Source: Verrucomicrobiia bacterium
GTDB taxonomy: Bacteria > Verrucomicrobiota > Verrucomicrobiia > Opitutales > Cerasicoccaceae
Direction of reading: 5' to 3'
Assembly: GCA_030425485.1 (NCBI GenBank)
Contig: JAUIAM010000018.1
Span: forward strand, 1 to 64,000
Length of the DNA stretch: 64,000 bases
Each line of letters starts with the position of its first letter. The stretch's first letter is position 1. The notes below the pieces were generated by a model. It was not told the DNA's origin. It was given only the letters and a program-made list of their open reading frames with translations, and did no database searches. Made by a program: the position numbers and the translations under genes. Shown here one piece after another: positions 1 through 64,000 of the stretch.

Positions 1-133
1 TTCGAAGTGGTGTGAATCCAGATTCATGAACTGAGAAAACGGAAAAAGACGCGAAAAGACCCTTTTCTACCGACCTTGATGAATTTGAAGACACGGCCTA
101 GTGTCCTGTTGCCGAAATGCTTGCTATAAATTT

Positions 134-239
134 GGGGGCTATGCGCCCCCCAACCCCCGCAGCAGGCATAGCCTGCACTTTCGATGCTACCGCATCGCGT
201 CTGAGATTACGGCCATCAGCATCGCTGATGGCCGTAATC
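134..239. repeat. Array of four consecutive hairpins
   Basis: Four perfect inverted repeats follow one another: GGGGGC/GCCCCC (134-150), GCAGGC/GCCTGC with loop ATA (162-176), CGATGC/GCATCG with loop TACC (182-197), and a 16-bp stem starting GATTACGGCC with the 3-nt loop ATC (205-239). The last stem is far longer than chance predicts. There is no clear T-run, so simple termination does not explain the whole array. It may be a structured 3' UTR or a repetitive extragenic element. Confidence 0.7.
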
Positions 240-299
240 CCAGAGGAGCATCCAAACTGGGTTGCACCCCAAACTTATTCGAGAAACTTAGCTAAGTTA

Positions 300-411
300 A
301 TAGCCGCAAAAAAACACAGAAAACACAGAAGGGCAGAAGGCATTGCCAGGGATTCAGGTTGAACCTGAAGCTCTCTGCGTCTTTGCGCCTCTGCGGTGAA
401 ATAGTTTTTGG
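300..411. repeat. Dispersed repeat, copy 1 (no gene inside)
   Basis: This segment shares GGGCAGAAGGCATTGC and AACCTGAAGCTCTCTGCG plus a following CTTTGCG..CTCTGCGGT block with 19985-20100. Its ends (CCGCAAAAAAACACAGA and the CTCTGCGG side) form an imperfect inverted repeat. The CCGCAGAGGCGCAAAGA core, read on the minus strand, resembles the CCACAGAGGCACGGAGA ends that flank the GxxExxY gene at 10.5-11.0 kb. Confidence 0.6.
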
Positions 412-507
412 CAAGAACTACGCTAACGGCCTTAGCCGCCAATAAAAAGGCGGAAGCGCACTGTTGCACTCCCGCCCCTTGGGCAAATTGGTTAAAACGA
501 AGCTGCT

Positions 508-2145
508 CTAGAACTCCTGTGGCGTGGCCTGCTTTTCACCGATGGTGATGAGGTCGTTCATGATGCTCATGCCTGCGGCAGCTGAGTTGTAGTAGCCCAG
601 GGTGCGTTTGGCTTGCTCCAAGTCCTGCTCCTGGCCTTCGGGCAGTGGCGGAACCGATTTGTTCTTGAGGAAAATAAAGGTACCCTCGTCACCGTCGAGG
701 TCCATCTGGGAGACCTGACCGACCTTCATTGCGGTGAGTTTAGAGAGATAGTACTGGGGGAAGCCTTCGGGCAGATCGGTCAGGGTGAAGGGGCTAAAGG
801 CCTGTGGGCCGAGTCCCTGCTCCATCGCGACAAAATTGAACTGCTTACCCGCATCGACTCCGGCCTGAAGCGCTGCTTGCAGCTCCACACCCTTTTTGCG
901 GATAGCCTGTTGCTCCTGCATGGCCTGAAGGTCGGCTACGACGCGTTCGCGTACGGCGTCGAGCTCGGGCATGGTGGCCTCGGTTTCCTTACCGCGCAGC
1001 ACGACGAAGGCGGCATCGTCGCTCAGGATGACGTCGGAGTAGGGGCGGCGGTCAGTGAGCTGATTGAGTTGACCCAAGACTTGCATCGGGATGGGGAAGC
1101 CTTCGGGCAGGTAGGTCGCGCTGAAGGTCGGGGTCTCTTGCACCTGATAACCCTGTTCCTGAACAAAGGCAGCGATCTTCTCGTCTGTGGGCTCAAGTTT
1201 ACCGTCGCTCTGGGCATTAAAAAGGGCCATGGGCAGTTCGCTGGCGGAGTCTGCCGCAAGGCGGGCCGCTTGTGGCGTTTTATAGGCGAGGATGACTTCT
1301 TCGCGGATCTGGTCCAGCGGCTTGGTGATGCCGTTATCGTCTTTGGAGAACTGGTTCAGGTTGCGGACGTAGAAGGCGTCGAGTTCCTCTTCGCTGGGGT
1401 CAGCGACCTGGTCGAGGAAGTCGGAGGCGCCAACCTTGACGTACTTGAGGGTAAACTCCGGGGGCAGCTCATAGCGCGCGCCAGACTGGGTAAAGTACTC
1501 CTGGATGGCTTCTTCGCTGGGCGGCTGGGCAAACTGCTGGGGGTCAAACTTGATCTTGGCCAGCTCAACGGTCCACTCGGTGCGGCCGTGCTCTTCCTCA
1601 CGCTGGGCGAGGTAGGGCAGAACGTAGCCCGGCCCGGCCAGGGCGCTGGAAACCTTTTCGATGCGCCAGTTCTGGCTAAACATCTCGGCCAGGGTTTCGT
1701 CGGTGTATTGGCCGGAATTGGTCAGGTTGTCGATGGCGGTGACGTAGGCATTGCGGCTAAACTGGCCCGTGGTTGGGTCGATGAACGCCGGTTGCTGCTG
1801 GATGTAGGCTGCGATCTGCTGCTCGGTGGGAGAGGGGATTTCCAGTTCGTTGGCCAGGGAAATGAGCACCGCGCGCTGGTAGGCAGCCATCTCGACCTGT
1901 GCGGTCTGCGGGCGCTGGTTTTGCAACCCCAGTTGGAGCTGCGCGCCTTTGGCCAGGTAGTTGGCCTCCTGCTGGTTGTTGATATTAAAGCCCCAGAAGT
2001 CGCGGCGGAATTCGCCCCGGTTGCCACTGCCGAGGCCGGGTGTGTTGCCGATCGTGAACACGAAGGCGACGATGATTATGACCAGCAGCAGGCTAAAGAG
2101 CCATTTGTTATGCTTTTGCAGGATAGTCTGAATCCAGGTAATCAT
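508..2145 (-). CDS. PpiD/SurA-N-type periplasmic folding factor
   Basis: This is a 545-residue protein with one N-terminal membrane anchor (about residues 14-34, rich in I/V/F) after a short cytoplasmic lead. The arrangement, and the RRDFWGF..N motif just after the anchor, match the SurA_N/PpiD family of membrane-tethered periplasmic chaperones that help outer-membrane proteins fold. The rest is acidic, helical and rich in E, Q and L. I do not see a clear parvulin (PpiC) core with its usual histidines, so it may be a chaperone without isomerase activity. It is transcribed away from the envelope operon that starts at 2268. No Shine-Dalgarno sequence precedes the ATG. Confidence 0.75.
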   Translation of the reverse strand: MITWIQTILQKHNKWLFSLLLVIIIVAFVFTIGNTPGLGSGNRGEFRRDFWGFNINNQQEANYLAKGAQLQLGLQNQRPQTAQVEMAAYQRAVLISLANELEIPSPTEQQIAAYIQQQPAFIDPTTGQFSRNAYVTAIDNLTNSGQYTDETLAEMFSQNWRIEKVSSALAGPGYVLPYLAQREEEHGRTEWTVELAKIKFDPQQFAQPPSEEAIQEYFTQSGARYELPPEFTLKYVKVGASDFLDQVADPSEEELDAFYVRNLNQFSKDDNGITKPLDQIREEVILAYKTPQAARLAADSASELPMALFNAQSDGKLEPTDEKIAAFVQEQGYQVQETPTFSATYLPEGFPIPMQVLGQLNQLTDRRPYSDVILSDDAAFVVLRGKETEATMPELDAVRERVVADLQAMQEQQAIRKKGVELQAALQAGVDAGKQFNFVAMEQGLGPQAFSPFTLTDLPEGFPQYYLSKLTAMKVGQVSQMDLDGDEGTFIFLKNKSVPPLPEGQEQDLEQAKRTLGYYNSAAAGMSIMNDLITIGEKQATPQEF

Positions 2146-2267
2146 GAGAAAAGATGCGGATGGGTTGAGAAACAGCCGAACCTTGCCATTTGCCCCTTGT
2201 CTGTCAATGGCGAAGCACCGTCATAGAAGCTTGCCAGCAGCAAGCCTGATGGACTTGACTCACCCTG

Positions 2268-4892
2268 ATGCGCAGATTGACGCGATTGACGCCCTCCCTC
2301 TGTGGTCTCGTGCTGGGCACGGGGCTGCTACTTGGTGCTGCCCTACAGGCTCAAACCGAGGCCGAGACGCCACTCATCGCCCAACCCGAAGGGCAGGGGA
2401 CTTCGGCTGAGGTGCTCTGGATGATAACCACCGGAGACGACGCCCTGCGCACGGGCCTGCCCAGCCTGGCCGAACGTTTTTACCGCGAGGCGCTGGCCAG
2501 CGAGGCCCTCTCACCCGAGTTGCGACGGAGCCTCACGCTCAAGCTCGCTACGGCACTCATCAGTCAGCGAAAGCTGGAACCCGCACGCGAGCTTCTGAGC
2601 GGGCTCGACCCTGAGCAGGCCGATGCCCAGGAGGAGTTGCGCCGCGCCCTGCTGGCCTACTATGGGAGCGATATGGAGGGCTTGAAAGCCTCACTTGACG
2701 CCATTGAAGTGGGCGAGCTCCCTGTCGAGGACAAACCTTGGTACTACCTCTTGCTCGGCCTGTGGCAGCGCTCCAGCGGTACCTTATCCGAGGCGGAAAG
2801 CTCCTTCGACCGTGCGCTGGAGCTGACGGTTTCTCCCGCGCAACGGGTGGACTACGAGGCGGAAATCTTTCGCAGCCAAATCCTTGCCGGAAAGGCAGAC
2901 GAGGACACCGCCCGCCTGCTTCAGAAAAAAGTCGAGGAAACCCGGGGCACGCGCGTCGGCTTTGGCTTTGCCCGCCAGTACGCCATCGTGCTCGATCTGC
3001 TTGGGCAGAAAACCCAGGCCATCGAAGTCCTGCAAGACCAACTCCGCTTGATGACGGATGCCGAGCAGGCCGAACAGACCGAGATTTTGCTCCTCATCGC
3101 CCTCGTCTCGGGGGAAGATTCCCAGCGCGGACGCCTCGCCCTGGAGGAGATTTTGCGCAATACTCCGGACAAGGATTCGGCCGCTCTCGCCCTCAATCTC
3201 CTTAATCAGTCGCCCTGGGGGGAGACGGACCCGGTTGCGTTCCGGCAATTTCTGGACGAGCTCATGGCCGATCAGGCTCACCCCCTGAGTGATGAGTTGC
3301 TCATGCTGCGGGCCCGCATTCTCCTGCAGGAGGGGAAGCCGGACCAGGCCGCACGGGATGCCGAAGCGCTCCTGAACCGCTTCCCGGGCTCGCCCTTGCG
3401 GACGGATGCCATACGCCTGCTCGCCTATCAGGCCTGGAATGCAAATCCACCCCGCTACCGTACCGCCGCGGACTACTTAAACCAGATGCGCGAGGCCTTG
3501 CCCTCGGGCCGTGAGCGCCGCCAATACGGTCGTCTGGTGGCTGACAGCTATTTCCTCAACGGGGACTTTCGCACCGCAGCAGAAGTTTATGAGGCCATCT
3601 TGAGCGAAGGGCCCGAGTCGGCTGAACAAGCCGAGCTCTTGCTCCGCCTGACCGAGGCCCTCTCGCGGGACGGGCGCTTCGAGGCGGCTGGGGAGGCGCT
3701 CGACCGCGCCACACTCAGCGGCACAGCCTCACCGCAGGCCAGATGGCAGGCCGAGTGGAGTCTCGCCTCGGCTATGGTACGCGCCGGACAGGTTGAAACC
3801 GCGCTGGAGCGTGTGCGTGCGCTTCTGGCCGCTCAGGGCGAGGACATGCCGCGCGGATTGCGCCTGCGCCTGCTGTGGCTGGAGATCAAGCTGGCCAGCG
3901 ATTTGCAGCAATTTGAGAGCATCCCGGCCCTGACCGATGTGCTCCTGGCCGACATTGGGGCAACGCCGGATGGTGTCGTTTCGCGCGAAGATCGGGAAAC
4001 CATTGCCGCCAGCGCACTCCTCTTGCGTGGGCGTGCCCAGATACGCCTGGGGGACAGTGACGCCGCCCTGGCCACCTTTGCCAACCTGCGTGAAAAGTTT
4101 CCCCAGAGTAACGCTGCCGTGCTCTCCTTTCTCGAAGAGGCCCGGAACTATGCTGCGCAGGGTGTGTACAACTTTGCCCAACTGAATTATCGTAAGATTG
4201 CCGACGACTACGAAAACTCGGAGCAGGCCATCATTGCGCTCTACGAAGGTGCGCTGGCTGCCGAGGCCCAGGGCAAGCCCAAGAACCTCCGCGATGCGCT
4301 CAAGTACCTTGAAGAGCTGGCCGTGGAGTACCCGAACCATCCACTTGTCTTCTCTGCTCGTATCTTGCAGGGAGACATCCTGCGCAAGCTGGGTGAGTTC
4401 AGCCTGGCCGAGCAAACTTACGAAAACCTGATCCAGCAGTTTGGCTCCAGCCGACAGGACATCTACCTCGTCGAGCTTTACCGGGCGAACAGCCGACTGG
4501 CTCAGGCGGGGACGGATTCCCAGCGGCTCATGACCGTGGCTGCCGAGCTGGAGAACCTCTTTGACCGCCCCGATGTGCCTTTGGACTTTCAGGCCGAGAC
4601 AGGCTTTATCTGGGCGCACACCCTCGGCGCTGCGGGGTTCCCGGTGCGGGCTCAGGAGACGCTCTGGCGGGTGGTCAGCACCTGTGCTCCCGACGGCAAC
4701 GTCCGACCCGCCTTGGGCGCTCGCGGGCGACTCTGGCTCTCCAAAAGCCTGTTTGCCCTCTCTGACCTGCTCCTGGCCGGAGGGCAGGAGCGCGAGTCCA
4801 ACAACGTCCTGCGCATCGTTTACCAGAACCGCCTGCCGGGCTGGCGTCTGGCCGGAAGCCGTCTCGGTATCGCAGAGGAGGTTGAGGGCTAG
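2268..4892 (+). CDS. Large secreted TPR-repeat protein
   Basis: The 874-residue product has a signal peptide (residues 1 to about 29, ending ALQAQ) and then TPR-like helical repeats over nearly the whole length, with recurring A..Y..(A/L)L..P patterns such as RFYREALASEALSPE and LNYRKIADDYENSEQA. It should be a periplasmic or outer-membrane scaffold resembling the TPR proteins that accompany Tol/Exb systems in other phyla. It is the first gene of a run that continues with ExbB/TolQ-type genes after a 214-bp gap. No enzymatic domain is visible. Confidence 0.7.
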   Translation: MRRLTRLTPSLCGLVLGTGLLLGAALQAQTEAETPLIAQPEGQGTSAEVLWMITTGDDALRTGLPSLAERFYREALASEALSPELRRSLTLKLATALISQRKLEPARELLSGLDPEQADAQEELRRALLAYYGSDMEGLKASLDAIEVGELPVEDKPWYYLLLGLWQRSSGTLSEAESSFDRALELTVSPAQRVDYEAEIFRSQILAGKADEDTARLLQKKVEETRGTRVGFGFARQYAIVLDLLGQKTQAIEVLQDQLRLMTDAEQAEQTEILLLIALVSGEDSQRGRLALEEILRNTPDKDSAALALNLLNQSPWGETDPVAFRQFLDELMADQAHPLSDELLMLRARILLQEGKPDQAARDAEALLNRFPGSPLRTDAIRLLAYQAWNANPPRYRTAADYLNQMREALPSGRERRQYGRLVADSYFLNGDFRTAAEVYEAILSEGPESAEQAELLLRLTEALSRDGRFEAAGEALDRATLSGTASPQARWQAEWSLASAMVRAGQVETALERVRALLAAQGEDMPRGLRLRLLWLEIKLASDLQQFESIPALTDVLLADIGATPDGVVSREDRETIAASALLLRGRAQIRLGDSDAALATFANLREKFPQSNAAVLSFLEEARNYAAQGVYNFAQLNYRKIADDYENSEQAIIALYEGALAAEAQGKPKNLRDALKYLEELAVEYPNHPLVFSARILQGDILRKLGEFSLAEQTYENLIQQFGSSRQDIYLVELYRANSRLAQAGTDSQRLMTVAAELENLFDRPDVPLDFQAETGFIWAHTLGAAGFPVRAQETLWRVVSTCAPDGNVRPALGARGRLWLSKSLFALSDLLLAGGQERESNNVLRIVYQNRLPGWRLAGSRLGIAEEVEG

Positions 4893-4945
4893 GCCGTGTA
4901 TGCAAACCTCCTCAAAGTCGCATACTCGGGCCTTTTTCGCCCTCA
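4888..4945 (+). repeat. Post-stop repeat element, copy 1
   Basis: It starts at the stop codon of the TPR gene and matches 8891-8944, which starts at the stop codon of the lolD-like gene. Shared blocks are GCTAGGCC, then AGTCGCATAC, CGGG and CTTTT. A small hairpin GGGC-CTTTTTC-GCCC here becomes GGGT-CTTTTC-ACCC in copy 2, a compensated base-pair change that supports an RNA hairpin. Confidence 0.6.
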
Positions 4946-5106
4946 ACCGATTTCCTCATCTCGACAAATCTGGATTTGCCTCGGTTCGAAAGCTAGGTTG
5001 TGGCCTGAAAATGCCATTCGTCTACTCGTTTCGAGGTTTGCCTACACAGCCTAGCACTCGAAGCTTTACGGCCCGCAACGGTCGCGTTTAACTCACGATT
5101 TTTCCC

Positions 5107-5772
5107 ATGGGTATATTTGACTTTTCTTTGATCGAGCGCGGCGGACCACTGATGTGGCCCCTCCTCATTCTCAGCCTCATCGGGTTCGTCTTCTTCATCG
5201 AGCGTACCCTGTACCTCCACAAGGGCCAGATTCGCACCAACAGTTTTCTTGACGGAATTAAAAACCTCGTGCGCAAGCGCCGTCTGGTTGAGGCTTTGAC
5301 CGTGTGCGAAGAGACGCCCGGCCCGGTGGCAAAGATCGTCAAGGCCGCCTTGCTCAGCCACGACAAGAGCGAGCAAGTCATGCTCGGCGCGGTGCGCGAC
5401 GCTGCGCTGGTGGAAATCCCTTCGCTCGAACGCCGTATCGGAACCATCGCCGCCATCGCCAAAGTCTCTCCCCTGGTCGGTTTACTAGGCACCATTGTTG
5501 CCTTGTTGCAGGCCTTTTTTCTCATGCAGGAGAGTGGCCCTTACGCGGATTCGGCCACTTTTTCCGAGCAGGTAACCAACGCGCTTATTACTTCAGCGGC
5601 TGGCCTGGCCATCTCGATCATGGCGTACCTGGCGCATCACTTTCTCTACGGGCGCGTGCGTGCGCTGGTGCACGACATGGAGTGGGTTGGCAACGACCTG
5701 ATCCAGTTCCTGCAGCGGGACGTCCCCGAGGACGAGGAAGTCGAAGCCAACGCCGAAACCCCTGCCTCCTGA
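5107..5772 (+). CDS. MotA/TolQ/ExbB proton channel family protein
   Basis: This is a 221-residue inner-membrane protein with three predicted transmembrane segments (about 17-35, 118-140 and 158-178). The conserved family signature is seen in the second and third segments (KVSPLVGLLGTIVALLQAF and ALITSAAGLAISIMAYLAHH). It should form the proton-conducting stator of a TolQR/ExbBD-type energy-transducing complex. The stop is followed after one base by the ATG of the ExbD-type gene, so the two are translationally coupled. The sequence alone does not decide between Tol and Exb roles; the length fits either. Confidence 0.9.
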   Translation: MGIFDFSLIERGGPLMWPLLILSLIGFVFFIERTLYLHKGQIRTNSFLDGIKNLVRKRRLVEALTVCEETPGPVAKIVKAALLSHDKSEQVMLGAVRDAALVEIPSLERRIGTIAAIAKVSPLVGLLGTIVALLQAFFLMQESGPYADSATFSEQVTNALITSAAGLAISIMAYLAHHFLYGRVRALVHDMEWVGNDLIQFLQRDVPEDEEVEANAETPAS

Positions 5773-5773
5773 C

Positions 5774-6250
5774 ATGTCCCTGACGCGCCCACTCGAACTC
5801 GATCGACACTTGTCCGTGCCGGACAAGCGCATTGACGTGGCCCCGCTGTTCGACGCGTTGCTGATTTGCCTCATGTTCTTGCTACTGGGTTCGCGCTTCA
5901 TTTTCTCCCCCGGTGAGACCATCGCACTGCCCCAGTTGGGCTCTCGTGTGGCCCCCGGTGTCGCCACCGTCAGCGTGCTGACTTACAAGACCGACGAGCT
6001 CATGATCCTTGACGGACGGGTCATCACACTCGACCGCTGGCAGCAGCAGATCGGCCGGAGCAAAACCCCGGCCGAGGGCGTGCTTCTGGTCAAGGCAGAC
6101 CGAGAACTACCCCTGCAAACGCTCCTTCGCCTGGCCGAACTGGCCCGTGAGGCGGGCTACAGCGGGCTACAGATTGCGGCCAATGAGCAACTCCAGCAGG
6201 ATGTGTTTAACACGGCTGATACCACCGCTCTGGAGAGGCTGGAGCGATGA
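5774..6250 (+). CDS. ExbD/TolR family biopolymer transport protein
   Basis: This is a 158-residue protein with a short cytoplasmic N-terminus, one transmembrane helix (about 22-42) and a periplasmic domain ending in VNEQLQQDVF-like helical sequence. The helix begins VAPLFDALLICLMF and carries the aspartate that is essential for proton use in this family. It pairs with the ExbB-type channel immediately upstream. Its TGA overlaps the ATG of the next gene (ATGA), so the unknown anchored protein behind it is likely its partner. Confidence 0.88.
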   Translation: MSLTRPLELDRHLSVPDKRIDVAPLFDALLICLMFLLLGSRFIFSPGETIALPQLGSRVAPGVATVSVLTYKTDELMILDGRVITLDRWQQQIGRSKTPAEGVLLVKADRELPLQTLLRLAELAREAGYSGLQIAANEQLQQDVFNTADTTALERLER

Positions 6251-6993
6251 GTCGTCCGGGTGTGATCAGGCAGATGCGGCTGTGGTGGCACTCGCCCCTG
6301 GCCAAGATCGCCCTTGCGGCCGGTATTATCGTCCACTTGGCCGGCTTTCTGGCCTTTCGGGTTGTGGCCGAGCCGTCTGACACCGTGGCTCCGGCTACGC
6401 CTTTTATCAGCTGGTACGGTGAGAGTGACAGCGCAGCCGATGCCCTGCAAAATGAGCAGGCTCTGCTCTTTGACTCAGAGGCGCTCTTTCTGCCAACCGG
6501 GCTTAACGCCCATCATGCCTCCGACAGCCTGGGCCTGGGAAACTCCGACGACGTCTTGCTGGCCCGGACGAGTGAGACGGTTGTCACGGGCGACACGAGC
6601 TGGGCCACGGGCCCCTTAAATACCCGTCCTGCGGTTTCAGAGGTCACCCCGCTCGGCTTTTTGGCGCAGGACGCGACAGTAAACCTGATCAGTATGGGCC
6701 AGGTGCCCTACGCCACAGAGCCCGTAGAGGCTTTCCCGTGGGCAGAAGTGCGCAATGCCTACACCGGGCAGGTGCTCGGGCGTTATCCGCTGGAGGGGGG
6801 CGCGGCTTCATCTGCGCCGATCGGTTTTGAGTTTATGCTTTACCGCACACCGATGGGGACCACGGGCAAGCTGCTGCCGCTGAGCCCGTCTACGGACGAG
6901 CAGGCCCTGCGTGCGTGGTCACAGTCCCTGCAACGCGCCGACTGGCAGCTCACGCTGCCGGAAGGTTACTACCACATCATCGTCAGCCCATGA
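6247..6993 (+). CDS. Unknown membrane-anchored protein in the TonB/TolA position
   Basis: I do not recognise a family. The 248-residue protein has a basic N-terminus, one transmembrane helix (about 20-40), a serine/threonine/alanine-rich periplasmic linker and a C-terminal folded part that ends GYYHIIVSP. It overlaps the ExbD-type gene upstream and the LolC-type gene downstream by ATGA junctions. Its topology and place match a TonB- or TolA-like transducer, but it lacks the proline-rich linker and recognisable TonB C-terminus. A role linking the proton channel to an outer-membrane or lipoprotein-sorting partner is an inference from position only. Confidence 0.65.
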   Translation: MSRPGVIRQMRLWWHSPLAKIALAAGIIVHLAGFLAFRVVAEPSDTVAPATPFISWYGESDSAADALQNEQALLFDSEALFLPTGLNAHHASDSLGLGNSDDVLLARTSETVVTGDTSWATGPLNTRPAVSEVTPLGFLAQDATVNLISMGQVPYATEPVEAFPWAEVRNAYTGQVLGRYPLEGGAASSAPIGFEFMLYRTPMGTTGKLLPLSPSTDEQALRAWSQSLQRADWQLTLPEGYYHIIVSP

Positions 6994-8222
6994 AGTGGTA
7001 TTTCTACCTCGCGCTAAAGCAGCTCTTTCCCAGTGGGCGCTTCATCTCGCTATTCTTCGTGGTGGCGAATATCGGCGTCATGCTTGGTGTGGCGGTGTTG
7101 CTCATCGTGCAGAGCATCATGAACGGTCTGGGCTCGGAAATTCGCGAAAAAATGGCCGACACCGACGGCCACGTCCGCATCCACGGTTCGGGCATCATCT
7201 ACGACTACGAGCCGCTGGTGCAAATCGCCCAGAGCATGCCCGAGGTCGAGGCTGTGGCTCCCTATGCTGAGGGGCTGGCCATGATGATGGGCAATCACAT
7301 CCCGCAGTTTCCCTTTATCAAGGGGATCGACGTCTTTGATGAAGACCCGGTCGTCCCGCTCCAGCAATACCTCAAGGGGGATGCCGTGGTCGATGACCTC
7401 GATGACGAGCGCGTTTTTCTCTCCAGCGGGCTTGCCCGTGCTATCGGGGCCTTTCCCGGCTCGACGATCGAACTGTACTCACCGCTCATGCTGGAAAAAC
7501 TCAAGCGCGACGAGATGCTCCTGCCGCGTGAGCTGACCGTGGCCGGGATATTTCAGACTGGCTATAACGAGATCGACGAAAACTCGATGGTCATCACGCT
7601 CCGGCTGATGCAGGAGCTCTATGGCCTGCACGACGGCGCACACGGCATCACGCTCCGGCTAAAGGACCGTGACGATGCCGAGGCTGTGGCGCTCCGGCTC
7701 AACGAAATGCTCGATTCGCCCTTTTACGCCACGACCTGGCTGGACCGTAATCAGGCCCGCCTCTTCATCCTCAATCTGGAGAAAACGGTCATGTCCTTTA
7801 TCAACCTGTTCATTATCCTGATCGCCTCGTTCTCCATCGCCGTATCGCTCTTCAGTGCGGTGGTGCGCAAGACGCGGGAGATTGGCCTCATCGGGGCCAT
7901 TGGCGCGAGTTCTTACCAGATCGCGGGCATCTATTGCTTCCAGGGCTTTCTGATCGGCATCACCGGCTCCATTCTTGGGGTGCTGCTGACCCTCGGCGGC
8001 TTGTCTATCCGCGGAGAAATCATGCAGGGCATTGCCCTTTTGGCCGGAGATCCCACGATCATGCAGCGCTTTTACGGCTTTGAAATCCTGCCAGTGGAGT
8101 ACCAGCCGCTTGACTTCGCCATCACCATCGGTCTGGCTATCATCGGCTCAACCATCGCCGGGCTTTTGCCTGCCATGCGTGCCGCTATGCTCAAACCCGC
8201 AGACGCCCTTCGCAATGAGTAG
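6990..8222 (+). CDS. LolC/LolE-type ABC transporter permease (FtsX/MacB fold)
   Basis: The 410-residue permease has one N-terminal transmembrane helix (about 17-42), a large periplasmic domain, and three C-terminal helices (about 262-285, 310-338 and 367-390) ending in the [20 protein letters not shown] motif typical of FtsX-like permeases. With the ATPase behind it, this fits release of lipoproteins from the inner membrane for outer-membrane sorting. I chose the ATG at 6990, which overlaps the preceding stop, over a longer in-frame reading from 6915 that would overlap the upstream gene heavily. Only one permease is present, so it may act as a homodimer (LolF-like). Confidence 0.88.
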   Translation: MKWYFYLALKQLFPSGRFISLFFVVANIGVMLGVAVLLIVQSIMNGLGSEIREKMADTDGHVRIHGSGIIYDYEPLVQIAQSMPEVEAVAPYAEGLAMMMGNHIPQFPFIKGIDVFDEDPVVPLQQYLKGDAVVDDLDDERVFLSSGLARAIGAFPGSTIELYSPLMLEKLKRDEMLLPRELTVAGIFQTGYNEIDENSMVITLRLMQELYGLHDGAHGITLRLKDRDDAEAVALRLNEMLDSPFYATTWLDRNQARLFILNLEKTVMSFINLFIILIASFSIAVSLFSAVVRKTREIGLIGAIGASSYQIAGIYCFQGFLIGITGSILGVLLTLGGLSIRGEIMQGIALLAGDPTIMQRFYGFEILPVEYQPLDFAITIGLAIIGSTIAGLLPAMRAAMLKPADALRNE

Positions 8223-8895
8223 CCCCGTTCTCCAGACCACCAACCTGACCAAGGCCTACGCTTCGCCAGAAGGACCCATCCCGGTGCTCTCCGGGGTGGA
8301 CATGGCGGTCATGCCTGGCGAGAGCGTGAGTATACGCGGGGAGTCAGGCTCGGGTAAAACCACCTTGCTCTACCTGATTTCTGCCCTGGAATCTCCCGAT
8401 CACGGTCAGGTTATGTGGACAGGGGAGTCGATCTTTGAAAAATCTTCCAACTGGCGGGCGCGGCGTCGCTGCACCTTTATGGGTTTGGTTTTTCAGGCCT
8501 ACTACCTCATTCCGGAGCTCGACGCCTACGAGAACGTCCTTATGGCGGCACGCCTGAAGGGCAAGCTCACGGCTGCGGATCGCCAGCGGGCCAAGGAACT
8601 GCTGGATCGCGTCGGGCTCTCGGCCCGCATGACGCATACCCCCGGCAAGCTCTCCGGCGGTGAACGCCAACGTGTGGCTCTCGCGCGTGCTCTCCTCAAC
8701 CAGCCGCCGCTCGTGCTGGCGGATGAGCCAACGGGCAACCTCGACGAGCACACCGGCGAGGACGTGATGGAACTGCTCCTGGAGCTTTGCCGCGACGAGG
8801 GAGCCTCGCTCTTCCTCGTGACGCACAATCCGGACTTTGCCACCCGTACCGACCGCCAGCTCTTCCTCCACGGCGGCGGCTTCGAGCAGCGCTAG
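8215..8895 (+). CDS. lolD: LolD-type ABC transporter ATP-binding protein
   Basis: The 226-residue ATPase has Walker [10 protein letters not shown], the signature [15 protein letters not shown], Walker [14 protein letters not shown] and the H-loop VTHN. This order and the EPTGNLD box match the LolD/MacB subgroup that works with FtsX-like permeases. The start at 8215 overlaps the end of the permease gene by eight bases, so the two subunits are coupled. It is the last gene of the envelope operon. A copy of the post-stop repeat begins at its stop codon. Confidence 0.88.
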
Positions 8896-8944
8896 GCCCT
8901 GTCCTCAACCCACCTCGTAGTCGCATACGCGGGTCTTTTCACCC
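8891..8944 (+). repeat. Post-stop repeat element, copy 2
   Basis: It begins at the lolD-like stop codon and aligns with 4888-4945, including AGTCGCATAC and a hairpin GGGT-CTTTTC-ACCC. The equivalent hairpin in copy 1 is GGGC/GCCC, a compensated change. It sits directly before the terminator of the opposite-strand gltD. Confidence 0.6.
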
Positions 8945-8978
8945 AAGAAAAAATGCCTTTCCGGTAAAGGAAAGGCAT
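8945..8978 (-). terminator. Intrinsic terminator of gltD
   Basis: A perfect 10-bp stem, ATGCCTTTCC / GGAAAGGCAT with a 6-nt loop (8953-8978), is followed on the minus strand by a T-rich run (complement of AAGAAAAA, 8945-8952). It lies about 40 bp after the gltD stop codon. Two further small hairpins lie between (GGATGC/GCATCC near 8981-8995 and AAAGGGC/GCCCTTT at 9001-9017, which contains part of the gltD stop codon). Confidence 0.8.
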
Positions 8979-9016
8979 CGGGATGCGCAGCATCCAGGGT
9001 AAAGGGCTCTGCCCTT

Positions 9017-10507
9017 TTAGGGGAGTTGCGATACGCCCATGAGGTACTTGTCGCACTCGCGAGCAGCGGCCCGGCCTTCGTTGATGGCCCACACGACGAG
9101 GCTCTGGCCGCGGCGGCAGTCACCGGCCGCGAAGACGCCTTCGATGTTGGTGGTAAACTTGCCGTGGTCGGCCTGGAAGTTCGAACGCGGGTCCGTGTCG
9201 AGCCCCAGCTCTTCCGCAATGATCTGCTCCGGTCCGAGGAAGCCCATCGCGAGCGTGGCGAGCTGAGCGGGCAGGGTACGACGGGTGTCTTCGAGCTTCT
9301 TCGGAACGAAGCGACCGTTCTCGTCCTTGCCCCATTCGATGTTCACGATCTCCAGCCCGGCGAGGTTGCCGTTGCCGTCGTCAATAAAACGCTCGGTCAT
9401 CACGAGGTACTCGCGCGGGTCCTCGCCCTGCTTGGCCGCGGCCTCTTCCTGCCCGTAGTCCATGCGGTAAATCTTGGGCCATTCGGGCCAGGGGTTGTCC
9501 GGCTGGCGCTCCTCGGGTGGACGGGGCATGATTTCCAGTTGGATCACGCTGTTGCAGCCGTGGCGGATCGAGGTGCCGACGCAGTCTGTACCGGTGTCAC
9601 CACCGCCGATGACTACGACGTCCTTGCCCTTGGCATTGATCTCCGGCAGGGAGCCGTCGAACTCGGTGTCGAGGATGTGCTTGGTGTTCCCCGTGAGGTA
9701 CTCCATGGCAAAGTGTACGCCCTTGAACTCACGACCGGGGACGGGGAGGTCGCGCGGCTTGGTTGCGCCCGTGGTCAGGACCACGGAGTCAAACTCGTCC
9801 ATGAGTTGCTTGGCCGGGATGTCCTTACCGATTTCGGTGCCGGTAACAAACTTGACGCCCTCGTCTTCCATCAGCTTCACACGGCGCAGGACGACGTTCT
9901 TCTTGTCCAGCTTCATGTTCGGGATGCCGTACATGAGCAGGCCCCCGACGCGGTCGGCGCGCTCGTAGACGGTGACGTCGTGCCCGGCCTGGTTGAGCTG
10001 ATCGGCGCAGGCCAGCCCGGCGGGACCGGAGCCCACGACGGCGACCTTCTTGCCCGTGCGCTTCTGGGGCGACTTGGGGGTCATCCAGCCTTCTTCCCAG
10101 CCCTTGTCGATGATGGCGTTTTCGATGTTCTTAATCGTCACCGGCGGCTCGATGACGCCGAGCACGCAGGAGCCTTCGCACGGTGCGGGGCAGACGCGGC
10201 CCGTGAACTCGGGGAAGTTGTTGGTCTTTTGCAGACGGTCGAGCGCCTCGCGCCAGCGATTACGGTAAACGAGGTCGTTCCACTCGGGGATCAGGTTGTT
10301 GACGGGGCAGCCGCTGGCCATGCCACTGACGAGATGGCCAGTGTGGCAAAACGGCGTGCCGCAGTCCATACAACGCGAGCCCTGCTCATTGAGATGAGAT
10401 TCCGGGGGGTGAACCTTGAACTCGCCCCAGTGCTTTACGCGCTCGAGCGGGTTGTCTTCGGCCACCGTCTTGCGTTCGACTTCAAGAAATCCAGTAGGTT
10501 TGCCCAT
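9017..10507 (-). CDS. gltD: Glutamate synthase (NADPH) small subunit
   Basis: This 496-residue subunit passes electrons from NADPH to the large subunit for making glutamate from glutamine and 2-oxoglutarate. An N-terminal domain carries the [4Fe-4S] cysteines ([12 protein letters not shown], and later CPAPCEGSC). It is followed by an FAD-binding [13 protein letters not shown] motif and an NADPH-binding [11 protein letters not shown] motif, and the C-terminus has the FAD-closing [19 protein letters not shown]. The length is normal for the family. It follows gltB on the same strand, but a 473-bp gap holding the GxxExxY cassette separates them, so co-transcription depends on reading through the insert. 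Confidence 0.95.
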
Positions 10508-10520
10508 GATAATTATATAT

Positions 10521-10972
10521 TTGCCACAGAGGCACGGAGAGCGCGGAGCATCAAAGCACGCGCCGGATAATTCCGTCCTTTAAGAGTCTTTTGTTGAAAT
10601 TAATGAGGAGTCCAGTGCGAATGCCGCCCAATTTCATATAGGTCAGAAGCTGAGCCTCAAAAACCGGGTCGTGACGCTCCACGCTCTTTAGTTCTATTAC
10701 GAGTTTATTTGCTACCAGCAGGTCGATGATAAACTCACCTACCATCTTCTCACGGTAAAAAACGGGCAGACGTTTCTGCTGTTCGAAATCTACTCCCTGG
10801 CCGCGCAATTCCACAGCCAGGGCATTCTCATAAACCGTCTCTAAGAGTCCGGGTCCTAGTGCACGATGGACTTCGATAGCACAGCCGATGACAGTCTCAG
10901 TGAGATTGTCTATCGTCTGTTTGATATCGACCACTGCGCTCATTCTCCGTGCTCTCCGTGCCTCTGTGGCAA
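10521..10972 (-). mobile_element. GxxExxY cassette bounded by inverted repeats
   Basis: A 28-bp sequence at 10521-10548 (TTGCCACAGAGGCACGGAGA...) is repeated in inverse orientation at 10945-10972 with one mismatch. Between them lies only the GxxExxY gene. The unit occupies almost the whole space between the gltB stop (10981) and the gltD start (10507), a gap that is usually short. It carries no transposase, so any mobility would depend on other factors. I see no clear target-site duplication. Confidence 0.65.
10551..10943 (-). CDS. GxxExxY protein
   Basis: The 130-residue protein carries the family's name-giving motif in [13 protein letters not shown] and the typical core of FxxQKxxPVxYxxxxVGxFxxDLLV, then IELKSV and a GLLINF ending. 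The E..D..ELK pattern resembles PD-(D/E)XK nucleases, and members are often proposed to be nuclease-like, but the function is not established. I chose the ATG at 10943, which gives the usual family length; a longer in-frame reading from 11141 would run deep into gltB. The gene is the only content of a repeat-bounded cassette. Confidence 0.88.
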
Positions 10973-10980
10973 GTGTTTCC

Positions 10981-15663
<4,683 letters not shown>

Positions 15664-15804
15664 ACGCGTTTAGTCTAGATAACTGGTTGAAGTGTGTCGC
15701 GCTACAGCGCAGTCATGTTAAAATCCCCGGCTATGAAGTGGCGAGTTCTACGCCTTGCCTGTTTCCTGTCGGATGTAGGCAGATTTTCATAGCGAGCGGT
15801 AACA

Positions 15805-15913
15805 ATTTGGGGACGCGGGCCCGAAATGCAAATTTTTTATTTACCCGCATAGGCCCGATTATAGCACTGGACATGCCATCGTGTGCCGTTTTGGCACGAA
15901 AACGTCCCCAAAT
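15805..15913. repeat. Long-range inverted repeat with inner hairpin (MITE- or REPIN-like)
   Basis: ATTTGGGGACG at 15805-15815 is matched perfectly by CGTCCCCAAAT at 15903-15913. Between them are the palindrome CGGGCCCG and a GTGCC-GTTTT-GGCAC hairpin (15883-15897). The unit is AT-rich relative to its surroundings and fills the gap up to the HAD gene stop codon. Its size and layout resemble non-autonomous repeats such as REPINs, but no second copy is seen in this window. Confidence 0.5.
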
Positions 15914-15914
15914 C

Positions 15915-16949
15915 TCAGTTTTTCGGCTCTTTAAAGAGGTCGTCCTGCTCGATTTCTCCCTCAGGGGGTACTTCCTTGTCCTTATGCAGGTGTCTTGGGG
16001 GCTGCTTGACCCGCTGGGCGAGGGCAGATTCCGTGTCGTGGACGATGCGCTCGCAGATATTCTCGATCTGCAGCCGCAGCCAGCGGCTGGTGGGGGAGGT
16101 CTCGGTGTAGTCCGCCGGGCCGTAGTTGTCCACGCGTCCATCCTCGCGCAGGCGATCATTCTGGGCAAACTCCGCTTCGCTCTCGGGGTCGTATACGGCG
16201 TAGGTTTTGCCGCCATTTTTGCGCACGAGGGAGAAACAGGGCACATCGCTTGGCCCATCGGCGATGTAGATCATGTTCTGAAAGGGCACGCGGCGGTCTT
16301 CCTCGGCCATCTTGGCATTGACGGAGATGGACGGGTGCTTGTTCACGCCCTTGTTTATCTCAAACAGGTAGCGGGTCTTGATCGTGTTATCGACCATGAC
16401 GCCGATCTGGCTGATCTCGAAGTCGGTCTCGAGGGAGAGCTCGGACTGCTTGCTATAATAGGGGGGCAGGGGGCACTCGACGAATTCGCAGGCGAAAATC
16501 CCGTCCACGTGGTCGGCGATGTCGCAGCCGCGGATCATCTCGGCCAGCCCGGTGCTGATGATGTAGTGCTCCAGACGGATTTCGTGCTTCTGGTAGGCGG
16601 GCTTGCTGGTGACGCGCTGTTGCAGGTCGGTGAAGAAGCCTGGCAGGCCGGGGTAGAGCGGCACCTCGGCCCCGAGTTCGCGCAGGTGGCGATTTTGCAG
16701 GCCCTTCATGGGGCCGTTCTTGATGAAGCTCAGCAGGTGGTTGAGGTAAACGGTGTCGTGGGAGACGTGCATCCCGCGCTTGGCGTAGATCTCGGGCAGG
16801 CCGTTGACCTCTTTCCAGAAAAAGTCCTCGTCGATGCCGTAGCGCTTAAAGAGCGGGGCCTGCATGTAACCCGGCGTGAGGGTCTTGTCGAAGTCCCAGA
16901 CCACGGCGATGATGTTGCGGCTGTTGAGCTTGTGCGGGGGGCGCGTCAT
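15915..16949 (-). CDS. HAD-superfamily hydrolase
   Basis: The 344-residue protein has HAD motif I DFDKT at residues 19-23, with the nucleophile and acid/base aspartates, and a motif IV-like IADGPSDVP further on. These support a phosphatase or phosphotransferase role. A large cap region lies between them. The C-terminal 60 residues are charged and probably disordered (ending in [10 protein letters not shown]). I cannot name a substrate. It lies between gltB and prfA, which is divergent from it, and no functional link is evident. Confidence 0.8.
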
Positions 16950-17136
16950 ATTTCAGTATCGGGTAGGTTTCGGAGCGTTGCTTATTCATTGACCTAAGAG
17001 CGCAGTCCTTCAACGCTGAATCCTTTACAGAGTGAAATTGTCGCAGAAAGCCTGAGTCTTCGTTTCCGATCACTTGCCAGCCGACGACCTCTTTGAACTT
17101 ATCCACTTTATAACCTATTAACTTATCCACTTCCCC

Positions 17137-18219
17137 ATGGAAGGTATTCCCGACATCGCCCCGTTTCGCACCCGCAAAGAAGAACTCGACGCCAAAATGT
17201 CTGAGCCGGATTTTTACGCCGACCAGCGCAAGGCGGCCGAGCTCTCGCGCGAGCATACCCGTCTGTCGGAGCTGATTACCCTCTACGATACGGTGGATAA
17301 ACTCGAGTCCGACCTGGCCGAGCACAAGTCCCTCCTCGATGACCCCGATGCCGACGCCGAGCTGAAGGAGCTCGCCCTGGAAGAAGTCGAAAGCATGGAG
17401 ACCGAGCATGCGGCCAAGCGCGACGAGCTCCTGCTGGCCATGCTCCCGCCCGACCCGAGCGACTCGCGCAACACCATTATTGAAATCCGGGCCGGGGCTG
17501 GTGGTGATGAGGCTTCGCTCTTCGCGGGCGACCTCTACCGCATGTACCAGCGCTTTGCCGACGCGCGCGGCTGGAAAGTCGAGACCATGGGCATGAGCGA
17601 GTCTGACGCGGGCGGTTTTAAGGAAGTGTCCTTCCTCATCACGGGCGAAGACGTCTACAAAGTGCTCAAGTACGAGAGCGGTGTGCACCGGGTGCAGCGC
17701 GTGCCTGTCACGGAGGCCAGCGGGCGCATCCACACCTCCACCTCGACCGTGGCCGTGCTGCCCGAGGCTGAGGAAGTCGATGTCGACCTCAAGATGGAGG
17801 ACATCGACAAGTCCACCATGCGCGCCAGTGGCGCGGGCGGTCAGCACGTGAATACCACCGACTCGGCCGTGCAGCTCATCCACAAGCCGACCGGGCTCAT
17901 CGTCTACTGCGCGGACGAGCGTTCCCAGCACAAGAATTTCGACAAGGCCATGAAGGTCCTGCGCTCACGCCTGCTCGAAGCCAAGCAGCGCGAAGAACAG
18001 GAGAAGTACGCCGCCCACCGTCGGGGCCAGATCGGCACCGGAGACCGCTCCGAGCGCATCCGCACCTATAACTTTCCCCAGAGCCGTTTGACTGATCATC
18101 GCATTGGCCTGAATCTCTCTCTTCCGCCTATTATGGAAGGGGAGCTGGATGACCTCGTCGAGGAACTCCGCCGCACCGACCTCAAGGAGCGCCTTGAAGC
18201 GCTCAACGCCGGGAAGTAA
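17137..18219 (+). CDS. prfA: Peptide chain release factor 1
   Basis: This 360-residue factor reads UAA and UAG stop codons and triggers peptide release. The codon-recognition tripeptide PVT is at residues 190-192 in [15 protein letters not shown]; the PxT form marks RF1 rather than RF2. The catalytic GGQ motif is at 234-236 in [15 protein letters not shown]. Length is standard. No Shine-Dalgarno sequence is seen; the ATG follows CACTTCCCC, a C-rich leader seen before several other genes here. No prmC (the GGQ methyltransferase) follows in this window. Confidence 0.97.
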
Positions 18220-18286
18220 TTCCTTGGGATCAGGTGGTTTTGCTGCGCTTTAAGTCAGCATTACAGCCGCGTATTGAGTGAGTCGC

Positions 18287-19261
18287 TCAACGTATGAGTT
18301 TCCACCGGATTCCATTCCCCGTCGTCTTCTTGGTAGTGGGATTATACTTCTGGAGGACAAGGTGCATGGAGTGCATGGTGTTGATGCGATAATACTCTGT
18401 ATAAGGTGATCTGTATTCCTGCAGGACTGTTTTGCCAGTGTTTCCGAAGGGGATGGAGTGAGCGGTGAAAACCAGCTTCAGGACGACTGGGTTGTCTTTG
18501 TCGACAAGGTAGCCATCTGAATAGGAAGTCCAATCGCCATCGGTACTCCAAGTGCCGACTTCGTAATCCGCTGGGGTATCATCTTGGTACAGGTTGAATC
18601 GTTTGAATTGGTTACCTTCGGTTAGGTCCAGCGAGATGTATTTCCCATGAGCCTCGGTGATCCAATCAGCACTGAGCATACGCTGTCTTGCCTCGGCATC
18701 GTTTTTCGCGCGGATGGCTTCTACCTCCTTTTCTGACAGTGGGGCACGCGCGAAGTAGGCGAACTTGAAAATTTCGCGCTTTTTCTTCAGCCCCTCAGAG
18801 ATGCGCTTTTGGAAGTTTTCCTGACCGTCTTTGGCATATGCCATGTAGGTGCAGCGCTCAAAGATGTATCCATCGCCTTCCGGCCTGTACCTCATGATGT
18901 CGTAAGGCTTGCTTTCCGGTTTTTTCTTGGGGTCCTGATGTTGCTTGAGTTGCAGGTAGCGTTCACCTTCAAAATCGATCAGGTACGCGTCATAGACGCT
19001 GTCGGGCTTTCCGGTGGCACTCAACAGATGTATTTCGTACACCGTGTCGGATTTCTTGACGACTTTGGCCTTGGCGGTGGGGTAGCCGTCGTACTTGTCT
19101 TGTTTAAACAGGTCCCATTCTCCGAGAAGCTTCTCATCGATCGGTATCTTGGCATCACTGACCAGGGGTAGCTCCTGATTGCAGCCCGTGAAGAACCCGA
19201 AGACCACTAGGCACAAAGTGATGAATAGGAATGGATGAGAGTTGGTCGGGTGTCGTGTCAT
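18287..19261 (-). CDS. Hypothetical lipoprotein
   Basis: The 324-residue protein has an N-terminal lipoprotein signal with the lipobox ending FFTGC (Cys27), so it should be anchored to a membrane. The rest is soluble and rich in aromatic and charged residues, with two segments that look alike: ...GEWDLFKQDKYDGYP near residue 50 and ...GTWSTDGDWTSYSDGY near 240. Both resemble lipocalin-like or 'META-like' strands, but I do not recognise a family. It is convergent with prfA; the 67-bp gap between them holds only a weak hairpin. Confidence 0.6.
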   Translation of the reverse strand: MTRHPTNSHPFLFITLCLVVFGFFTGCNQELPLVSDAKIPIDEKLLGEWDLFKQDKYDGYPTAKAKVVKKSDTVYEIHLLSATGKPDSVYDAYLIDFEGERYLQLKQHQDPKKKPESKPYDIMRYRPEGDGYIFERCTYMAYAKDGQENFQKRISEGLKKKREIFKFAYFARAPLSEKEVEAIRAKNDAEARQRMLSADWITEAHGKYISLDLTEGNQFKRFNLYQDDTPADYEVGTWSTDGDWTSYSDGYLVDKDNPVVLKLVFTAHSIPFGNTGKTVLQEYRSPYTEYYRINTMHSMHLVLQKYNPTTKKTTGNGIRWKLIR

Positions 19262-19467
19262 GGTGGTAGCGGTGGACGTTTTTAGTGCGGATACTATATA
19301 GCGGATGGTGTGATTATAAAGACAAGCGTATCTTTTCGGTAACCGGGTATTGCCTCCGACGGATGTATCTTACGCCTCGACCTGACTGGGTATGTGGCAT
19401 GTGGAAAACCGGATAGGGAGGGGGAGTTTTATGAAAGGTATCTCAGTATCCCCGCGACACAGTGGGC

Positions 19468-19911
19468 ATGACTCCTCACTCTCTCTCTAAGTCTGCCCTC
19501 ATCGTGAGCTGGGTCTGCCAGCTTACTGCCGCCGTCATCCTACTCATGACGGTGCCCTTCAAGCTCTCGGGTGCACCCGAGACGGTAAAGCTCTTTGAAA
19601 TCCTCGGGGCGGAGCCCGTGGGCCGCATTGGCTCGGGGGTAATGGAGCTGGTCAGTGGCGTGCTGTTGCTGGTGCCACGTTCGGCCTGGCTGGGGGCGTT
19701 TCTGGCTGCGGGCACGTTGTTTGGCGCGCTCATGTCTCATGTTTTCGTCCTCGGAATCGTGGTGACGGACCCCGCCACGGGACAGCCTGTACCGGGCCTG
19801 GAGGGCTTGTTTTACTACGCCTGCATCGCCTTTACCGCCTCGGTCATCGTGCTCATCCTGCGGCGGAAGGACATCCCGCTTATCGGGAAAGGGGGCTGTC
19901 GGGCCAGTTAG
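19468..19911 (+). CDS. DoxX-like family membrane protein
   Basis: The protein of about 147 residues has four predicted transmembrane helices, with the family-like start of helix 1 plus FKLSG, then GSGVMELVSGVLLLVP and GALFGALMSH-type helices, and ends in a short basic tail. DoxX-like proteins are small integral membrane proteins of uncertain, possibly redox-related role. I prefer the ATG at 19468 to the GTG two codons upstream. It stands alone between divergent neighbours. Confidence 0.75.
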   Translation: MTPHSLSKSALIVSWVCQLTAAVILLMTVPFKLSGAPETVKLFEILGAEPVGRIGSGVMELVSGVLLLVPRSAWLGAFLAAGTLFGALMSHVFVLGIVVTDPATGQPVPGLEGLFYYACIAFTASVIVLILRRKDIPLIGKGGCRAS

Positions 19912-19984
19912 GCTGTGCTCCCGATCCTTCTAAGCCGACTAAGCACGTCATCTATTCAACTTAGTGTGTCCCGCTAGCCAAAGG

Positions 19985-20100
19985 CTTTAAATACGCTAAA
20001 AGGCACAAACACACAACGGGGCAGAAGGCATTGCTTCGGATAAAGCTCAAACCTGAAGCTCTCTGCGACTTTGCGTCTCTGCGGTTTATATCCGCAGATT
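19985..20100. repeat. Dispersed repeat, copy 2 (no gene inside)
   Basis: It shares GGGCAGAAGGCATTGC and AACCTGAAGCTCTCTGCG with 300-411, plus the following CTTTGCG..TCTCTGCGGTTTA block. It lies in the gap before the TPR lipoprotein gene's 3' end. No gene is enclosed. Confidence 0.6.
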
Positions 20101-20177
20101 ACGCTGATGCACACTCATGGGTCGGAATAATCGACCTGCTTGGCGATCTTTGCGCGAGGATAGCGAGTGTTCCTATA

Positions 20178-21848
20178 TTACTGGCCGCTGAGGTACTGCT
20201 CGATCTCGGGGCGCATGGGGTGGTCCATGGGGGCGAGTTCGAGGAAGGTTTCGTACATGTAGGTGGCGTTGCGCGGGTTCTTCTCGATGTAGTCGTAGCC
20301 ACGGGCCAGAGCCAGAGCGATGTCCGGGCTGCTGGGGAACATATCGTGTGCGCGGACAAGCTCCTCCATCAGCTTTTGGCGTGACTGGCTCTTTTGCAGA
20401 ACGCGCAGGTACTGGACCTCGTAAAACAGGTTGTCGGGCTGGCGCCGGAGGGCTTCCGAGGCGTAGAGCTCGGCTTGCTGCCACTGGCCAATGCCGTAGT
20501 AGGCGCGGGAAAGGTCGTAAAAGGCGTTGGCGTTGTTCGGGTCTTCGTTAGCCAGCGAAAGCTGGAGGTAGCGGATGGCCTCGGGAAACTCCGCGTTTTG
20601 GAGGGCAGTGGTGCCTTGGGCAAAGAGGGTTGTCGGCTCGGGAGCGGGTGCCGGGGGCGGGGGAAGCTCTTCTTCGGTCTCAGCCAGCGGGGTGGGGGCC
20701 AGGTTTTCTTCTTCCACCTCTTCCTCAATGACGGAGAGCTTGGTCGGGCCGTCGGGGCCTGCGGCATAGGTGACGGTGGCGTTGCCCTCACTCACGGTGA
20801 TGACGCCCGGGCTGTCCGGAGACTCCGGTTCGGGTTCTTCGACTTGCAACTGGGCCACCAGCACGGAGCCGTCACTGGTCGTGATCGTCTCTTGCTCGGG
20901 GGTAACGACGGTTTCCTCGTCTTCGATGACGGAGAGCTTGGTGGGGCCTTCGTCCTCGATGTCAGCCACGTTGGTCACGTTTTCTTCCGTTTCGTCGTCG
21001 GGCTTGGTGATTTCTACGCCCTCGGCGGCGGTCGTGGTAACGAGCGTGGTGGCTTCGCGCAGATCGGCTAACTGGCTGGGCACGCTTTCCAGTCCGGCTT
21101 CTTCCAGTGCGCCGGGGTAGCGTTGCTGGACGGTCTTGACCAGGGTTTCGGCTTCGCCCCACTGCTCCTTGGCCAGGGCCAGGCGGAGCTTGCCAAGGGT
21201 GGCCTCCGCATGGGCATCGCCGACGTTGGGTTGCTCCAGGGCGTGATTCCACCAGCGCTCGGCTTGCGCTCTGTTGTTTAAAGCATAGCACAGGTCGCCG
21301 ACCAGAACGGCCTCGGCCGCATCGGGCTTGGACTTGTCCGTGCGAAACGCCCGCAACCAGGCGTCCAGCGCGGGCTGGAGTTTGCCGGCTTGCTGGTAGG
21401 TGCGGGCGAGTGACTTCCACGCGCCGGCGTCGAGGGGCTCAGCCTTGAGGTAGTTTTCGTAAGAGCGGGCGGCGGCCTCCCAGTCTCCACCTTCGCTGTG
21501 GGCGCTGGCGGCAAAGAGCGCGATGTCGCTGCGGGAGGGGTCGAGCTGGTAAACGCGGTCAAAGTAGATCCCGGCCAAGGTGGGGTCGGGGACCTCGGCG
21601 TAGGCGAAGGCGAGCTGCTCGATGATCTCGGGGTGGTTTTCGTGATCGGTGTCGAGGGCCTCCAGGATGTTGAGTGCTCCCTGGGTATCCCCGTTAAAGA
21701 GCAGGGTCTGCGCCTGCGAGAGTTGTTTCTGGATGGCGGCCTCCTGTGCAGCCTTGTCGGCTTCGTTGTCCTGCTTGGAGCAGGCGGTCACGAAAAAGGT
21801 TGCCAGCAGGAAACAAATCGCGGCAAGCTTGGCGTTCATTGGAGACAT
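20178..21848 (-). CDS. TPR-repeat lipoprotein
   Basis: The 556-residue protein has a lipoprotein signal with lipobox FFVTAC (Cys23). TPR repeats occupy about 35-230 (QTLLFNGDTQGALNIL, ARSYENYLKAEPLDAGAWKSLA) and again about 410-550 (RYLQLSLANEDPNNANAFYDLSRAYYG). A middle part of about 180 residues is low in complexity and rich in E, T, V and P, with two near-copies of GPTKLSVIE(D/E)E. It is probably an envelope scaffold. The first two start codons (21848 and 21839) are both possible; neither has a Shine-Dalgarno sequence. It is divergent from the DUF362 gene. Confidence 0.72.
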   Translation of the reverse strand: MSPMNAKLAAICFLLATFFVTACSKQDNEADKAAQEAAIQKQLSQAQTLLFNGDTQGALNILEALDTDHENHPEIIEQLAFAYAEVPDPTLAGIYFDRVYQLDPSRSDIALFAASAHSEGGDWEAAARSYENYLKAEPLDAGAWKSLARTYQQAGKLQPALDAWLRAFRTDKSKPDAAEAVLVGDLCYALNNRAQAERWWNHALEQPNVGDAHAEATLGKLRLALAKEQWGEAETLVKTVQQRYPGALEEAGLESVPSQLADLREATTLVTTTAAEGVEITKPDDETEENVTNVADIEDEGPTKLSVIEDEETVVTPEQETITTSDGSVLVAQLQVEEPEPESPDSPGVITVSEGNATVTYAAGPDGPTKLSVIEEEVEEENLAPTPLAETEEELPPPPAPAPEPTTLFAQGTTALQNAEFPEAIRYLQLSLANEDPNNANAFYDLSRAYYGIGQWQQAELYASEALRRQPDNLFYEVQYLRVLQKSQSRQKLMEELVRAHDMFPSSPDIALALARGYDYIEKNPRNATYMYETFLELAPMDHPMRPEIEQYLSGQ

Positions 21849-21904
21849 AGGAAAATTGATATGACCAATGTCTGGCCATGCTGAAAACCTGTCAAGAGTT
21901 GAGA

Positions 21905-22975
21905 ATGCCCGTATTTACTAGAATTGCCTTTTTTCTGGCCGCCATGTGCACACTTTCGGCGCAAACCGAAGTCACTGAGACCCAAATGGATTTCACGGCC
22001 AGCCCGGAGCTCCAGGCCTATGTGTGGGAGTATCCGATGGAGCGGTTTAACTACCACGGCTACTATGCGGGCGTGAAAACGCTTTTACTTGCTTTTGAAA
22101 AACAGAGCGGCTTCAAGCTCCAGCCCGGTCCCCGGGGCAAAGTGGGCCTGAAGATCTACACCGGTTCCGGGCCGGGCCTGCGCACGCCACACAATCTCGT
22201 GCGTGCGGTGGTCGCCATCCTTGAGGAGCGTGGCTTTGACCGTAGCGATATCTTTCTGATTGATACGAACACCCAGCGTCTGCGGGACAGCGGCTACCTG
22301 CCGCGCGGCATAGATGCCCCGCAGGAGTTTGAGGGCATTCCGGTCTACGCGCTGGATTCGGGCAAATTCTACGATTCGGCCTGGTTCTACGACTCCAACC
22401 TGCCTTCGCGCGAAAAGCTGGCCCAGACCATTTCCAACTCGCAGTTTAACTACGAGTCCGATCCCGAGGAGCGCAAGAGCTTCCTGGCCTACCCGCTGAT
22501 TGCAGACGTAGACTTCTGGATCAACCTCCCGATGGCGTCGGACAGTAATTCGCTGGGCATCAGCGGTGCGCTGGCCAATGCCACCCTGTGGAACATCAGC
22601 AACAACACCCGTTTCTTTGCCAGCCCGGGTAACGCTCCCGTAGCTACGGCGGAAATCGCGGCCATCCCGGAAGTGCGTGAAACCTGGGTCTGCACTATCC
22701 AGAGTCTGGAGCGTTACCAGTTTATCGGTGGCCCGCGCTTTAATTCACTCTATACCAAGCAGGAGCCGAAACTCTGGCTCAGCGCAAATCCGGTCGCGAT
22801 CGACTACCTGATGTGGCGCCGTATCCATAACGGACGGGCTTACGAGGGCTTTCCTGTGTCGGAGCGTGATCCTCAAGTCTTTGAGTACGCGCAGGCCGTG
22901 GGTCTGGGCAACTATAAGCTCGAAGAGCTCAAGCTCCTGCGCCTGCAGCCGACTGATAGCGACGACGACGAGTAA
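21905..22975 (+). CDS. DUF362-domain exported protein
   Basis: The protein of about 356 residues has a signal peptide (MPVFTRIAFFLAAMCTLSAQ) and a DUF362-like body. Recognisable parts are GLKIYTGSGPGLRTPHNLVRAVV, then GFDRSDIFLIDTN and later DVDFWINLPMASDS with a GISGALANAT stretch. DUF362 proteins sometimes carry Fe-S clusters, but no cysteine cluster is visible here. Function unknown. I prefer the ATG at 21905 over 21878 because the signal peptide starts there; this is not certain. The C-terminus ends in an acidic DSDDDE tail. Confidence 0.75.
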   Translation: MPVFTRIAFFLAAMCTLSAQTEVTETQMDFTASPELQAYVWEYPMERFNYHGYYAGVKTLLLAFEKQSGFKLQPGPRGKVGLKIYTGSGPGLRTPHNLVRAVVAILEERGFDRSDIFLIDTNTQRLRDSGYLPRGIDAPQEFEGIPVYALDSGKFYDSAWFYDSNLPSREKLAQTISNSQFNYESDPEERKSFLAYPLIADVDFWINLPMASDSNSLGISGALANATLWNISNNTRFFASPGNAPVATAEIAAIPEVRETWVCTIQSLERYQFIGGPRFNSLYTKQEPKLWLSANPVAIDYLMWRRIHNGRAYEGFPVSERDPQVFEYAQAVGLGNYKLEELKLLRLQPTDSDDDE

Positions 22976-22976
22976 A

Positions 22977-23276
22977 CTAGTCTTCGCCCGCGTGGTCAAG
23001 CAGTTGCCACGCACCGACGCCGATAGCGCCGAGCCCAAGCAGTTTCAGCAGCTTGTGGCGGCCGCGTGGCAGTAGCACGCGCTTGGCCAGGGAGAAGCCT
23101 GCGCCGCGCAGCAGCGGTTTACCCAGCTTCAGCACCCATTGATAGGTGCTCAGGCGCCGGACCTTGCTCACCGTCGGCATAATCTGGTAAATGTTTCCTG
23201 CCATCAGCGCGCGCTCATTGGCGCAGCGCGTCTGTAGGGTCAGGATCTTTCGTTCCTTATCGCGGAGACCAAACAT
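22977..23276 (-). CDS. Small basic protein, YqjK-like position
   Basis: I do not recognise the 99-residue protein. It is strongly basic and has one hydrophobic stretch near the C-terminus (LLGLGAIGVGAWQLL), so it may be membrane-attached. Its start overlaps the end of the YqjE-like gene by 37 bp. In enterobacteria a small protein, YqjK, follows YqjD and YqjE in the same way, which suggests an analogous role; this rests on position only. Confidence 0.6.
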   Translation of the reverse strand: MFGLRDKERKILTLQTRCANERALMAGNIYQIMPTVSKVRRLSTYQWVLKLGKPLLRGAGFSLAKRVLLPRGRHKLLKLLGLGAIGVGAWQLLDHAGED

Positions 23277-23620
23277 GTGATGTCCTCTCGTATTTCCTGC
23301 CGGGTGGCCTGGAAGGGAAGTTTGCGTTTATCGAGTTGGCGGTAGGCACAGAAGGTGCACAGGCCAAAGATGCTCAGGTAGACCAGGCTGATGACCAGTG
23401 TGGTCAGTAGCCAGTTATCCAGCCCAAAGGCAAAGACCAGGCACACCGTCAGGCCCAGGCAGGCGAGCAGGAGGCTGCCACACCCGAGCATGACGAGGCA
23501 CGCGAGCACGGCGAGGCGCGTCCGTTCCAGATTGAACTCGGCTGAGAACAATTCCAGACGCGACTCGAACATGCCCGCGAGGGTGCTCGCCAGGGCGCCA
23601 GCTGCCTTAAGCGTTTTCAT
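23240..23620 (-). CDS. YqjE-like (phage-holin-like) membrane protein
   Basis: The 126-residue protein has two long transmembrane helices (about 35-60 and 65-95) flanked by charged segments (LELFSAEFNLERTR before, QLDKRKLPFQATRQEI after). This is the layout of the YqjE / Phage_holin_3_6 family. Despite the family name there is no phage context here. It lies three bases after the DUF883 gene stop on the same strand, matching the yqjD-yqjE gene order known from other bacteria. Confidence 0.8.
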   Translation of the reverse strand: MKTLKAAGALASTLAGMFESRLELFSAEFNLERTRLAVLACLVMLGCGSLLLACLGLTVCLVFAFGLDNWLLTTLVISLVYLSIFGLCTFCAYRQLDKRKLPFQATRQEIREDITCLVSAIRNERS

Positions 23621-23623
23621 GGC

Positions 23624-23965
23624 CTAGTCCCGTGTGATCCGGTCGATGATGATCCCGGCCAGTACGGCGAGGCCGACGGTCTTCCAGGGATTGTCCTTGA
23701 TGGTTTTTTCCAGGTCGCTGGCCACAGCTTCACCCTTCTTTTTCACTTCTTCGCCGTGCTCCTTGAGCTTGTCCATGGCTTCGGTGATTTTTTCCCGCAG
23801 GGCGTCAGCCTTGTCGCTGAAGGCCTCCTGGGAGGTGTCCTTGACATCGGTGGTCAGGGTCTTGGCGTCTTCGATGAGCAGCTTCAAGTCTTCGACCAGC
23901 TTGTCGCGGTCGTCGGCGAGCTTGCTCGCATTGTCGTTCTTGTTGGATGCTGTTTTTGTAGGCAT
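23624..23965 (-). CDS. DUF883 family protein (ElaB/YqjD-like)
   Basis: The 113-residue protein is mostly a long amphipathic charged helix (K/E/D-rich, about 10-88) ending in DNPWKTVGLAVLAGIIIDRI, the C-terminal anchor typical of the ElaB/YqjD/YgaM family. Known members bind ribosomes and attach them to the inner membrane in stationary phase. It is followed at once by a YqjE-like gene and preceded by the sensor kinase gene with a three-base gap, so it is probably co-transcribed with the regulatory pair. Confidence 0.88.
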   Translation of the reverse strand: MPTKTASNKNDNASKLADDRDKLVEDLKLLIEDAKTLTTDVKDTSQEAFSDKADALREKITEAMDKLKEHGEEVKKKGEAVASDLEKTIKDNPWKTVGLAVLAGIIIDRITRD

Positions 23966-23968
23966 GAT

Positions 23969-25810
23969 TTATGTTGTTTGAGGGTTGGCGTTGTCTTCAT
24001 CCCTCAGGGGGATGCTGAATGAAAAGGTGCTGCCCTGGCCCAGGTCGGAGTCGCAGCCGATGCAGCCGCCATGCAGCTCGACGATCTCCCGGGCGATGTA
24101 AAGCCCGAGACCGCTGCTGCCGATCTCGGAGTCCCCCTGCTCGTAGCGCTGGAAAATTTTCTCGTGCATGGATTTATCAATACCTGGCCCCTGATCGCGC
24201 ACGCTAAAACATACGGCCTCGTCCTGGCGCTCGATCACGATATCGATCGTGCTCTGGCTGGGGGAGTGGCGGATGGCGTTGGAGAGCAGGTTATTCAGCA
24301 CGATGCCGATCTTTTTCTCGTCGAGGGTAAGGATGGTCTGGGCTTCGTCTGGCACGAGGTTCAGACGAATGCCCTTGCTTTTGGCGATCTCGCGGTGGGC
24401 TGCGATGCTGCTTTCGGCTACGGCGTTGCCGGTAGATTTGTTCAGGTCGAGCTTGGTGTCGCCTTTCTCGATCTTGCTCAGATCGAGCAGGTTTTGGATG
24501 GTAGCCAATTGGCGTTCGATGTCTTCCCGTGCGGTATGGATGAGTTCCATCTGCTCGTCGTTGAGCTCGCCCACGCTGCCATCGGAGAGCAGGTGCAGAG
24601 CGAGCCTTGCGCTGGTGATGGGGGTCTTCAGTTCGTGGCTCACCGTGGCGAGGACGTTGCTTTTGAGGTCGTCGGCCAGCTTCATCCGGGTGACATCGTT
24701 CAACATAATGGCGATGCCCGACTCCAGGGTGCGCTCGGACTCCGGCAACTCGGTGTCAATCAGGTCTACGGGAAAAATGGAGGTCAGGTAGTAGCGGTCC
24801 TCGCCGTGAACTTTCAAGCGTGTGGCCTTGTTAAGGTCGCGCTCGGCGATGACGACGTGCTGGTCCTGAGCGGTTTCGACTTGCGAGCTGATGCCCACGG
24901 GCAGACCTTGATCGATATTGAGTGCGGACAACAGTTTTTCCGCCTCGGGGTTGAGGTAGAAGTGCTTGCCGTCCGCGTTCATAAAGATGACGGCCAGCGG
25001 GGTGCGCTCAAGCACGGTGCGAAAGGTACGTGTCGTGCTGAGGATGGTTTCGTCGGTCAGTTGACGGTAGGTGCGCAGCCGCTCCACCATCTGGTTAAAG
25101 GCTTTCGAGAGCCCGCCGATTTCGTCCCGGCGCCGCATCTGCACCATGGTGTCGAAGTTGCCATGCGTGACATCATCTATCTTCTCGTGCAGCAGTTCGA
25201 CGGGTTTGATAATCATGCGCCCGATTTGCCGGGTGATAACCAGTGTGCCCACGACGCACAGGGCAATGCCGATCGTGACCACAATGAAGGAGGTGGAAAC
25301 CTTGTTGCTGAATTGCCCCTGTAGCATGAGGATGTAGTCGTCGGACCACGCCTCCACTTGCTTCAGCTGATCGAGTGAACGCTGGACGAGCTGGGCCAGG
25401 CGGATGTACTCACCTTGCACGGTGCGCGGCGGGTTTTGCTCGATCTTTTCAATGACTTTGATCAGCGAGGTGTTGGTATCGGAGAGTTGTTTATAAAGGT
25501 TGCGGTGGTCACTGCGCACCATATCGAGCACGGGGCCGACCTCCATCAGATAGGCGTGTGCTTTGTTTAAAATGGCGTCTTTGAGCAAGGGCACGGAGGA
25601 CTCCTCACGCAGGCTGACCACGAGCTTGAGCTGGTTAAGCTGTTGGATGGCGGAGTCGATCTGGGTGCGGTTTTCGCTGTGCTGCACGCGTGCCTCGAAG
25701 AAGAGCGTGTCCAGGTTTTGCACCAGAAAGTAGCTCCAGACGGCAAGCCCGACCAGCAGCATTTGCAGCGGCAGGAGGGCCAGGTAAAGTTTGGATCTGA
25801 GGCGTTTCAT
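23969..25810 (-). CDS. KinB-like sensor histidine kinase
   Basis: The 613-residue kinase has TM1 at about 8-31, a periplasmic helical domain at about 32-172, TM2 at 173-195, HAMP at about 196-250, a PAS domain at about 262-375, the phosphoacceptor His392 in ATVSHELKTPITSARL, and a HATPase domain with N-box NNLLSNAIRHS, G1 box DQGPGID and G2 box SSGLGLYIA. The layout and partner match KinB of the KinB/AlgB pair. The four-base-like gap to the regulator gene (6 bp) shows coupling. In Pseudomonas this pair responds to envelope or growth-state signals; the signal here is unknown. Confidence 0.9.
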   Translation of the reverse strand: MKRLRSKLYLALLPLQMLLVGLAVWSYFLVQNLDTLFFEARVQHSENRTQIDSAIQQLNQLKLVVSLREESSVPLLKDAILNKAHAYLMEVGPVLDMVRSDHRNLYKQLSDTNTSLIKVIEKIEQNPPRTVQGEYIRLAQLVQRSLDQLKQVEAWSDDYILMLQGQFSNKVSTSFIVVTIGIALCVVGTLVITRQIGRMIIKPVELLHEKIDDVTHGNFDTMVQMRRRDEIGGLSKAFNQMVERLRTYRQLTDETILSTTRTFRTVLERTPLAVIFMNADGKHFYLNPEAEKLLSALNIDQGLPVGISSQVETAQDQHVVIAERDLNKATRLKVHGEDRYYLTSIFPVDLIDTELPESERTLESGIAIMLNDVTRMKLADDLKSNVLATVSHELKTPITSARLALHLLSDGSVGELNDEQMELIHTAREDIERQLATIQNLLDLSKIEKGDTKLDLNKSTGNAVAESSIAAHREIAKSKGIRLNLVPDEAQTILTLDEKKIGIVLNNLLSNAIRHSPSQSTIDIVIERQDEAVCFSVRDQGPGIDKSMHEKIFQRYEQGDSEIGSSGLGLYIAREIVELHGGCIGCDSDLGQGSTFSFSIPLRDEDNANPQTT

Positions 25811-25816
25811 GCGGGC

Positions 25817-27151
25817 TTAGGCAAGTCCCATTTTCTTGCGTTTGCGGTAGAGTGTGGCCGTGTCGATGCCCAGCACCTCGGCGGCGCGCTCCATGCTGCT
25901 GGTCTTGGCCAGAATGCGACGTATGTGTGCTTCCTCCAGCTCGGCCAGCGAGACCATGTGGCCCGGACGCGCACCCCCGGAGTCGTTTTGCTGGATTTCT
26001 TCCGGCAGGTCATCGAGCAGGATTTTTTCCCCGTGGGCCAGGATGACTGCGCGCTCGATGACGTTACGCATTTCACGCAAATTGCCCGGCCAGGCATAGT
26101 CGACCAGCGCCTTGGCGGCATCCTCTGAAAAGGTCTCCGTGCCCAGCGAGCCCCGCTGGGCGAAGTGCAGCAGGTAGCTTTCGGCCAGCGGGAGGATGTC
26201 CGACGGACGTTCCTTGAGCGCGGGCATATCGATGGTGATGACTTTCAGGCGGTAGAAAAGGTCTTCGCGGAAATGCCCCGCCTCGACCTCCTTGGCCAAG
26301 TCGCGGTTTGTGGCTGCGATGAGGCGGATGTTGGCCTTGCGGGTGCGTGTTTCGCCCAGGCGCTCGTATTCGCGGTCCTGCAGCAGGCGCAGGAGTTTGG
26401 GCTGAATTTCGAGCGGAAGTTCGCCCACTTCGTCCAGAAAGAGCGTGCCGCCGTCGGCCGCGGCTATCTTGCCCCAGGTGTCCTTGACCGCTCCGGTGAA
26501 CGACCCCTTGGTGTGGCCGAACAGTTCGCTCTCAAGCAATTCCTTCGAAAGGCTGGGACAGTTGACCGTGATAAATGGCTTTTCGGCCCGGTTGCTGCGG
26601 TGGTGAATTTCCCGGGCCAGGACGGTCTTGCCCGTGCCACTGGGACCAAGGATGAGCATGCTGGCCTCCGAGGGGGCGGCTTTGAAGGCCAACTCGAACG
26701 CTTTCTGCATGGCGGGCTCGTCCGACTCCAGCGTGATGAGCGGCTGGTTCGAAGCCACCTGCTCCTGGAGCTCGCCGATTTTGTTGGACTTGGCCAGATC
26801 GTTTTCCAGCTTGGCCAGCATCTGGCGGATTTCCTCCGGGATGAAGGGCTTCTGGATGTAGTCGTAGGCTCCGCGCTTCATCGACTCGACCGCAGACTCG
26901 ATGGAGGAGTGCGCGGTAAAAACGATGACGGGTGGGGCTTCGTCGAGGGACTGGAGCTTGTCCAGGAAATCGAGCCCGTTCTCGTTGCCGAGCATGATGT
27001 CCAGAAACATGGCATCGACTTTCTCTTCGCTCAAAATGCGCTCAGCCTGACGCGAGTTTTCCGCCGTCAGGGGGACATGCCCCATCGTTTTCAAGGCGAT
27101 GGAAGTGGTGCGCAGGATGTTCAGTTCGTCGTCAACAACGAGTATGGTCAT
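25817..27151 (-). CDS. AlgB-like sigma-54-dependent response regulator
   Basis: The 444-residue NtrC-type activator has a receiver domain (phosphoacceptor Asp51, acidic D7/D8, Lys101), an AAA+ domain with Walker A GPSGTGKT (169-176), a GSFTGA loop (216-221, the usual GAFTGA with Ser for Ala) and Walker [10 protein letters not shown], and a C-terminal Fis-type helix-turn-helix (405-444). The GAFTGA loop contacts sigma-54, so it should activate -24/-12 promoters after phosphorylation by the adjacent kinase. Its own targets may include the stress-type genes upstream on the same strand. Confidence 0.92.
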
Positions 27152-27348
27152 AGTGTGTCGTCTTGCTAATATGATGCCAGCCGCCCTGATTGATGGACCA
27201 GCTCACGCGCTGGAGATGGCTATGGACGCTTCATTTCTTTACTTAAGTGATTGGATATTCGTTTGATGCGTTTTTTATCTCGCAGAAGCTGTATGCCTGA
27301 AAGGTGCGTTTTGAATTATTTCCAGGTACCTCCTGCTCGAATACACAT

Positions 27349-27392
27349 TTGCAATATGCACGACATTGTAATGCCAATCGTGCAAAATGCAA
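27349..27392. other. Imperfect palindrome between cls and the AlgB-like gene
   Basis: TTGCAATATGCACGA (27349-27363) is mirrored by TCGTGCAAAATGCAA (27378-27392): 12 of 15 pairs match, with a 14-nt loop. It starts 13 bp beyond the cls stop codon. No T-run follows on the minus strand, so it could be a weak terminator, an operator for the AlgB-like gene or both. Confidence 0.4.
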
Positions 27393-27405
27393 CTGTCGCC
27401 GTAGG

Positions 27406-28584
27406 CTAGAGTTGCTTGCGAAGGGGCTTGAGCAGGACGTGCATTACGCGCTGCCAGAGACTGGGCTCGGCCCACTCGGTTTCGCCTACGGGGAGTGCGT
27501 CGCTCAGGTCCGCCTCGAAGCTTTTCATGAGCTGGGAATTAAGAGCAGGATCATTGGCGATTACGCCGATTTCCTCGTCCTGATGGACGGAGCGGTGGTT
27601 GAAGTTCAGTGAGCCGAACATGACCATGTCGTCGTCGCAGAGGAAAAGCTTAGTGTGAATCATGGTCTTTTGGTAAAGGTAAACCTCCACGCCGCACTTG
27701 GTTAGCTTACTATAGTAGCGCGTGGATTCAATTCGCTCGAAGCGCTGATCCGTGTATTTGCCCGGCAGGAGGATGCGCACCTGCACGCCGTGTCTGGCCT
27801 TTTTGCAAAGCAGCGCGAGCAGGTCATCGCAGGGCACGAAGTAGGGCGTGATAATATCTATGCTGTGCTCGGCCTGGCTGATGAGTCCGTGCAGGGCTTT
27901 ATAGACTTCGCTCACGCGGGAATCCGAGCCCGAGCGCAGCACCAGCAATGCGGTGTTCTTGCTCTCGTGGGGATGGGTGGCCTCAATGGGATCGGTGGGG
28001 AGCGCGTCGCACTCGGCCCAGTTATCCCAGAAGGCCCCGCGCAGGCCGTTCACGGCGGGGCCTTCGATGCGGTAATGAATTTCGCGCCATTCGCTGGCGT
28101 TGCGGGCGTCACCTTCCCACTCCTTGGCAATGCCGACGCCGCCCGTGAAAGCGACTTTTCCGTCGCAGACCATGACCTTGCGGTGGGTGCGCTTGTCATA
28201 GCGATAGAGGACTTTGCGGGCAGGGCGAAAGAAGTGAACCTTTACCCCGGCCTCCTTCATGACCTCAATCCACTTCTCTTTCATCTCCAGGCACCCGTAG
28301 GCATCAAGCAGGACCTTGACTTTGACGCCGTTGCGGGCCCGCTCTGCCAGGGCCCGGGCAAACTCCTGGGCCACGTCGCCTGTCCAGTAGATGTAGGTCA
28401 AAAACTCGATGCTGTGTCGGCTGGCGTGGATCGCGTCGAGCATGACGGGGAAAATCGCGTCGCCATTGTGCAGGGCTCTGACTTCGTTACCAGCTGTGAA
28501 GGGCGTACCGAGCAGTTGCTCCAGATAAGCCTTGCGCGATGCTTGTTTCGAGGTCTGCTCCATGTCTTGAAAATCCTGATACAT
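27406..28584 (-). CDS. cls: Cardiolipin synthase / phospholipase D family protein
   Basis: The 392-residue enzyme has two HKD motifs: H134-x-K136-x4-D141 (HRKVMVCDGKVAFTGG) and H310-x-K312-x4-D317 (HTKLFLCDDDMVMFGSLN). They catalyse phosphatidyl transfer to form cardiolipin. The N-terminal membrane helices of ClsA are missing, so it resembles the ClsB type. The start at 28563 has a better upstream GGA than the start at 28584; both are in frame. It lies 73 bp after the four-helix protein gene and is likely in its operon, fitting a membrane-stress role. Confidence 0.85.
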   Translation of the reverse strand: MYQDFQDMEQTSKQASRKAYLEQLLGTPFTAGNEVRALHNGDAIFPVMLDAIHASRHSIEFLTYIYWTGDVAQEFARALAERARNGVKVKVLLDAYGCLEMKEKWIEVMKEAGVKVHFFRPARKVLYRYDKRTHRKVMVCDGKVAFTGGVGIAKEWEGDARNASEWREIHYRIEGPAVNGLRGAFWDNWAECDALPTDPIEATHPHESKNTALLVLRSGSDSRVSEVYKALHGLISQAEHSIDIITPYFVPCDDLLALLCKKARHGVQVRILLPGKYTDQRFERIESTRYYSKLTKCGVEVYLYQKTMIHTKLFLCDDDMVMFGSLNFNHRSVHQDEEIGVIANDPALNSQLMKSFEADLSDALPVGETEWAEPSLWQRVMHVLLKPLRKQL

Positions 28585-28657
28585 CAGTGCGTAGTCGAGG
28601 CCCGTAGTGGTCTTAGCACTACGGGCCCGTGGTTGCTTAACGCCAGGCGGCAGTGGT

Positions 28658-29113
28658 TTAAACGGGTATCACGATGGACTTCAACTCGTAGACGCAGTCC
28701 TTGACGTGGACGCTGATCTTGACGAGCAGGCTGCGCGTGGCGCCGTCGAGGGTGTCATCCTTGAGTGTGCCTTCGACGCGCTCCAGGAGCTCTTCTTCGC
28801 CCCGGATGCATTCCTTGGTGGCGGCCTGCAGGTCATCGCTGACGAAGAGATCCTTCAGGGCAATGATACCGCGGTGGATGGCTCCCTTGCCCGAGCCTGA
28901 TTCCTTGCGGTCCTCCCCGATGCACATCAGCCGCTGGTTGAGCTCTTCGACATATACGTGCCGGATGGCGCTAAAGGCTTCCCAACGCTGGGCATAGTGT
29001 GGGTGGTCCTCGTGGACTTTCTGGGCGGCTTCGTGGTAGCCGCGGGCCGAGTCGTGGCAATATTGGGTAATTTCTTTGAGGTCGCTGGCGAGTTCTTGTT
29101 TAACAGTGCTCAT
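28658..29113 (-). CDS. PA2169-family four-helix-bundle protein (DUF2383)
   Basis: The 151-residue protein has the DUF2383 pattern: long amphipathic helices, a Y.E.AA..V / RW..FS...H.YVEELNQ region, then GSGKGAIHRGIIALKDLF and a conserved ATKECIRGEEELLERVEGTL stretch, written here in part. Members are small stress-linked ferritin-like proteins of unknown function. The ATG is preceded by AAGGAGAC, a rare clear Shine-Dalgarno site here, suggesting strong translation. Confidence 0.85.
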   Translation of the reverse strand: MSTVKQELASDLKEITQYCHDSARGYHEAAQKVHEDHPHYAQRWEAFSAIRHVYVEELNQRLMCIGEDRKESGSGKGAIHRGIIALKDLFVSDDLQAATKECIRGEEELLERVEGTLKDDTLDGATRSLLVKISVHVKDCVYELKSIVIPV

Positions 29114-29215
29114 GATGTTGTCTCCTTGGTTTAATATGAGAATGGACTAGGTATATGGCTGTGTACATGTCGGGGGTGGCCCCTGAGTTGTATTGGAAAT
29201 TTGGATACGAATAGT

Positions 29216-29389
29216 CTAGGCAGGCTTGTCGTTGGGCAGGCATACGATCAAGGCGTGAATGATGCCCGGCAGCCAGCCGAGGATGGTGAGGATGAGGTTG
29301 AGAACGAACTGACCGCCGATCCCGTCTTTGACTGCAACGGCAGCCGGGGGAAAGATGATGGCCAGTATGATGAGGAGAAAAGTGTTCAT
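29216..29389 (-). CDS. YqaE/Pmp3 family membrane protein
   Basis: This 57-residue protein was found by direct translation. It has two transmembrane helices (about 2-20 and 28-50) with the family signature IFPPAAVAVKDGIGGQF in the first, then NLILTILGWLPGIIHA and a short polar tail ending NDKPA. YqaE/Pmp3 proteins are small inner-membrane proteins induced by osmotic or membrane stress in many bacteria. It is on the same strand as its stress-type neighbours. Confidence 0.88.
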   Translation of the reverse strand: MNTFLLIILAIIFPPAAVAVKDGIGGQFVLNLILTILGWLPGIIHALIVCLPNDKPA

Positions 29390-29506
29390 GCGCTTGGCGG
29401 ATTGAGAGTCAAAGGGGGGGGCGATGCTATGGCTGTCTGGAGGCCGGGCCCGGCCGTTGATTACTGGCCGGGCGGTGGCGTCTCCAGTGTTTAGCCCGAT
29501 GCGTGT

Positions 29507-29680
29507 TTACATCGGTTTCTTACCGCGCAGTGCTCCGGCAAGCATAGCGACGACGAGCAGGACGAGGAAGATGAAGAACAGAATCTTGGCGATTCCGGCG
29601 GCGGCACCAGCGATACCCGTGAATCCGAGCAGGCCGGCGATGAGTGCGATGACGAAGAATGTGAGTGCCCAACTTAACAT
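29507..29680 (-). CDS. DUF1328 (YtjA-type) small membrane protein
   Basis: This 57-residue protein was found by direct translation. It has two transmembrane helices: [19 protein letters not shown], then [17 protein letters not shown] with the tail RGKKPM. The [14 protein letters not shown] loop between the helices is the DUF1328 hallmark. Function unknown; homologues rise under envelope or stationary-phase stress. A clear AAGAAAGGA ribosome-binding site precedes the ATG. A 21-nt motif at 29726-29746 recurs before the lipoprotein gene. Confidence 0.88.
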
Positions 29681-29725
29681 GATGTTTTCCTTTCTTGGTT
29701 GAATGGATTTTTGGTGTTCATCTAT

Positions 29726-29746
29726 CTGTAACTAGTCGCATGCCAA
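29726..29746 (-). promoter_or_regulatory. Shared upstream motif, copy 1 (DUF1328 gene)
   Basis: On the minus strand this reads TTGGCATGC, then a variable part, then AGTTACAG. 18 of 21 bases match the copy at 30447-30467. It lies 45 bp before the DUF1328 start. TTGGCA resembles the -24 box of sigma-54 promoters, but the -12 box (TTGC expected) is only partly matched, so the type is undecided. Confidence 0.5.
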
Positions 29747-29944
29747 TTTTTGATAGAATCCCTTATCTTGCTTGCTTCCAAAGCTATGCGGAATTATTGG
29801 ATTTCTCTTTGCTCCCGGTTCGTTGCATCCTGCAATGTCCGATGCAGGCACGGATGGGTAATTTGCATGGCGTATCAGGATGGCCGCCGGCCTGAGCATG
29901 TTACCGTCTTCCCATAAAAAAGGTAAAGCCAGTGGCCCGGGTAG

Positions 29945-29986
29945 GGATGCCTGTCCTCAGGCATCCGCGGACGGCTGGGGGCAGCC
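29945..29986. repeat. Two adjacent hairpins in a gene-free stretch
   Basis: GGATGCCTG/CAGGCATCC (9-bp stem, loop TCCT) at 29945-29966 and GGCTG/CAGCC at 29973-29986. They resemble the compact stems of the 134-239 array but have no nearby gene end on either strand within 150 bp. Confidence 0.5.
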
Positions 29987-30132
29987 GCCCCTGCCAACAT
30001 CTTATCCATCATAGATGGAAACGTTATAACAGCCTTCTATTCGGTGTGTGCGTGTTCGGTTCCACGGTGTGTGATCGACACCGTATTGGTTTCCAGGGCA
30101 CGTTCGCGCGATGGGGACTTGGTAAACAAGAA

Positions 30133-30162
30133 ACAGCCAGTGCTCTCTCAAACACTGGCTGT
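30133..30162 (-). terminator. Terminator after the small lipoprotein gene
   Basis: ACAGCCAGTG / CACTGGCTGT form a perfect 10-bp stem (loop of 10). On the minus strand it is followed by TTTCTTGTTT, giving a good intrinsic terminator about 75 bp past the stop of the gene at 30236. Confidence 0.75.
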
Positions 30163-30235
30163 CTTGTTGTGGGCTATTACTAGCGGTGTACTGCTACTGT
30201 ACTCCTTAAAACCTAACCTGGCATCGAGGGCCACA

Positions 30236-30436
30236 TTAGTTGGTGGCGTCCTTGACGGCGTCGTGGGTGTCTTCGGCGGCGTCTTCGACGGCATCGCCGA
30301 CGTCGTCAGCCTTGTCTTCGATGGCGTCACCAGCATCTTCCATGTGGTCGCCGAGGTCCTTGTCCTGGTCGCAACCGGCAAAGGTCAGAGCCATAGCGGT
30401 TAACAGTGTCATGAGGATGATTTGTAGTTTTGTCAT
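30236..30436 (-). CDS. Small stress-type lipoprotein with repeated acidic segments
   Basis: The 66-residue protein has a signal peptide and lipobox LTFAGC (Cys22). The mature part is a repeated acidic amphipathic pattern: GDAIEDKADDVGDAVEDAAED, shown in part, with D/E-rich segments about every 7-11 residues. It resembles entericidin-like or other tiny envelope lipoproteins only in size and location. It is the first gene of the minus-strand island and has its own terminator, so it may be its own transcript. I chose the ATG at 30436 because it begins the signal peptide. Confidence 0.75.
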   Translation of the reverse strand: MTKLQIILMTLLTAMALTFAGCDQDKDLGDHMEDAGDAIEDKADDVGDAVEDAAEDTHDAVKDATN

Positions 30437-30446
30437 AATGCCTACA

Positions 30447-30467
30447 CTGTAACTCGAAGCATGCCAA
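30447..30467 (-). promoter_or_regulatory. Shared upstream motif, copy 2 (lipoprotein gene)
   Basis: This matches 29726-29746 at 18 of 21 positions (TTGGCATGC...AGTTACAG on the minus strand). It ends only 10 bp before the lipoprotein start, so if it were a promoter the mRNA would have almost no leader; an operator is also possible. Confidence 0.45.
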
Positions 30468-30673
30468 GTTGAAGCGAAAGTTCTTAAGTGACAGATAGTC
30501 AGAATGAAATGAGTTTTCGTGCTTTGGGGTGTGGGCACGCGTCATGCATTTTGACTACTCCCATTCCCTGTAATTCGTGCAGAATGCATGCCTTCAAATG
30601 TTGCTTTGGCATAGCATTCGCTAGTCATGAATGCTGCATTCAATTTAAAAGAGTTGACGGGATATTCTACATG

Positions 30674-30691
30674 TGCTAAACCGGTTTAACA
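30674..30691. promoter_or_regulatory. Candidate LacI-family operator 1
   Basis: TGCTAAACCGGTTTAACA contains the perfect 12-bp palindrome TAAACCGGTTTA with a central CG, a common LacI-family operator form. It lies 30 bp before the pseudopilin start. A matching site lies before the PL8-like gene at 32831-32848. Confidence 0.6.
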
Positions 30692-30720
30692 TGGCGCGTG
30701 AGTTTTCACTCATCACTCCT

Positions 30721-31419
30721 ATGTCCGATATTTTAAATGGTATGAAATCTTCTATTCGCTCCAATGGCTTTACGCTGATTGAACTGCTCGCGGTGATCGC
30801 GGTGATTGGCATTCTATCGGCAATCCTGATCCCGATTGTCTCCGGCGTAAGCACCGGAGCTAAGCGTGCGGCATGTCAACATAACCTGCGCCAATTGCAC
30901 TCAGGTGCGATGTTGTTTATCCAGGCGCAAAACCAATTCCCTGACTGGCAGCAGTGGTATTTTAACTCAGAAGGGACCCGAAATGGCATTCTGGACTACA
31001 TCGGGGAATACTCCGCTGATCACGGTGAAGCCAAGGACACGGTGGCTACGAGTCCACTCCTACAGCAGGAAATGCCTTCGTTCAGTACAATCAACAACAC
31101 TTATGCCATGAACTTCCGGGTGTCATCGCATGATAATGCCATCCCCAGTATGCTCGCGATTGAGAAACCGCAGGCGATGGTCCACTTCATGTATGGGGCG
31201 GCCAGAGCGCGGGCCGATGGCACGTATGTCTATACGTCATTCCTCTATCACATGGGGGGTAACGGCTCCATTGCGCGTGAACGCTATTACGATGATGGCT
31301 ATTCGAATATTGTATACATGGACGGTCACGTTGGGCGTATCTCCAGGGAGGAGGGGACTGCACTGGCCCGCCATAATGACGAGCAATCACGCCTCTTCTG
31401 GCGGGGTGTTTATAACTGA
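30721..31419 (+). CDS. Prepilin-like protein with N-terminal methylation motif
   Basis: The 232-residue protein begins with a 16-residue leader, then the type IV pilin/pseudopilin motif GFTLIELLAVIAVIGILSAIL and a C-terminal globular part. The C-terminal DGYSNIVYMDGHVG is a variant of the H-X9-DG domain, with Asp in the His position. Such proteins are numerous in Verrucomicrobiota/Lentisphaerota/Planctomycetota and may be substrates or parts of type II secretion-like systems. The start at 30721 gives the same 16-residue leader as the second copy at 57083; 30742 is an alternative. It lies beside a LacI-type regulator and shares its operator form. Confidence 0.82.
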   Translation: MSDILNGMKSSIRSNGFTLIELLAVIAVIGILSAILIPIVSGVSTGAKRAACQHNLRQLHSGAMLFIQAQNQFPDWQQWYFNSEGTRNGILDYIGEYSADHGEAKDTVATSPLLQQEMPSFSTINNTYAMNFRVSSHDNAIPSMLAIEKPQAMVHFMYGAARARADGTYVYTSFLYHMGGNGSIARERYYDDGYSNIVYMDGHVGRISREEGTALARHNDEQSRLFWRGVYN

Positions 31420-31570
31420 TTTCTCCTGGCACCACTGTGGGGGAAAGTCCGAGCCCTGATGCTCGATTCTCAGCAGGCATTAGCTTCAGGGGCTATGCTT
31501 TGCCGCACGGGAAGTCTTGCAGTAGCTGTGCAGGGTGCTATTCGTTTGCTATGTCCCGTATCAAGCAAGC

Positions 31571-32593
31571 ATGGCCAAGGTAACGATCCAGACGATTGCC
31601 GATGCTGTTGGTGTCTCCAAGGGCGCGGTCTCGCAATGTCTGCGCAACCCCGGGCTGACCCGTTTCTCCAAGGAAACCCGTCAGCGGATACTCGATAAGG
31701 CGAGGGAGTTGAACTATGTTGCGAATCAGCAGGCAGCGTCCTTGCGCGGAGGGCGCACCCATTGCCTCGGGATGGTCGTACCGTGGAATACGCCGGAGGT
31801 CCTGGATGTGGCCGAAATGGAGGCGAAGAAACACGGCTATAGTTTGTCGATCCACTTTACCGATACGGACCTGGATGCGGAGCGTCAGGCCTTGCGGCAC
31901 ACGATCAGTCAGCGCGTGGATGGCCTCATCTGGTTGCCCTCCGATACGGCATGGGAGTACAAGCACACGATTGACCAACTGCAGCAAGCGGGCGTGCGGA
32001 CAGCCTTCCTGGAAGTGGCTTTGCCGGGCTTGCCTGAAGCCGGACTGGTCGAGGTAGACTACAAGGTGCCGATGAAATTGGCACTGGATGGCTTTCGCGC
32101 GACGGGCTGTCGCGAGTTCCTACTGATTTCCAGTTTAACCCATCACCACATGCGGGCGAACCGCATCACGTACTTTAAGAACTATCTTAAGCGACATAAG
32201 CTCAAGGGAAGGGTTGTCGTGAGCAATCTTGAGGGTGAGGGCATGAGCGAGGCCTTAGAGGATTTTACCATGCCCGTGGGGGTGATTTGCGAGTCGGACT
32301 GGCGTACGCTAAGCTTTATCAATTTGGCCAAAGCCAGAGGCTTCCGCATCCCCGAGGACATCCAACTGGTGGGTGTGGGGGACATGCTGCTGGGGGGGCA
32401 TTTCCGGGTCGGTGAGTTGAGCGAGGTAAAGTATAGTGCCATCCGCAGGCCGTCAGGCGAAATGGCTCGTCAGGCTGTCCATATGCTGGTCGAGGCCTTG
32501 AAAGATAATGGGAAAACCAGTCTGCCGAAGGTGCAGTTGGCGTCCGAGTTGATCCTGCGCCGGAGTACGCTTCCGGCGACGAAGGCGTGTTAG
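31571..32593 (+). CDS. LacI-family transcriptional regulator
   Basis: The 340-residue repressor has an N-terminal helix-turn-helix (IQTIADAVGVSKGAVSQCLRN, written in part) followed by the LNYVANQQAASLRGG hinge and a periplasmic-binding-protein-like effector domain. The ATG at 31571 places the DNA-binding domain at the N-terminus, as usual. It sits between the pseudopilin and the PL8-like lyase genes; both have a near-identical palindromic operator, so it is the best candidate regulator of both. The effector is likely a breakdown sugar; no evidence names it. Confidence 0.9.
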   Translation: MAKVTIQTIADAVGVSKGAVSQCLRNPGLTRFSKETRQRILDKARELNYVANQQAASLRGGRTHCLGMVVPWNTPEVLDVAEMEAKKHGYSLSIHFTDTDLDAERQALRHTISQRVDGLIWLPSDTAWEYKHTIDQLQQAGVRTAFLEVALPGLPEAGLVEVDYKVPMKLALDGFRATGCREFLLISSLTHHHMRANRITYFKNYLKRHKLKGRVVVSNLEGEGMSEALEDFTMPVGVICESDWRTLSFINLAKARGFRIPEDIQLVGVGDMLLGGHFRVGELSEVKYSAIRRPSGEMARQAVHMLVEALKDNGKTSLPKVQLASELILRRSTLPATKAC

Positions 32594-32910
32594 TTGATTG
32601 CCTGTACAGGTGGTCTCGGCTGCGCGCGCGGACTCTATGGATTCAGTAAGCGGCATGGGGTCTCCTGCCTTATGGAATGCATATCATTGCATTTCCCCGT
32701 GAAGCGGTTCTGGTTGGGTGCGTATGGGGGTAGATTTTAGATATTGGGAATCTATTTCGTGGTTTAAGTTTCTCTATGATAGGGTATTGCGATTGTTGAT
32801 GGGGCGAGATCGAATTGGGATTTGACCGAGTGTTAAAACGGTATAGCATCTCGGTTCAGGCCCGCTATCTCGGCTGCATGTTCTATGTTAAACCCCAACG
32901 ATTACCTGCT
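32594..32910 (+). other. Intergenic region upstream of the PL8-like gene
   Basis: No gene is seen. It has a GGAATGCA/TGCATTTCC near-palindrome (about 32671-32693), a TAGATT/AATCTA inverted repeat (32731-32754) and the LacI-type operator at 32831-32848. The region just before the ATG holds AAACCCCAACG and no Shine-Dalgarno sequence. Confidence 0.5.
32831..32848. promoter_or_regulatory. Candidate LacI-family operator 2
   Basis: TGTTAAAACGGTATAGCA matches the reverse complement of the site at 30674-30691 at 16 of 18 positions. It lies 62 bp before the PL8-like start. The adjacent LacI-family gene (31571) is the likely binder. Confidence 0.6.
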
Positions 32911-35900
32911 ATGAAACGCATACCCCCTCTGCTCATTGCCGGCCTTATCTCGCTGTCTGCCACTGCCCATGCAAACACGATTCTGGCCACCCACACGATT
33001 GATTTTAGTGGTGCCAATGGCACCTTTCCGGAGGGCTGGTATGATGGCGAGCTTTCTAGATATGGCTTTACCCGCGAAGTGACCGAGCTGGATAGCGGTT
33101 GGCTTCGCATGGAAAGAGCGAACACCTACGAGTCTAATACCGGGGGCGTGCGCTTTGTCCTCTACCGGGGCGGGGACAGTGCCTACTGGGAGGACTACCA
33201 GGTGCGAACGGTACTCAAGGAAAACCGGCAGGATGCCACCACCCATGTCACGGGGCTGGTGGCGCGCTGGCAGGGAGCGTCTGACCAGAATGGTGGGTAT
33301 CTTGCCTATGAGCAGGATGGGCGCCTCTATCTGGGGGCGGGCTTGTCTCCGGCGGACGGTGCGGGCGAGGTCTTGGCGGAAGCCGATCTCTCCCGCGCGA
33401 TCGCGAACAACGAGGAAGTGAGTCTGGTTTTCACGCTCGACGGACCAGAGCTTCACGCTGAGTTGTTCGCTGCCGATACGAACGGCGACTTTACCGTTTC
33501 CCTTGGTGAGGTTGAGGTAACGGATCATCGCTACACGCGTGGTTCCAGCGGGCTCCTCGCCTCGTTCAGTTACCATTCACGCTCTGCTCTTTTTGATTAC
33601 TTGGAGGTGGATGTCTATGCTGTGGGCAGCCCGATGGTGGTCTTTGATACCAGTTTTGACGGGCCGGATGAGGAGTACCCCGACGACTGGTATGACCCGG
33701 CGCTGCTCGCGTCCAACTTCTTTACGCCCATCATTGAAATCGACAGCGGGCTCTTGCGCCTGGAGCGAAAGAACACCCCGGAATCAAACAGCGGTGCTCG
33801 GCGACACGCGATCTATCAGGGCGACACGACGCAATACTGGATGGACTACACGGTGGAAACGCTCTGGTCGGAGAACCGTCAGGACGCCAGTAACCATGCC
33901 ACGGGGCTGGTGGCACGCTGGCAGGGCGCTGGAGATCAGCAGGGCGGATACTTTGCCTATGAAGAGGGCGGTGTGTTGAAAATCGGTCATGGGCTGAGCC
34001 TGAGTAGCAACATCGACACGGAGCTGGCCAGCGAGTCGCTCTCTCGTTCGATTGCCAATAACGAGGTCACGCGCCTGGTCTTCACCGTAGAGGGTGACTA
34101 TCTGGAAGCGGCTATCTTTGCTGAGGGCTCGCCCGGGGTGTACGACGACCTGCTCGCCCGGGTGTCTGTGCGTGACGATACTTACACGCGTGGCTCAGCC
34201 GGGGTGCGCGCCTATTTTTCCTACCATAGCCGCCACGCTTCGTTCTATGACTTTGAGGTGCGGGTCAGCAAGATGGGGGTGGAGCTCATAGAGCAACTCT
34301 CCGAGCTATGGGTGGGGCAATGGGATTGCGTGGACTGCGAGTACATTATCCCGGAGAACTCAACCGAGACGAATGCTCAGAAGCGTTACCTGCTGCGGGA
34401 GTTGAGGCGGGTGCTGGCCGAAGATCACGTCGGGGGGCCAACGCCATTTTCTTCTTTTACCGATCATGCCTCCTACCTGCTCAACCTGCGATCTGATGGG
34501 CGCTTTGAGGATCTTATCTCGCTCGAAACCAGCGACCCCGGTCTGGCGCGGGTGACCGCTATTCAGCGGCTTACCGTTCTCTCTGAGCAGTTCCACTGGA
34601 CGCTGGGCGAGGAGCGCAGTGAGGACTATGCCCTGCGGGAAAAGCTTTTCAAAGGTATCGCCTACTACGCCAAGTCCGAGGCGGACAACCCCGGCGAGGT
34701 CGAGGCATGGCACACACCGTGCTTTTTGATGCCCTCCTGCGCGGCCAATATGTTCTTCTTCTTTTTGCCTGAGATGGAGGCGGTGGAAAGCGGAGCGTCG
34801 GATGACCCGCTGTTCTGGGAGGTTTACATCCAGTTGCATCGCGTCGCCCTGCAGTCCTTTACCATGCGCCCGCGCAGTGACCACACCGACGGACACCCGA
34901 TCTGCCCGGAGCGCTTTCGCAATGACGCGGAGTGGGTCGGTGCCAATGCAACGGGCTACCGTCCGATTTTTCAGGTAGCGGCTTTGTTTATGGTTCCAGA
35001 GATGATGGACACGGTGGAGATTGTGACGGCTGGGGCCATGGCGCCGACCTCCCAGCACCTGATCGACACGAATGAAGCCTTCTGGTCCGAGGGGATGACT
35101 GCGGATGGTCTGGGCTGGGGGCATGGACGCCAGAACTACACCGAATTCTATCCCTGGCATGGGGTTTTCGGGACGTCCAACGTATTGGGCTCATTGCGCA
35201 TTTTAGATAAACTCGACGAGTACGGCTACACGGACATTGACGCAATCTCTCCAACAGGCGCACTGGAGTTTCTCCGGGGAGCGACCTGGCTCCACTACAA
35301 AGGCTGGGATGCTCCGATGGGCCGGGGCCGTTATACCTTTCAGGCGGCCTCGGGGCCAAGGGTCAGGTACGCTTCCGGTAGTTATGCGGGCATCACACGT
35401 GTCGCGTTTGAGGACGTGCTGGATGCGGGAGAAATTTCCGAACTGCAGGACCTGGCTATCGAGGGGGGAATCCTCATGGATGGCTACCCCGATGGCTACT
35501 ACGTGGGCACACGTTACTTCTGGAACAATGATGCTCTGGCCAAGAAGACGGATGATTTTTATTTCTTCGTCGCGATGGCTTCCAGCCGGGTAGACGGGGT
35601 TGAGAGCTATGGCACGGGAGACAATGACCGCCTGAATCTGTTCAGTCGCGATGGGCACTATGTCATCTTGCGCGATGGCGATGAGATCAATCGGCATAAG
35701 GGCACCTGGGAGCCGACGGCGCTGCCCGGGGTGACGGCTCGCTACACCCCGATCGGGGATTTGACCATTGTCAATAACTACCGCGGATTCACCAGCCTGC
35801 ATAACTTCGCTGGTGGGGTTGCGCGTAGTGGTAACGGTGCCGCTGGGTTCATCTTTGAAAAAGACGACGACACCCTGCATCCACACGACCCGGAAATCTA

Positions 35901-37200
35901 CGGAGTAATCGCGTACAAGAGCTACTTTATCTTCGACGATACCATCGTGGCCCTCGGAGCAGGTATCGAGGATGACACGCCCGGCCTTGGCGGAGATGTC
36001 TGGACGACGATTAACCACACCGCCTGGCGCACCAACCTTGTGCATGCCCGTGGTACGGGCAGCAGCCAGAGTGTCGCGGTAGGCGGTGACGTGGATGAGA
36101 GTTATACACTCTTAAATGCACAAGACCCGGTGTGGGTCGATCAGGATGACATCTTGTACGTGGTGCTGCCCGCCCAGAGTGATGGTGTGGCCGAGATTGA
36201 GGCATACGATACCCTGACGCATTGGGATGAGTTGACCGGGCGCACGATCACCGCGGAGACCCTCGATGTTTTCACCATGCGGATCAATCATGGGGCGGAC
36301 CCGTCTGCGGCGCGCTATGGTTATCTGATGTATACGGGCAACGCCTCGCCGACTACCTATCTGGGGCAACTCCCGGTTGAGGTGCTATCCAATACGACGT
36401 CTCTGCAAGCTGTGGGCTCGTCGGATGGGGAGAACGTGCAGGCGGTTTTCTACAGCAGCAGCCCGACGCTCCATGTCGATGAGGGGGACTGGGACATGAG
36501 CGTTTCCGCGCCCGCGGTGGTCATGGCGGAGTTGGGGAACGACCAACTGGTACTCACGGTATCAGACCCGCAGCAAAACCCTTCGCTGACGAGCCTGGAC
36601 ATCTCGCTGACCTTTCCTGTGTACGGCTCCGGGGTGTCAGAGGTCGGTGGCGAATGGGTAGTCACTATCCCCATGCCCGATGGGGCCGACCTGGGCCGGC
36701 CCGTGAGTGTCACGTTGGATACCGTACCGCTGGAATTGGCTACAGCGCAGACGGGTTATGAGACCTGGATGACCCATTACGACCTGGACGAAACGGAGTC
36801 CCGGATCGCTGCCAGTCCCGCGGGAGATGGCTGGAGCAATTTACAGAAATACGCCATGGGGCTTCGGCCCGACCGCCGCGCGCACGGCGCAGAATTACCC
36901 TCCAGTGGAGTCTACATCGACGATGAGGGTCGGCGCTGGCTAGAGTGGGTGCAGCGTGAGCGAACCGACGATCCTGATCTGACGGGCGCGCTCGAGATCA
37001 GCCCGGATATGAAAACGTGGGTTAACGTTGAAGCTGGCGGCTGGAACTTGCAGATCGAGGTGATTGATACGGATGTGCTCGATGGCGCTAGCATCGAATG
37101 GGTACGCTACCGCGTACGAGTATCGGGACCGTTGTATTTTCTGCGCTATCGCTGGATTTTAGAAAACGGTGGTACACGCTGGACTGAGCAAGTACAGTGA
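32911..37200 (+). CDS. Secreted PL8-like polysaccharide lyase with duplicated N-terminal modules
   Basis: The 1429-residue protein has a signal peptide (to about residue 22) and two homologous modules of about 210 residues (about 27-237 and 243-455) that share ENRQDA...H.TGLVARWQGA.DQ.GGY. The catalytic region follows. The PL8 active-site set is present: Asn679 (VGANATGYR), His738 and Tyr747 nine residues later (GHGRQNYTEFY), and Arg805/Arg807 (PMGRGR); the His-to-Tyr spacing equals that of chondroitin AC lyases. The beta-sandwich has KSYFIFDDTIVALGAGI. PL8 enzymes cleave hyaluronate, chondroitin or xanthan; the substrate here is not shown. I chose the ATG at 32911 because the signal peptide starts there. 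The C-terminal 250 residues look like an extra module. Confidence 0.85.
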   Translation: MKRIPPLLIAGLISLSATAHANTILATHTIDFSGANGTFPEGWYDGELSRYGFTREVTELDSGWLRMERANTYESNTGGVRFVLYRGGDSAYWEDYQVRTVLKENRQDATTHVTGLVARWQGASDQNGGYLAYEQDGRLYLGAGLSPADGAGEVLAEADLSRAIANNEEVSLVFTLDGPELHAELFAADTNGDFTVSLGEVEVTDHRYTRGSSGLLASFSYHSRSALFDYLEVDVYAVGSPMVVFDTSFDGPDEEYPDDWYDPALLASNFFTPIIEIDSGLLRLERKNTPESNSGARRHAIYQGDTTQYWMDYTVETLWSENRQDASNHATGLVARWQGAGDQQGGYFAYEEGGVLKIGHGLSLSSNIDTELASESLSRSIANNEVTRLVFTVEGDYLEAAIFAEGSPGVYDDLLARVSVRDDTYTRGSAGVRAYFSYHSRHASFYDFEVRVSKMGVELIEQLSELWVGQWDCVDCEYIIPENSTETNAQKRYLLRELRRVLAEDHVGGPTPFSSFTDHASYLLNLRSDGRFEDLISLETSDPGLARVTAIQRLTVLSEQFHWTLGEERSEDYALREKLFKGIAYYAKSEADNPGEVEAWHTPCFLMPSCAANMFFFFLPEMEAVESGASDDPLFWEVYIQLHRVALQSFTMRPRSDHTDGHPICPERFRNDAEWVGANATGYRPIFQVAALFMVPEMMDTVEIVTAGAMAPTSQHLIDTNEAFWSEGMTADGLGWGHGRQNYTEFYPWHGVFGTSNVLGSLRILDKLDEYGYTDIDAISPTGALEFLRGATWLHYKGWDAPMGRGRYTFQAASGPRVRYASGSYAGITRVAFEDVLDAGEISELQDLAIEGGILMDGYPDGYYVGTRYFWNNDALAKKTDDFYFFVAMASSRVDGVESYGTGDNDRLNLFSRDGHYVILRDGDEINRHKGTWEPTALPGVTARYTPIGDLTIVNNYRGFTSLHNFAGGVARSGNGAAGFIFEKDDDTLHPHDPEIYGVIAYKSYFIFDDTIVALGAGIEDDTPGLGGDVWTTINHTAWRTNLVHARGTGSSQSVAVGGDVDESYTLLNAQDPVWVDQDDILYVVLPAQSDGVAEIEAYDTLTHWDELTGRTITAETLDVFTMRINHGADPSAARYGYLMYTGNASPTTYLGQLPVEVLSNTTSLQAVGSSDGENVQAVFYSSSPTLHVDEGDWDMSVSAPAVVMAELGNDQLVLTVSDPQQNPSLTSLDISLTFPVYGSGVSEVGGEWVVTIPMPDGADLGRPVSVTLDTVPLELATAQTGYETWMTHYDLDETESRIAASPAGDGWSNLQKYAMGLRPDRRAHGAELPSSGVYIDDEGRRWLEWVQRERTDDPDLTGALEISPDMKTWVNVEAGGWNLQIEVIDTDVLDGASIEWVRYRVRVSGPLYFLRYRWILENGGTRWTEQVQ

Positions 37201-37221
37201 CCACACGATTACAACCGTGGC

Positions 37222-37926
37222 CTAACCTTGTCCGTAGTAGGCGTTTTTGCCGTGCTTACGGTCAAAGTGCTTACGCAGGAGCGCATCGGGGATGGACTGC
37301 ATTCCGGGCTGTAAAGCGGCAGTCTTCAGGGCCATGTCCGCGCATATCTCCAGGGCCTGTGCGTACGCGACTGCCTTGTCGGCCCGCTCACCCCAGGCAA
37401 AGGGACCGTGCCCGCGCACAAACACCGCCGGGACATTAGCCGCAGACAGCTTTCTTTGCGCGAAGCATTCCACAATGACTTCTCCGGTGTTCCACTCGTA
37501 ATCGGTGGCAATCTCCTCTGGCCTCATCCATCGGGTGCAGGGGACGGGGCCATCGAAGTGGTCGGCATGGGTGGTGCCGAGGCAGGGGAGGTCTTGCCCG
37601 GCCTGGGCAAAGGCGACGGCATTGCGGGAATGGGTGTGAACGACGGAGCGCACCCCCGCGTCGGCAAATGCCTGGAAGAGGCGGCGATGCGTGGGTGTGT
37701 CCGAGGAGGGCCGTAGTGACCCCTCGACGATGGCACCATCGAGATCGACAATGACCATGTCTGCCGGGGTGAGCGCATCATACTCCACACCGCTGGGCTT
37801 GATGGCGAATACCCCCGCGTCTGCATCCAGCACGCTGACGTTGCCAAAGGTCAAGTCGACGAGCCCTGTTTGGGGGAGGGCGAGGTTGGCCTCGCAGCAG
37901 GCTTCGCGGATGTCTCGGTAGTTCAT
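37222..37926 (-). CDS. araD: L-ribulose-5-phosphate 4-epimerase
   Basis: The 234-residue class-II aldolase-like enzyme converts L-ribulose 5-phosphate to D-xylulose 5-phosphate. Metal-binding histidines are seen in VVHTHSRNAVAFAQ and in the VRGHGPFAWG motif; THADHF supplies another. NVSVLDADAGVFAIKPSGV is the family's N-terminal signature. Length matches AraD. It starts two bases after the araA stop, so it is co-translated as the last gene of araBAD. Confidence 0.95.
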   Translation of the reverse strand: MNYRDIREACCEANLALPQTGLVDLTFGNVSVLDADAGVFAIKPSGVEYDALTPADMVIVDLDGAIVEGSLRPSSDTPTHRRLFQAFADAGVRSVVHTHSRNAVAFAQAGQDLPCLGTTHADHFDGPVPCTRWMRPEEIATDYEWNTGEVIVECFAQRKLSAANVPAVFVRGHGPFAWGERADKAVAYAQALEICADMALKTAALQPGMQSIPDALLRKHFDRKHGKNAYYGQG

Positions 37927-37927
37927 G

Positions 37928-39424
37928 TTAAATGCCTCGCACGCCGTAGTAGACTTCTCCCAGGCGGAGGTCTTGTTTAAAGGAACGTAGGTCGGTGCTC
38001 TCGTCGATGGTGACGCACTCGATGCCCGCCATCTCGGCCAGGGATTCCATTTGCTCAACACTTACCTTGAGGCTGAACCCGGTGTGGTGGGCACCTCCGG
38101 CGTGGATCCACGCCGCGGCTGCTTTCTGCAGGTCGGGCTTGGCATCCCAGAGGACGCGGGCCACGGGCAGCTTGGGCATGGGCTTTGGCATGGGCACGCT
38201 CTCGACCTGATTGACGAGGAGACGGAAGCGGTTGCCGAGGTCGACCAGTGAAGCGTTGATGGCCGGGCCGGTTGCGGCGTCGAAGACCAGACGTACCGGG
38301 TCTTCCTTGCCGCCGATGCCCAGCGGGTGAATTTCGCAGCGTGGTTTATGGCCAGAAATCGAAGGGCATATCTCCAGCATGTGGGCGCCGAGGCAGCGTG
38401 CTCCGGCCGGATCAAAATGATAGGTGTAGTCCTCCATAAAGGAGGTCTGGCTCTCGAGTATGTTGCCGGACATGACCTTCATCACGCGCACGAGAGCGGC
38501 GTGCTTCCAGTCGCCCTCGCCACCAAACCCAAAGCCCTTGGCCATGAGGCGCTGGGCCGCAATGCCGGGCAACTGCTTCATGCCGTGGAGGTCTTCGAAT
38601 GTATCGGTAAAGGCGCCGTATCCACCTTCACGCAGAAACTGCTCCAGGCCGAGTTCGATGCGGGCGGCATCGCGGAGTGATGCATGCCGCTCGCCGCCTT
38701 TGTGAAGAGCGGGCATCAGGTCGTAGAGGTCGGCATACTCAGCGCAGAGTTGATCGACACGGGTATCGCTCTGCCCGTCCATGACAGCGACGAGATCGCC
38801 GATACCGTGGGTATTCACGCTCATGCCAAAGACGCGCTCGGCCTCGACCTTGTCGCCATCGGTTACGGCGACGTAGCGCATGTTATCACCAAAGCGGACG
38901 ACCCTTAGCGCTCGCATCTCCTGCCAGGCTGTGGCAACGGCGCACCATGCGCCGAGGTCGGCGCGGACCTGCTCATCCTCCCAGTGCCCGACGATGACCT
39001 TGCGGGGGATGCGCAGGCGGGTCAGCATGTGCCCGTACTCGCGCCCTCCGTGGGCGGACTGGTTGAGGTTCATAAAGTCCATGTCGATCTCGGCCCAGGG
39101 GATGTCGCGGTTAAATTGCGTGTGCAGGTGACAGATGGGCTTGCTCAGGGCGGTCAGGCCGCTGATCCACATTTTCGCCGGGGAGAAGGTATGCATCCAG
39201 GTGATGATGCCCGCGCAGGTATCGTCCGAGCTGGCCTCCTGACATACCTTGCGGATTTCCTCCGGGGTGGTGACGATGGGCTTAAAGGCAATGTTGGCGT
39301 CCAGAGCATCGTTCAGCCCGTGTGCGACGGCTGCTGCGTTGGCCGAAACCTGCTTGAGTGCCTCGGGGCCGTAAAGGTGCTGGCTACCGGTAATGAACCA
39401 GATCTGAGGGGAAGGTGCGTTCAT
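37928..39424 (-). CDS. araA: L-arabinose isomerase
   Basis: The 498-residue enzyme converts L-arabinose to L-ribulose. The start reads [16 protein letters not shown], the AraA signature, and the active-site region includes [17 protein letters not shown] with the catalytic Glu and later [13 protein letters not shown] with the metal-binding His. Length is typical (about 500). It overlaps the araB stop by four bases. Together with araB and araD it forms the arabinose pathway. Confidence 0.96.
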
Positions 39425-41112
39425 GCTATTTGTTCAAGGAGCGTTGATTGGTGCGCGTTATCGCGCAGCTTGAGTAGAGCCTTCATGACCTGCCCGAGGT
39501 TTGCGCTTTCCTTAACGCCACCGAAGGCGTCATGGATTTCTCGATACAGGGAAAAGAGCTCTTCGTAGATGCGCTGTGCATCGGGATCGGGACGCACGAC
39601 AAGCTCCTTTAACGAGGTCATGGCAGCCTGTGCGGTGGAAAAGTCCGGGTGTGCCTCCGCGACGACTGCGGCGGCCACGGCAGCACCGAGGGCGCAGGTT
39701 TGCGATGAGTTGGAAACGCGGAGTTCCCGCCCGGTCACATCGGCGTAAATCTGCATCAGCATCGGGTTCTTTTCGGCGATGCCGCCAGCACACACGATGC
39801 GCTCGACGGGTACGCCGTAGGCTTCGACCCGCTCGATAATCATGCGTGCTCCGAAGGCAGTGGCCTCGATCAGCGCGCGGTAGATTTCCGCCTGGGTGGT
39901 GTGCAGGGTTTGCCCGAGGAGCAGTCCGGTAAGACGCTGATCCACCAGAACGGTACGGTTGCCGTTGTTCCAATCTAAAGCGAGCAGGCCACTCTGGCCT
40001 GGCTTTAGACGGGCTGCCTCCTCGGACAAGATGCTATGTTTGTCTGGGCTGTCCCGAAGGACGCCTTCGACCCACCACTTAAAAAGATCCCCCACCGCGC
40101 TTTGGCCCGCCTCGATGCCGTAGTAGCCCGGTAGAATCGCCCCTGGCACGATACCGCATATACCGGGGATGTCGGCGATGTCATTGTCCATCGAAACCAC
40201 AGCGCAGTCGCAAGTGGATGTTCCGATGACTTTGACAAAGGTGCCTTCTTCGATGCCGCAGCCGATGGCGCCGTAGTGGACATCAAACTCACCTACGCCG
40301 ATGACGATGCCCTCGGGCAGCCCCAGGCGGCTTGCCCACTGTGCGCAGAGGTGGCCTGCCGTTTGCGAGGCATCGACTGCCTTATGGTAGAGGCGCTGGC
40401 GCAGGTCCGCGAGTTTGGGGTCGAGCAGGGTGAGGAAGGCCTCGTCTGGCAAGCCGCCCCACTCGTCGGAATAAAGCGCTTTGTGCCCCGCAGCGCAGAT
40501 ACCACGCACGATGTTCTTCGGGTCCGATACCCCGGCCAGAACCGAGGGGATAAAGTCTGCCAGCTCCACCCAACTGTACGCTGCCTCGAAGACCTCAGGC
40601 GCGGTGTTCAAGCAGTGCCAGATTTTACTCCACCACCACTCGGAAGAGTAGGTGTTTCCACACTTGGCGATATAGGCGGGGCGATGCTCAGCCGCCAGCT
40701 CGGTGATGAGGCGAGCCTCCTTGTGTCCGGTGTGATCCTTCCACAGCCAACACTGGGCCGCCAACTCGTCCTTCCACTGCGGAAGCAGGGCCAGTGGCGT
40801 GTTGTATGCATCCACGGGTATAGGGCTCGAACCGGTGGAATCGATGCCGATACCGATGATTTTGTCGGCAGAAAAGCCTTCGCAGTTGTGGGCTTTGGCT
40901 ACGGCTTCGCAGACACTGTGCTCCAGTCCTGAGAGGTAGTCGGCCGGGTTTTGACGCGCTACGTGGGCGTCGCGCGGATCAAGCAGCACGCCCTGGTTCC
41001 CGCTGGGGTAATCATACACCGCAGTCGCGATCTCTTCGCCTGTCTGGCAGTTTACGATGAGTGCGCGCACGGAGTTTGTGCCATAGTCGACACCCAGGGT
41101 ATAGGATAACAT
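39421..41112 (-). CDS. araB: Ribulokinase
   Basis: The 563-residue FGGY-family kinase phosphorylates L-ribulose. It begins with the ATP-binding [14 protein letters not shown] loop and has the [11 protein letters not shown] motif; the C-terminal signature is [19 protein letters not shown]. Length equals other AraB enzymes. It is the first gene of the araBAD operon; a candidate operator lies 42-59 bp upstream of its start, in the short divergent gap to the LacI-type gene. Confidence 0.95.
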
Positions 41113-41153
41113 GGCCTCAAGCTAGACGATGGCTTTGGGCTTGTGAATACTGC

Positions 41154-41171
41154 CATTACTTGACAGTAATG
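41154..41171. promoter_or_regulatory. Candidate operator in the araB / LacI-type gap
   Basis: CATTACT-TGAC-AGTAATG is a perfect 7-bp inverted repeat with a 4-bp spacer, extended outside by ACTG/CAGT. It lies between araB and its divergent regulator and includes the ATG at 41169, so the regulator may start at GTG 41178 or ATG 41193 instead. Confidence 0.55.
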
Positions 41172-42218
41172 TGGGCTGTGCGCCGCCCCACCATGACTGA
41201 TATCGCCCGCGAGCTCGGCATATCCAAGAATACCGTATCGCTCGCCATGCGCAATGATCCGCAGATTCCCCTGGCCACGCGGAAAAAGGTGAATGCAGTT
41301 GCGGAGCGACTGGGCTACCAGCGTGACCCGCTCGTTGCCCACCTGATGGCACGTCTGCGCTCCACGCCGGGCAAGGGGCCCAAGGCGACGCTTGCTCTGC
41401 TCAATGCGAACCAGAGTCGGAACGCCTTTGTGGAGCATCCGACTATTCCGGCCTATATCGAGGGGTGCCAGCGGCGGGCCGGACAGCTCGGTTATGCTCT
41501 CGATAGCTTTTGGATGCATGACCCCGAACTGAATGGCACCCGGCTCAATCGCATCCTGAAGGCGCGCGGCATCCGTGGCGTCGTGGTGGTGGGGCTGATG
41601 AAAACCAACCGATTGCCTCATGATTTTGACGAGATTTGGCAACATTACCCCTGCGTGGTCACGGGGGTGCGCACCCGCGACCCGGCATTGCCCTTTGCCT
41701 GTGTCGATCACCATATCGTGGCTCTGCGTGCTTTCGAGCAAGCCCTGGGCCTTGGTTATAAACGACCCGCGCTCGTGCTCGACCGCACGATTGATGAACT
41801 GATTGAGCGTCGCTTCACCGCGGGTTATCACATCGGCCAGCAAAGTCTTCCCCAGCGGCAACGACTGCGTCCCTTCTACGATATTGACGGTGCGCGGGAG
41901 AACCCGTCGTTGTTTCACCACTGGCTCGAGCGGGAAAAGCCGGACGTCATCTTTACCCTCTATAACGTCGTGCGTGACTGGCTGTGCGGGGCAGGGTGGA
42001 GCATCCCGGATGATATCGGCCTGATCCAGCTAGAATGGCGAAAAGATCGTCCCGACTGGGCCGGGATGGATCAGCACAATGACCGTACGGGTGAGGCTGC
42101 TATCGATATGGTCATCTCGATGATTCACGGTGGTGAGCGCGGCGTGCCGCCCTACCCGCGTGCGACACTCATCGGCGGCTCCTGGGTAGAGGGCGCTACC
42201 GTGAAGGGGGCTTGCTGA
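41169..42218 (+). CDS. LacI-family regulator divergent from araBAD
   Basis: The protein of about 349 residues has an N-terminal helix-turn-helix (MTDIARELGISKNTVSLAM) and a hinge and effector-binding domain of the LacI type (YQRDPLVAHLMARLR is typical of a Verrucomicrobiota subgroup). It is read away from araB, which suggests control of the arabinose genes. The start is uncertain: ATG 41169, GTG 41178 and ATG 41193 all keep the DNA-binding domain. Its end overlaps the convergent sulfatase gene by 23 bp. Confidence 0.88.
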   Translation: MWAVRRPTMTDIARELGISKNTVSLAMRNDPQIPLATRKKVNAVAERLGYQRDPLVAHLMARLRSTPGKGPKATLALLNANQSRNAFVEHPTIPAYIEGCQRRAGQLGYALDSFWMHDPELNGTRLNRILKARGIRGVVVVGLMKTNRLPHDFDEIWQHYPCVVTGVRTRDPALPFACVDHHIVALRAFEQALGLGYKRPALVLDRTIDELIERRFTAGYHIGQQSLPQRQRLRPFYDIDGARENPSLFHHWLEREKPDVIFTLYNVVRDWLCGAGWSIPDDIGLIQLEWRKDRPDWAGMDQHNDRTGEAAIDMVISMIHGGERGVPPYPRATLIGGSWVEGATVKGAC

Positions 42219-43680
42219 GCCTGCCGCTATCGGTCCGGGTCCAGGTGTAAGTTGACGCATCAAAGGCAAAGCCCGACTTATCGGGAGCGGGTGCGGCATC
42301 CCCCTGGGGGAGCGCAGCGGCCAGTTGGTCCTTCGTCACCTGAAGCTCCGGCTTGTCGGCCAGATTATCCCATTCGTTCGGGTCCGATTGGTGGTCGTAA
42401 AGCTCTTCGCTGCCATCGGCGTAGCGGATGTATCGCCAGCGCTCGCTACGGGCACTATGTGCCCCCGGAGCGATGGTGGTTATGGCAGGCTGCTCTCGCT
42501 TTGTGTTGGGGTCGCTTAGCAGTGGCAACAGGCTTTCACCTTCCAGCTCTGGCTTGGGGGTAAACCCGCAGAGTTCATTCAGGGTGGGGTAAATGTCCAG
42601 CGAGCTGACGGCCTGTCTGGTGCAAACGCCGGGTTTGGCGACGTCCGGTCCCGCGATAATAAGCGGTATACGGGTTGAACGCTCCCAAAGCGTGGATTTT
42701 CCCAGATAGCCTTTTTCTCCCATATGGAAGCCGTGGTCGACCCAAAGTACGACGTAAGTATTCTGATAGTAGTCACTCTTGGCCAGGGCGTCGAGGACCA
42801 TGCCGACGATTGCATCTGAGTAACTCAATGATGCGAGGTAGGCTTGAATGGCGATCTTGTACAGGCCATTGCGCTGGATAATCGTTAGGTCATGCGCATT
42901 GGCGACTTCTTGCACAAGTTTTCTGCCTGCTGGCGGGACATCGTTCAGGTCGTCGTCCAGTACGTCTGGCGGAACGATGTCATCGAGGGGGTAAAGGTCC
43001 AAATACTTGCGGGGGACGTACCAGGGCAGGTGCGGTCTGAAGCTCCCTACAGCCAGGAAGAAGGGTTTATTATGCTGGCGCGAGAGGTAGTCTGCGGCCC
43101 AGCAGGCGGCCTGCCCATCACCGGTTTCCTGGTCTTCGAGATCTATCTGGCCCCAATCGAATTCGTGGGTGCCGCCGGGAGGGTGTTGCCAGGTGCGGAC
43201 TTCTTCCAGGCCGTTCAAGGGGTAGCCCGGACGCCATGTCATGGGTTGGCCGCTGGGGGGCGCTGAAGGGTCCTCGCCCGTCACATAACCCAAGTCAAAG
43301 GCCTGCTGAAATAGTTCGTCCCACATCTCCGGCGGATTGAAGCCCGGGGTATGGTGGAGCACTTTTCCGCTGCAGGCTGTCTGGTAGCCATGTGCTTTGA
43401 AATGCTCGGGCAGCATGACCGTGTCCGGCAGGCTGGGGCGCCACCATTGAGTGTTGTCATAGATGCCCGTTGTGCTCGGGCGCAGACCGCTGAGGACGGC
43501 TGTGCGCGATGGGTTGCACAAGGGTGCGGGGCAGTGGGCGTTGGCAAACAGCCGTCCGCGATTGGCCAGCGCGTCGATGTGTGGGGTGTGTACCGGGCCG
43601 CTGTAGCCGTTAAGGCAGCCGACCCAGTCGTTCATGTCATCGAGCGTAATGAAAAGGATATTTGGCTTACTTGAGGGCAT
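42196..43680 (-). CDS. Sulfatase without a signal peptide (S1 family)
   Basis: The 494-residue sulfatase begins at the catalytic domain (SKPNILFITLDDMNDW) and carries the CNPSR motif at Cys55, the residue oxidised to formylglycine. Later motifs are GYLGKSTLWERSTRIPLII and the metal-site VDHGFHMGEKG. It lacks a signal peptide, so it is probably cytoplasmic or uses another export route. It resembles iduronate-2-sulfatase or choline-sulfatase types but the substrate is unproven. It follows the exported sulfatase gene by 65 bp on the same strand. The start at 43680 is chosen because an upstream extension is not hydrophobic. Confidence 0.88.
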   Translation of the reverse strand: MPSSKPNILFITLDDMNDWVGCLNGYSGPVHTPHIDALANRGRLFANAHCPAPLCNPSRTAVLSGLRPSTTGIYDNTQWWRPSLPDTVMLPEHFKAHGYQTACSGKVLHHTPGFNPPEMWDELFQQAFDLGYVTGEDPSAPPSGQPMTWRPGYPLNGLEEVRTWQHPPGGTHEFDWGQIDLEDQETGDGQAACWAADYLSRQHNKPFFLAVGSFRPHLPWYVPRKYLDLYPLDDIVPPDVLDDDLNDVPPAGRKLVQEVANAHDLTIIQRNGLYKIAIQAYLASLSYSDAIVGMVLDALAKSDYYQNTYVVLWVDHGFHMGEKGYLGKSTLWERSTRIPLIIAGPDVAKPGVCTRQAVSSLDIYPTLNELCGFTPKPELEGESLLPLLSDPNTKREQPAITTIAPGAHSARSERWRYIRYADGSEELYDHQSDPNEWDNLADKPELQVTKDQLAAALPQGDAAPAPDKSGFAFDASTYTWTRTDSGRLSKPPSR

Positions 43681-43745
43681 CAGTGTGGGAGGGGTTTTGC
43701 TTGATCGTGTTGCTACCGGACGATGCGGCACCGGGTGCGGATTGC

Positions 43746-45152
43746 TTAGTCACTTGGCCATGCCGGGTCCGCCAGCTCGCTGTCCCACGCGCGGTAGGCG
43801 GCCTGGAGCTCCTGGAATATTTCAGGGTTCTTCTGGGCCAGATCCCTTCGCTCGGAGATGTCGTCGCCCAGGTTGAAAAGGTATTCGCCCGGCTTGATTT
43901 CACCGTATCTGCTGGGTTCGACATCCCGGTCAACCATGTAGTATTTCCAGTCGCCCTTGCGTACGGCTCCTTGAACTCGTCCGCGAAACTTGAACCGCCA
44001 GTACAGGTATTTCCGGTCGAGGGGAGCGCCGTTGGCAATGCTGGGCCAGAGGCTGACGCCGTCCATGTCCGCAGGGATCGGTACCGCGGCCAGATCAAGA
44101 ATCGTGGGTGCGATGTCCACGCCGGTAATCGGTTGGCTGTAGGTGTGCGGGCTGAGTGTGCCCGGCCAGTAGAAAATCCACGGCACGCGTATGCCGCCTT
44201 CGAAGAGCATGCCCTTGCCGCCTCGGAGCACGCCATTGGAGGCGACCTCTTTATTGGAAACGCCACCGTTGTCGTTGGTGAAAATGATCAGCGTATTCTC
44301 CGCGATGCCTTCCTGTTCGAGGGTCTCCACGATGCGCCCTACGGCATCGTCCAGAGCCACGATCATGGCCAGATGCTCTGCGCGCTTTGTGCTGGAGGTT
44401 TTCCCGATGCGATCCATGTATTGCTCGGGCGGGGTGTGGTGCGGGGTGTGCGGGGCGTTAAACGGAGCGTAGAGAAAGAAGGGCTTGTCCTTGTTGGTTG
44501 TTATGAAATCAACGGCCGCCTGGGCCAAGTCATCCGTCAGGTATCCGTTAAAGATGACCTTCTCGCTGCCATCCTGGAGCGGTGCGCGATAGCTGGTGAC
44601 GGGCGCATTGGGATTCGTGACATAATAGTCATGGCTACCGTGGATAAAGCCGTACAGGTCGTCAAAGCCGCGGTTGAGCGGGTGCTGGCTCTCCAGATAG
44701 CCCAGGTGCCATTTGCCAACCATGCCTGAAATATAACCTGCGCTATGGAGATACTCGGGGATGATCTCCCGGTCTTCCGGCAGCCCCCCGTTGGTGTGTG
44801 CGGGTGCGATGCGCTCGTAGCCAAAGCGCTGCTGATAAATGCCGGTAAGCACGGCTGCGCGCGCGGGGGCGCATTGCGGCGCGGTCATGTAGGCATCGGT
44901 GCATTCAACACCGAGCTCAGCAAGCCGGTCAATGTTCGGGGTGTCGATGGCCTCGCATCCCATGTAGCCGAGATCGCCGTATCCAATGTCGTCTGCAATG
45001 ATGAGGACGATGTTGGGTTGTGAGGGCATCGCACCGGAATTGCTTTGGGGGGCTGCGGCTGTGGTAATGGTCGTGGCCGCACAGAGGAAGGCAATGGCGG
45101 TAGATAGGCGGGAGGGTATGTCGGCGGGGAGTGGGCTCATGCTTGATTTCAT
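43746..45152 (-). CDS. Exported arylsulfatase-type sulfatase
   Basis: The 468-residue enzyme has a signal peptide (to about residue 33), the family start PNIVLIIADDIGYGDLGYMG and the active-site motif CAPAR (Cys94-Arg98), an accepted variant of CxPSR. Downstream motifs include GMVGKWHLGY and TLIIFTNDNGG. It should remove sulfate from a sugar outside the cytoplasm. It is the first gene of a two-sulfatase operon. A TGATATATCA-like site (45191-45200) lies 39 bp upstream. The start may be 45152 or the ATG at 45140. Confidence 0.92.
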   Translation of the reverse strand: MKSSMSPLPADIPSRLSTAIAFLCAATTITTAAAPQSNSGAMPSQPNIVLIIADDIGYGDLGYMGCEAIDTPNIDRLAELGVECTDAYMTAPQCAPARAAVLTGIYQQRFGYERIAPAHTNGGLPEDREIIPEYLHSAGYISGMVGKWHLGYLESQHPLNRGFDDLYGFIHGSHDYYVTNPNAPVTSYRAPLQDGSEKVIFNGYLTDDLAQAAVDFITTNKDKPFFLYAPFNAPHTPHHTPPEQYMDRIGKTSSTKRAEHLAMIVALDDAVGRIVETLEQEGIAENTLIIFTNDNGGVSNKEVASNGVLRGGKGMLFEGGIRVPWIFYWPGTLSPHTYSQPITGVDIAPTILDLAAVPIPADMDGVSLWPSIANGAPLDRKYLYWRFKFRGRVQGAVRKGDWKYYMVDRDVEPSRYGEIKPGEYLFNLGDDISERRDLAQKNPEIFQELQAAYRAWDSELADPAWPSD

Positions 45153-45190
45153 ATAATTGGGCGCTTTCTGAAGGCTATTGGTTCTTCAAT

Positions 45191-45200
45191 AGATATATCA
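45191..45200. promoter_or_regulatory. WGATATATCA site in the divergent sulfatase gap
   Basis: AGATATATCA lies between the minus-strand sulfatase (start 45152) and the plus-strand sulfatase (start 45388). Nearby is a wider inverted repeat TGATATT-N8-AATATCA (45338-45359). The same motif occurs in five other gaps of the 45-58 kb cluster. Confidence 0.5.
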
Positions 45201-45387
45201 ACATAAATTTTCTGGTGAACTGTAGTGGCTGATCTCCTGTTTGATGAATAATGCTTTTAAAGAGCGTATGCTAGTGGCATCTATGTGCTTAAAATGTCTT
45301 TGGCATGGAGGTTAAGATTTTACTTGAATGACAATTCTGATATTACTAGAAAAATATCAAATATTAAATGGAAAAATACCCCTATCT

Positions 45388-47274
45388 ATGAATCATTACT
45401 TGTATATGAACTCCGCGATTCTCAGTGGGTTAACGGCTTCACTTGTTTTTTCTGGTCTTGGAATGCCTGTGGCGACTGCTGCTGAGAAGGCCCCGAATAT
45501 CCTGTGGATCATCACAGACGATCATCGCCCCGATACGCTTGTGTGCTATAATGAGGCCGTCTCTGGCACTGAGGATAGCCCTCTGGGTTACGTCTCGTCT
45601 CCCTACACAGATAAGCTGGCTGATGAGGGCGTGCTGTTTACCCGTGCTTACAGTAACTCGCCCTCCTGTGCGCCCTCACGCGCCTCCATGTTTACGGGGC
45701 AGTATCCCTTCCGTAACGGTGTCTATGGTTTTGAAACCTGGCGCAGGATGGACTTTGTACAGCAGATGATACCCGAGGTCATGACCGAAGAGGGGTACAA
45801 CACTGTGATGGTGGGGAAGCTGGATGTCAGGATGAATCGCAAGGTTCCGCCGGGCAAGGGAGAGACTTGGTTTGACACCAAATTCGACGCGATCATCGAC
45901 CGGAGCCTAATCAAGGGCAGCGGGCCCGCCAGTGGGCTGGACCATGCCGCGGTCATGTACACGGGTAAGGATGGCCGACGTTATCGCAAGGAGCGCTTCT
46001 ACGTTACCGACGAGGAGTATGAAGAGGTGGATGTGACGGCTCCCGGCGGCTTAAGCCCTGAGCAGGAAAGGGCCTTGGCCGAGTTTGACAAGTCGCATGA
46101 CTACCTGCGGGCTTACCAGCGCAAGTCCGGTCCCTACCTGATTATTGGTGGTGAGACAACACGGGCCAAGGGCGAGGACTATCACGGCTTTGTGAATCAG
46201 TACCTGTTTGATTATTTGGAGCATCCCAACCGTGAGTTTACAGTCCATGTGGAGCCTGAACTCGTTTTTCGAGGGCCCGATCCCTCTAAGCCCGTGTTTG
46301 CCAATCTAGGCTACGAGTGGCCGCATACCCCTGTGCTCCCGCCCAAGGAATTTCGCGATCAGTTTAAAGACATCGTTTACAAGATTCCTGAGTTCGATAA
46401 GGCCGAGCTCAAGAAGCTGCCCCCGCAACTGACACGCTTCTACGATCGGTTTGGTTTTGATGAAATGACCTACGAGGAGAAGCAGCAGGCGATCCGGGAC
46501 TACTTTGCCTTCTGCGCCTATGGTGACTGGCTGATTGGTCGGGCTGTAGAGGAGTTCAAAAAGTACTCCGAGGCGCAATCTCGCCCCTGGGTTATTATCT
46601 ACACGGTGGGGGACCACAGCTGGCACATGGGGGAGAACGGCGTCATGGGTAAGTTTGGCCCCTACGATATGTCCAACCGCTGCGCGATCATCGCCGTTTC
46701 CTCTGATAAGTCGATTTTTCCTGCCGGAGTCGTTTGCGATGATTTAGTGGAGTTCGTTGATCTTGCTCCGACTTTCTATGACCTGGCCGGTGTGGATTTG
46801 CTGAGCGGAGATTATGCGTACCTCGATGGCTACTCGCTCATGGACATCCTGGATGGCAGTGAAAAGCGTGAGTATGTGCTGAATGAAACCAATCACGTCT
46901 ACGAGCACCGCGCATCGATCCGCAACGAAGATTTTGTTTTCTCCATGCGTACGCGCCCTAAAGGCTATCTGGCCGCTCGTGGGTTGGAGACGGACAATAT
47001 CAGGTGGGCGCTTGAGGCTCCGGATAAAGAAGTCGAGATGGCGTTATTTGACCTGCGGGCAGACCCGCTCGAACGCACGAACGTGGCCAATGACGAGGAG
47101 TACCGAGAACTGGCGCAGTGGTTCCGGCAAAAGCTGGGCAGCATCGTGCTCGGGGATCGTCGCGTAGAATACAACTGGACGCGCTGGCGTGAGAATGACC
47201 AGTACGCGTACTATGACTTTGCACTCGGGAGCGATGACAAGGAGTTGGCTATACCTGCTGAGCTCATCCCCTGA
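45388..47274 (+). CDS. Exported sulfatase
   Basis: The 628-residue enzyme has a signal peptide (to about residue 32), the start APNILWIITDDHRPDT and the CAPSR motif (Cys94). Further metal-site motifs are GDHSWHMGENGVMGKFG and ADPLERTNVAND. It is larger than the other two sulfatases, with an internal part that has no clear match. It is divergent from the sulfatase pair upstream and convergent with the GH110-like gene. No Shine-Dalgarno sequence precedes it; TACCCCTATCT does. Confidence 0.92.
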   Translation: MNHYLYMNSAILSGLTASLVFSGLGMPVATAAEKAPNILWIITDDHRPDTLVCYNEAVSGTEDSPLGYVSSPYTDKLADEGVLFTRAYSNSPSCAPSRASMFTGQYPFRNGVYGFETWRRMDFVQQMIPEVMTEEGYNTVMVGKLDVRMNRKVPPGKGETWFDTKFDAIIDRSLIKGSGPASGLDHAAVMYTGKDGRRYRKERFYVTDEEYEEVDVTAPGGLSPEQERALAEFDKSHDYLRAYQRKSGPYLIIGGETTRAKGEDYHGFVNQYLFDYLEHPNREFTVHVEPELVFRGPDPSKPVFANLGYEWPHTPVLPPKEFRDQFKDIVYKIPEFDKAELKKLPPQLTRFYDRFGFDEMTYEEKQQAIRDYFAFCAYGDWLIGRAVEEFKKYSEAQSRPWVIIYTVGDHSWHMGENGVMGKFGPYDMSNRCAIIAVSSDKSIFPAGVVCDDLVEFVDLAPTFYDLAGVDLLSGDYAYLDGYSLMDILDGSEKREYVLNETNHVYEHRASIRNEDFVFSMRTRPKGYLAARGLETDNIRWALEAPDKEVEMALFDLRADPLERTNVANDEEYRELAQWFRQKLGSIVLGDRRVEYNWTRWRENDQYAYYDFALGSDDKELAIPAELIP

Positions 47275-47296
47275 GAAGATGCATGTAGTGTGCGAT

Positions 47297-47326
47297 GGCG
47301 CCCACCTGTACAACTGGGTGGGCGTC
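47297..47326 (+). terminator. Hairpin after the exported sulfatase gene
   Basis: CGCCCACC / GGTGGGCG (47299-47306 with 47317-47324) form a perfect 8-bp stem, extended by a G-C pair after a wobble. Only a weak T-run (CCTTTCC) follows, so termination efficiency is unsure. Confidence 0.55.
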
Positions 47327-47549
47327 GTCCTTTCCGGGTGAGTCGCAGTGCTATGCGTCGCTTCTTTGAAGTGGCGCAGGGGGGCTTCCCTGGCTGGCTC
47401 TTCGAGGTGAGTCCCAGGTGTCTTGCTGAGAGGAGCGGTGGGACATCATCGCGCATGTCTGTGACTTCAGCCTGAGGGCTCGCTCTTGGGGTTTCAGCCA
47501 TGTGGGGATATTGGCCACTGTACGCAGTCTGAGCAGGTGGCGGTATCTG

Positions 47550-47589
47550 AAAAAAAATGCGGGGCCTGCCGATTGCTGACAAGCCCCGC
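47550..47589 (-). terminator. Intrinsic terminator of the GH110-like modular gene
   Basis: GCGGGGC (47559-47565) pairs with GCCCCGC (47583-47589); on the minus strand the stem is followed by eight T's (47550-47557). It lies about 24 bp after the stop codon at 47613. Confidence 0.85.
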
Positions 47590-47612
47590 GCGGTTTATCT
47601 GGTTATCGTAGC

Positions 47613-50600
47613 TCAGTTACTTGAGTTGGGGTATATATTCGGGAATTCGTAGTGGTTGGGTGGATAGAGGTTGATGTTTGCGCAGGTGGCATTGGTTTGA
47701 CCCTCGTCGTGGTTTACGGGGTTTTCACCGGTTATGTAGAAGGTGTTGCTGCGAATCGTTACACCGTCGATACAGCGCATCCATATGGGTTGTTCGGTGT
47801 GGCTTCCCTGCATGGTACAGCCTTCGATTAAGAGGTCTTTGTGTACACCGAAGTCTGAATTGGTACTGCCGGCTCCGATGCGGATGGCTCGCTGACAGTC
47901 TATGAAGTCGCAATTGCGGATCGTGACATTGCGTGTGGATATGCTTGCGTAACCACCATCGTCGGCTGTGCAGAATATCCTGATGCCATTGCCTGCTGTG
48001 TTGTTGAAGGTCGAGTCTTCTACCAGCGCGTTGCGAGTCTTGATGCGCATCCCCTGCGTACGTGTACGACTGACCGTGCAATTGTACATGTAGAAGGGAG
48101 GGGCTTCTTTCTCGTTGGCCACAATTGACCCGGGCTCAATCCATGTCGGGAGGGCCTGATCAAAGGTGACCTCGGCTAGCTCATACTCTACGCTGTCTAA
48201 TGTGAGCTCGAATTCCCGGCTATCGCCGACTTGGGTTACTCCGGTAAGTGAAGGGACATGTATGCCAGCCAGGTCAGCGTCGGAGAACTCATAGGTGTCG
48301 CCGTCCTGGAAGGAGATTTTAGGCTTATTCATCCCGGCAATAAGGATATCCTCTTCCTCTTCTTCCTCTTCACTGGGTGTCGTTACGAAGCCATTGGCCC
48401 ATCCCCTGAAGACCAGCGTGTAGTCATCTATGCGAGAGTAGACCATGGCATAGAAGCCGTGAACATTGATGCCGTCGTCTCCCGTGTCCTCCACGGAGCA
48501 GTTGATGAGATTGATCTGCCCCCGGCAGAGGGAGAAGTGTATGCCATCGAGTGAGGTGGATTTCCATCGGGTACTGTTGGGGCGGCGCATGACGTGGCAA
48601 TCGACGATCTGGAGCACACCGTCCTCCCGGGCGTTTTGGAACATGAATCCCATCCCGGCCGAGGCATAGACTTCTATATCCTCCATGTAGACATTGCGGG
48701 CATTCCTGACCTGGATGGCGGGGGAGCCATGCTTGTAGTAGTAGGCGACAACATAGCTATTCGCTGCAGGCATGTTACCGGAGTGGAGGGTTCCTGGGCT
48801 ATCATTGGTCGACTTTTTAGCAGACTCCCATCGATTGATTTGCAGACGGTTTGGGAAGTCTTCTACGGTCTCACAGTTTGGAGTGCTTTCGTTTTTCTGA
48901 GAGAGGTTGTAGTACGCATTGTTTCCGCTCTTGTAGAAGGGGTAGGTGCCATCGCCAACGTTCTCGACCGTGTCAATCATGACGACGGGTGAGGTAAGTA
49001 CTGGGTGGCCGGGTGCTACTTCGATGACGCAGTTGTCTTCATCGCTCGTAATGACCTGGCCAGCGGTGTAGGGGAGCACGTCCATGTCGGTACGTATACC
49101 CGTGACTTCGATGTCGAGGCAGCCGCTGAACTCGAGGATGCCATCAGGCCCGCCCCCAATGAGTTCAGTGTTATCTCCGTGAACGGAAATGAAGTCGAAG
49201 CCACTGATGTCGATGCAAGCTTGGCCCGGAATAGCATCCAGGTTGTAGACGCCCTGGTCGAATATGATGGCCGGAGCTACAAGATCCTGGGCAACGGCCA
49301 GTGCCTTGTATACGGCATCGGTGTCGCTTGTGCTGTCGTCGGGGAAACCACTAAACTCTGAGATGCGCAGATCAGAGCCGCCGGAGTTGATCGGGTTATC
49401 GGAGAGGATCGGGAGGATGTCTACCTTGGCCAGACTGAAGGTCGGTGTACCGATGAGAATGCCAGATGAGAGGGAGATATTACTGGTCTGGTCGTCGATG
49501 GCTGTACTGTGGGTAAAGGTAAACGGAGTGGGCAAGGGCGAGGGCGGGTTTTCCGGATCGATGACTGGGTAGATCAGGGTCGCATTACTTGAGCTCAGAT
49601 TGAGTACCTTTAGGTCCATGGTGACGTCCCCGTTGGCACTCAGGTCATCGACAGAGATAACGGCCTCCAGGCGATACCAAGTGTTTGCCGAAAGCGTTGG
49701 GGCTGTGCCCGGTAGGTTTTGGTAGTTATTGTAGCCATTGCTCGCGTACTGGATGACCCCTTGATTGCCGCCTGTTCCCAATATGCTTATGCTGGCGATG
49801 GGGTCGTTGCTCTGTCGAAGCCTGAAGGAGAATCGATTCGTATTGCCGAGTGAGGAATAGCTAAAGTGAAGGATGGCCCTGATCTTATCGTCTTCGGATA
49901 TGAACCATTCATCGCGGTCAGTGCCTTCACCAAGATCAATCGTGGCATAGGCGGTGCCTCCGCCCGTGGTGGGGCGGTCAAAGGTTACCTGATTGCCTAC
50001 GGGCCGAAACAGTCCGTGCGTGCTACTGCTGCTGACAATTGCAGAGGAGCCTCCAGTCTCATTGTAGACTGTCCACGGGGCCCCCATGCTGCCGCTGTCA
50101 TCTGTGATGCGATCGCTTACATAGGCGGGAGGGACGGCGTGTCCGTCTGTTGACGTGACGGATACTTTGGCCAATCCGTAGGTCGGCAATCCTGAGGAGA
50201 TCATGCTCATGAAGTTGATGTTAGCGTCCGCGGTCAGTTCCTGGAAGTGAACGACCTCGATACCGCTCTCGTTGTAAACAACGCTTCCGTCGCTCATGTC
50301 TGTTATGCTCAGGGCCATCGTGGATGACTCCCAGGCTCCTAGCTCGCCGATTTCGATTGCAGCCTCGATCTTGTACCAGTTGTTGATGCTGAGCACGGGA
50401 GAGCCCCCGGGCAGGTTGACGAAGTCATTCGTTCCGTCGGTGTCATACTGAACGATGCCTGCGCTGGTTGATTGGCCCTGGATGCGTAGCACGACGATCT
50501 TGTTTGAACCTTCCCGCAGTCTGAGTTGGAACGATTGCCCATTGTTCATGTTGGTAAAGGCAACATGCGTGCTCACCTTAAACGCACTGCCGGGTTGAAG

Positions 50601-50900
50601 TGCATGCGCGAGGGTATGGGTTTTCTCGCCTCCTGCGATGCTTGCGTAGGCCGTTCCTGCCGACGTGCTCGGGCGATTGAGGGTAGCCTGCTTCCCGTCT
50701 GGGCGGTAACCGTTTAGTGTGTAGGCAGCCTCAATGGTTGCCGTAGAGCCGCCAGTGTCATTGGAGACGGCCCAGTGCGAGCCTAGATCGCCGCTGGGGT
50801 ACTGGAAGCGGTCGTTAATGTATTGGTCTGAGAGTAGTTTGGCAGCGGATAATAGAGTAAGGCAGACTATTAGAAGTCCGCGTAGCACGAGGATTTTCAT
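47613..50900 (-). CDS. Secreted GH110-like beta-helix protein with two N-terminal modules
   Basis: The protein of about 1095 residues has a signal peptide, two tandem modules of about 220-230 residues (each with a LG..W.V.N.TGGS pattern) and a right-handed beta-helix with the GH110 pattern: MDVLPYTAGQV, HFSLCRGQINLINCSVEDTGDDG and RTQGMRIKTRNALVEDS. GH110 enzymes are alpha-1,3-galactosidases. An unusual run of eight glutamates occurs inside an extra loop (coded at about 48349-48371). I chose the ATG at 50900 for its signal peptide. It is related to the genes at 53340 and 55122, and its N-terminal modules to the PEP-CTERM protein. Confidence 0.82.
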   Translation of the reverse strand: MKILVLRGLLIVCLTLLSAAKLLSDQYINDRFQYPSGDLGSHWAVSNDTGGSTATIEAAYTLNGYRPDGKQATLNRPSTSAGTAYASIAGGEKTHTLAHALQPGSAFKVSTHVAFTNMNNGQSFQLRLREGSNKIVVLRIQGQSTSAGIVQYDTDGTNDFVNLPGGSPVLSINNWYKIEAAIEIGELGAWESSTMALSITDMSDGSVVYNESGIEVVHFQELTADANINFMSMISSGLPTYGLAKVSVTSTDGHAVPPAYVSDRITDDSGSMGAPWTVYNETGGSSAIVSSSSTHGLFRPVGNQVTFDRPTTGGGTAYATIDLGEGTDRDEWFISEDDKIRAILHFSYSSLGNTNRFSFRLRQSNDPIASISILGTGGNQGVIQYASNGYNNYQNLPGTAPTLSANTWYRLEAVISVDDLSANGDVTMDLKVLNLSSSNATLIYPVIDPENPPSPLPTPFTFTHSTAIDDQTSNISLSSGILIGTPTFSLAKVDILPILSDNPINSGGSDLRISEFSGFPDDSTSDTDAVYKALAVAQDLVAPAIIFDQGVYNLDAIPGQACIDISGFDFISVHGDNTELIGGGPDGILEFSGCLDIEVTGIRTDMDVLPYTAGQVITSDEDNCVIEVAPGHPVLTSPVVMIDTVENVGDGTYPFYKSGNNAYYNLSQKNESTPNCETVEDFPNRLQINRWESAKKSTNDSPGTLHSGNMPAANSYVVAYYYKHGSPAIQVRNARNVYMEDIEVYASAGMGFMFQNAREDGVLQIVDCHVMRRPNSTRWKSTSLDGIHFSLCRGQINLINCSVEDTGDDGINVHGFYAMVYSRIDDYTLVFRGWANGFVTTPSEEEEEEEDILIAGMNKPKISFQDGDTYEFSDADLAGIHVPSLTGVTQVGDSREFELTLDSVEYELAEVTFDQALPTWIEPGSIVANEKEAPPFYMYNCTVSRTRTQGMRIKTRNALVEDSTFNNTAGNGIRIFCTADDGGYASISTRNVTIRNCDFIDCQRAIRIGAGSTNSDFGVHKDLLIEGCTMQGSHTEQPIWMRCIDGVTIRSNTFYITGENPVNHDEGQTNATCANINLYPPNHYEFPNIYPNSSN

Positions 50901-51001
50901 AGGGAGGGGTATTATTTGGGTTATCTTTTGGAGCAACCGGATTGGTTGCGGAAAGCAACGCAGAGATGTGGGGCAATTACTGGTTGAAAAGATTTATTAC
51001 A

Positions 51002-51011
51002 TGATATATCA
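51002..51011. promoter_or_regulatory. TGATATATCA site, divergent gap before the PEP-CTERM gene
   Basis: A perfect 10-bp palindrome, followed by GAATGC, 155 bp before the PEP-CTERM start and 102 bp before the divergent GH110-like start. A TTGACA box follows a few bases later. Confidence 0.5.
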
Positions 51012-51100
51012 GAATGCTTGACATTGGTCAATAAAATAGGGTTTTATGTTTCTCACCAAAGCTTTTATGCACTGAAATAGCTTGACACTGATGGTCCTGT

Positions 51101-51110
51101 AGACATATCA
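51101..51110. promoter_or_regulatory. AGACATATCA site, upstream of the PEP-CTERM gene
   Basis: A second, weaker copy of the motif 56 bp before the PEP-CTERM start, also just downstream of a TTGACA box. Confidence 0.4.
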
Positions 51111-51165
51111 GTATAGCTTTAATTGCAGAAAAATCATTCATACACCCCCAACCCCTACATTAACT

Positions 51166-51990
51166 ATGAAAACACCACTTGCTCTATCTCTCATGCTTTT
51201 CGGCACTGCACTTGCGGCCTCTGCACAGGTTTACGTGCAGGATGATTTCGACTACGCCGATGGCGCCCTGGGTGCTCCCTGGGATGTGACTGCCGGAGGT
51301 CCGCCAAACTCAACCATTACTGTAGAGGCGGCGTCCACTTGGAACGATTTTACTCCTTCTGGAAAGCAGGTAGAGTTCGCCAGGATTAACCCAGGAAGCT
51401 CTATATCCGCGAGACTATTTTCGGGTGAAAACCCAGGTACGACTGTTTGGACTGTAACACCTGGTGATCGCGTTCGGTACTCTGCTGATCTCAATATCAG
51501 CGTTCTGACAGGTAGTCATAACTTTCAGATGTTGCTTATGGCGCAAGGTCAAACCAATCCGCTGAGTATTGGTGGAGTTCGCTTTCAGAGTGCGGGTAGT
51601 AACAATGCTGTGATACAGACAATGTCCACGAATTCTGTGAATAGTTTTACTACTGTTCAGGATAGCCCTACGCTATCTGGTGATACTTGGTATCGGGTTG
51701 TTATTGATCTTGAGGTTATCGATACAACTCATACTAGCTATGACTTGAGTATTGAGCAACTCGGCACAGGGGGCGGCATCGTCTACTCTGGTACGAATTT
51801 TGAGGTAGCAACCTCTGGTGCATTTGGCGATGAGGGGGGTATAATTCTTTCCTCGGGTACCGGCTTCCCAACATTTGACGTTGCTGATGTATCGCTGGTG
51901 GCTATTCCTGAGCCTTCTCAGGCTGCCCTGCTCACCTCAGCCCTGTTGCTGTGTGGTGTGGTTCTGCACCGTCGTCGCAAACTCTCCTAA
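51166..51990 (+). CDS. PEP-CTERM protein with the same module as the GH110-like gene
   Basis: The 274-residue protein has a signal peptide (to about residue 20), a beta-sandwich-like module and a C-terminal PEP-CTERM sorting signal: IPEPSQAALL, a transmembrane helix, then RRRK. The module (DDFDYADGALGAPWDV...GKQVEF) aligns with each of the two modules of the GH110-like protein encoded divergently at 47613. PEP-CTERM proteins are exported and processed by an exosortase (none in the window). A role as an outer-surface glycan-binding component is an inference. Confidence 0.85.
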   Translation: MKTPLALSLMLFGTALAASAQVYVQDDFDYADGALGAPWDVTAGGPPNSTITVEAASTWNDFTPSGKQVEFARINPGSSISARLFSGENPGTTVWTVTPGDRVRYSADLNISVLTGSHNFQMLLMAQGQTNPLSIGGVRFQSAGSNNAVIQTMSTNSVNSFTTVQDSPTLSGDTWYRVVIDLEVIDTTHTSYDLSIEQLGTGGGIVYSGTNFEVATSGAFGDEGGIILSSGTGFPTFDVADVSLVAIPEPSQAALLTSALLLCGVVLHRRRKLS

Positions 51991-52022
51991 ATTGGGGTTG
52001 TAAGATAAATGTAGATTATGCA

Positions 52023-52052
52023 GGGCCGCCTCTGTCTGTTCAGAGGCGGCCC
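52023..52052 (+). terminator. Hairpin after the PEP-CTERM gene
   Basis: GGGCCGCCTCTG (52023-52034) pairs perfectly with CAGAGGCGGCCC (52041-52052), loop TCTGTT. The 12-bp GC-rich stem is strong; the T-run is weak (CTTGCC). Confidence 0.7.
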
Positions 52053-52211
52053 GCTTGCCAACTGAGCGTCTCGTTTCACCGTTGATTTCTCTCGCTCCTT
52101 GCCCTGCTTCTTGTGCTTGGGTGGTAATACTGCTGGAGCGATCTTGGCATCGGAATGACTGTGCTCTGCCTGCGCGACGAGCTGTTTAACCGGAACCATT
52201 GAATCTAGATA

Positions 52212-53174
52212 ATGAGTAAGCCAAAAGTCGTAATATCCGCGGATAACTTGAGCGCTGACCAGGTCAGCGCGATCAAGTCGGCATGCGAAGGCTGGGCGGA
52301 GTGCGTGCATTGTCCGCAGGAAGATCCGCGCCTGAGTAATCCAGACTCAGGACTGGATCCGCATATTCTGATCGGCTGGGCATCTCCCCGCTATCTGGCT
52401 GAGTCGACATTGCAATACTACCTCTGCGGGAGCGCTGGCATTGATGCATACCTGGGGTGTGGATTGGGACAAAAAAACGGCTTTGTGATGACAAATGCGG
52501 CAGGGGTCATGGGGGTGGTCATTGCGGAGCACTGCCTTGCCATGATGTTTAGCCTGACGCGCAAGCTCGCGCTCATGTTTGAGCAGCAGCAGCAGCGCAT
52601 TTTCAGCCGTATCTGGGATGGTGACGAAGTTGCGGGAAGTACGGCCTGCATCGTAGGCTATGGCAACGCTGGCATGCATCTGGCTCGTCGCCTGCGCGCG
52701 ATGGATATGAAAGTCGTTGGTGTGCGCCGTGATGTGTCGAAGAAAGACGAGCATGTTGACGCGCTTTATCCGCTGGAGGGCATGCAAGAGGCGTTTGGGC
52801 AATCAGACCACGTCTTCTGCCTGCTGCCTGGAGGTGAGGCGACAAGGGATTTCTTTAATGCTGAGCGCTTTGCCATGATGAAGCCTGGTTCCTTCTACTA
52901 TTCGGCCAGCCGGGGGAGCGTGACATGCGAAGATGCCCTGCTCAACGCCCTTACCAGTAAGCATCTGGGAGGAGCCGCTATCGATGTCTGTAAAGTGGAG
53001 CCGCTGCCCAGTGGCAGCCCCTTGTGGACCGTGCCCGGGCTCATGATTTCACCCCATAGCGCGGGCCATTCATGGAAAATGCCCGGTCGCCTGACTGAGC
53101 TTTTTATTCGAAACCTGGAGTGCATACGTGACGGGAAGGCTCTCCACAACCTCATCTCGCCGTCTGTCCTATAG
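52212..53174 (+). CDS. D-isomer-specific 2-hydroxyacid dehydrogenase family protein
   Basis: The 320-residue enzyme should reduce a 2-oxoacid or oxidise a 2-hydroxyacid with NAD(P). It has a Rossmann motif (CIVGYGNAGMHLARRL) and the catalytic triad Arg234 (SASRGSV), Glu263 (KVEPLP) and His282 (SPHSAG). It has no signal peptide, so it acts in the cytoplasm. The substrate is not shown; glyoxylate/hydroxypyruvate reductase types and sugar-acid reductases are all possible. It stands in the glycan cluster and may process a breakdown product. Confidence 0.85.
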   Translation: MSKPKVVISADNLSADQVSAIKSACEGWAECVHCPQEDPRLSNPDSGLDPHILIGWASPRYLAESTLQYYLCGSAGIDAYLGCGLGQKNGFVMTNAAGVMGVVIAEHCLAMMFSLTRKLALMFEQQQQRIFSRIWDGDEVAGSTACIVGYGNAGMHLARRLRAMDMKVVGVRRDVSKKDEHVDALYPLEGMQEAFGQSDHVFCLLPGGEATRDFFNAERFAMMKPGSFYYSASRGSVTCEDALLNALTSKHLGGAAIDVCKVEPLPSGSPLWTVPGLMISPHSAGHSWKMPGRLTELFIRNLECIRDGKALHNLISPSVL

Positions 53175-53235
53175 CCAGTCGGAGAAGTGAGATATTCTTC
53201 TGTCCAATAAATTGATCTGGATACAATTCTTACAA

Positions 53236-53245
53236 TGATATATTA
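53236..53245. promoter_or_regulatory. TGATATATTA site before the GH110-like gene
   Basis: One base differs from the perfect palindrome TGATATATCA. It lies about 95 bp before the ATG at 53340. Confidence 0.4.
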
Positions 53246-53339
53246 AAGGGTATTTCAGATCGGTGCGGTGCGCAGGCCTCATGAAGTGAATCTATGAGTG
53301 TTGCCCCGGCCCAAGAAACTTTTTACCATAAGGATGAAT

Positions 53340-55055
53340 ATGATGACTCGACTTTTTATAGGCATGGCCGCGCTAACCTTCGTGGCAGTATCGTCTGCAT
53401 TCAGCTCGGCGCGTGAGGGAAATATGATTGTCGTTACGGATTACGGTGCGGTTGCAAGTGATGGGGTTGACGACGGGCCCGCGGTGCGCGCTGCGCTCGA
53501 AGCAGCCCGTAAGTACGATGATCCGGTCATTGTTTTTCCTCCCGGTCGGTACTTGATTCTCGACCACAAGGAGCTTGACCCGCGCGCACTGCTGCTGGTC
53601 GAGGATTACCCTAAGATCACCCTGCGAGGTGAGGGGGCTGAGATCGCAGGAAACGGCGTGCGTGCGCTGTTTTACTTTTCTCGCTGTGGCGACGTACTCG
53701 TCGATGGTTTGACGGTTGATTGGGACCCGCTTCCCTATACCGGTGGGGTTGTTGTGGCCAGTACCGAGGCGTACATCGACTTGGAGATTAGCCCGGATCA
53801 CCCCGTGCTGGAAAAGCCCGTTGAGGTGCTGGCTGCGGTAGACCCCGAGACGAAGGTACAATTGCGCACGTCCCGGCAGGGCTATTTCCGACTTCATCAG
53901 AAGGATTTCAAGCGCCCGGCGGAAAAGATCGGCGAGCGTACACTAAGGATTTACCGCTCGGATGAGCCGCAGTACCTGGGCTCACTCCCTAAGGGCCTGG
54001 CGATGCCGCAGGTCGGGGCCTACATTATGGCTGTATATCATCAGCGCGGTGGTGGGGCCTTTCCTTCGCGCCATTGCGGTAGGGTGGAGTACAAAAACAC
54101 CAGCGTGTATGCCGTTCCCGGAATGGGGTTTGCCATGCGTGAATGCGAGAGCGGCCTGATCGAAAACTGCCGCGTGACGCGTAAGCCCGGAACCGAGCGC
54201 TGGATGTCTTCCACTGTAGACTCATCGCACTTTAACATGGTTCGCGATAGCGTTGAAATGATCGGGTGCGTTTTTGAGTATCACGGGGATGACGGATCGA
54301 ATATCCACGGCATGTATTCCATGGTTCATGCAGTGGAAGGTGAAAATGTGGTCGTGCTGCGGGGCTGGGGGAATCCATTCTGGAATCATGGGTCCGAGAA
54401 TGACATGGGTAACCCGAATGGTGAATTTCCGGTCGGGGATACGCTGGAGTTTTCCTCGAAAGAGTATCGCCACAAGACGGGCTTTGAGGCCAAGATTATT
54501 GCCGTGGAGACTGTTGATACCGATGGTTTCCAGTTGAAGCGGATCACGCTGGACCGACCGTTGAGTTCTGAGGTGGGGCCGAGGACCTTTGTCACCAATG
54601 CCAACGAGGTTGCGTCATTCCTGATGCGGGACTGCGTTGTCCGTGGCAATCGAGGGCAGGGGACGCGGATAAAAACCCGCAACGCGCTGATCGAAAATTG
54701 CCTGTTTGAGGATATTCATGGGAATGGTATTTGGATCTTTTGCGATGCCGACTACGGTCGAGAAAGCATCGCCAGCAGTCATGTTGTCATCCGCGATAAT
54801 GTCTTTCGCCATGCCGCCCGCGCCGTTCGCTCGGATGCTGGCCGCAAGCCGCCTAACGACCCTGAAGTGCACGAAGACATACGCATTGAAAACAACCTTA
54901 TCGAATACTGTGGGCCCACGCCTATCAAAATGGATTCGGTCAAGGGGTTGGTCATAACGGGAAACACCATCCTGGGCTCATCGGCAGAGCCGTTCCTGCT
55001 CTCGGGCTGTACGCAGGTGGAGATCAATGATAACGACATCCAGGTACGGAAGTAG
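53340..55055 (+). CDS. Exported GH110-like alpha-galactosidase-type protein 1
   Basis: The protein of about 571 residues has a signal peptide (to about residue 24) and a right-handed beta-helix. GH110-type parts are VTDYGAVASDGVDDGPAVR, VDWDPLPYTGG and SHFNMVRDSVEMIGCVFEYHGDDGSNIHG, shown in part. GH110 enzymes remove terminal alpha-1,3-linked galactose; the conserved GDDG and DWDPLP residues support activity. The start is 53340 or 53343, a few bases after AAGGA, the better Shine-Dalgarno site. It forms a tandem pair with the next gene. Confidence 0.85.
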   Translation: MMTRLFIGMAALTFVAVSSAFSSAREGNMIVVTDYGAVASDGVDDGPAVRAALEAARKYDDPVIVFPPGRYLILDHKELDPRALLLVEDYPKITLRGEGAEIAGNGVRALFYFSRCGDVLVDGLTVDWDPLPYTGGVVVASTEAYIDLEISPDHPVLEKPVEVLAAVDPETKVQLRTSRQGYFRLHQKDFKRPAEKIGERTLRIYRSDEPQYLGSLPKGLAMPQVGAYIMAVYHQRGGGAFPSRHCGRVEYKNTSVYAVPGMGFAMRECESGLIENCRVTRKPGTERWMSSTVDSSHFNMVRDSVEMIGCVFEYHGDDGSNIHGMYSMVHAVEGENVVVLRGWGNPFWNHGSENDMGNPNGEFPVGDTLEFSSKEYRHKTGFEAKIIAVETVDTDGFQLKRITLDRPLSSEVGPRTFVTNANEVASFLMRDCVVRGNRGQGTRIKTRNALIENCLFEDIHGNGIWIFCDADYGRESIASSHVVIRDNVFRHAARAVRSDAGRKPPNDPEVHEDIRIENNLIEYCGPTPIKMDSVKGLVITGNTILGSSAEPFLLSGCTQVEINDNDIQVRK

Positions 55056-55121
55056 CACCTCCCGTATTCAGGTATTTAGACTATTTAGCCGCACCACTTT
55101 TACTTTACCCCAATCGCACTG

Positions 55122-56825
55122 ATGAAGTTCTTACCCATCCTTTCTACCACCTTCTTGCTGTTACGTCTGGTCGCTGTTAATAGCGCGGCAGAAGAAATCC
55201 ACGTTGGAGCCTATGGCGCTCTTCCAGATGACGGTGTTTCGGACCGTGAAGCGGTGCAGGCAGCGCTGGAGGCGGCCCGCGGCGTCGAGAGCCCGGTGCT
55301 GGTGTTTGATGCAGGGCGCTACGATTTTGACAGTATTGAGGACAAGGGAAAGGGCCTGATTGATATTCGCCACTACCCGAGCATTGCGATTCGCGGGAAT
55401 GGTACGGAGTTGGTGGGGCAGGGGCTTAGGCCGTTGTTTCTCGTTCGAAACTGTGGTGAAATTACCGTAAGTGAGATTATGGTCGATTGGGACCCGCTTC
55501 CCTACACGGCGGGCGAGGTCGTGCAGACTGGCGATGATTACTGCGATGTGCGTATCGCCGAGGGGCACCCGCTACTGGAGGAGCCCATCGAATCCATTTT
55601 CGCCGTAGAGCCCGAATCGAAGGCCTTTACCAAATCCGGATCGGAGCTGAACTTCAGGCTGGGGCAGCGTGGCTATGCCAAGGCTTCGGAGGTGGTTGAG
55701 CCCGGTGTTCTGAGGATGTACCGCATGCCTGAGCCCCACTCCATCTCTTCGGGGCGTCTGCACGGAGCCATGCCAGCTGTAGGGACGCAAATCGTAGCCT
55801 ACTATAACGTTCGGGGAGGCGGTGCATTTCAGATTTATTCCTGCACCGATGTGACCATCAGCAATGTTGAGGTCTATTCGGCACCCGGGATGGGCTTCAT
55901 GATAAATAATTGCGAGGCCGATGGCGAAGTGCTGCTCATAGACACGAAGGTAATCGCCAAGCCGGGTGCAGGGCGTTGGAAGTCTGTTACCGCTGACGGC
56001 ACGCACTTTAATATGAACAGGGGGGCGATCTCCGTCATCAATTGCACCATCGAGGATGTTGGTGATGATGGGGCGAATGTACATGCATCCTATAACATGG
56101 TGCATGAGAAGGTCTCGCCGGATACCATTGTAGCGCGCGGCTGGATGAATCCCTTTGTCCACCCGGGGATGAAAGAGGAATTCAGGCCACCTAACAGTCA
56201 GTTCCGTGTTGGGGATATGCTGGAGTTTTCCACGGATGAGCGACGACATGTGTCGGCCTTTGAGGCGCGGATTGTTGAATCGTCAAACATCTCAGTGGAT
56301 GGAAAGCGCATGCGGCGCATTCGGCTGGATCGAGAATTGCCGGCGTTTATTGGCGAAGGCACCGTTATTGCCAATGCCAGTGAAGTAGCAGAGTTTTTGA
56401 TGCGAGATTGCACGATGCGCCGAATCCGGGGGCAAGGGGTCAGGGTTAAAACGCGCAATGCGATTGTCGAAGATTCACTGTTCGAAGATATCCAGGCAAA
56501 TGGCATTTGGATTTTTTGCGACGCCGACTACGGTCGGGAAAGCATTTCTGCCAAGAACGTAATCATCCGGGGCTCTACGTTCACCCGTGCTATCCGGGCT
56601 GTACGCTCCAGCGCTGGCCGCCAGGAGCCCATCGACCACGATGTGCACGAAAATATCCTCATTGAGGACTGCATTATCGAAGACTGCGGGTCGACGCCTA
56701 TCCTCCTGTACTCTGTGAAAGACGTGGTTATTCGGAATAATATATTCGACAGTGGGCTTCAGAATCCGATACAATATGAGTACAGCAGCAACGTGCGTAT
56801 CGATGATGGCGAGCAGCTACCCTAA
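55122..56825 (+). CDS. Exported GH110-like alpha-galactosidase-type protein 2
   Basis: The 567-residue protein has a signal peptide (to about residue 22) and is a close paralog of the protein before it: both have DWDPLPYT, GMGF, THFNM and GDDG(A/S)N(V/I)H, and C-terminal RIRGQGVRVKTRNAIVEDS. The pair probably arose by tandem duplication and then diverged. It lies 66 bp after its paralog on the same strand, so the two are likely co-transcribed. Substrate specificity between the two is unknown. Confidence 0.85.
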   Translation: MKFLPILSTTFLLLRLVAVNSAAEEIHVGAYGALPDDGVSDREAVQAALEAARGVESPVLVFDAGRYDFDSIEDKGKGLIDIRHYPSIAIRGNGTELVGQGLRPLFLVRNCGEITVSEIMVDWDPLPYTAGEVVQTGDDYCDVRIAEGHPLLEEPIESIFAVEPESKAFTKSGSELNFRLGQRGYAKASEVVEPGVLRMYRMPEPHSISSGRLHGAMPAVGTQIVAYYNVRGGGAFQIYSCTDVTISNVEVYSAPGMGFMINNCEADGEVLLIDTKVIAKPGAGRWKSVTADGTHFNMNRGAISVINCTIEDVGDDGANVHASYNMVHEKVSPDTIVARGWMNPFVHPGMKEEFRPPNSQFRVGDMLEFSTDERRHVSAFEARIVESSNISVDGKRMRRIRLDRELPAFIGEGTVIANASEVAEFLMRDCTMRRIRGQGVRVKTRNAIVEDSLFEDIQANGIWIFCDADYGRESISAKNVIIRGSTFTRAIRAVRSSAGRQEPIDHDVHENILIEDCIIEDCGSTPILLYSVKDVVIRNNIFDSGLQNPIQYEYSSNVRIDDGEQLP

Positions 56826-56995
56826 GTTATTTTATTTTGTCCATGACGTAGCAGGCTTCGGCCTCCGGCGAGTGTGGTGCATGTCGGCCGCATTTGCCTC
56901 GAAGGGGCTTCGGGGCTAAAAACCAATTGGTAATGAAATGTTTACCTGCCCTATGGCTCGCTTTTTTCTTGGGGTACTTTTTTTGGAATTCTTCT

Positions 56996-57005
56996 TGATA
57001 TATCA
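56996..57005. promoter_or_regulatory. TGATATATCA site before the second pseudopilin gene
   Basis: A perfect palindrome followed by GAAGG, 78 bp before the ATG at 57083. Confidence 0.5.
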
Positions 57006-57082
57006 GAAGGTTTGCGCATTATTAACATTATCACCCCTTACATCGCCGAATCATCCTGCTCGGCAAGTTGCTTGCAATATCC

Positions 57083-57835
57083 ATGCCCGTGAATTCTCTA
57101 TCCCTCAATTCTCCCCGTTCAGTCAAGGGATTCTCCTTGATTGAACTTTTGGCCATTTTAGCCATTATCGGCATCCTCACTGCCGTGATTCTGCCCGTTC
57201 TGGATGGGGTGCGCGAGCGGGCGCGTGCCACTCAGTCTATCGGCAATAAGCGTTCGATTTACACGGCATTTTCGTTGTATCAAGCGGAGCACAACATGCT
57301 CCCACCCCTGATTAACGCGACCCGGACTGGTGGAGGGGTGACTTGGGACACGAGCACCGGTTGGAGTGTATTTATCGTAGATTATCTTGATTCCCAGCCT
57401 GATGAAGATCCTGATACGGAGCTGGTGGCTGTCGATGTTTTGCTCTGTCCGGCGGCGGAGACCCATAACGTGCGTCGTGGAGACTACGGGGTTGCATACA
57501 ACGAGGAGTTTGGGCCTATTCGTAAGCTTACACTGAACCCGGACGGGGGCCTGGCGGATATAAACAAGCGGTCGTACTCTATTAGCGAGCTCAACTTCCC
57601 ATCCAAAACACCGCTTATAGCTGACTGCGAGCAGCCCGGAGCTGGAGGGGTAGCCTACGGTAGCTGGTACTTTAATCCGAGGAGGACGACTCATGACCCC
57701 GCACCCAGCACGCCCTCACTTTCGTACCGCCATGGTGGAAAGGTGCAGATGGTATTTGCCGATGGCAGAATCGACAGTTTTACGCCTGAGGAGATGTACG
57801 ATGAGGTGCTCCCCTGGGATAACGAAAGTCCTTAG
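57083..57835 (+). CDS. Prepilin-like protein with H-X9-DG domain
   Basis: The 250-residue protein has a 16-residue leader, then GFSLIELLAILAIIGILTAV and a C-terminal HGGKVQMVFADG, an exact H-X9-DG motif. This is the second such protein in the window; the N-terminal leader has the same length as in the copy at 30721. Proteins of this type often sit inside glycan loci in Verrucomicrobiota and may be exported with the enzymes. The operator-like motif at 56996 and the position inside the cluster support co-regulation. Confidence 0.85.
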   Translation: MPVNSLSLNSPRSVKGFSLIELLAILAIIGILTAVILPVLDGVRERARATQSIGNKRSIYTAFSLYQAEHNMLPPLINATRTGGGVTWDTSTGWSVFIVDYLDSQPDEDPDTELVAVDVLLCPAAETHNVRRGDYGVAYNEEFGPIRKLTLNPDGGLADINKRSYSISELNFPSKTPLIADCEQPGAGGVAYGSWYFNPRRTTHDPAPSTPSLSYRHGGKVQMVFADGRIDSFTPEEMYDEVLPWDNESP

Positions 57836-57896
57836 GAACTGCATTTCGGTCCGATCTGGCCTGTTTTATTCATTGACAGTTTTTTAATACAGCAAT

Positions 57897-57906
57897 AGAA
57901 ATATCA
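57897..57906. promoter_or_regulatory. AGAAATATCA site before the NAL/DHDPS-family gene
   Basis: Two differences from TGATATATCA; followed by GAAG as at the other sites. It lies about 100 bp before the ATG at 58008, with a TTGACA box just upstream. Confidence 0.4.
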
Positions 57907-58007
57907 GAAGAAATAGCAAATTTGGCTTTTTACCTGTGGCTTTATGCGCGATTCCAAATGGATTCAATCGTAGCCAAGTCAGCAGCAAACACTCTAACCC
58001 ATATTTT

Positions 58008-58949
58008 ATGATCGAAGTACCCACACGCGGGCTGATTGCAGCCACGTTTACCCCCATGAATGATTCCGGTACGATTACCCTGGATCCTATCGAAAGCTAC
58101 GCGGAGCACCTGAGTGCCACGGGCATTGAGGCAGTCATGGTGGGTGGTACAACGGGTGAATTTCCCTCTCTCTCGACAGAGGAGCGCATTGCCACCACAC
58201 GACGCTGGCGCCAGGTAGTGGGCTCGGAATTCGCGCTCATTGCGCATGCCAGCCATACCTGCCTGGAGAAGGCGGTCGAAATGGCCAAGGCGTACAGTCA
58301 GATGCAGGTGGACGCGGTTGCGGTTGCAGCTCCTTACTTTTTCACGCCGGCTTCTGCTTCGCAGTTCATCGCGTTCCTCAAGCCGATTGTTGAGGCATTG
58401 GGTGAGGTGCCGCTCTATTATTACTACATTCCGTCGATGATCCAGTCGCCGATGACTCTCGTTCAGTTTCTGGATGAGGCCTGCGACGCGCTACCCGAGT
58501 TGAAGGGGGTGAAGTACACCCATTATGACGCAGAGGAGCTGGGGCGCTTGATTCGCCGCTACGACGGCCGCTATGACTTTGCCTTTGGCCGTGATGAGAA
58601 TTTCCTGGACGGCTTAAAGGCGGGTGCAAATATAGCCATCGGAAGCACCTACAACTTTTTCACGAGCGAATTTGGGGCTGTACGTGAAGCCTATGAGGCT
58701 GGAAATATCGCCCTGGCAAGCACACTCCAGGCGGGCCTGACGGAGTCCATCGATGCGATCATCGAAATGTCACCCAATCCGATGAGTGGCCTGAAGTACA
58801 TGATGAAAACGGTGGGCATAGACTGTGGACCTGTGCGTTTGCCGCTTGCTGCCATTACTCCCAAAGCGGGAGATGCACTTGTCGAAAAGATTGCCGAAAT
58901 CCTGGCCAGAAGCAAAAAGTGCGTGGTGGGTGCGGACGTAGTTGCCTGA
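58008..58949 (+). CDS. N-acetylneuraminate lyase / DHDPS family aldolase
   Basis: The 313-residue class-I aldolase has the family motif VGGTTGEFPSLSTEER, the catalytic tyrosine region YYYYIPSM and the Schiff-base lysine K169 in GVKYTHYD. The YYYYIP and GVKYT forms resemble N-acetylneuraminate lyases more than dihydrodipicolinate synthases. It should split or form a 2-keto-3-deoxy sugar acid. Next to a sialidase-like gene, sialic acid breakdown is a reasonable guess, not proven. The cytoplasmic location follows from the lack of a signal peptide. Confidence 0.85.
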   Translation: MIEVPTRGLIAATFTPMNDSGTITLDPIESYAEHLSATGIEAVMVGGTTGEFPSLSTEERIATTRRWRQVVGSEFALIAHASHTCLEKAVEMAKAYSQMQVDAVAVAAPYFFTPASASQFIAFLKPIVEALGEVPLYYYYIPSMIQSPMTLVQFLDEACDALPELKGVKYTHYDAEELGRLIRRYDGRYDFAFGRDENFLDGLKAGANIAIGSTYNFFTSEFGAVREAYEAGNIALASTLQAGLTESIDAIIEMSPNPMSGLKYMMKTVGIDCGPVRLPLAAITPKAGDALVEKIAEILARSKKCVVGADVVA

Positions 58950-59078
58950 TGCTGCGCATCGTGTCTATAGGCTATTGCGATACGGACCTCATCTTTTTGC
59001 CTGGTTAGTTCAAGTTCGTAGAAGAGCTATCGCAGCCCCATATTGCCATCTCTCAACCCCATCTATTACGATACCCAT

Positions 59079-60353
59079 ATGAGCGCGACACAGTTTGAAT
59101 ACTCAAAGGCGGCAGAGAAGAGAATTGAGCTCTTAAGCTCGATAAATATTGCCGGAAAAACCTACAGGGCCGATGCGCTTCCCGCCGGGTTTCGAGTCAA
59201 CACTGAGACGGGTATTGCGACTGCACCGGGTGTTACCGGACGCCGTCTCTGCCTGGGCGAATTTACCTGCCACCCCCGTTGCATCGAGGCCTACAATGGG
59301 GACTGGGTACTGCTTGTGCCCATCGGCGACATGCACTATGCTTGGGGTGGCCGGGGACACGCGGGGAACCAAATGTGGCAATTCCGCTCCCGGGACAAGG
59401 GCTTGACCTGGGATGGTCCAACGCAGTCTTGGGAAACGCCCTACGCCTCTCACGGTGCAATCCTGCTACGTCCTGACGGTGGTAAGCGCATCTATTGCTT
59501 CGGCACTGAGCCGCATCCTGACTTTCACGATGCGGTGGAGAACGCCGGAATCGGTATGCGTTATTCCGATGATGATGCGCATACCTGGTCAGCCCTGCAA
59601 ATGATTCGCCCTGAGAACGATCCAGGCTACCTCGGGATGGCTGCCATGCGCCCCTGCGAGACGCCCTCCGGCGCCTGGCTGGTTGGCGCGCATTCTGATG
59701 CCGGTCGCATCGATACCGGTGAACTCAAGAAGATCATTACCCGACAATACCTGCTGCGTACGACAGACCGCGGCGCTCACTGGCAGTTGCTGCCCGGGGA
59801 GCGGGATAGCGGCTGGCAATGTCCGGGCACGGAGCGTATGGATGAGGGGCGTCCGATTATGCTCTCAGATGGTCGCGTTCTGCTAATGGCTCGTACTCCA
59901 GAGGGACATCTCTGGCAGAGTTTCAGTTGCGACGAGGGTGCTACCTGGTCTGAGTTCGAGCCGACATCGCTGCGCCATCTTGATGCTCCGCCCATGCTTT
60001 TTCATCTGGGTAGCAGTTCAAGCCTGATTGCCTTTACCCATAACAAGCCCCGTCCGGAAGGTGGCGGAGCTCACCTGTTTGCTCACGAATCCCGGACGGA
60101 GCTCTGGTGCTCACTATCACATGATAATAGCAAGACCTGGAGCGAGCCGAGGCTTGTTGCCGTGAACGCATGTGAGCCTGCGATTATGACTGGCTGGGAC
60201 GGGTTTACGCCGATGGTTTCCTATGCCGACATCATGGTCGAAGGGGATCGCCTGGAGTTGTTCATCGACCACCAGATGCGTCACGTTGTTAACCTGACCT
60301 TCAGCATCGAGGAGTTGGATCGCTTCCCCACGCGTGCGGAGTTGCAAGGTTAG
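59079..60353 (+). CDS. BNR/Asp-box sialidase-like protein, cytoplasmic
   Basis: The 424-residue protein has five Asp boxes (S/T-x-D-x-G-x-T-W-like) at about 104-111 (SRDKGLTW), 163-170, 228-235, 283-290 and 347-354, which fit a six-bladed beta-propeller of the GH33 sialidase superfamily. It lacks a signal peptide, so it would act on imported material. I do not see a clear RIP motif, so sialidase activity is not certain; other BNR enzymes are possible. It lies 129 bp after the NAL-type aldolase gene on the same strand. Confidence 0.75.
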   Translation: MSATQFEYSKAAEKRIELLSSINIAGKTYRADALPAGFRVNTETGIATAPGVTGRRLCLGEFTCHPRCIEAYNGDWVLLVPIGDMHYAWGGRGHAGNQMWQFRSRDKGLTWDGPTQSWETPYASHGAILLRPDGGKRIYCFGTEPHPDFHDAVENAGIGMRYSDDDAHTWSALQMIRPENDPGYLGMAAMRPCETPSGAWLVGAHSDAGRIDTGELKKIITRQYLLRTTDRGAHWQLLPGERDSGWQCPGTERMDEGRPIMLSDGRVLLMARTPEGHLWQSFSCDEGATWSEFEPTSLRHLDAPPMLFHLGSSSSLIAFTHNKPRPEGGGAHLFAHESRTELWCSLSHDNSKTWSEPRLVAVNACEPAIMTGWDGFTPMVSYADIMVEGDRLELFIDHQMRHVVNLTFSIEELDRFPTRAELQG

Positions 60354-60497
60354 GTACTGGGCGGCGTGGGCCCGCTCTGAGGCATCGGGTGACTTGCGCC
60401 CGTATGGAGTCGCCTTGTGAGGGCGCAGCTTGCACCAGGTGAAGCGGTTGACCTGTACTTGCGGAGTTACGGGCTTATCGCAAGGGTAGCATGCAGC

Positions 60498-62453
60498 TTA
60501 CTTGCCCTCAGGGCTTTCGTCGCGGTTTAATCCATCGCTTACGGTGCCATCATCGAGGGGGTTGGCTTTGGTCGAGCGCAGGATTGCCAGCATCTGTCGG
60601 AGGTTGATCGTGCCACCAATGAGGAACCAGATGGTGACGACGACGGCTTTCAGCATGCCGATGCCGAGGTAGATTTTCCAATATGAAAACCACCAGTCGT
60701 CACTCCAGCGCTCATGTATATTCATGATGGATATGATGACGAATGCGCTGAAAAGGCTCATGGACCACGCGATGGTCAGGTAAAATACGACCCTGTCCCG
60801 AATATTAAAATCCTTGCCTGGTCGGAGCGCGGCCCAGTTCAGTTTGAACTTGGTGTTGCGGTAGTTCTCGGGGTGCGGTGTTAGCTCGGCGTACTCGCCA
60901 CGGTGTAACATGCGATCGAGGTTGAAGTGCTTTCGCTGTGCCAGAGATACGATGAAGTAAATGCTGAGCGAAGTCACCATGGCCGCGAAAAGCATCTGCT
61001 GGCCGTCAAAGGGGAAGTCGGGGTTAACTTGCTTGGTAATGATGCCGCCACAGCCGATAATGGCGCCGGTAATCATCGAGGCGAAGGCGCCAGCAGTCGT
61101 ACCCCTTCGCGTATAGAGACCGCCGATGATGGCTGCGCCAGCACCCCCGAGGAAGAGCGCACCCGTGAGCGAAAAGAAAAGCAGAATGTACTGCGTCTGC
61201 TGGAAGAACAGGCTGAAGAAAAAGGCAAAGATGGCCACGCCGCAGATGGACAGGCGGAGTGCGATGAGGTGTACCTTCGGAGAAAGGGGTTTACCGCGGA
61301 GGGGCACGATCACGTCCTGTATCAGGATGCTTCCCCATGAGTGCAGGTAGGTATTGTCCGTGGAGATGGCAGAGGCAAACATGACAGTAGCGAACAAGCC
61401 CAGTAGGCCGACCGGGAGCAGTTCTCGCATGATGACGGGGGTTGTCAGCTGCTCGCGTACTTGCCCATTGGTGATCGTCTCGAGCGCGGCGCGAGCACTT
61501 TCGGCTTCGGCCTGATGGCTGGTCCCGTGCAGTACCATGAGCGCAGCGATGGGCAGAAAAATCGGCAGTAGCGAGGTAACTGCGGTGCGCCACTGAGCGA
61601 GGACTTTCCCCATGCGGGCTTCATGCGGCGAGCGGGCCGATGCGTTATATGCCTGTCCACCTTGCCAGGCCATGGTCCAGTAGAAGGCACCGAACAGGTT
61701 TACCATGAAGAAGAAGGCGTTGAAGTGCTTTACTTCGCCAGCATCGAAGGGGTTAATCTTGGACTCCCCGCTTGGCCCAAGAGACTGCATCGTTTGTTTC
61801 ACATCGATCAGGTTGAATTGCAGGACGAGGTAGATGAGCACAACGACCAGCACGATGTTGATGAACTGCGCCTGAATGAAGTCCGTCACCATAATCACGA
61901 TCTGACCACCACTCAGGGTAAAGGCCAGGGCGAGCGAGAGCAGCACGATCATGACCACGGGGAAGGTTGGGATGGCGAAGCCCTCGACGGATATGCCTTC
62001 GGGAAGCCCGCAGAAGTAGATGAAGAAGCGGGCCGTCACGGCTGGGAAAATGCCGTAGTTGATGATGCCTGAGGTGAACGCCAGCATACCGGCAAAAATA
62101 CGGAAGCGGCGCCCGTAGCGGAGCTCAAAGAATTGCCCGAGCGTCATGGCGCGGGTTTGCCTGTAGCGGTAGATGACCCATCCGGTGGTGGAGATAATCA
62201 ACGCGGCTGGCAGCAGCATGAGATGCCAAAAGGCCGGTACGAACCCGGCCAGAAAGTACATCTCGAAGTATGCGATGAGGTTGATAGCACCGGTGCCCGA
62301 AGCGCCCTCGGCCATGGTGAGCAAGTATCGGCCGGCCGAGCGGTTGGCCGACAGAAATTCGGCCACGCTGGTGGTGTACTTGCGCAGTAGAAGGGCAACC
62401 ACGATGAGCACGACAGGAAACGTGCCCAGTATAGTCCAATCAAGTAAACTCAT
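60498..62453 (-). CDS. Sodium:solute symporter family transporter
   Basis: The 651-residue protein has about 13-14 transmembrane helices and the start of the SSS fold (LLDWTILGTFPVVLIVVALLL), then GHDSNA-type family regions such as SANRSAGRYLLTMAEGASGTGA and FASAISTDNTYLHSWGSI. It should import a sugar or sugar acid with sodium ions. In the glycan cluster it is the likely uptake route. It is in the same operon as the FAD-oxidoreductase-type gene 48 bp upstream. Confidence 0.9.
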   Translation of the reverse strand: MSLLDWTILGTFPVVLIVVALLLRKYTTSVAEFLSANRSAGRYLLTMAEGASGTGAINLIAYFEMYFLAGFVPAFWHLMLLPAALIISTTGWVIYRYRQTRAMTLGQFFELRYGRRFRIFAGMLAFTSGIINYGIFPAVTARFFIYFCGLPEGISVEGFAIPTFPVVMIVLLSLALAFTLSGGQIVIMVTDFIQAQFINIVLVVVLIYLVLQFNLIDVKQTMQSLGPSGESKINPFDAGEVKHFNAFFFMVNLFGAFYWTMAWQGGQAYNASARSPHEARMGKVLAQWRTAVTSLLPIFLPIAALMVLHGTSHQAEAESARAALETITNGQVREQLTTPVIMRELLPVGLLGLFATVMFASAISTDNTYLHSWGSILIQDVIVPLRGKPLSPKVHLIALRLSICGVAIFAFFFSLFFQQTQYILLFFSLTGALFLGGAGAAIIGGLYTRRGTTAGAFASMITGAIIGCGGIITKQVNPDFPFDGQQMLFAAMVTSLSIYFIVSLAQRKHFNLDRMLHRGEYAELTPHPENYRNTKFKLNWAALRPGKDFNIRDRVVFYLTIAWSMSLFSAFVIISIMNIHERWSDDWWFSYWKIYLGIGMLKAVVVTIWFLIGGTINLRQMLAILRSTKANPLDDGTVSDGLNRDESPEGK

Positions 62454-62501
62454 GGATATACTGCTATGCGCTGAGAAGGATGGCGATGTGTCGGGCGGGT
62501 G

Positions 62502-63893
62502 CTACGTCGTGACCTTTGTGATCGCATCGATATCCACAATGGCCCCTGCCTCGCGCAGTTTGGAGCGGAGCTCTGCAACGTCCACGCGACTGAAGTCTAC
62601 TGCCCCATTGACAAGCATGGCCGCGGCCAGGCCGGAGGCTTCTCCCATGGCGTAGCAGGGAGCCATTACGCGCAGCGGGCCGAGCACTTCACGTTCTACA
62701 CTCACGGCGCGCCCCGGACAGATGATGTTCTTTATCGGTTGCGCTACCATGATGGAGTAGGGGATGGGTACCACGTCCGGCGCTTTGATGTTCTGCTCTT
62801 CCGTTGGCTGGACGCTGGGCTTCTTCGGATCGGGAAGGTCAAAGCCGTAACCGCTGAACCCAATCGTGTCCTCGAATTCTTTTCGCGCCATCATGTCGGC
62901 CAGGGTATAGGTATAGTCGGCTTTTATCCTGCGGGTTTCCCGGATGCCCAGCGAGGTAGAGATGTCAATAATTCTGCACTCGGAAAAACCCGGGAAGTGC
63001 TGCCTCATGAGCTGGAATAGCCGCATGACTTGCGACCTTCCCTCCATCATGCCGTGCGAAATGGAGCGGCCATCGGTTCCGTCCACGCCACAAATACGGC
63101 TAGTGTTAATCATGAAAGTGCCGCGTTCCGGTGACTGCTGGCTGATGAAGATGTCAAAGTCGAAGGGCCATTCTCCCTTGGCTTTGAGGTCATTGATGAT
63201 CTCTTTGAGGCGGATGGATTCGTTATCGCGTATGTAGCTCTCCAGCTTATCCTGATCGACTCGGTCGACACGGAACATGAGCGTGGCAGGTGTCATTAAG
63301 CCATCTGATTCCCGGCCTTTGACAAAGTCGCAACCCGACCGGGCGGCGACGTCCCCGTCTCCGGTTGCATCCACAACGGCTTTGGTAGCTACGGCCTGGA
63401 GCCCGCTCTTATTGTGGTAGATGACGTGCTGGATGCGCTCGTCTTGCACGTCGACCGAGACAAACGAAGTGAAGTAAAGGACATCGACTCCGGCTTCGAT
63501 CATCAGCTTATCCAGCAGGCTGATCATGGCCTTGGGTTCAAAATAGAAACCCACGGCGAGGTCGCCGTTTGCCCAGCCGAAGGGCTGGTACATCGCATTG
63601 GGGATGGCGGTCGGGTCGACGCCACTGCCTTCGGCGATGAGTGCCTCAGCGACTTCATCAAAGATGCCTGCGATGCAGGGTGTGGCATCGTTGCGGGTGC
63701 GTCCACCGAGCAGGCTGTTGACACCTGCGCTGGTGCCGACGCCGCCCAACTGACCTGTGCTCTCGAGGAGAAGCACGCGTGCGCCTGCGCGTGCGGCAGC
63801 TAGTGCTGCGGGGACGCCAGAGGGGCCGCCGCCGCAGACTACGACGTCATAGGAATCAACGACGGGGATCGGATCGTTGTGGTGAATATTCAT
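62502..63893 (-). CDS. FAD-dependent oxidoreductase family protein
   Basis: The 463-residue protein has the FAD motif VVVCGGGPSGVPAALAAARAG, the ATG-type motif VVDATGDGDVAARSGCDFV and a C-terminal VMAPCYAMGEASGLAAAML, typical of the FAD_oxidored (PF12831) family. Members often sit in sulfatase- and polysaccharide-rich loci. No signal peptide is visible. The reaction is unknown. It is co-transcribed with the sodium symporter and a partial gene upstream. Confidence 0.85.
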   Translation of the reverse strand: MNIHHNDPIPVVDSYDVVVCGGGPSGVPAALAAARAGARVLLLESTGQLGGVGTSAGVNSLLGGRTRNDATPCIAGIFDEVAEALIAEGSGVDPTAIPNAMYQPFGWANGDLAVGFYFEPKAMISLLDKLMIEAGVDVLYFTSFVSVDVQDERIQHVIYHNKSGLQAVATKAVVDATGDGDVAARSGCDFVKGRESDGLMTPATLMFRVDRVDQDKLESYIRDNESIRLKEIINDLKAKGEWPFDFDIFISQQSPERGTFMINTSRICGVDGTDGRSISHGMMEGRSQVMRLFQLMRQHFPGFSECRIIDISTSLGIRETRRIKADYTYTLADMMARKEFEDTIGFSGYGFDLPDPKKPSVQPTEEQNIKAPDVVPIPYSIMVAQPIKNIICPGRAVSVEREVLGPLRVMAPCYAMGEASGLAAAMLVNGAVDFSRVDVAELRSKLREAGAIVDIDAITKVTT

Positions 63894-63934
63894 GGCAATG
63901 CTTGGGTCGTGGTGCTGGTTTGGGTTTTAAAGTC

Positions 63935-64000
63935 TTACTTTAGCTCGATAACGAGCTCGTCGATAGTGACGTCCTGGGGGCTGCGGCTAGCATCGATTTG
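63935..64000 (-). CDS. C-terminal end of an unknown gene (cut by the window)
   Basis: The last 21 codons and TAA of an open frame that enters from the right edge (...DVTIDELVIELK). It lies 41 bp before the FAD-oxidoreductase-type gene on the same strand, so it is probably in the same operon. The beta-strand-like ending is common in sugar-binding or carbohydrate-enzyme C-termini. Too short to name. Confidence 0.5.
   Translation of the reverse strand, partial: QIDASRSPQDVTIDELVIELK

Follow-up and report, generated by a model that had tools for sequence, protein, structure and literature searches.

Several FCD-GntR regulators with defined operators provide points of comparison for the locus described here. 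In the FadR subfamily, operator palindromes are described as having a 2- or 3-nt centre, and for 13 FadR groups further boxes are reported, 7-12 nt away from the centre of the site (PMC4494728). The UxuR-type operators of this subfamily follow the consensus TKGT-NN-ACMA, with a 2-nt gap. Atu1419 of Agrobacterium fabrum, a member of the VanR group (PDB 6za3), binds a 10-bp palindrome, ATGTATACAT, with Arg45 on G3, and the operator change G3A/C8T abolishes binding. It forms a tetramer with one palindrome per dimer; palindromes occur several times in its regulon, including its own promoter region, and two lie 190 bp apart (PMC7797058). NanR of E. coli controls a sugar-acid (sialic acid) regulon, and several of its dimers cooperate on closely repeated DNA units; these are direct repeats of GGTATA, and an N-terminal extension is needed (PMC8012715).

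We analysed 64,000 nucleotides at the start of contig C37 (JAUIAM010000018.1) of a Verrucomicrobiia bacterium, referred to as the window. On sequence grounds, the palindrome TGATATATCA is very probably the operator of a GntR-FCD regulator of FadR/VanR type encoded at 67316-68158 and/or 72464-73150, which would be an autoregulated repressor of sulfated-glycan and sugar-acid genes acting on tandem 10-bp palindromes.

Distribution of the motif in the window and the genome

An earlier note on this DNA had listed six intergenic copies of a common motif between 45 and 58 kb, at 45191, 51002, 51101, 53236, 56996 and 57897. All six are present at these positions and lie at most about 165 bp from a candidate start codon. 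The core of the consensus given there, WGAHATATCA, fits five of them exactly; the site at 53236 (TGATATATTA) is one letter off. The two perfect 10-bp palindromes reported among the six are those at 51002 and 56996. The flanking (g/a)AA of the original consensus partly reflects where a second unit begins, 12 bp from the first, and the series of sites, although real, is not confined to the proposed interval, as it runs on beyond the window (68106, 71061). Coordinates are collected in Table 1.

Table 1. Predicted operators, predicted target genes and regulator genes on contig C37
Feature	Position	Strand	Remarks
Predicted operator unit AGATATATCA	45191..45200		127 bp before sulfatase ATG at 45328
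Possible degenerate tandem pair TGATATTACT/AAAAATATCA, 12-bp spacing	45338..45359		very start of listed sulfatase ORF
Predicted tandem operator AGATTTATTA-CA-TGATATATCA	50990..51011		between genes at 47613-50936 (-) and 51166 (+)
Predicted operator unit AGACATATCA	51101..51110		55 bp before PEP-CTERM-like gene
Predicted operator unit TGATATATTA	53236..53245		one mismatch; before beta-helix gene at 53298
Predicted operator unit TGATATATCA	56996..57005		perfect palindrome; before pseudopilin/DUF1559 gene
Predicted tandem operator AGAAATATCA-GA-AGAAATAGCA	57897..57918		before DHDPS/NAL-family aldolase gene
Predicted tandem operators	67264-67285; 68094-68115; 71061-71082		past the window
Sulfatase (PF00884), predicted target	45328..47274	+	
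Beta-helix protein (PF13229), predicted target	47613..50936	-	far side of site 51002
PEP-CTERM-like protein, predicted target	51166..51990	+	19.9 bits, Pfam cut-off 20.7
Beta-helix protein, predicted target	53298..55055	+	
Pseudopilin-like protein (N_methyl + SBP_bac_10/DUF1559), predicted target	57068..57835	+	
DHDPS/NAL-superfamily aldolase, predicted target	57936..58949	+	
SSF sodium:solute symporter	60498..62453	-	no good site here
FAD_oxidored protein	62502..63893	-	no good site here
GntR-FCD regulator A	67316-68158	-	past the window; contig continues to 79214
GntR-FCD regulator B	72464-73150	-	past the window

The 10-mer core gave seven strand-matches (five places) in the window against 0.26 expected, a count reached by none of 100 shuffles. 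A 13-mer search with two mismatches gave a weak signal (16 matches, 9.5 expected, reached by 5 of 100 shuffles); the 10-mer core therefore carries the signal, and was used. In the 3.81-Mb genome WGANATATCA was found in 19 rows corresponding to 16 distinct places, seven of which fall within 26 kb (C37:45191-71070), two of these past the window. The other nine are scattered: six fall within ORFs of 80 aa or more and were rejected as regulon members, two are in no such ORF, and one (C43:49773) touches the first base of one, which places it directly before a possible start. Counted in the same mechanical way, two of eight cluster sites overlap an ORF of this size, 51002 a 95-aa frame and 68106 the 5′ end of the longest frame of regulator A.

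Gaps between cluster genes contained six sites in 2,536 bases, compared with none in 23,823 bases of control gaps. Of the control bases, 9,254 were in gaps of at least 50% AT and these also held no site; the motif is thus not equally common in the other AT-rich gaps tested. An AT-rich word recurring by chance in AT-rich gaps might be suspected, as the word is scattered in other genomes of the set, but the shuffles and the empty AT-rich control gaps contradict this reading, as do the protein-based link and the 12-bp spacing described below, and we consider it negligible. A strand bias of the motif was also considered and rejected: in the window the motif seemed to run one way, but both orientations occur in two related genomes, G002 and G003.

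Predicted target genes

Pfam searches bore out the sulfatase, pseudopilin-like and DHDPS/NAL-superfamily assignments of the earlier note, while the PEP-CTERM match fell just under the cut-off and the genes called GH110-like matched Beta_helix. The aldolase, described there as NAL-type, belongs to the DHDPS/NAL superfamily but scores far below the curated NCBIfam NanA cut-offs (122 against 281 bits, and 107 against 382 bits); by the equivalog cut-off it would be classed in the DHDPS superfamily only, and not as an N-acetylneuraminate lyase. The degenerate pair at 45338..45359 could be an operator only if the true start of the sulfatase is further down.

Genes of the cluster are found in common with the regulator loci of G002 and G003. 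In G002 the relative of the SSF symporter has TGATATATCA at its upstream end, and that of the FAD_oxidored gene has TGAAATATCA just upstream.

Two GntR-FCD genes beyond the window edge

The earlier note saw no obvious regulator, because the window ended before the regulator genes. This was mistaken: two GntR-FCD genes, A and B, lie 3.3 and 8.5 kb past its end, among further copies of the motif. Their products are FadR-type (FCD) GntR proteins, 61% identical and encoded 4.3 kb apart, and both score above the cut-offs for PF00392 and PF07729, the GntR winged helix and the FCD domain. Atu1419 has the same domain architecture (PMC7797058). The recognition helices of the two paralogs are nearly identical (SVAPLLEA and SVAPVLEA). 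A predicted model of a clade member has a winged helix and a helical domain and matches FCD structures, Atu1419 being among the top solved-structure matches (E 1.5e-7, TM 0.56). H150, H193 and H215, candidate His residues of an FCD effector/metal pocket, are invariant in all ten aligned members.

In NCBIfam both regulators match phnR_burk (TIGR03338) best, and the match covers almost all of the GntR-FCD length. Their scores of 74-75 bits fall below the curated cut-off of 271.5, so they are not members of that family. NCBIfam NanR matches regulator B weakly (20 bits, cut-off 260).

Association of the motif with one regulator clade

Seventeen relatives were chosen by protein alone and the 250 bp upstream of each was searched. 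Five loci were omitted: L064 (the same locus as G002 C74), L067-L069, and G631, which was found by DNA. A perfect TGATATATCA was present upstream of six of the 17 (0.01 expected). The site upstream of the regulator gene that autoregulation would predict was found with at most one mismatch in nine (0.22 expected). In the other eight, among them regulator B and G002 C34, even the best upstream match differs at two or more positions, which counts against the link. For G002 C34 no site with at most one mismatch was found in the 20 kb. By comparison, eight control GntR-FCD paralogs gave no perfect site and one with at most one mismatch (0.08 expected).

In five of the six members from other families of the phylum, these five being 37-46% identical, a perfect site precedes the matched stretch by 34-62 bp; a Spirochaete member (35% identical) has one at -92. 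In another Spirochaete locus (L065) the sole perfect site is 6.7 kb away, inside a called ORF. The loci L067-L069, at 27-29% identity, have no site.

The only TGATATATCA copies in G002 (two of two) and G003 (two of two) are within 3 kb of a regulator, these genomes being near-identical at this locus and not independent. None of six perfect copies in G005 and none of three in G009 is near the genome's own regulator, and perfect copies are also present in G004 (ten), G007 (two) and G008 (one), where no clade regulator was found at E 1e-35. These copies away from a clade regulator weigh against the link. G054 holds a 41% relative of the C16 paralog.

The cluster also has a LacI-type gene (41061-42218, in the window) and an AraC-type gene (74154-74966) in or beside it, and G005 likewise has an AraC-PhyH pair close to its regulator. 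Either gene might own the motif, with the GntR genes as bystanders. Homologs of that LacI gene and of that AraC gene, however, each occur in only two of 16 regulator loci, while a site with at most one mismatch is present in 14. As 15 of these loci were chosen for their GntR gene, only the motif side of this co-occurrence is informative. In distant genomes the motif directly precedes the GntR gene, and the layout of the motif is that of a FadR-type palindrome rather than of the LacI type. Ownership by the LacI-type or AraC-type gene is therefore improbable. A second LacI gene, at 31535, had no matches in the 16 loci and is likewise disfavoured as owner.

Tandem units at a 12-bp step

Many sites are paired with another copy, generally a weaker one, at a distance of exactly 12 bp (TGATATATCA-NN-TGATATATCA). 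When offsets of 10 to 40 on both sides were scored, clear peaks were seen only at -12 (z 7.3) and +12 (z 6.4), with +10 marginal (corrected p 0.043). The spacing was replicated on five previously unused sites, a result that no shuffle in 5,000 matched. At three sites (45191, 51101 and 56996) there is a weak second unit or none, which counts against the proposed reading of the motif.

A scan of 387 genomes with the tandem pattern gave matches in four. In two of these, G563 and G631, the site is just upstream of a clade regulator, that of G631 having been found from DNA alone; the tandem is inside coding DNA in two of the four. The genome studied here has two off-cluster tandem matches, C11:102994 and C2:33155, the first of which precedes a sulfatase-like ORF and lies opposite a SulP-like permease, as judged by eye from the translations.

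Letters of the predicted operator and the missing arginine

TGATATATCA has the 2-nt-centre palindrome layout of FadR-subfamily operators, with half-sites in the same 10-bp arrangement as UxuR-type sites (consensus from PMC4494728). It differs in that the conserved G3/C8 of the GT/AC core are changed to A and T, and these are the letters of the perfect site of six of the 17 members. Extra boxes are described for FadR groups (PMC4494728); here the extra box is itself a second unit, set at a constant step of 12 bp, compared with 190 bp between two palindromes of Atu1419 (PMC7797058). NanR-type GGTATA direct repeats were not found as the unit, which is a palindrome, unlike the NanR sites (PMC8012715).

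In Atu1419 the essential G3/C8 are read by Arg45 (PMC7797058), whereas no clade member (0/17) has Arg at the corresponding position, which is occupied by V (10), P (5), S (1) or L (1); FadR residues were positioned from a table in PMC4494728, not from a structure. Arg is present in five of the eight control paralogs and in all three low-identity loci, and all eight of these Arg-bearing relatives lack an upstream site at one mismatch or fewer. TGATCGATCA is carried by the two SQST-type paralogs, which are 91% identical, and TCATATATCA by the SPIP-type one. This pattern, noticed after the fact and in small numbers, gives a hint that loss of the Arg may go with the TGAT-NN-ATCA operator class in general.

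We think it somewhat probable that these proteins form an undescribed GntR-FCD subfamily, in the phylum of the window and in Spirochaetes, in which the otherwise critical Arg45-G3 contact has been lost, A/T is read on tandem 10-bp palindromes at a 12-bp step, and sulfated-glycan regulons are controlled.

Discussion

The shared operator proposed in the earlier note is well supported. The sites, their clustering and 12-bp spacing, their link to one clade of regulators, and the lack in that clade of the arginine that reads G were all computed here; binding, repression, cooperativity and a ligand we infer, in the following scheme. Each 10-bp palindrome would seat one winged-helix dimer. As the second copy is exactly 12 bp away, the tandem would accommodate two adjacent dimers or one tetramer, and binding could be cooperative. 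When no effector is present, the regulator would repress a set of genes for breaking down sulfated glycans and catabolising sugar acids, comprising sulfatases, beta-helix enzymes, the NAL-type aldolase and a sugar-acid dehydratase; regulator A would in addition repress itself. Binding of a sugar acid in the FCD pocket would free the regulator from DNA.

Repression is suggested by family precedent and by overlap of the sites with promoter-like hexamers. In 9 of 27 rows this overlap exceeded that in shuffles at p ≤ 0.05, with site 68106 counted in both directions and the G005 row placed by hand. The site at 51101, for instance, overlaps the pair TTGACA-N18-TATCAG. Such TTGACA/TATAAT-like pairs at several sites could also mean that the motif is itself a core promoter element, a -10 box or an alternative sigma factor site common to the cluster genes, but such overlap is also what would be expected of a repressor site. 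A general promoter box would not be expected at just 16 places in 3.8 Mb with seven clustered, nor as a symmetric unit that recurs after 12 bp next to a single clade of regulators, and the position of the motif relative to the hexamers varies. Because the motif accompanies a single clade of regulators across distant genomes and has few copies elsewhere in this one, a sigma-factor box is very unlikely.

A less remote alternative keeps the operator and changes how it is used: it may be bound by an activator, as the position of site 51002 upstream of a -35-like hexamer would allow, or be read by both GntR paralogs with different effectors, as a two-input switch. The paralogs are close in sequence (61% identity) and position (4.3 kb, same cluster), and their recognition helices are nearly the same. 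The computed evidence does not separate these readings from repression by one paralog; we regard them as possible, though doubtful, and favour repression.

In the literature searched, no publication on a verrucomicrobial GntR regulon with its operator was found; one listed publication mentions Verrucomicrobia, sulfatases, GntR and polysaccharides together, and searches for the motif word alone, or for the core with GntR, gave nothing relevant among the matches listed. Control of the many sulfatase clusters of the phylum seems little studied. As judged from sequence, the same kind of protein and the same kind of DNA site recur together in distant bacteria. The predicted operator is a natural counterpart of the published Atu1419 mutation: it normally carries A3/T8, the letters that abolish binding there, and the clade lacks the residue with which Atu1419 reads G3 (PMC7797058). 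If the reading of TGATATATCA as the operator of this clade is true, it provides a directly testable regulator-operator pair, and would allow regulon prediction in genomes without genetics.

Clustering of the motif

All six sites of the ATATCA-containing motif that the earlier note had reported in the 45–58 kb cluster are present at their positions, and the pattern WGAHATATCA fits five of them, the exception being 53236 (TGATATATTA). Within the window this pattern gave seven strand-matches at five places, against 0.26 expected from dinucleotide shuffling, a number reached in none of 100 shuffles. When the whole genome was scanned (3,813,870 bases in 62 contigs), WGANATATCA was found at 16 distinct places, seven of which lie inside 45191-71070 of C37, the contig that carries the window. 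Six of the nine off-cluster places are within an ORF of at least 80 amino acids, one touches the first base of an ORF and two are in none; two of eight cluster sites (53236 counted) overlap a frame of that length. With the nine off-cluster places taken as the background rate, the expectation for a 26-kb stretch is 0.06. As the region had been picked after the motif was seen, the unseen stretch beyond the window was a fairer test, and its 15.2 kb held two further places against 0.06 expected (P 0.0015). Cluster gaps contained six sites in 2,536 bases, compared with none in 23,823 bases of control gaps (C37:1-43700 and seven other GntR loci), and two of the three perfect palindromes in the genome are inside the cluster. 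These counts confirm that the motif is clustered.

Regulators on the same contig

The earlier note saw no obvious regulator adjoining the motif. C37 extends to 79,214, and past the window it carries two GntR-FCD genes, A and B, neither of which reaches an NCBIfam cut-off; the missing regulator has very probably now been found. The PhyH dioxygenase and AraC genes beside a GntR gene are also present in G005, a relative (L050:12168-13875; 66% and 48% identical).

Features beyond the window and operator-like sites elsewhere
Feature	Position	Strand	Remarks
DUF6259 gene	start at window edge		on C37 beyond window
Motif site	67264-67285
Regulator A (GntR-FCD)	67316-68158	minus	beyond window
Motif site	68094-68115		between homologous part of A and divergent rhamnosidase-like gene, yet inside A's longest frame
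Rhamnosidase-like gene	C37 beyond window		divergent from A
Motif site	71061-71082		upstream of dehydratase-like gene
Enolase-superfamily dehydratase-like gene	C37 beyond window		listed between rhamnosidase-like gene and B
Regulator B (GntR-FCD)	72464-73150		beyond window
PhyH dioxygenase and AraC genes	C37:73268-74966		AraC divergent from PhyH
Tandem operator-like site	C11:102994-103015 (L108:9994)		75 bp before sulfatase-like ORF (-); SulP-like permease ORF (+) on other side
TGATCGATCA	G000:C16 L084:413 and 1470		1470, second copy in locus
TGATCGATCA	G002:C118 L091:9514

The motif upstream of related regulators

Relatives of A and B were picked on protein alone, giving a clade of 17 with these two. 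Members came from the own genus and family (three copies in G002, which is of the window's genus, and one each in G003, G005 and G009), from Geminisphaera colitermitum TAV2 (57% over the best segment), from two Spirochaetes (42% and 35%) and, among 387 genomes searched, from six of other families of the phylum. A perfect TGATATATCA lies within 250 bp upstream of 6/17 (0.01 expected), and a site with at most one mismatch of 9/17 (0.22 expected). The same test on eight control GntR-FCD genes (seven from the own genome, one from G002) gave no perfect site and a single one-mismatch site (0.08 expected). Among the six members from other families of the phylum, five have a perfect site 34-62 bp ahead of the matched stretch, and G618 (68% GC) has TGATGTGTTACGTGAAACATCA. 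No good site was found within 250 bp upstream of the other eight (regulator B, G002 C34, C35 and C74, G003, G005, L065 and G618). The upstream site of G002 C35 and of G003 has two mismatches, with five sites in the 8 kb round the gene; none occurs across the adjoining 20.0 and 15.6 kb in C35.

Conversely, both genomic copies of TGATATATCA in G002, and both in G003, are no more than 3 kb from the regulator; these near-identical loci were counted once. None of the perfect copies in G005 (0/6) or G009 (0/3) is near the regulator, no clade regulator was found at E 1e-35 in G007 (two copies) or G008 (one copy), and G001 and G006 have no copies genome-wide. With such copies away from any clade regulator, the single word does not by itself prove a site where the relative is more AT-rich. 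G004, a single-contig relative, has ten copies and five of the reversed word, with no clade regulator at E 1e-35; its copies are either background of the word or belong to a different reader of the same site.

Tandem arrangement

When the flanks of 21 sites were scored with a matrix built from those same sites, clear peaks appeared at just two offsets, -12 and +12 (z 7.3 and 6.4; 0/2,000 shuffles), the next being +10 (corrected p 0.043). The 12-bp spacing was replicated on five later sites outside the matrix, with 36/50 letters matching (null mean maximum 22.7; 0/5,000 shuffles). The best tandems are TGATATATCA-CG-TGATATGTCA in G563 and TGATATATCA-CG-TGATATTATT in G607. A loose pair pattern with one mismatch occurs at seven places in the own genome, five in the cluster plus C11:102994 and an ambiguous one, C2:33155, and the reversed control pattern at none; the C11 site, on another contig, marks a putative off-cluster member of the regulon. 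Over the 387 genomes the tandem pattern (one mismatch) matched four. It lies directly upstream of the regulator in G563, and in G631 27 bp before a likely ATG of a GntR frame (clade profile E 9e-21) absent from the protein-search matches. The matches in G481 and G650 are within coding DNA, and the sequence inspected there (4.6 and 11.5 kb, respectively) contains no clade-type regulator. Clustering, the 12-bp tandem and the position upstream of clade regulators together support, at the sequence level, the shared operator proposed in the earlier note.

Gene content and predicted function

The cluster has in common with the G002/G003 locus an SSF transporter (74-75% identical), a FAD oxidoreductase (71%), a BNR_2 protein (55-56%) and a DUF6259 protein (52%). 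Motif copies stand beside the transporter and oxidoreductase in G002/G003 and not in the own genome. Other clade members neighbour DHDPS/NAL-type, 2-hydroxyacid dehydrogenase, BNR or sulfatase genes; among the genes tested, neighbours are unrelated in G524, G009 and L066, and in G636 apart from a partial NAL-type match at the contig end. These neighbourhoods suggest that the effector may be a sugar acid from sulfated glycans. Promoter-like hexamers overlie the sites with p <=0.05 against shuffles in 9/27 rows, which fits a repressor and does not prove one.

Adjoining the cluster, 31535-42218 holds polysaccharide lyase family 8-like, arabinose isomerase, FGGY kinase and class II aldolase genes and two LacI-type regulators (31535 and 41061), and is probably a second sugar-use locus under separate control.

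Proposed operator specificity and recognition residues

According to PMC4494728, FadR-subfamily operators share TKGT/ACMA with two or three nucleotides between GT and AC, and Arg45 of FadR contacts a G. TGATATATCA has the same layout, but the conserved G/C pair is replaced by A/T. The position of Arg45 is V, P, S or L in all 17 clade members, and none has Arg at the Arg49 position. When one clade member, the Geminisphaera protein, was modelled (pLDDT 79, pTM 0.65, from an alignment of four), the model's best structural matches included the Atu1419-DNA complex. The 10-bp palindrome of Atu1419 is read at G3 by Arg45, and the protein no longer binds once G3/C8 is replaced by A/T (PMC7797058). Protein and DNA therefore differ together at the expected place.

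Three controls also lack Arg at the Arg45 position; the upstream site is TGATCGATCA in two of them, orthologs with 91% identity, and TCATATATCA in the third. For the five controls with that Arg the best upstream site has two or more mismatches (C9: TGATAAATCG), and three low-identity loci with it likewise have none closer than two. Absence of the Arg may track upstream sites of these types, a pattern noticed after the fact in few cases. The gene with TGATCGATCA upstream in G000:C16 and G002:C118 is a sister GntR-FCD gene (recognition helix SQST, ~32% identical to A), for which TGATCGATCA is a candidate related operator. Upstream of another GntR-FCD gene, with helix SPIP (G000:C52:23231, L089:9700), stands a longer palindrome, TCATATATCATATATGA, its first half 31 bp from the matched stretch.

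The system is of a known regulator-operator type, with a predicted change of specificity.
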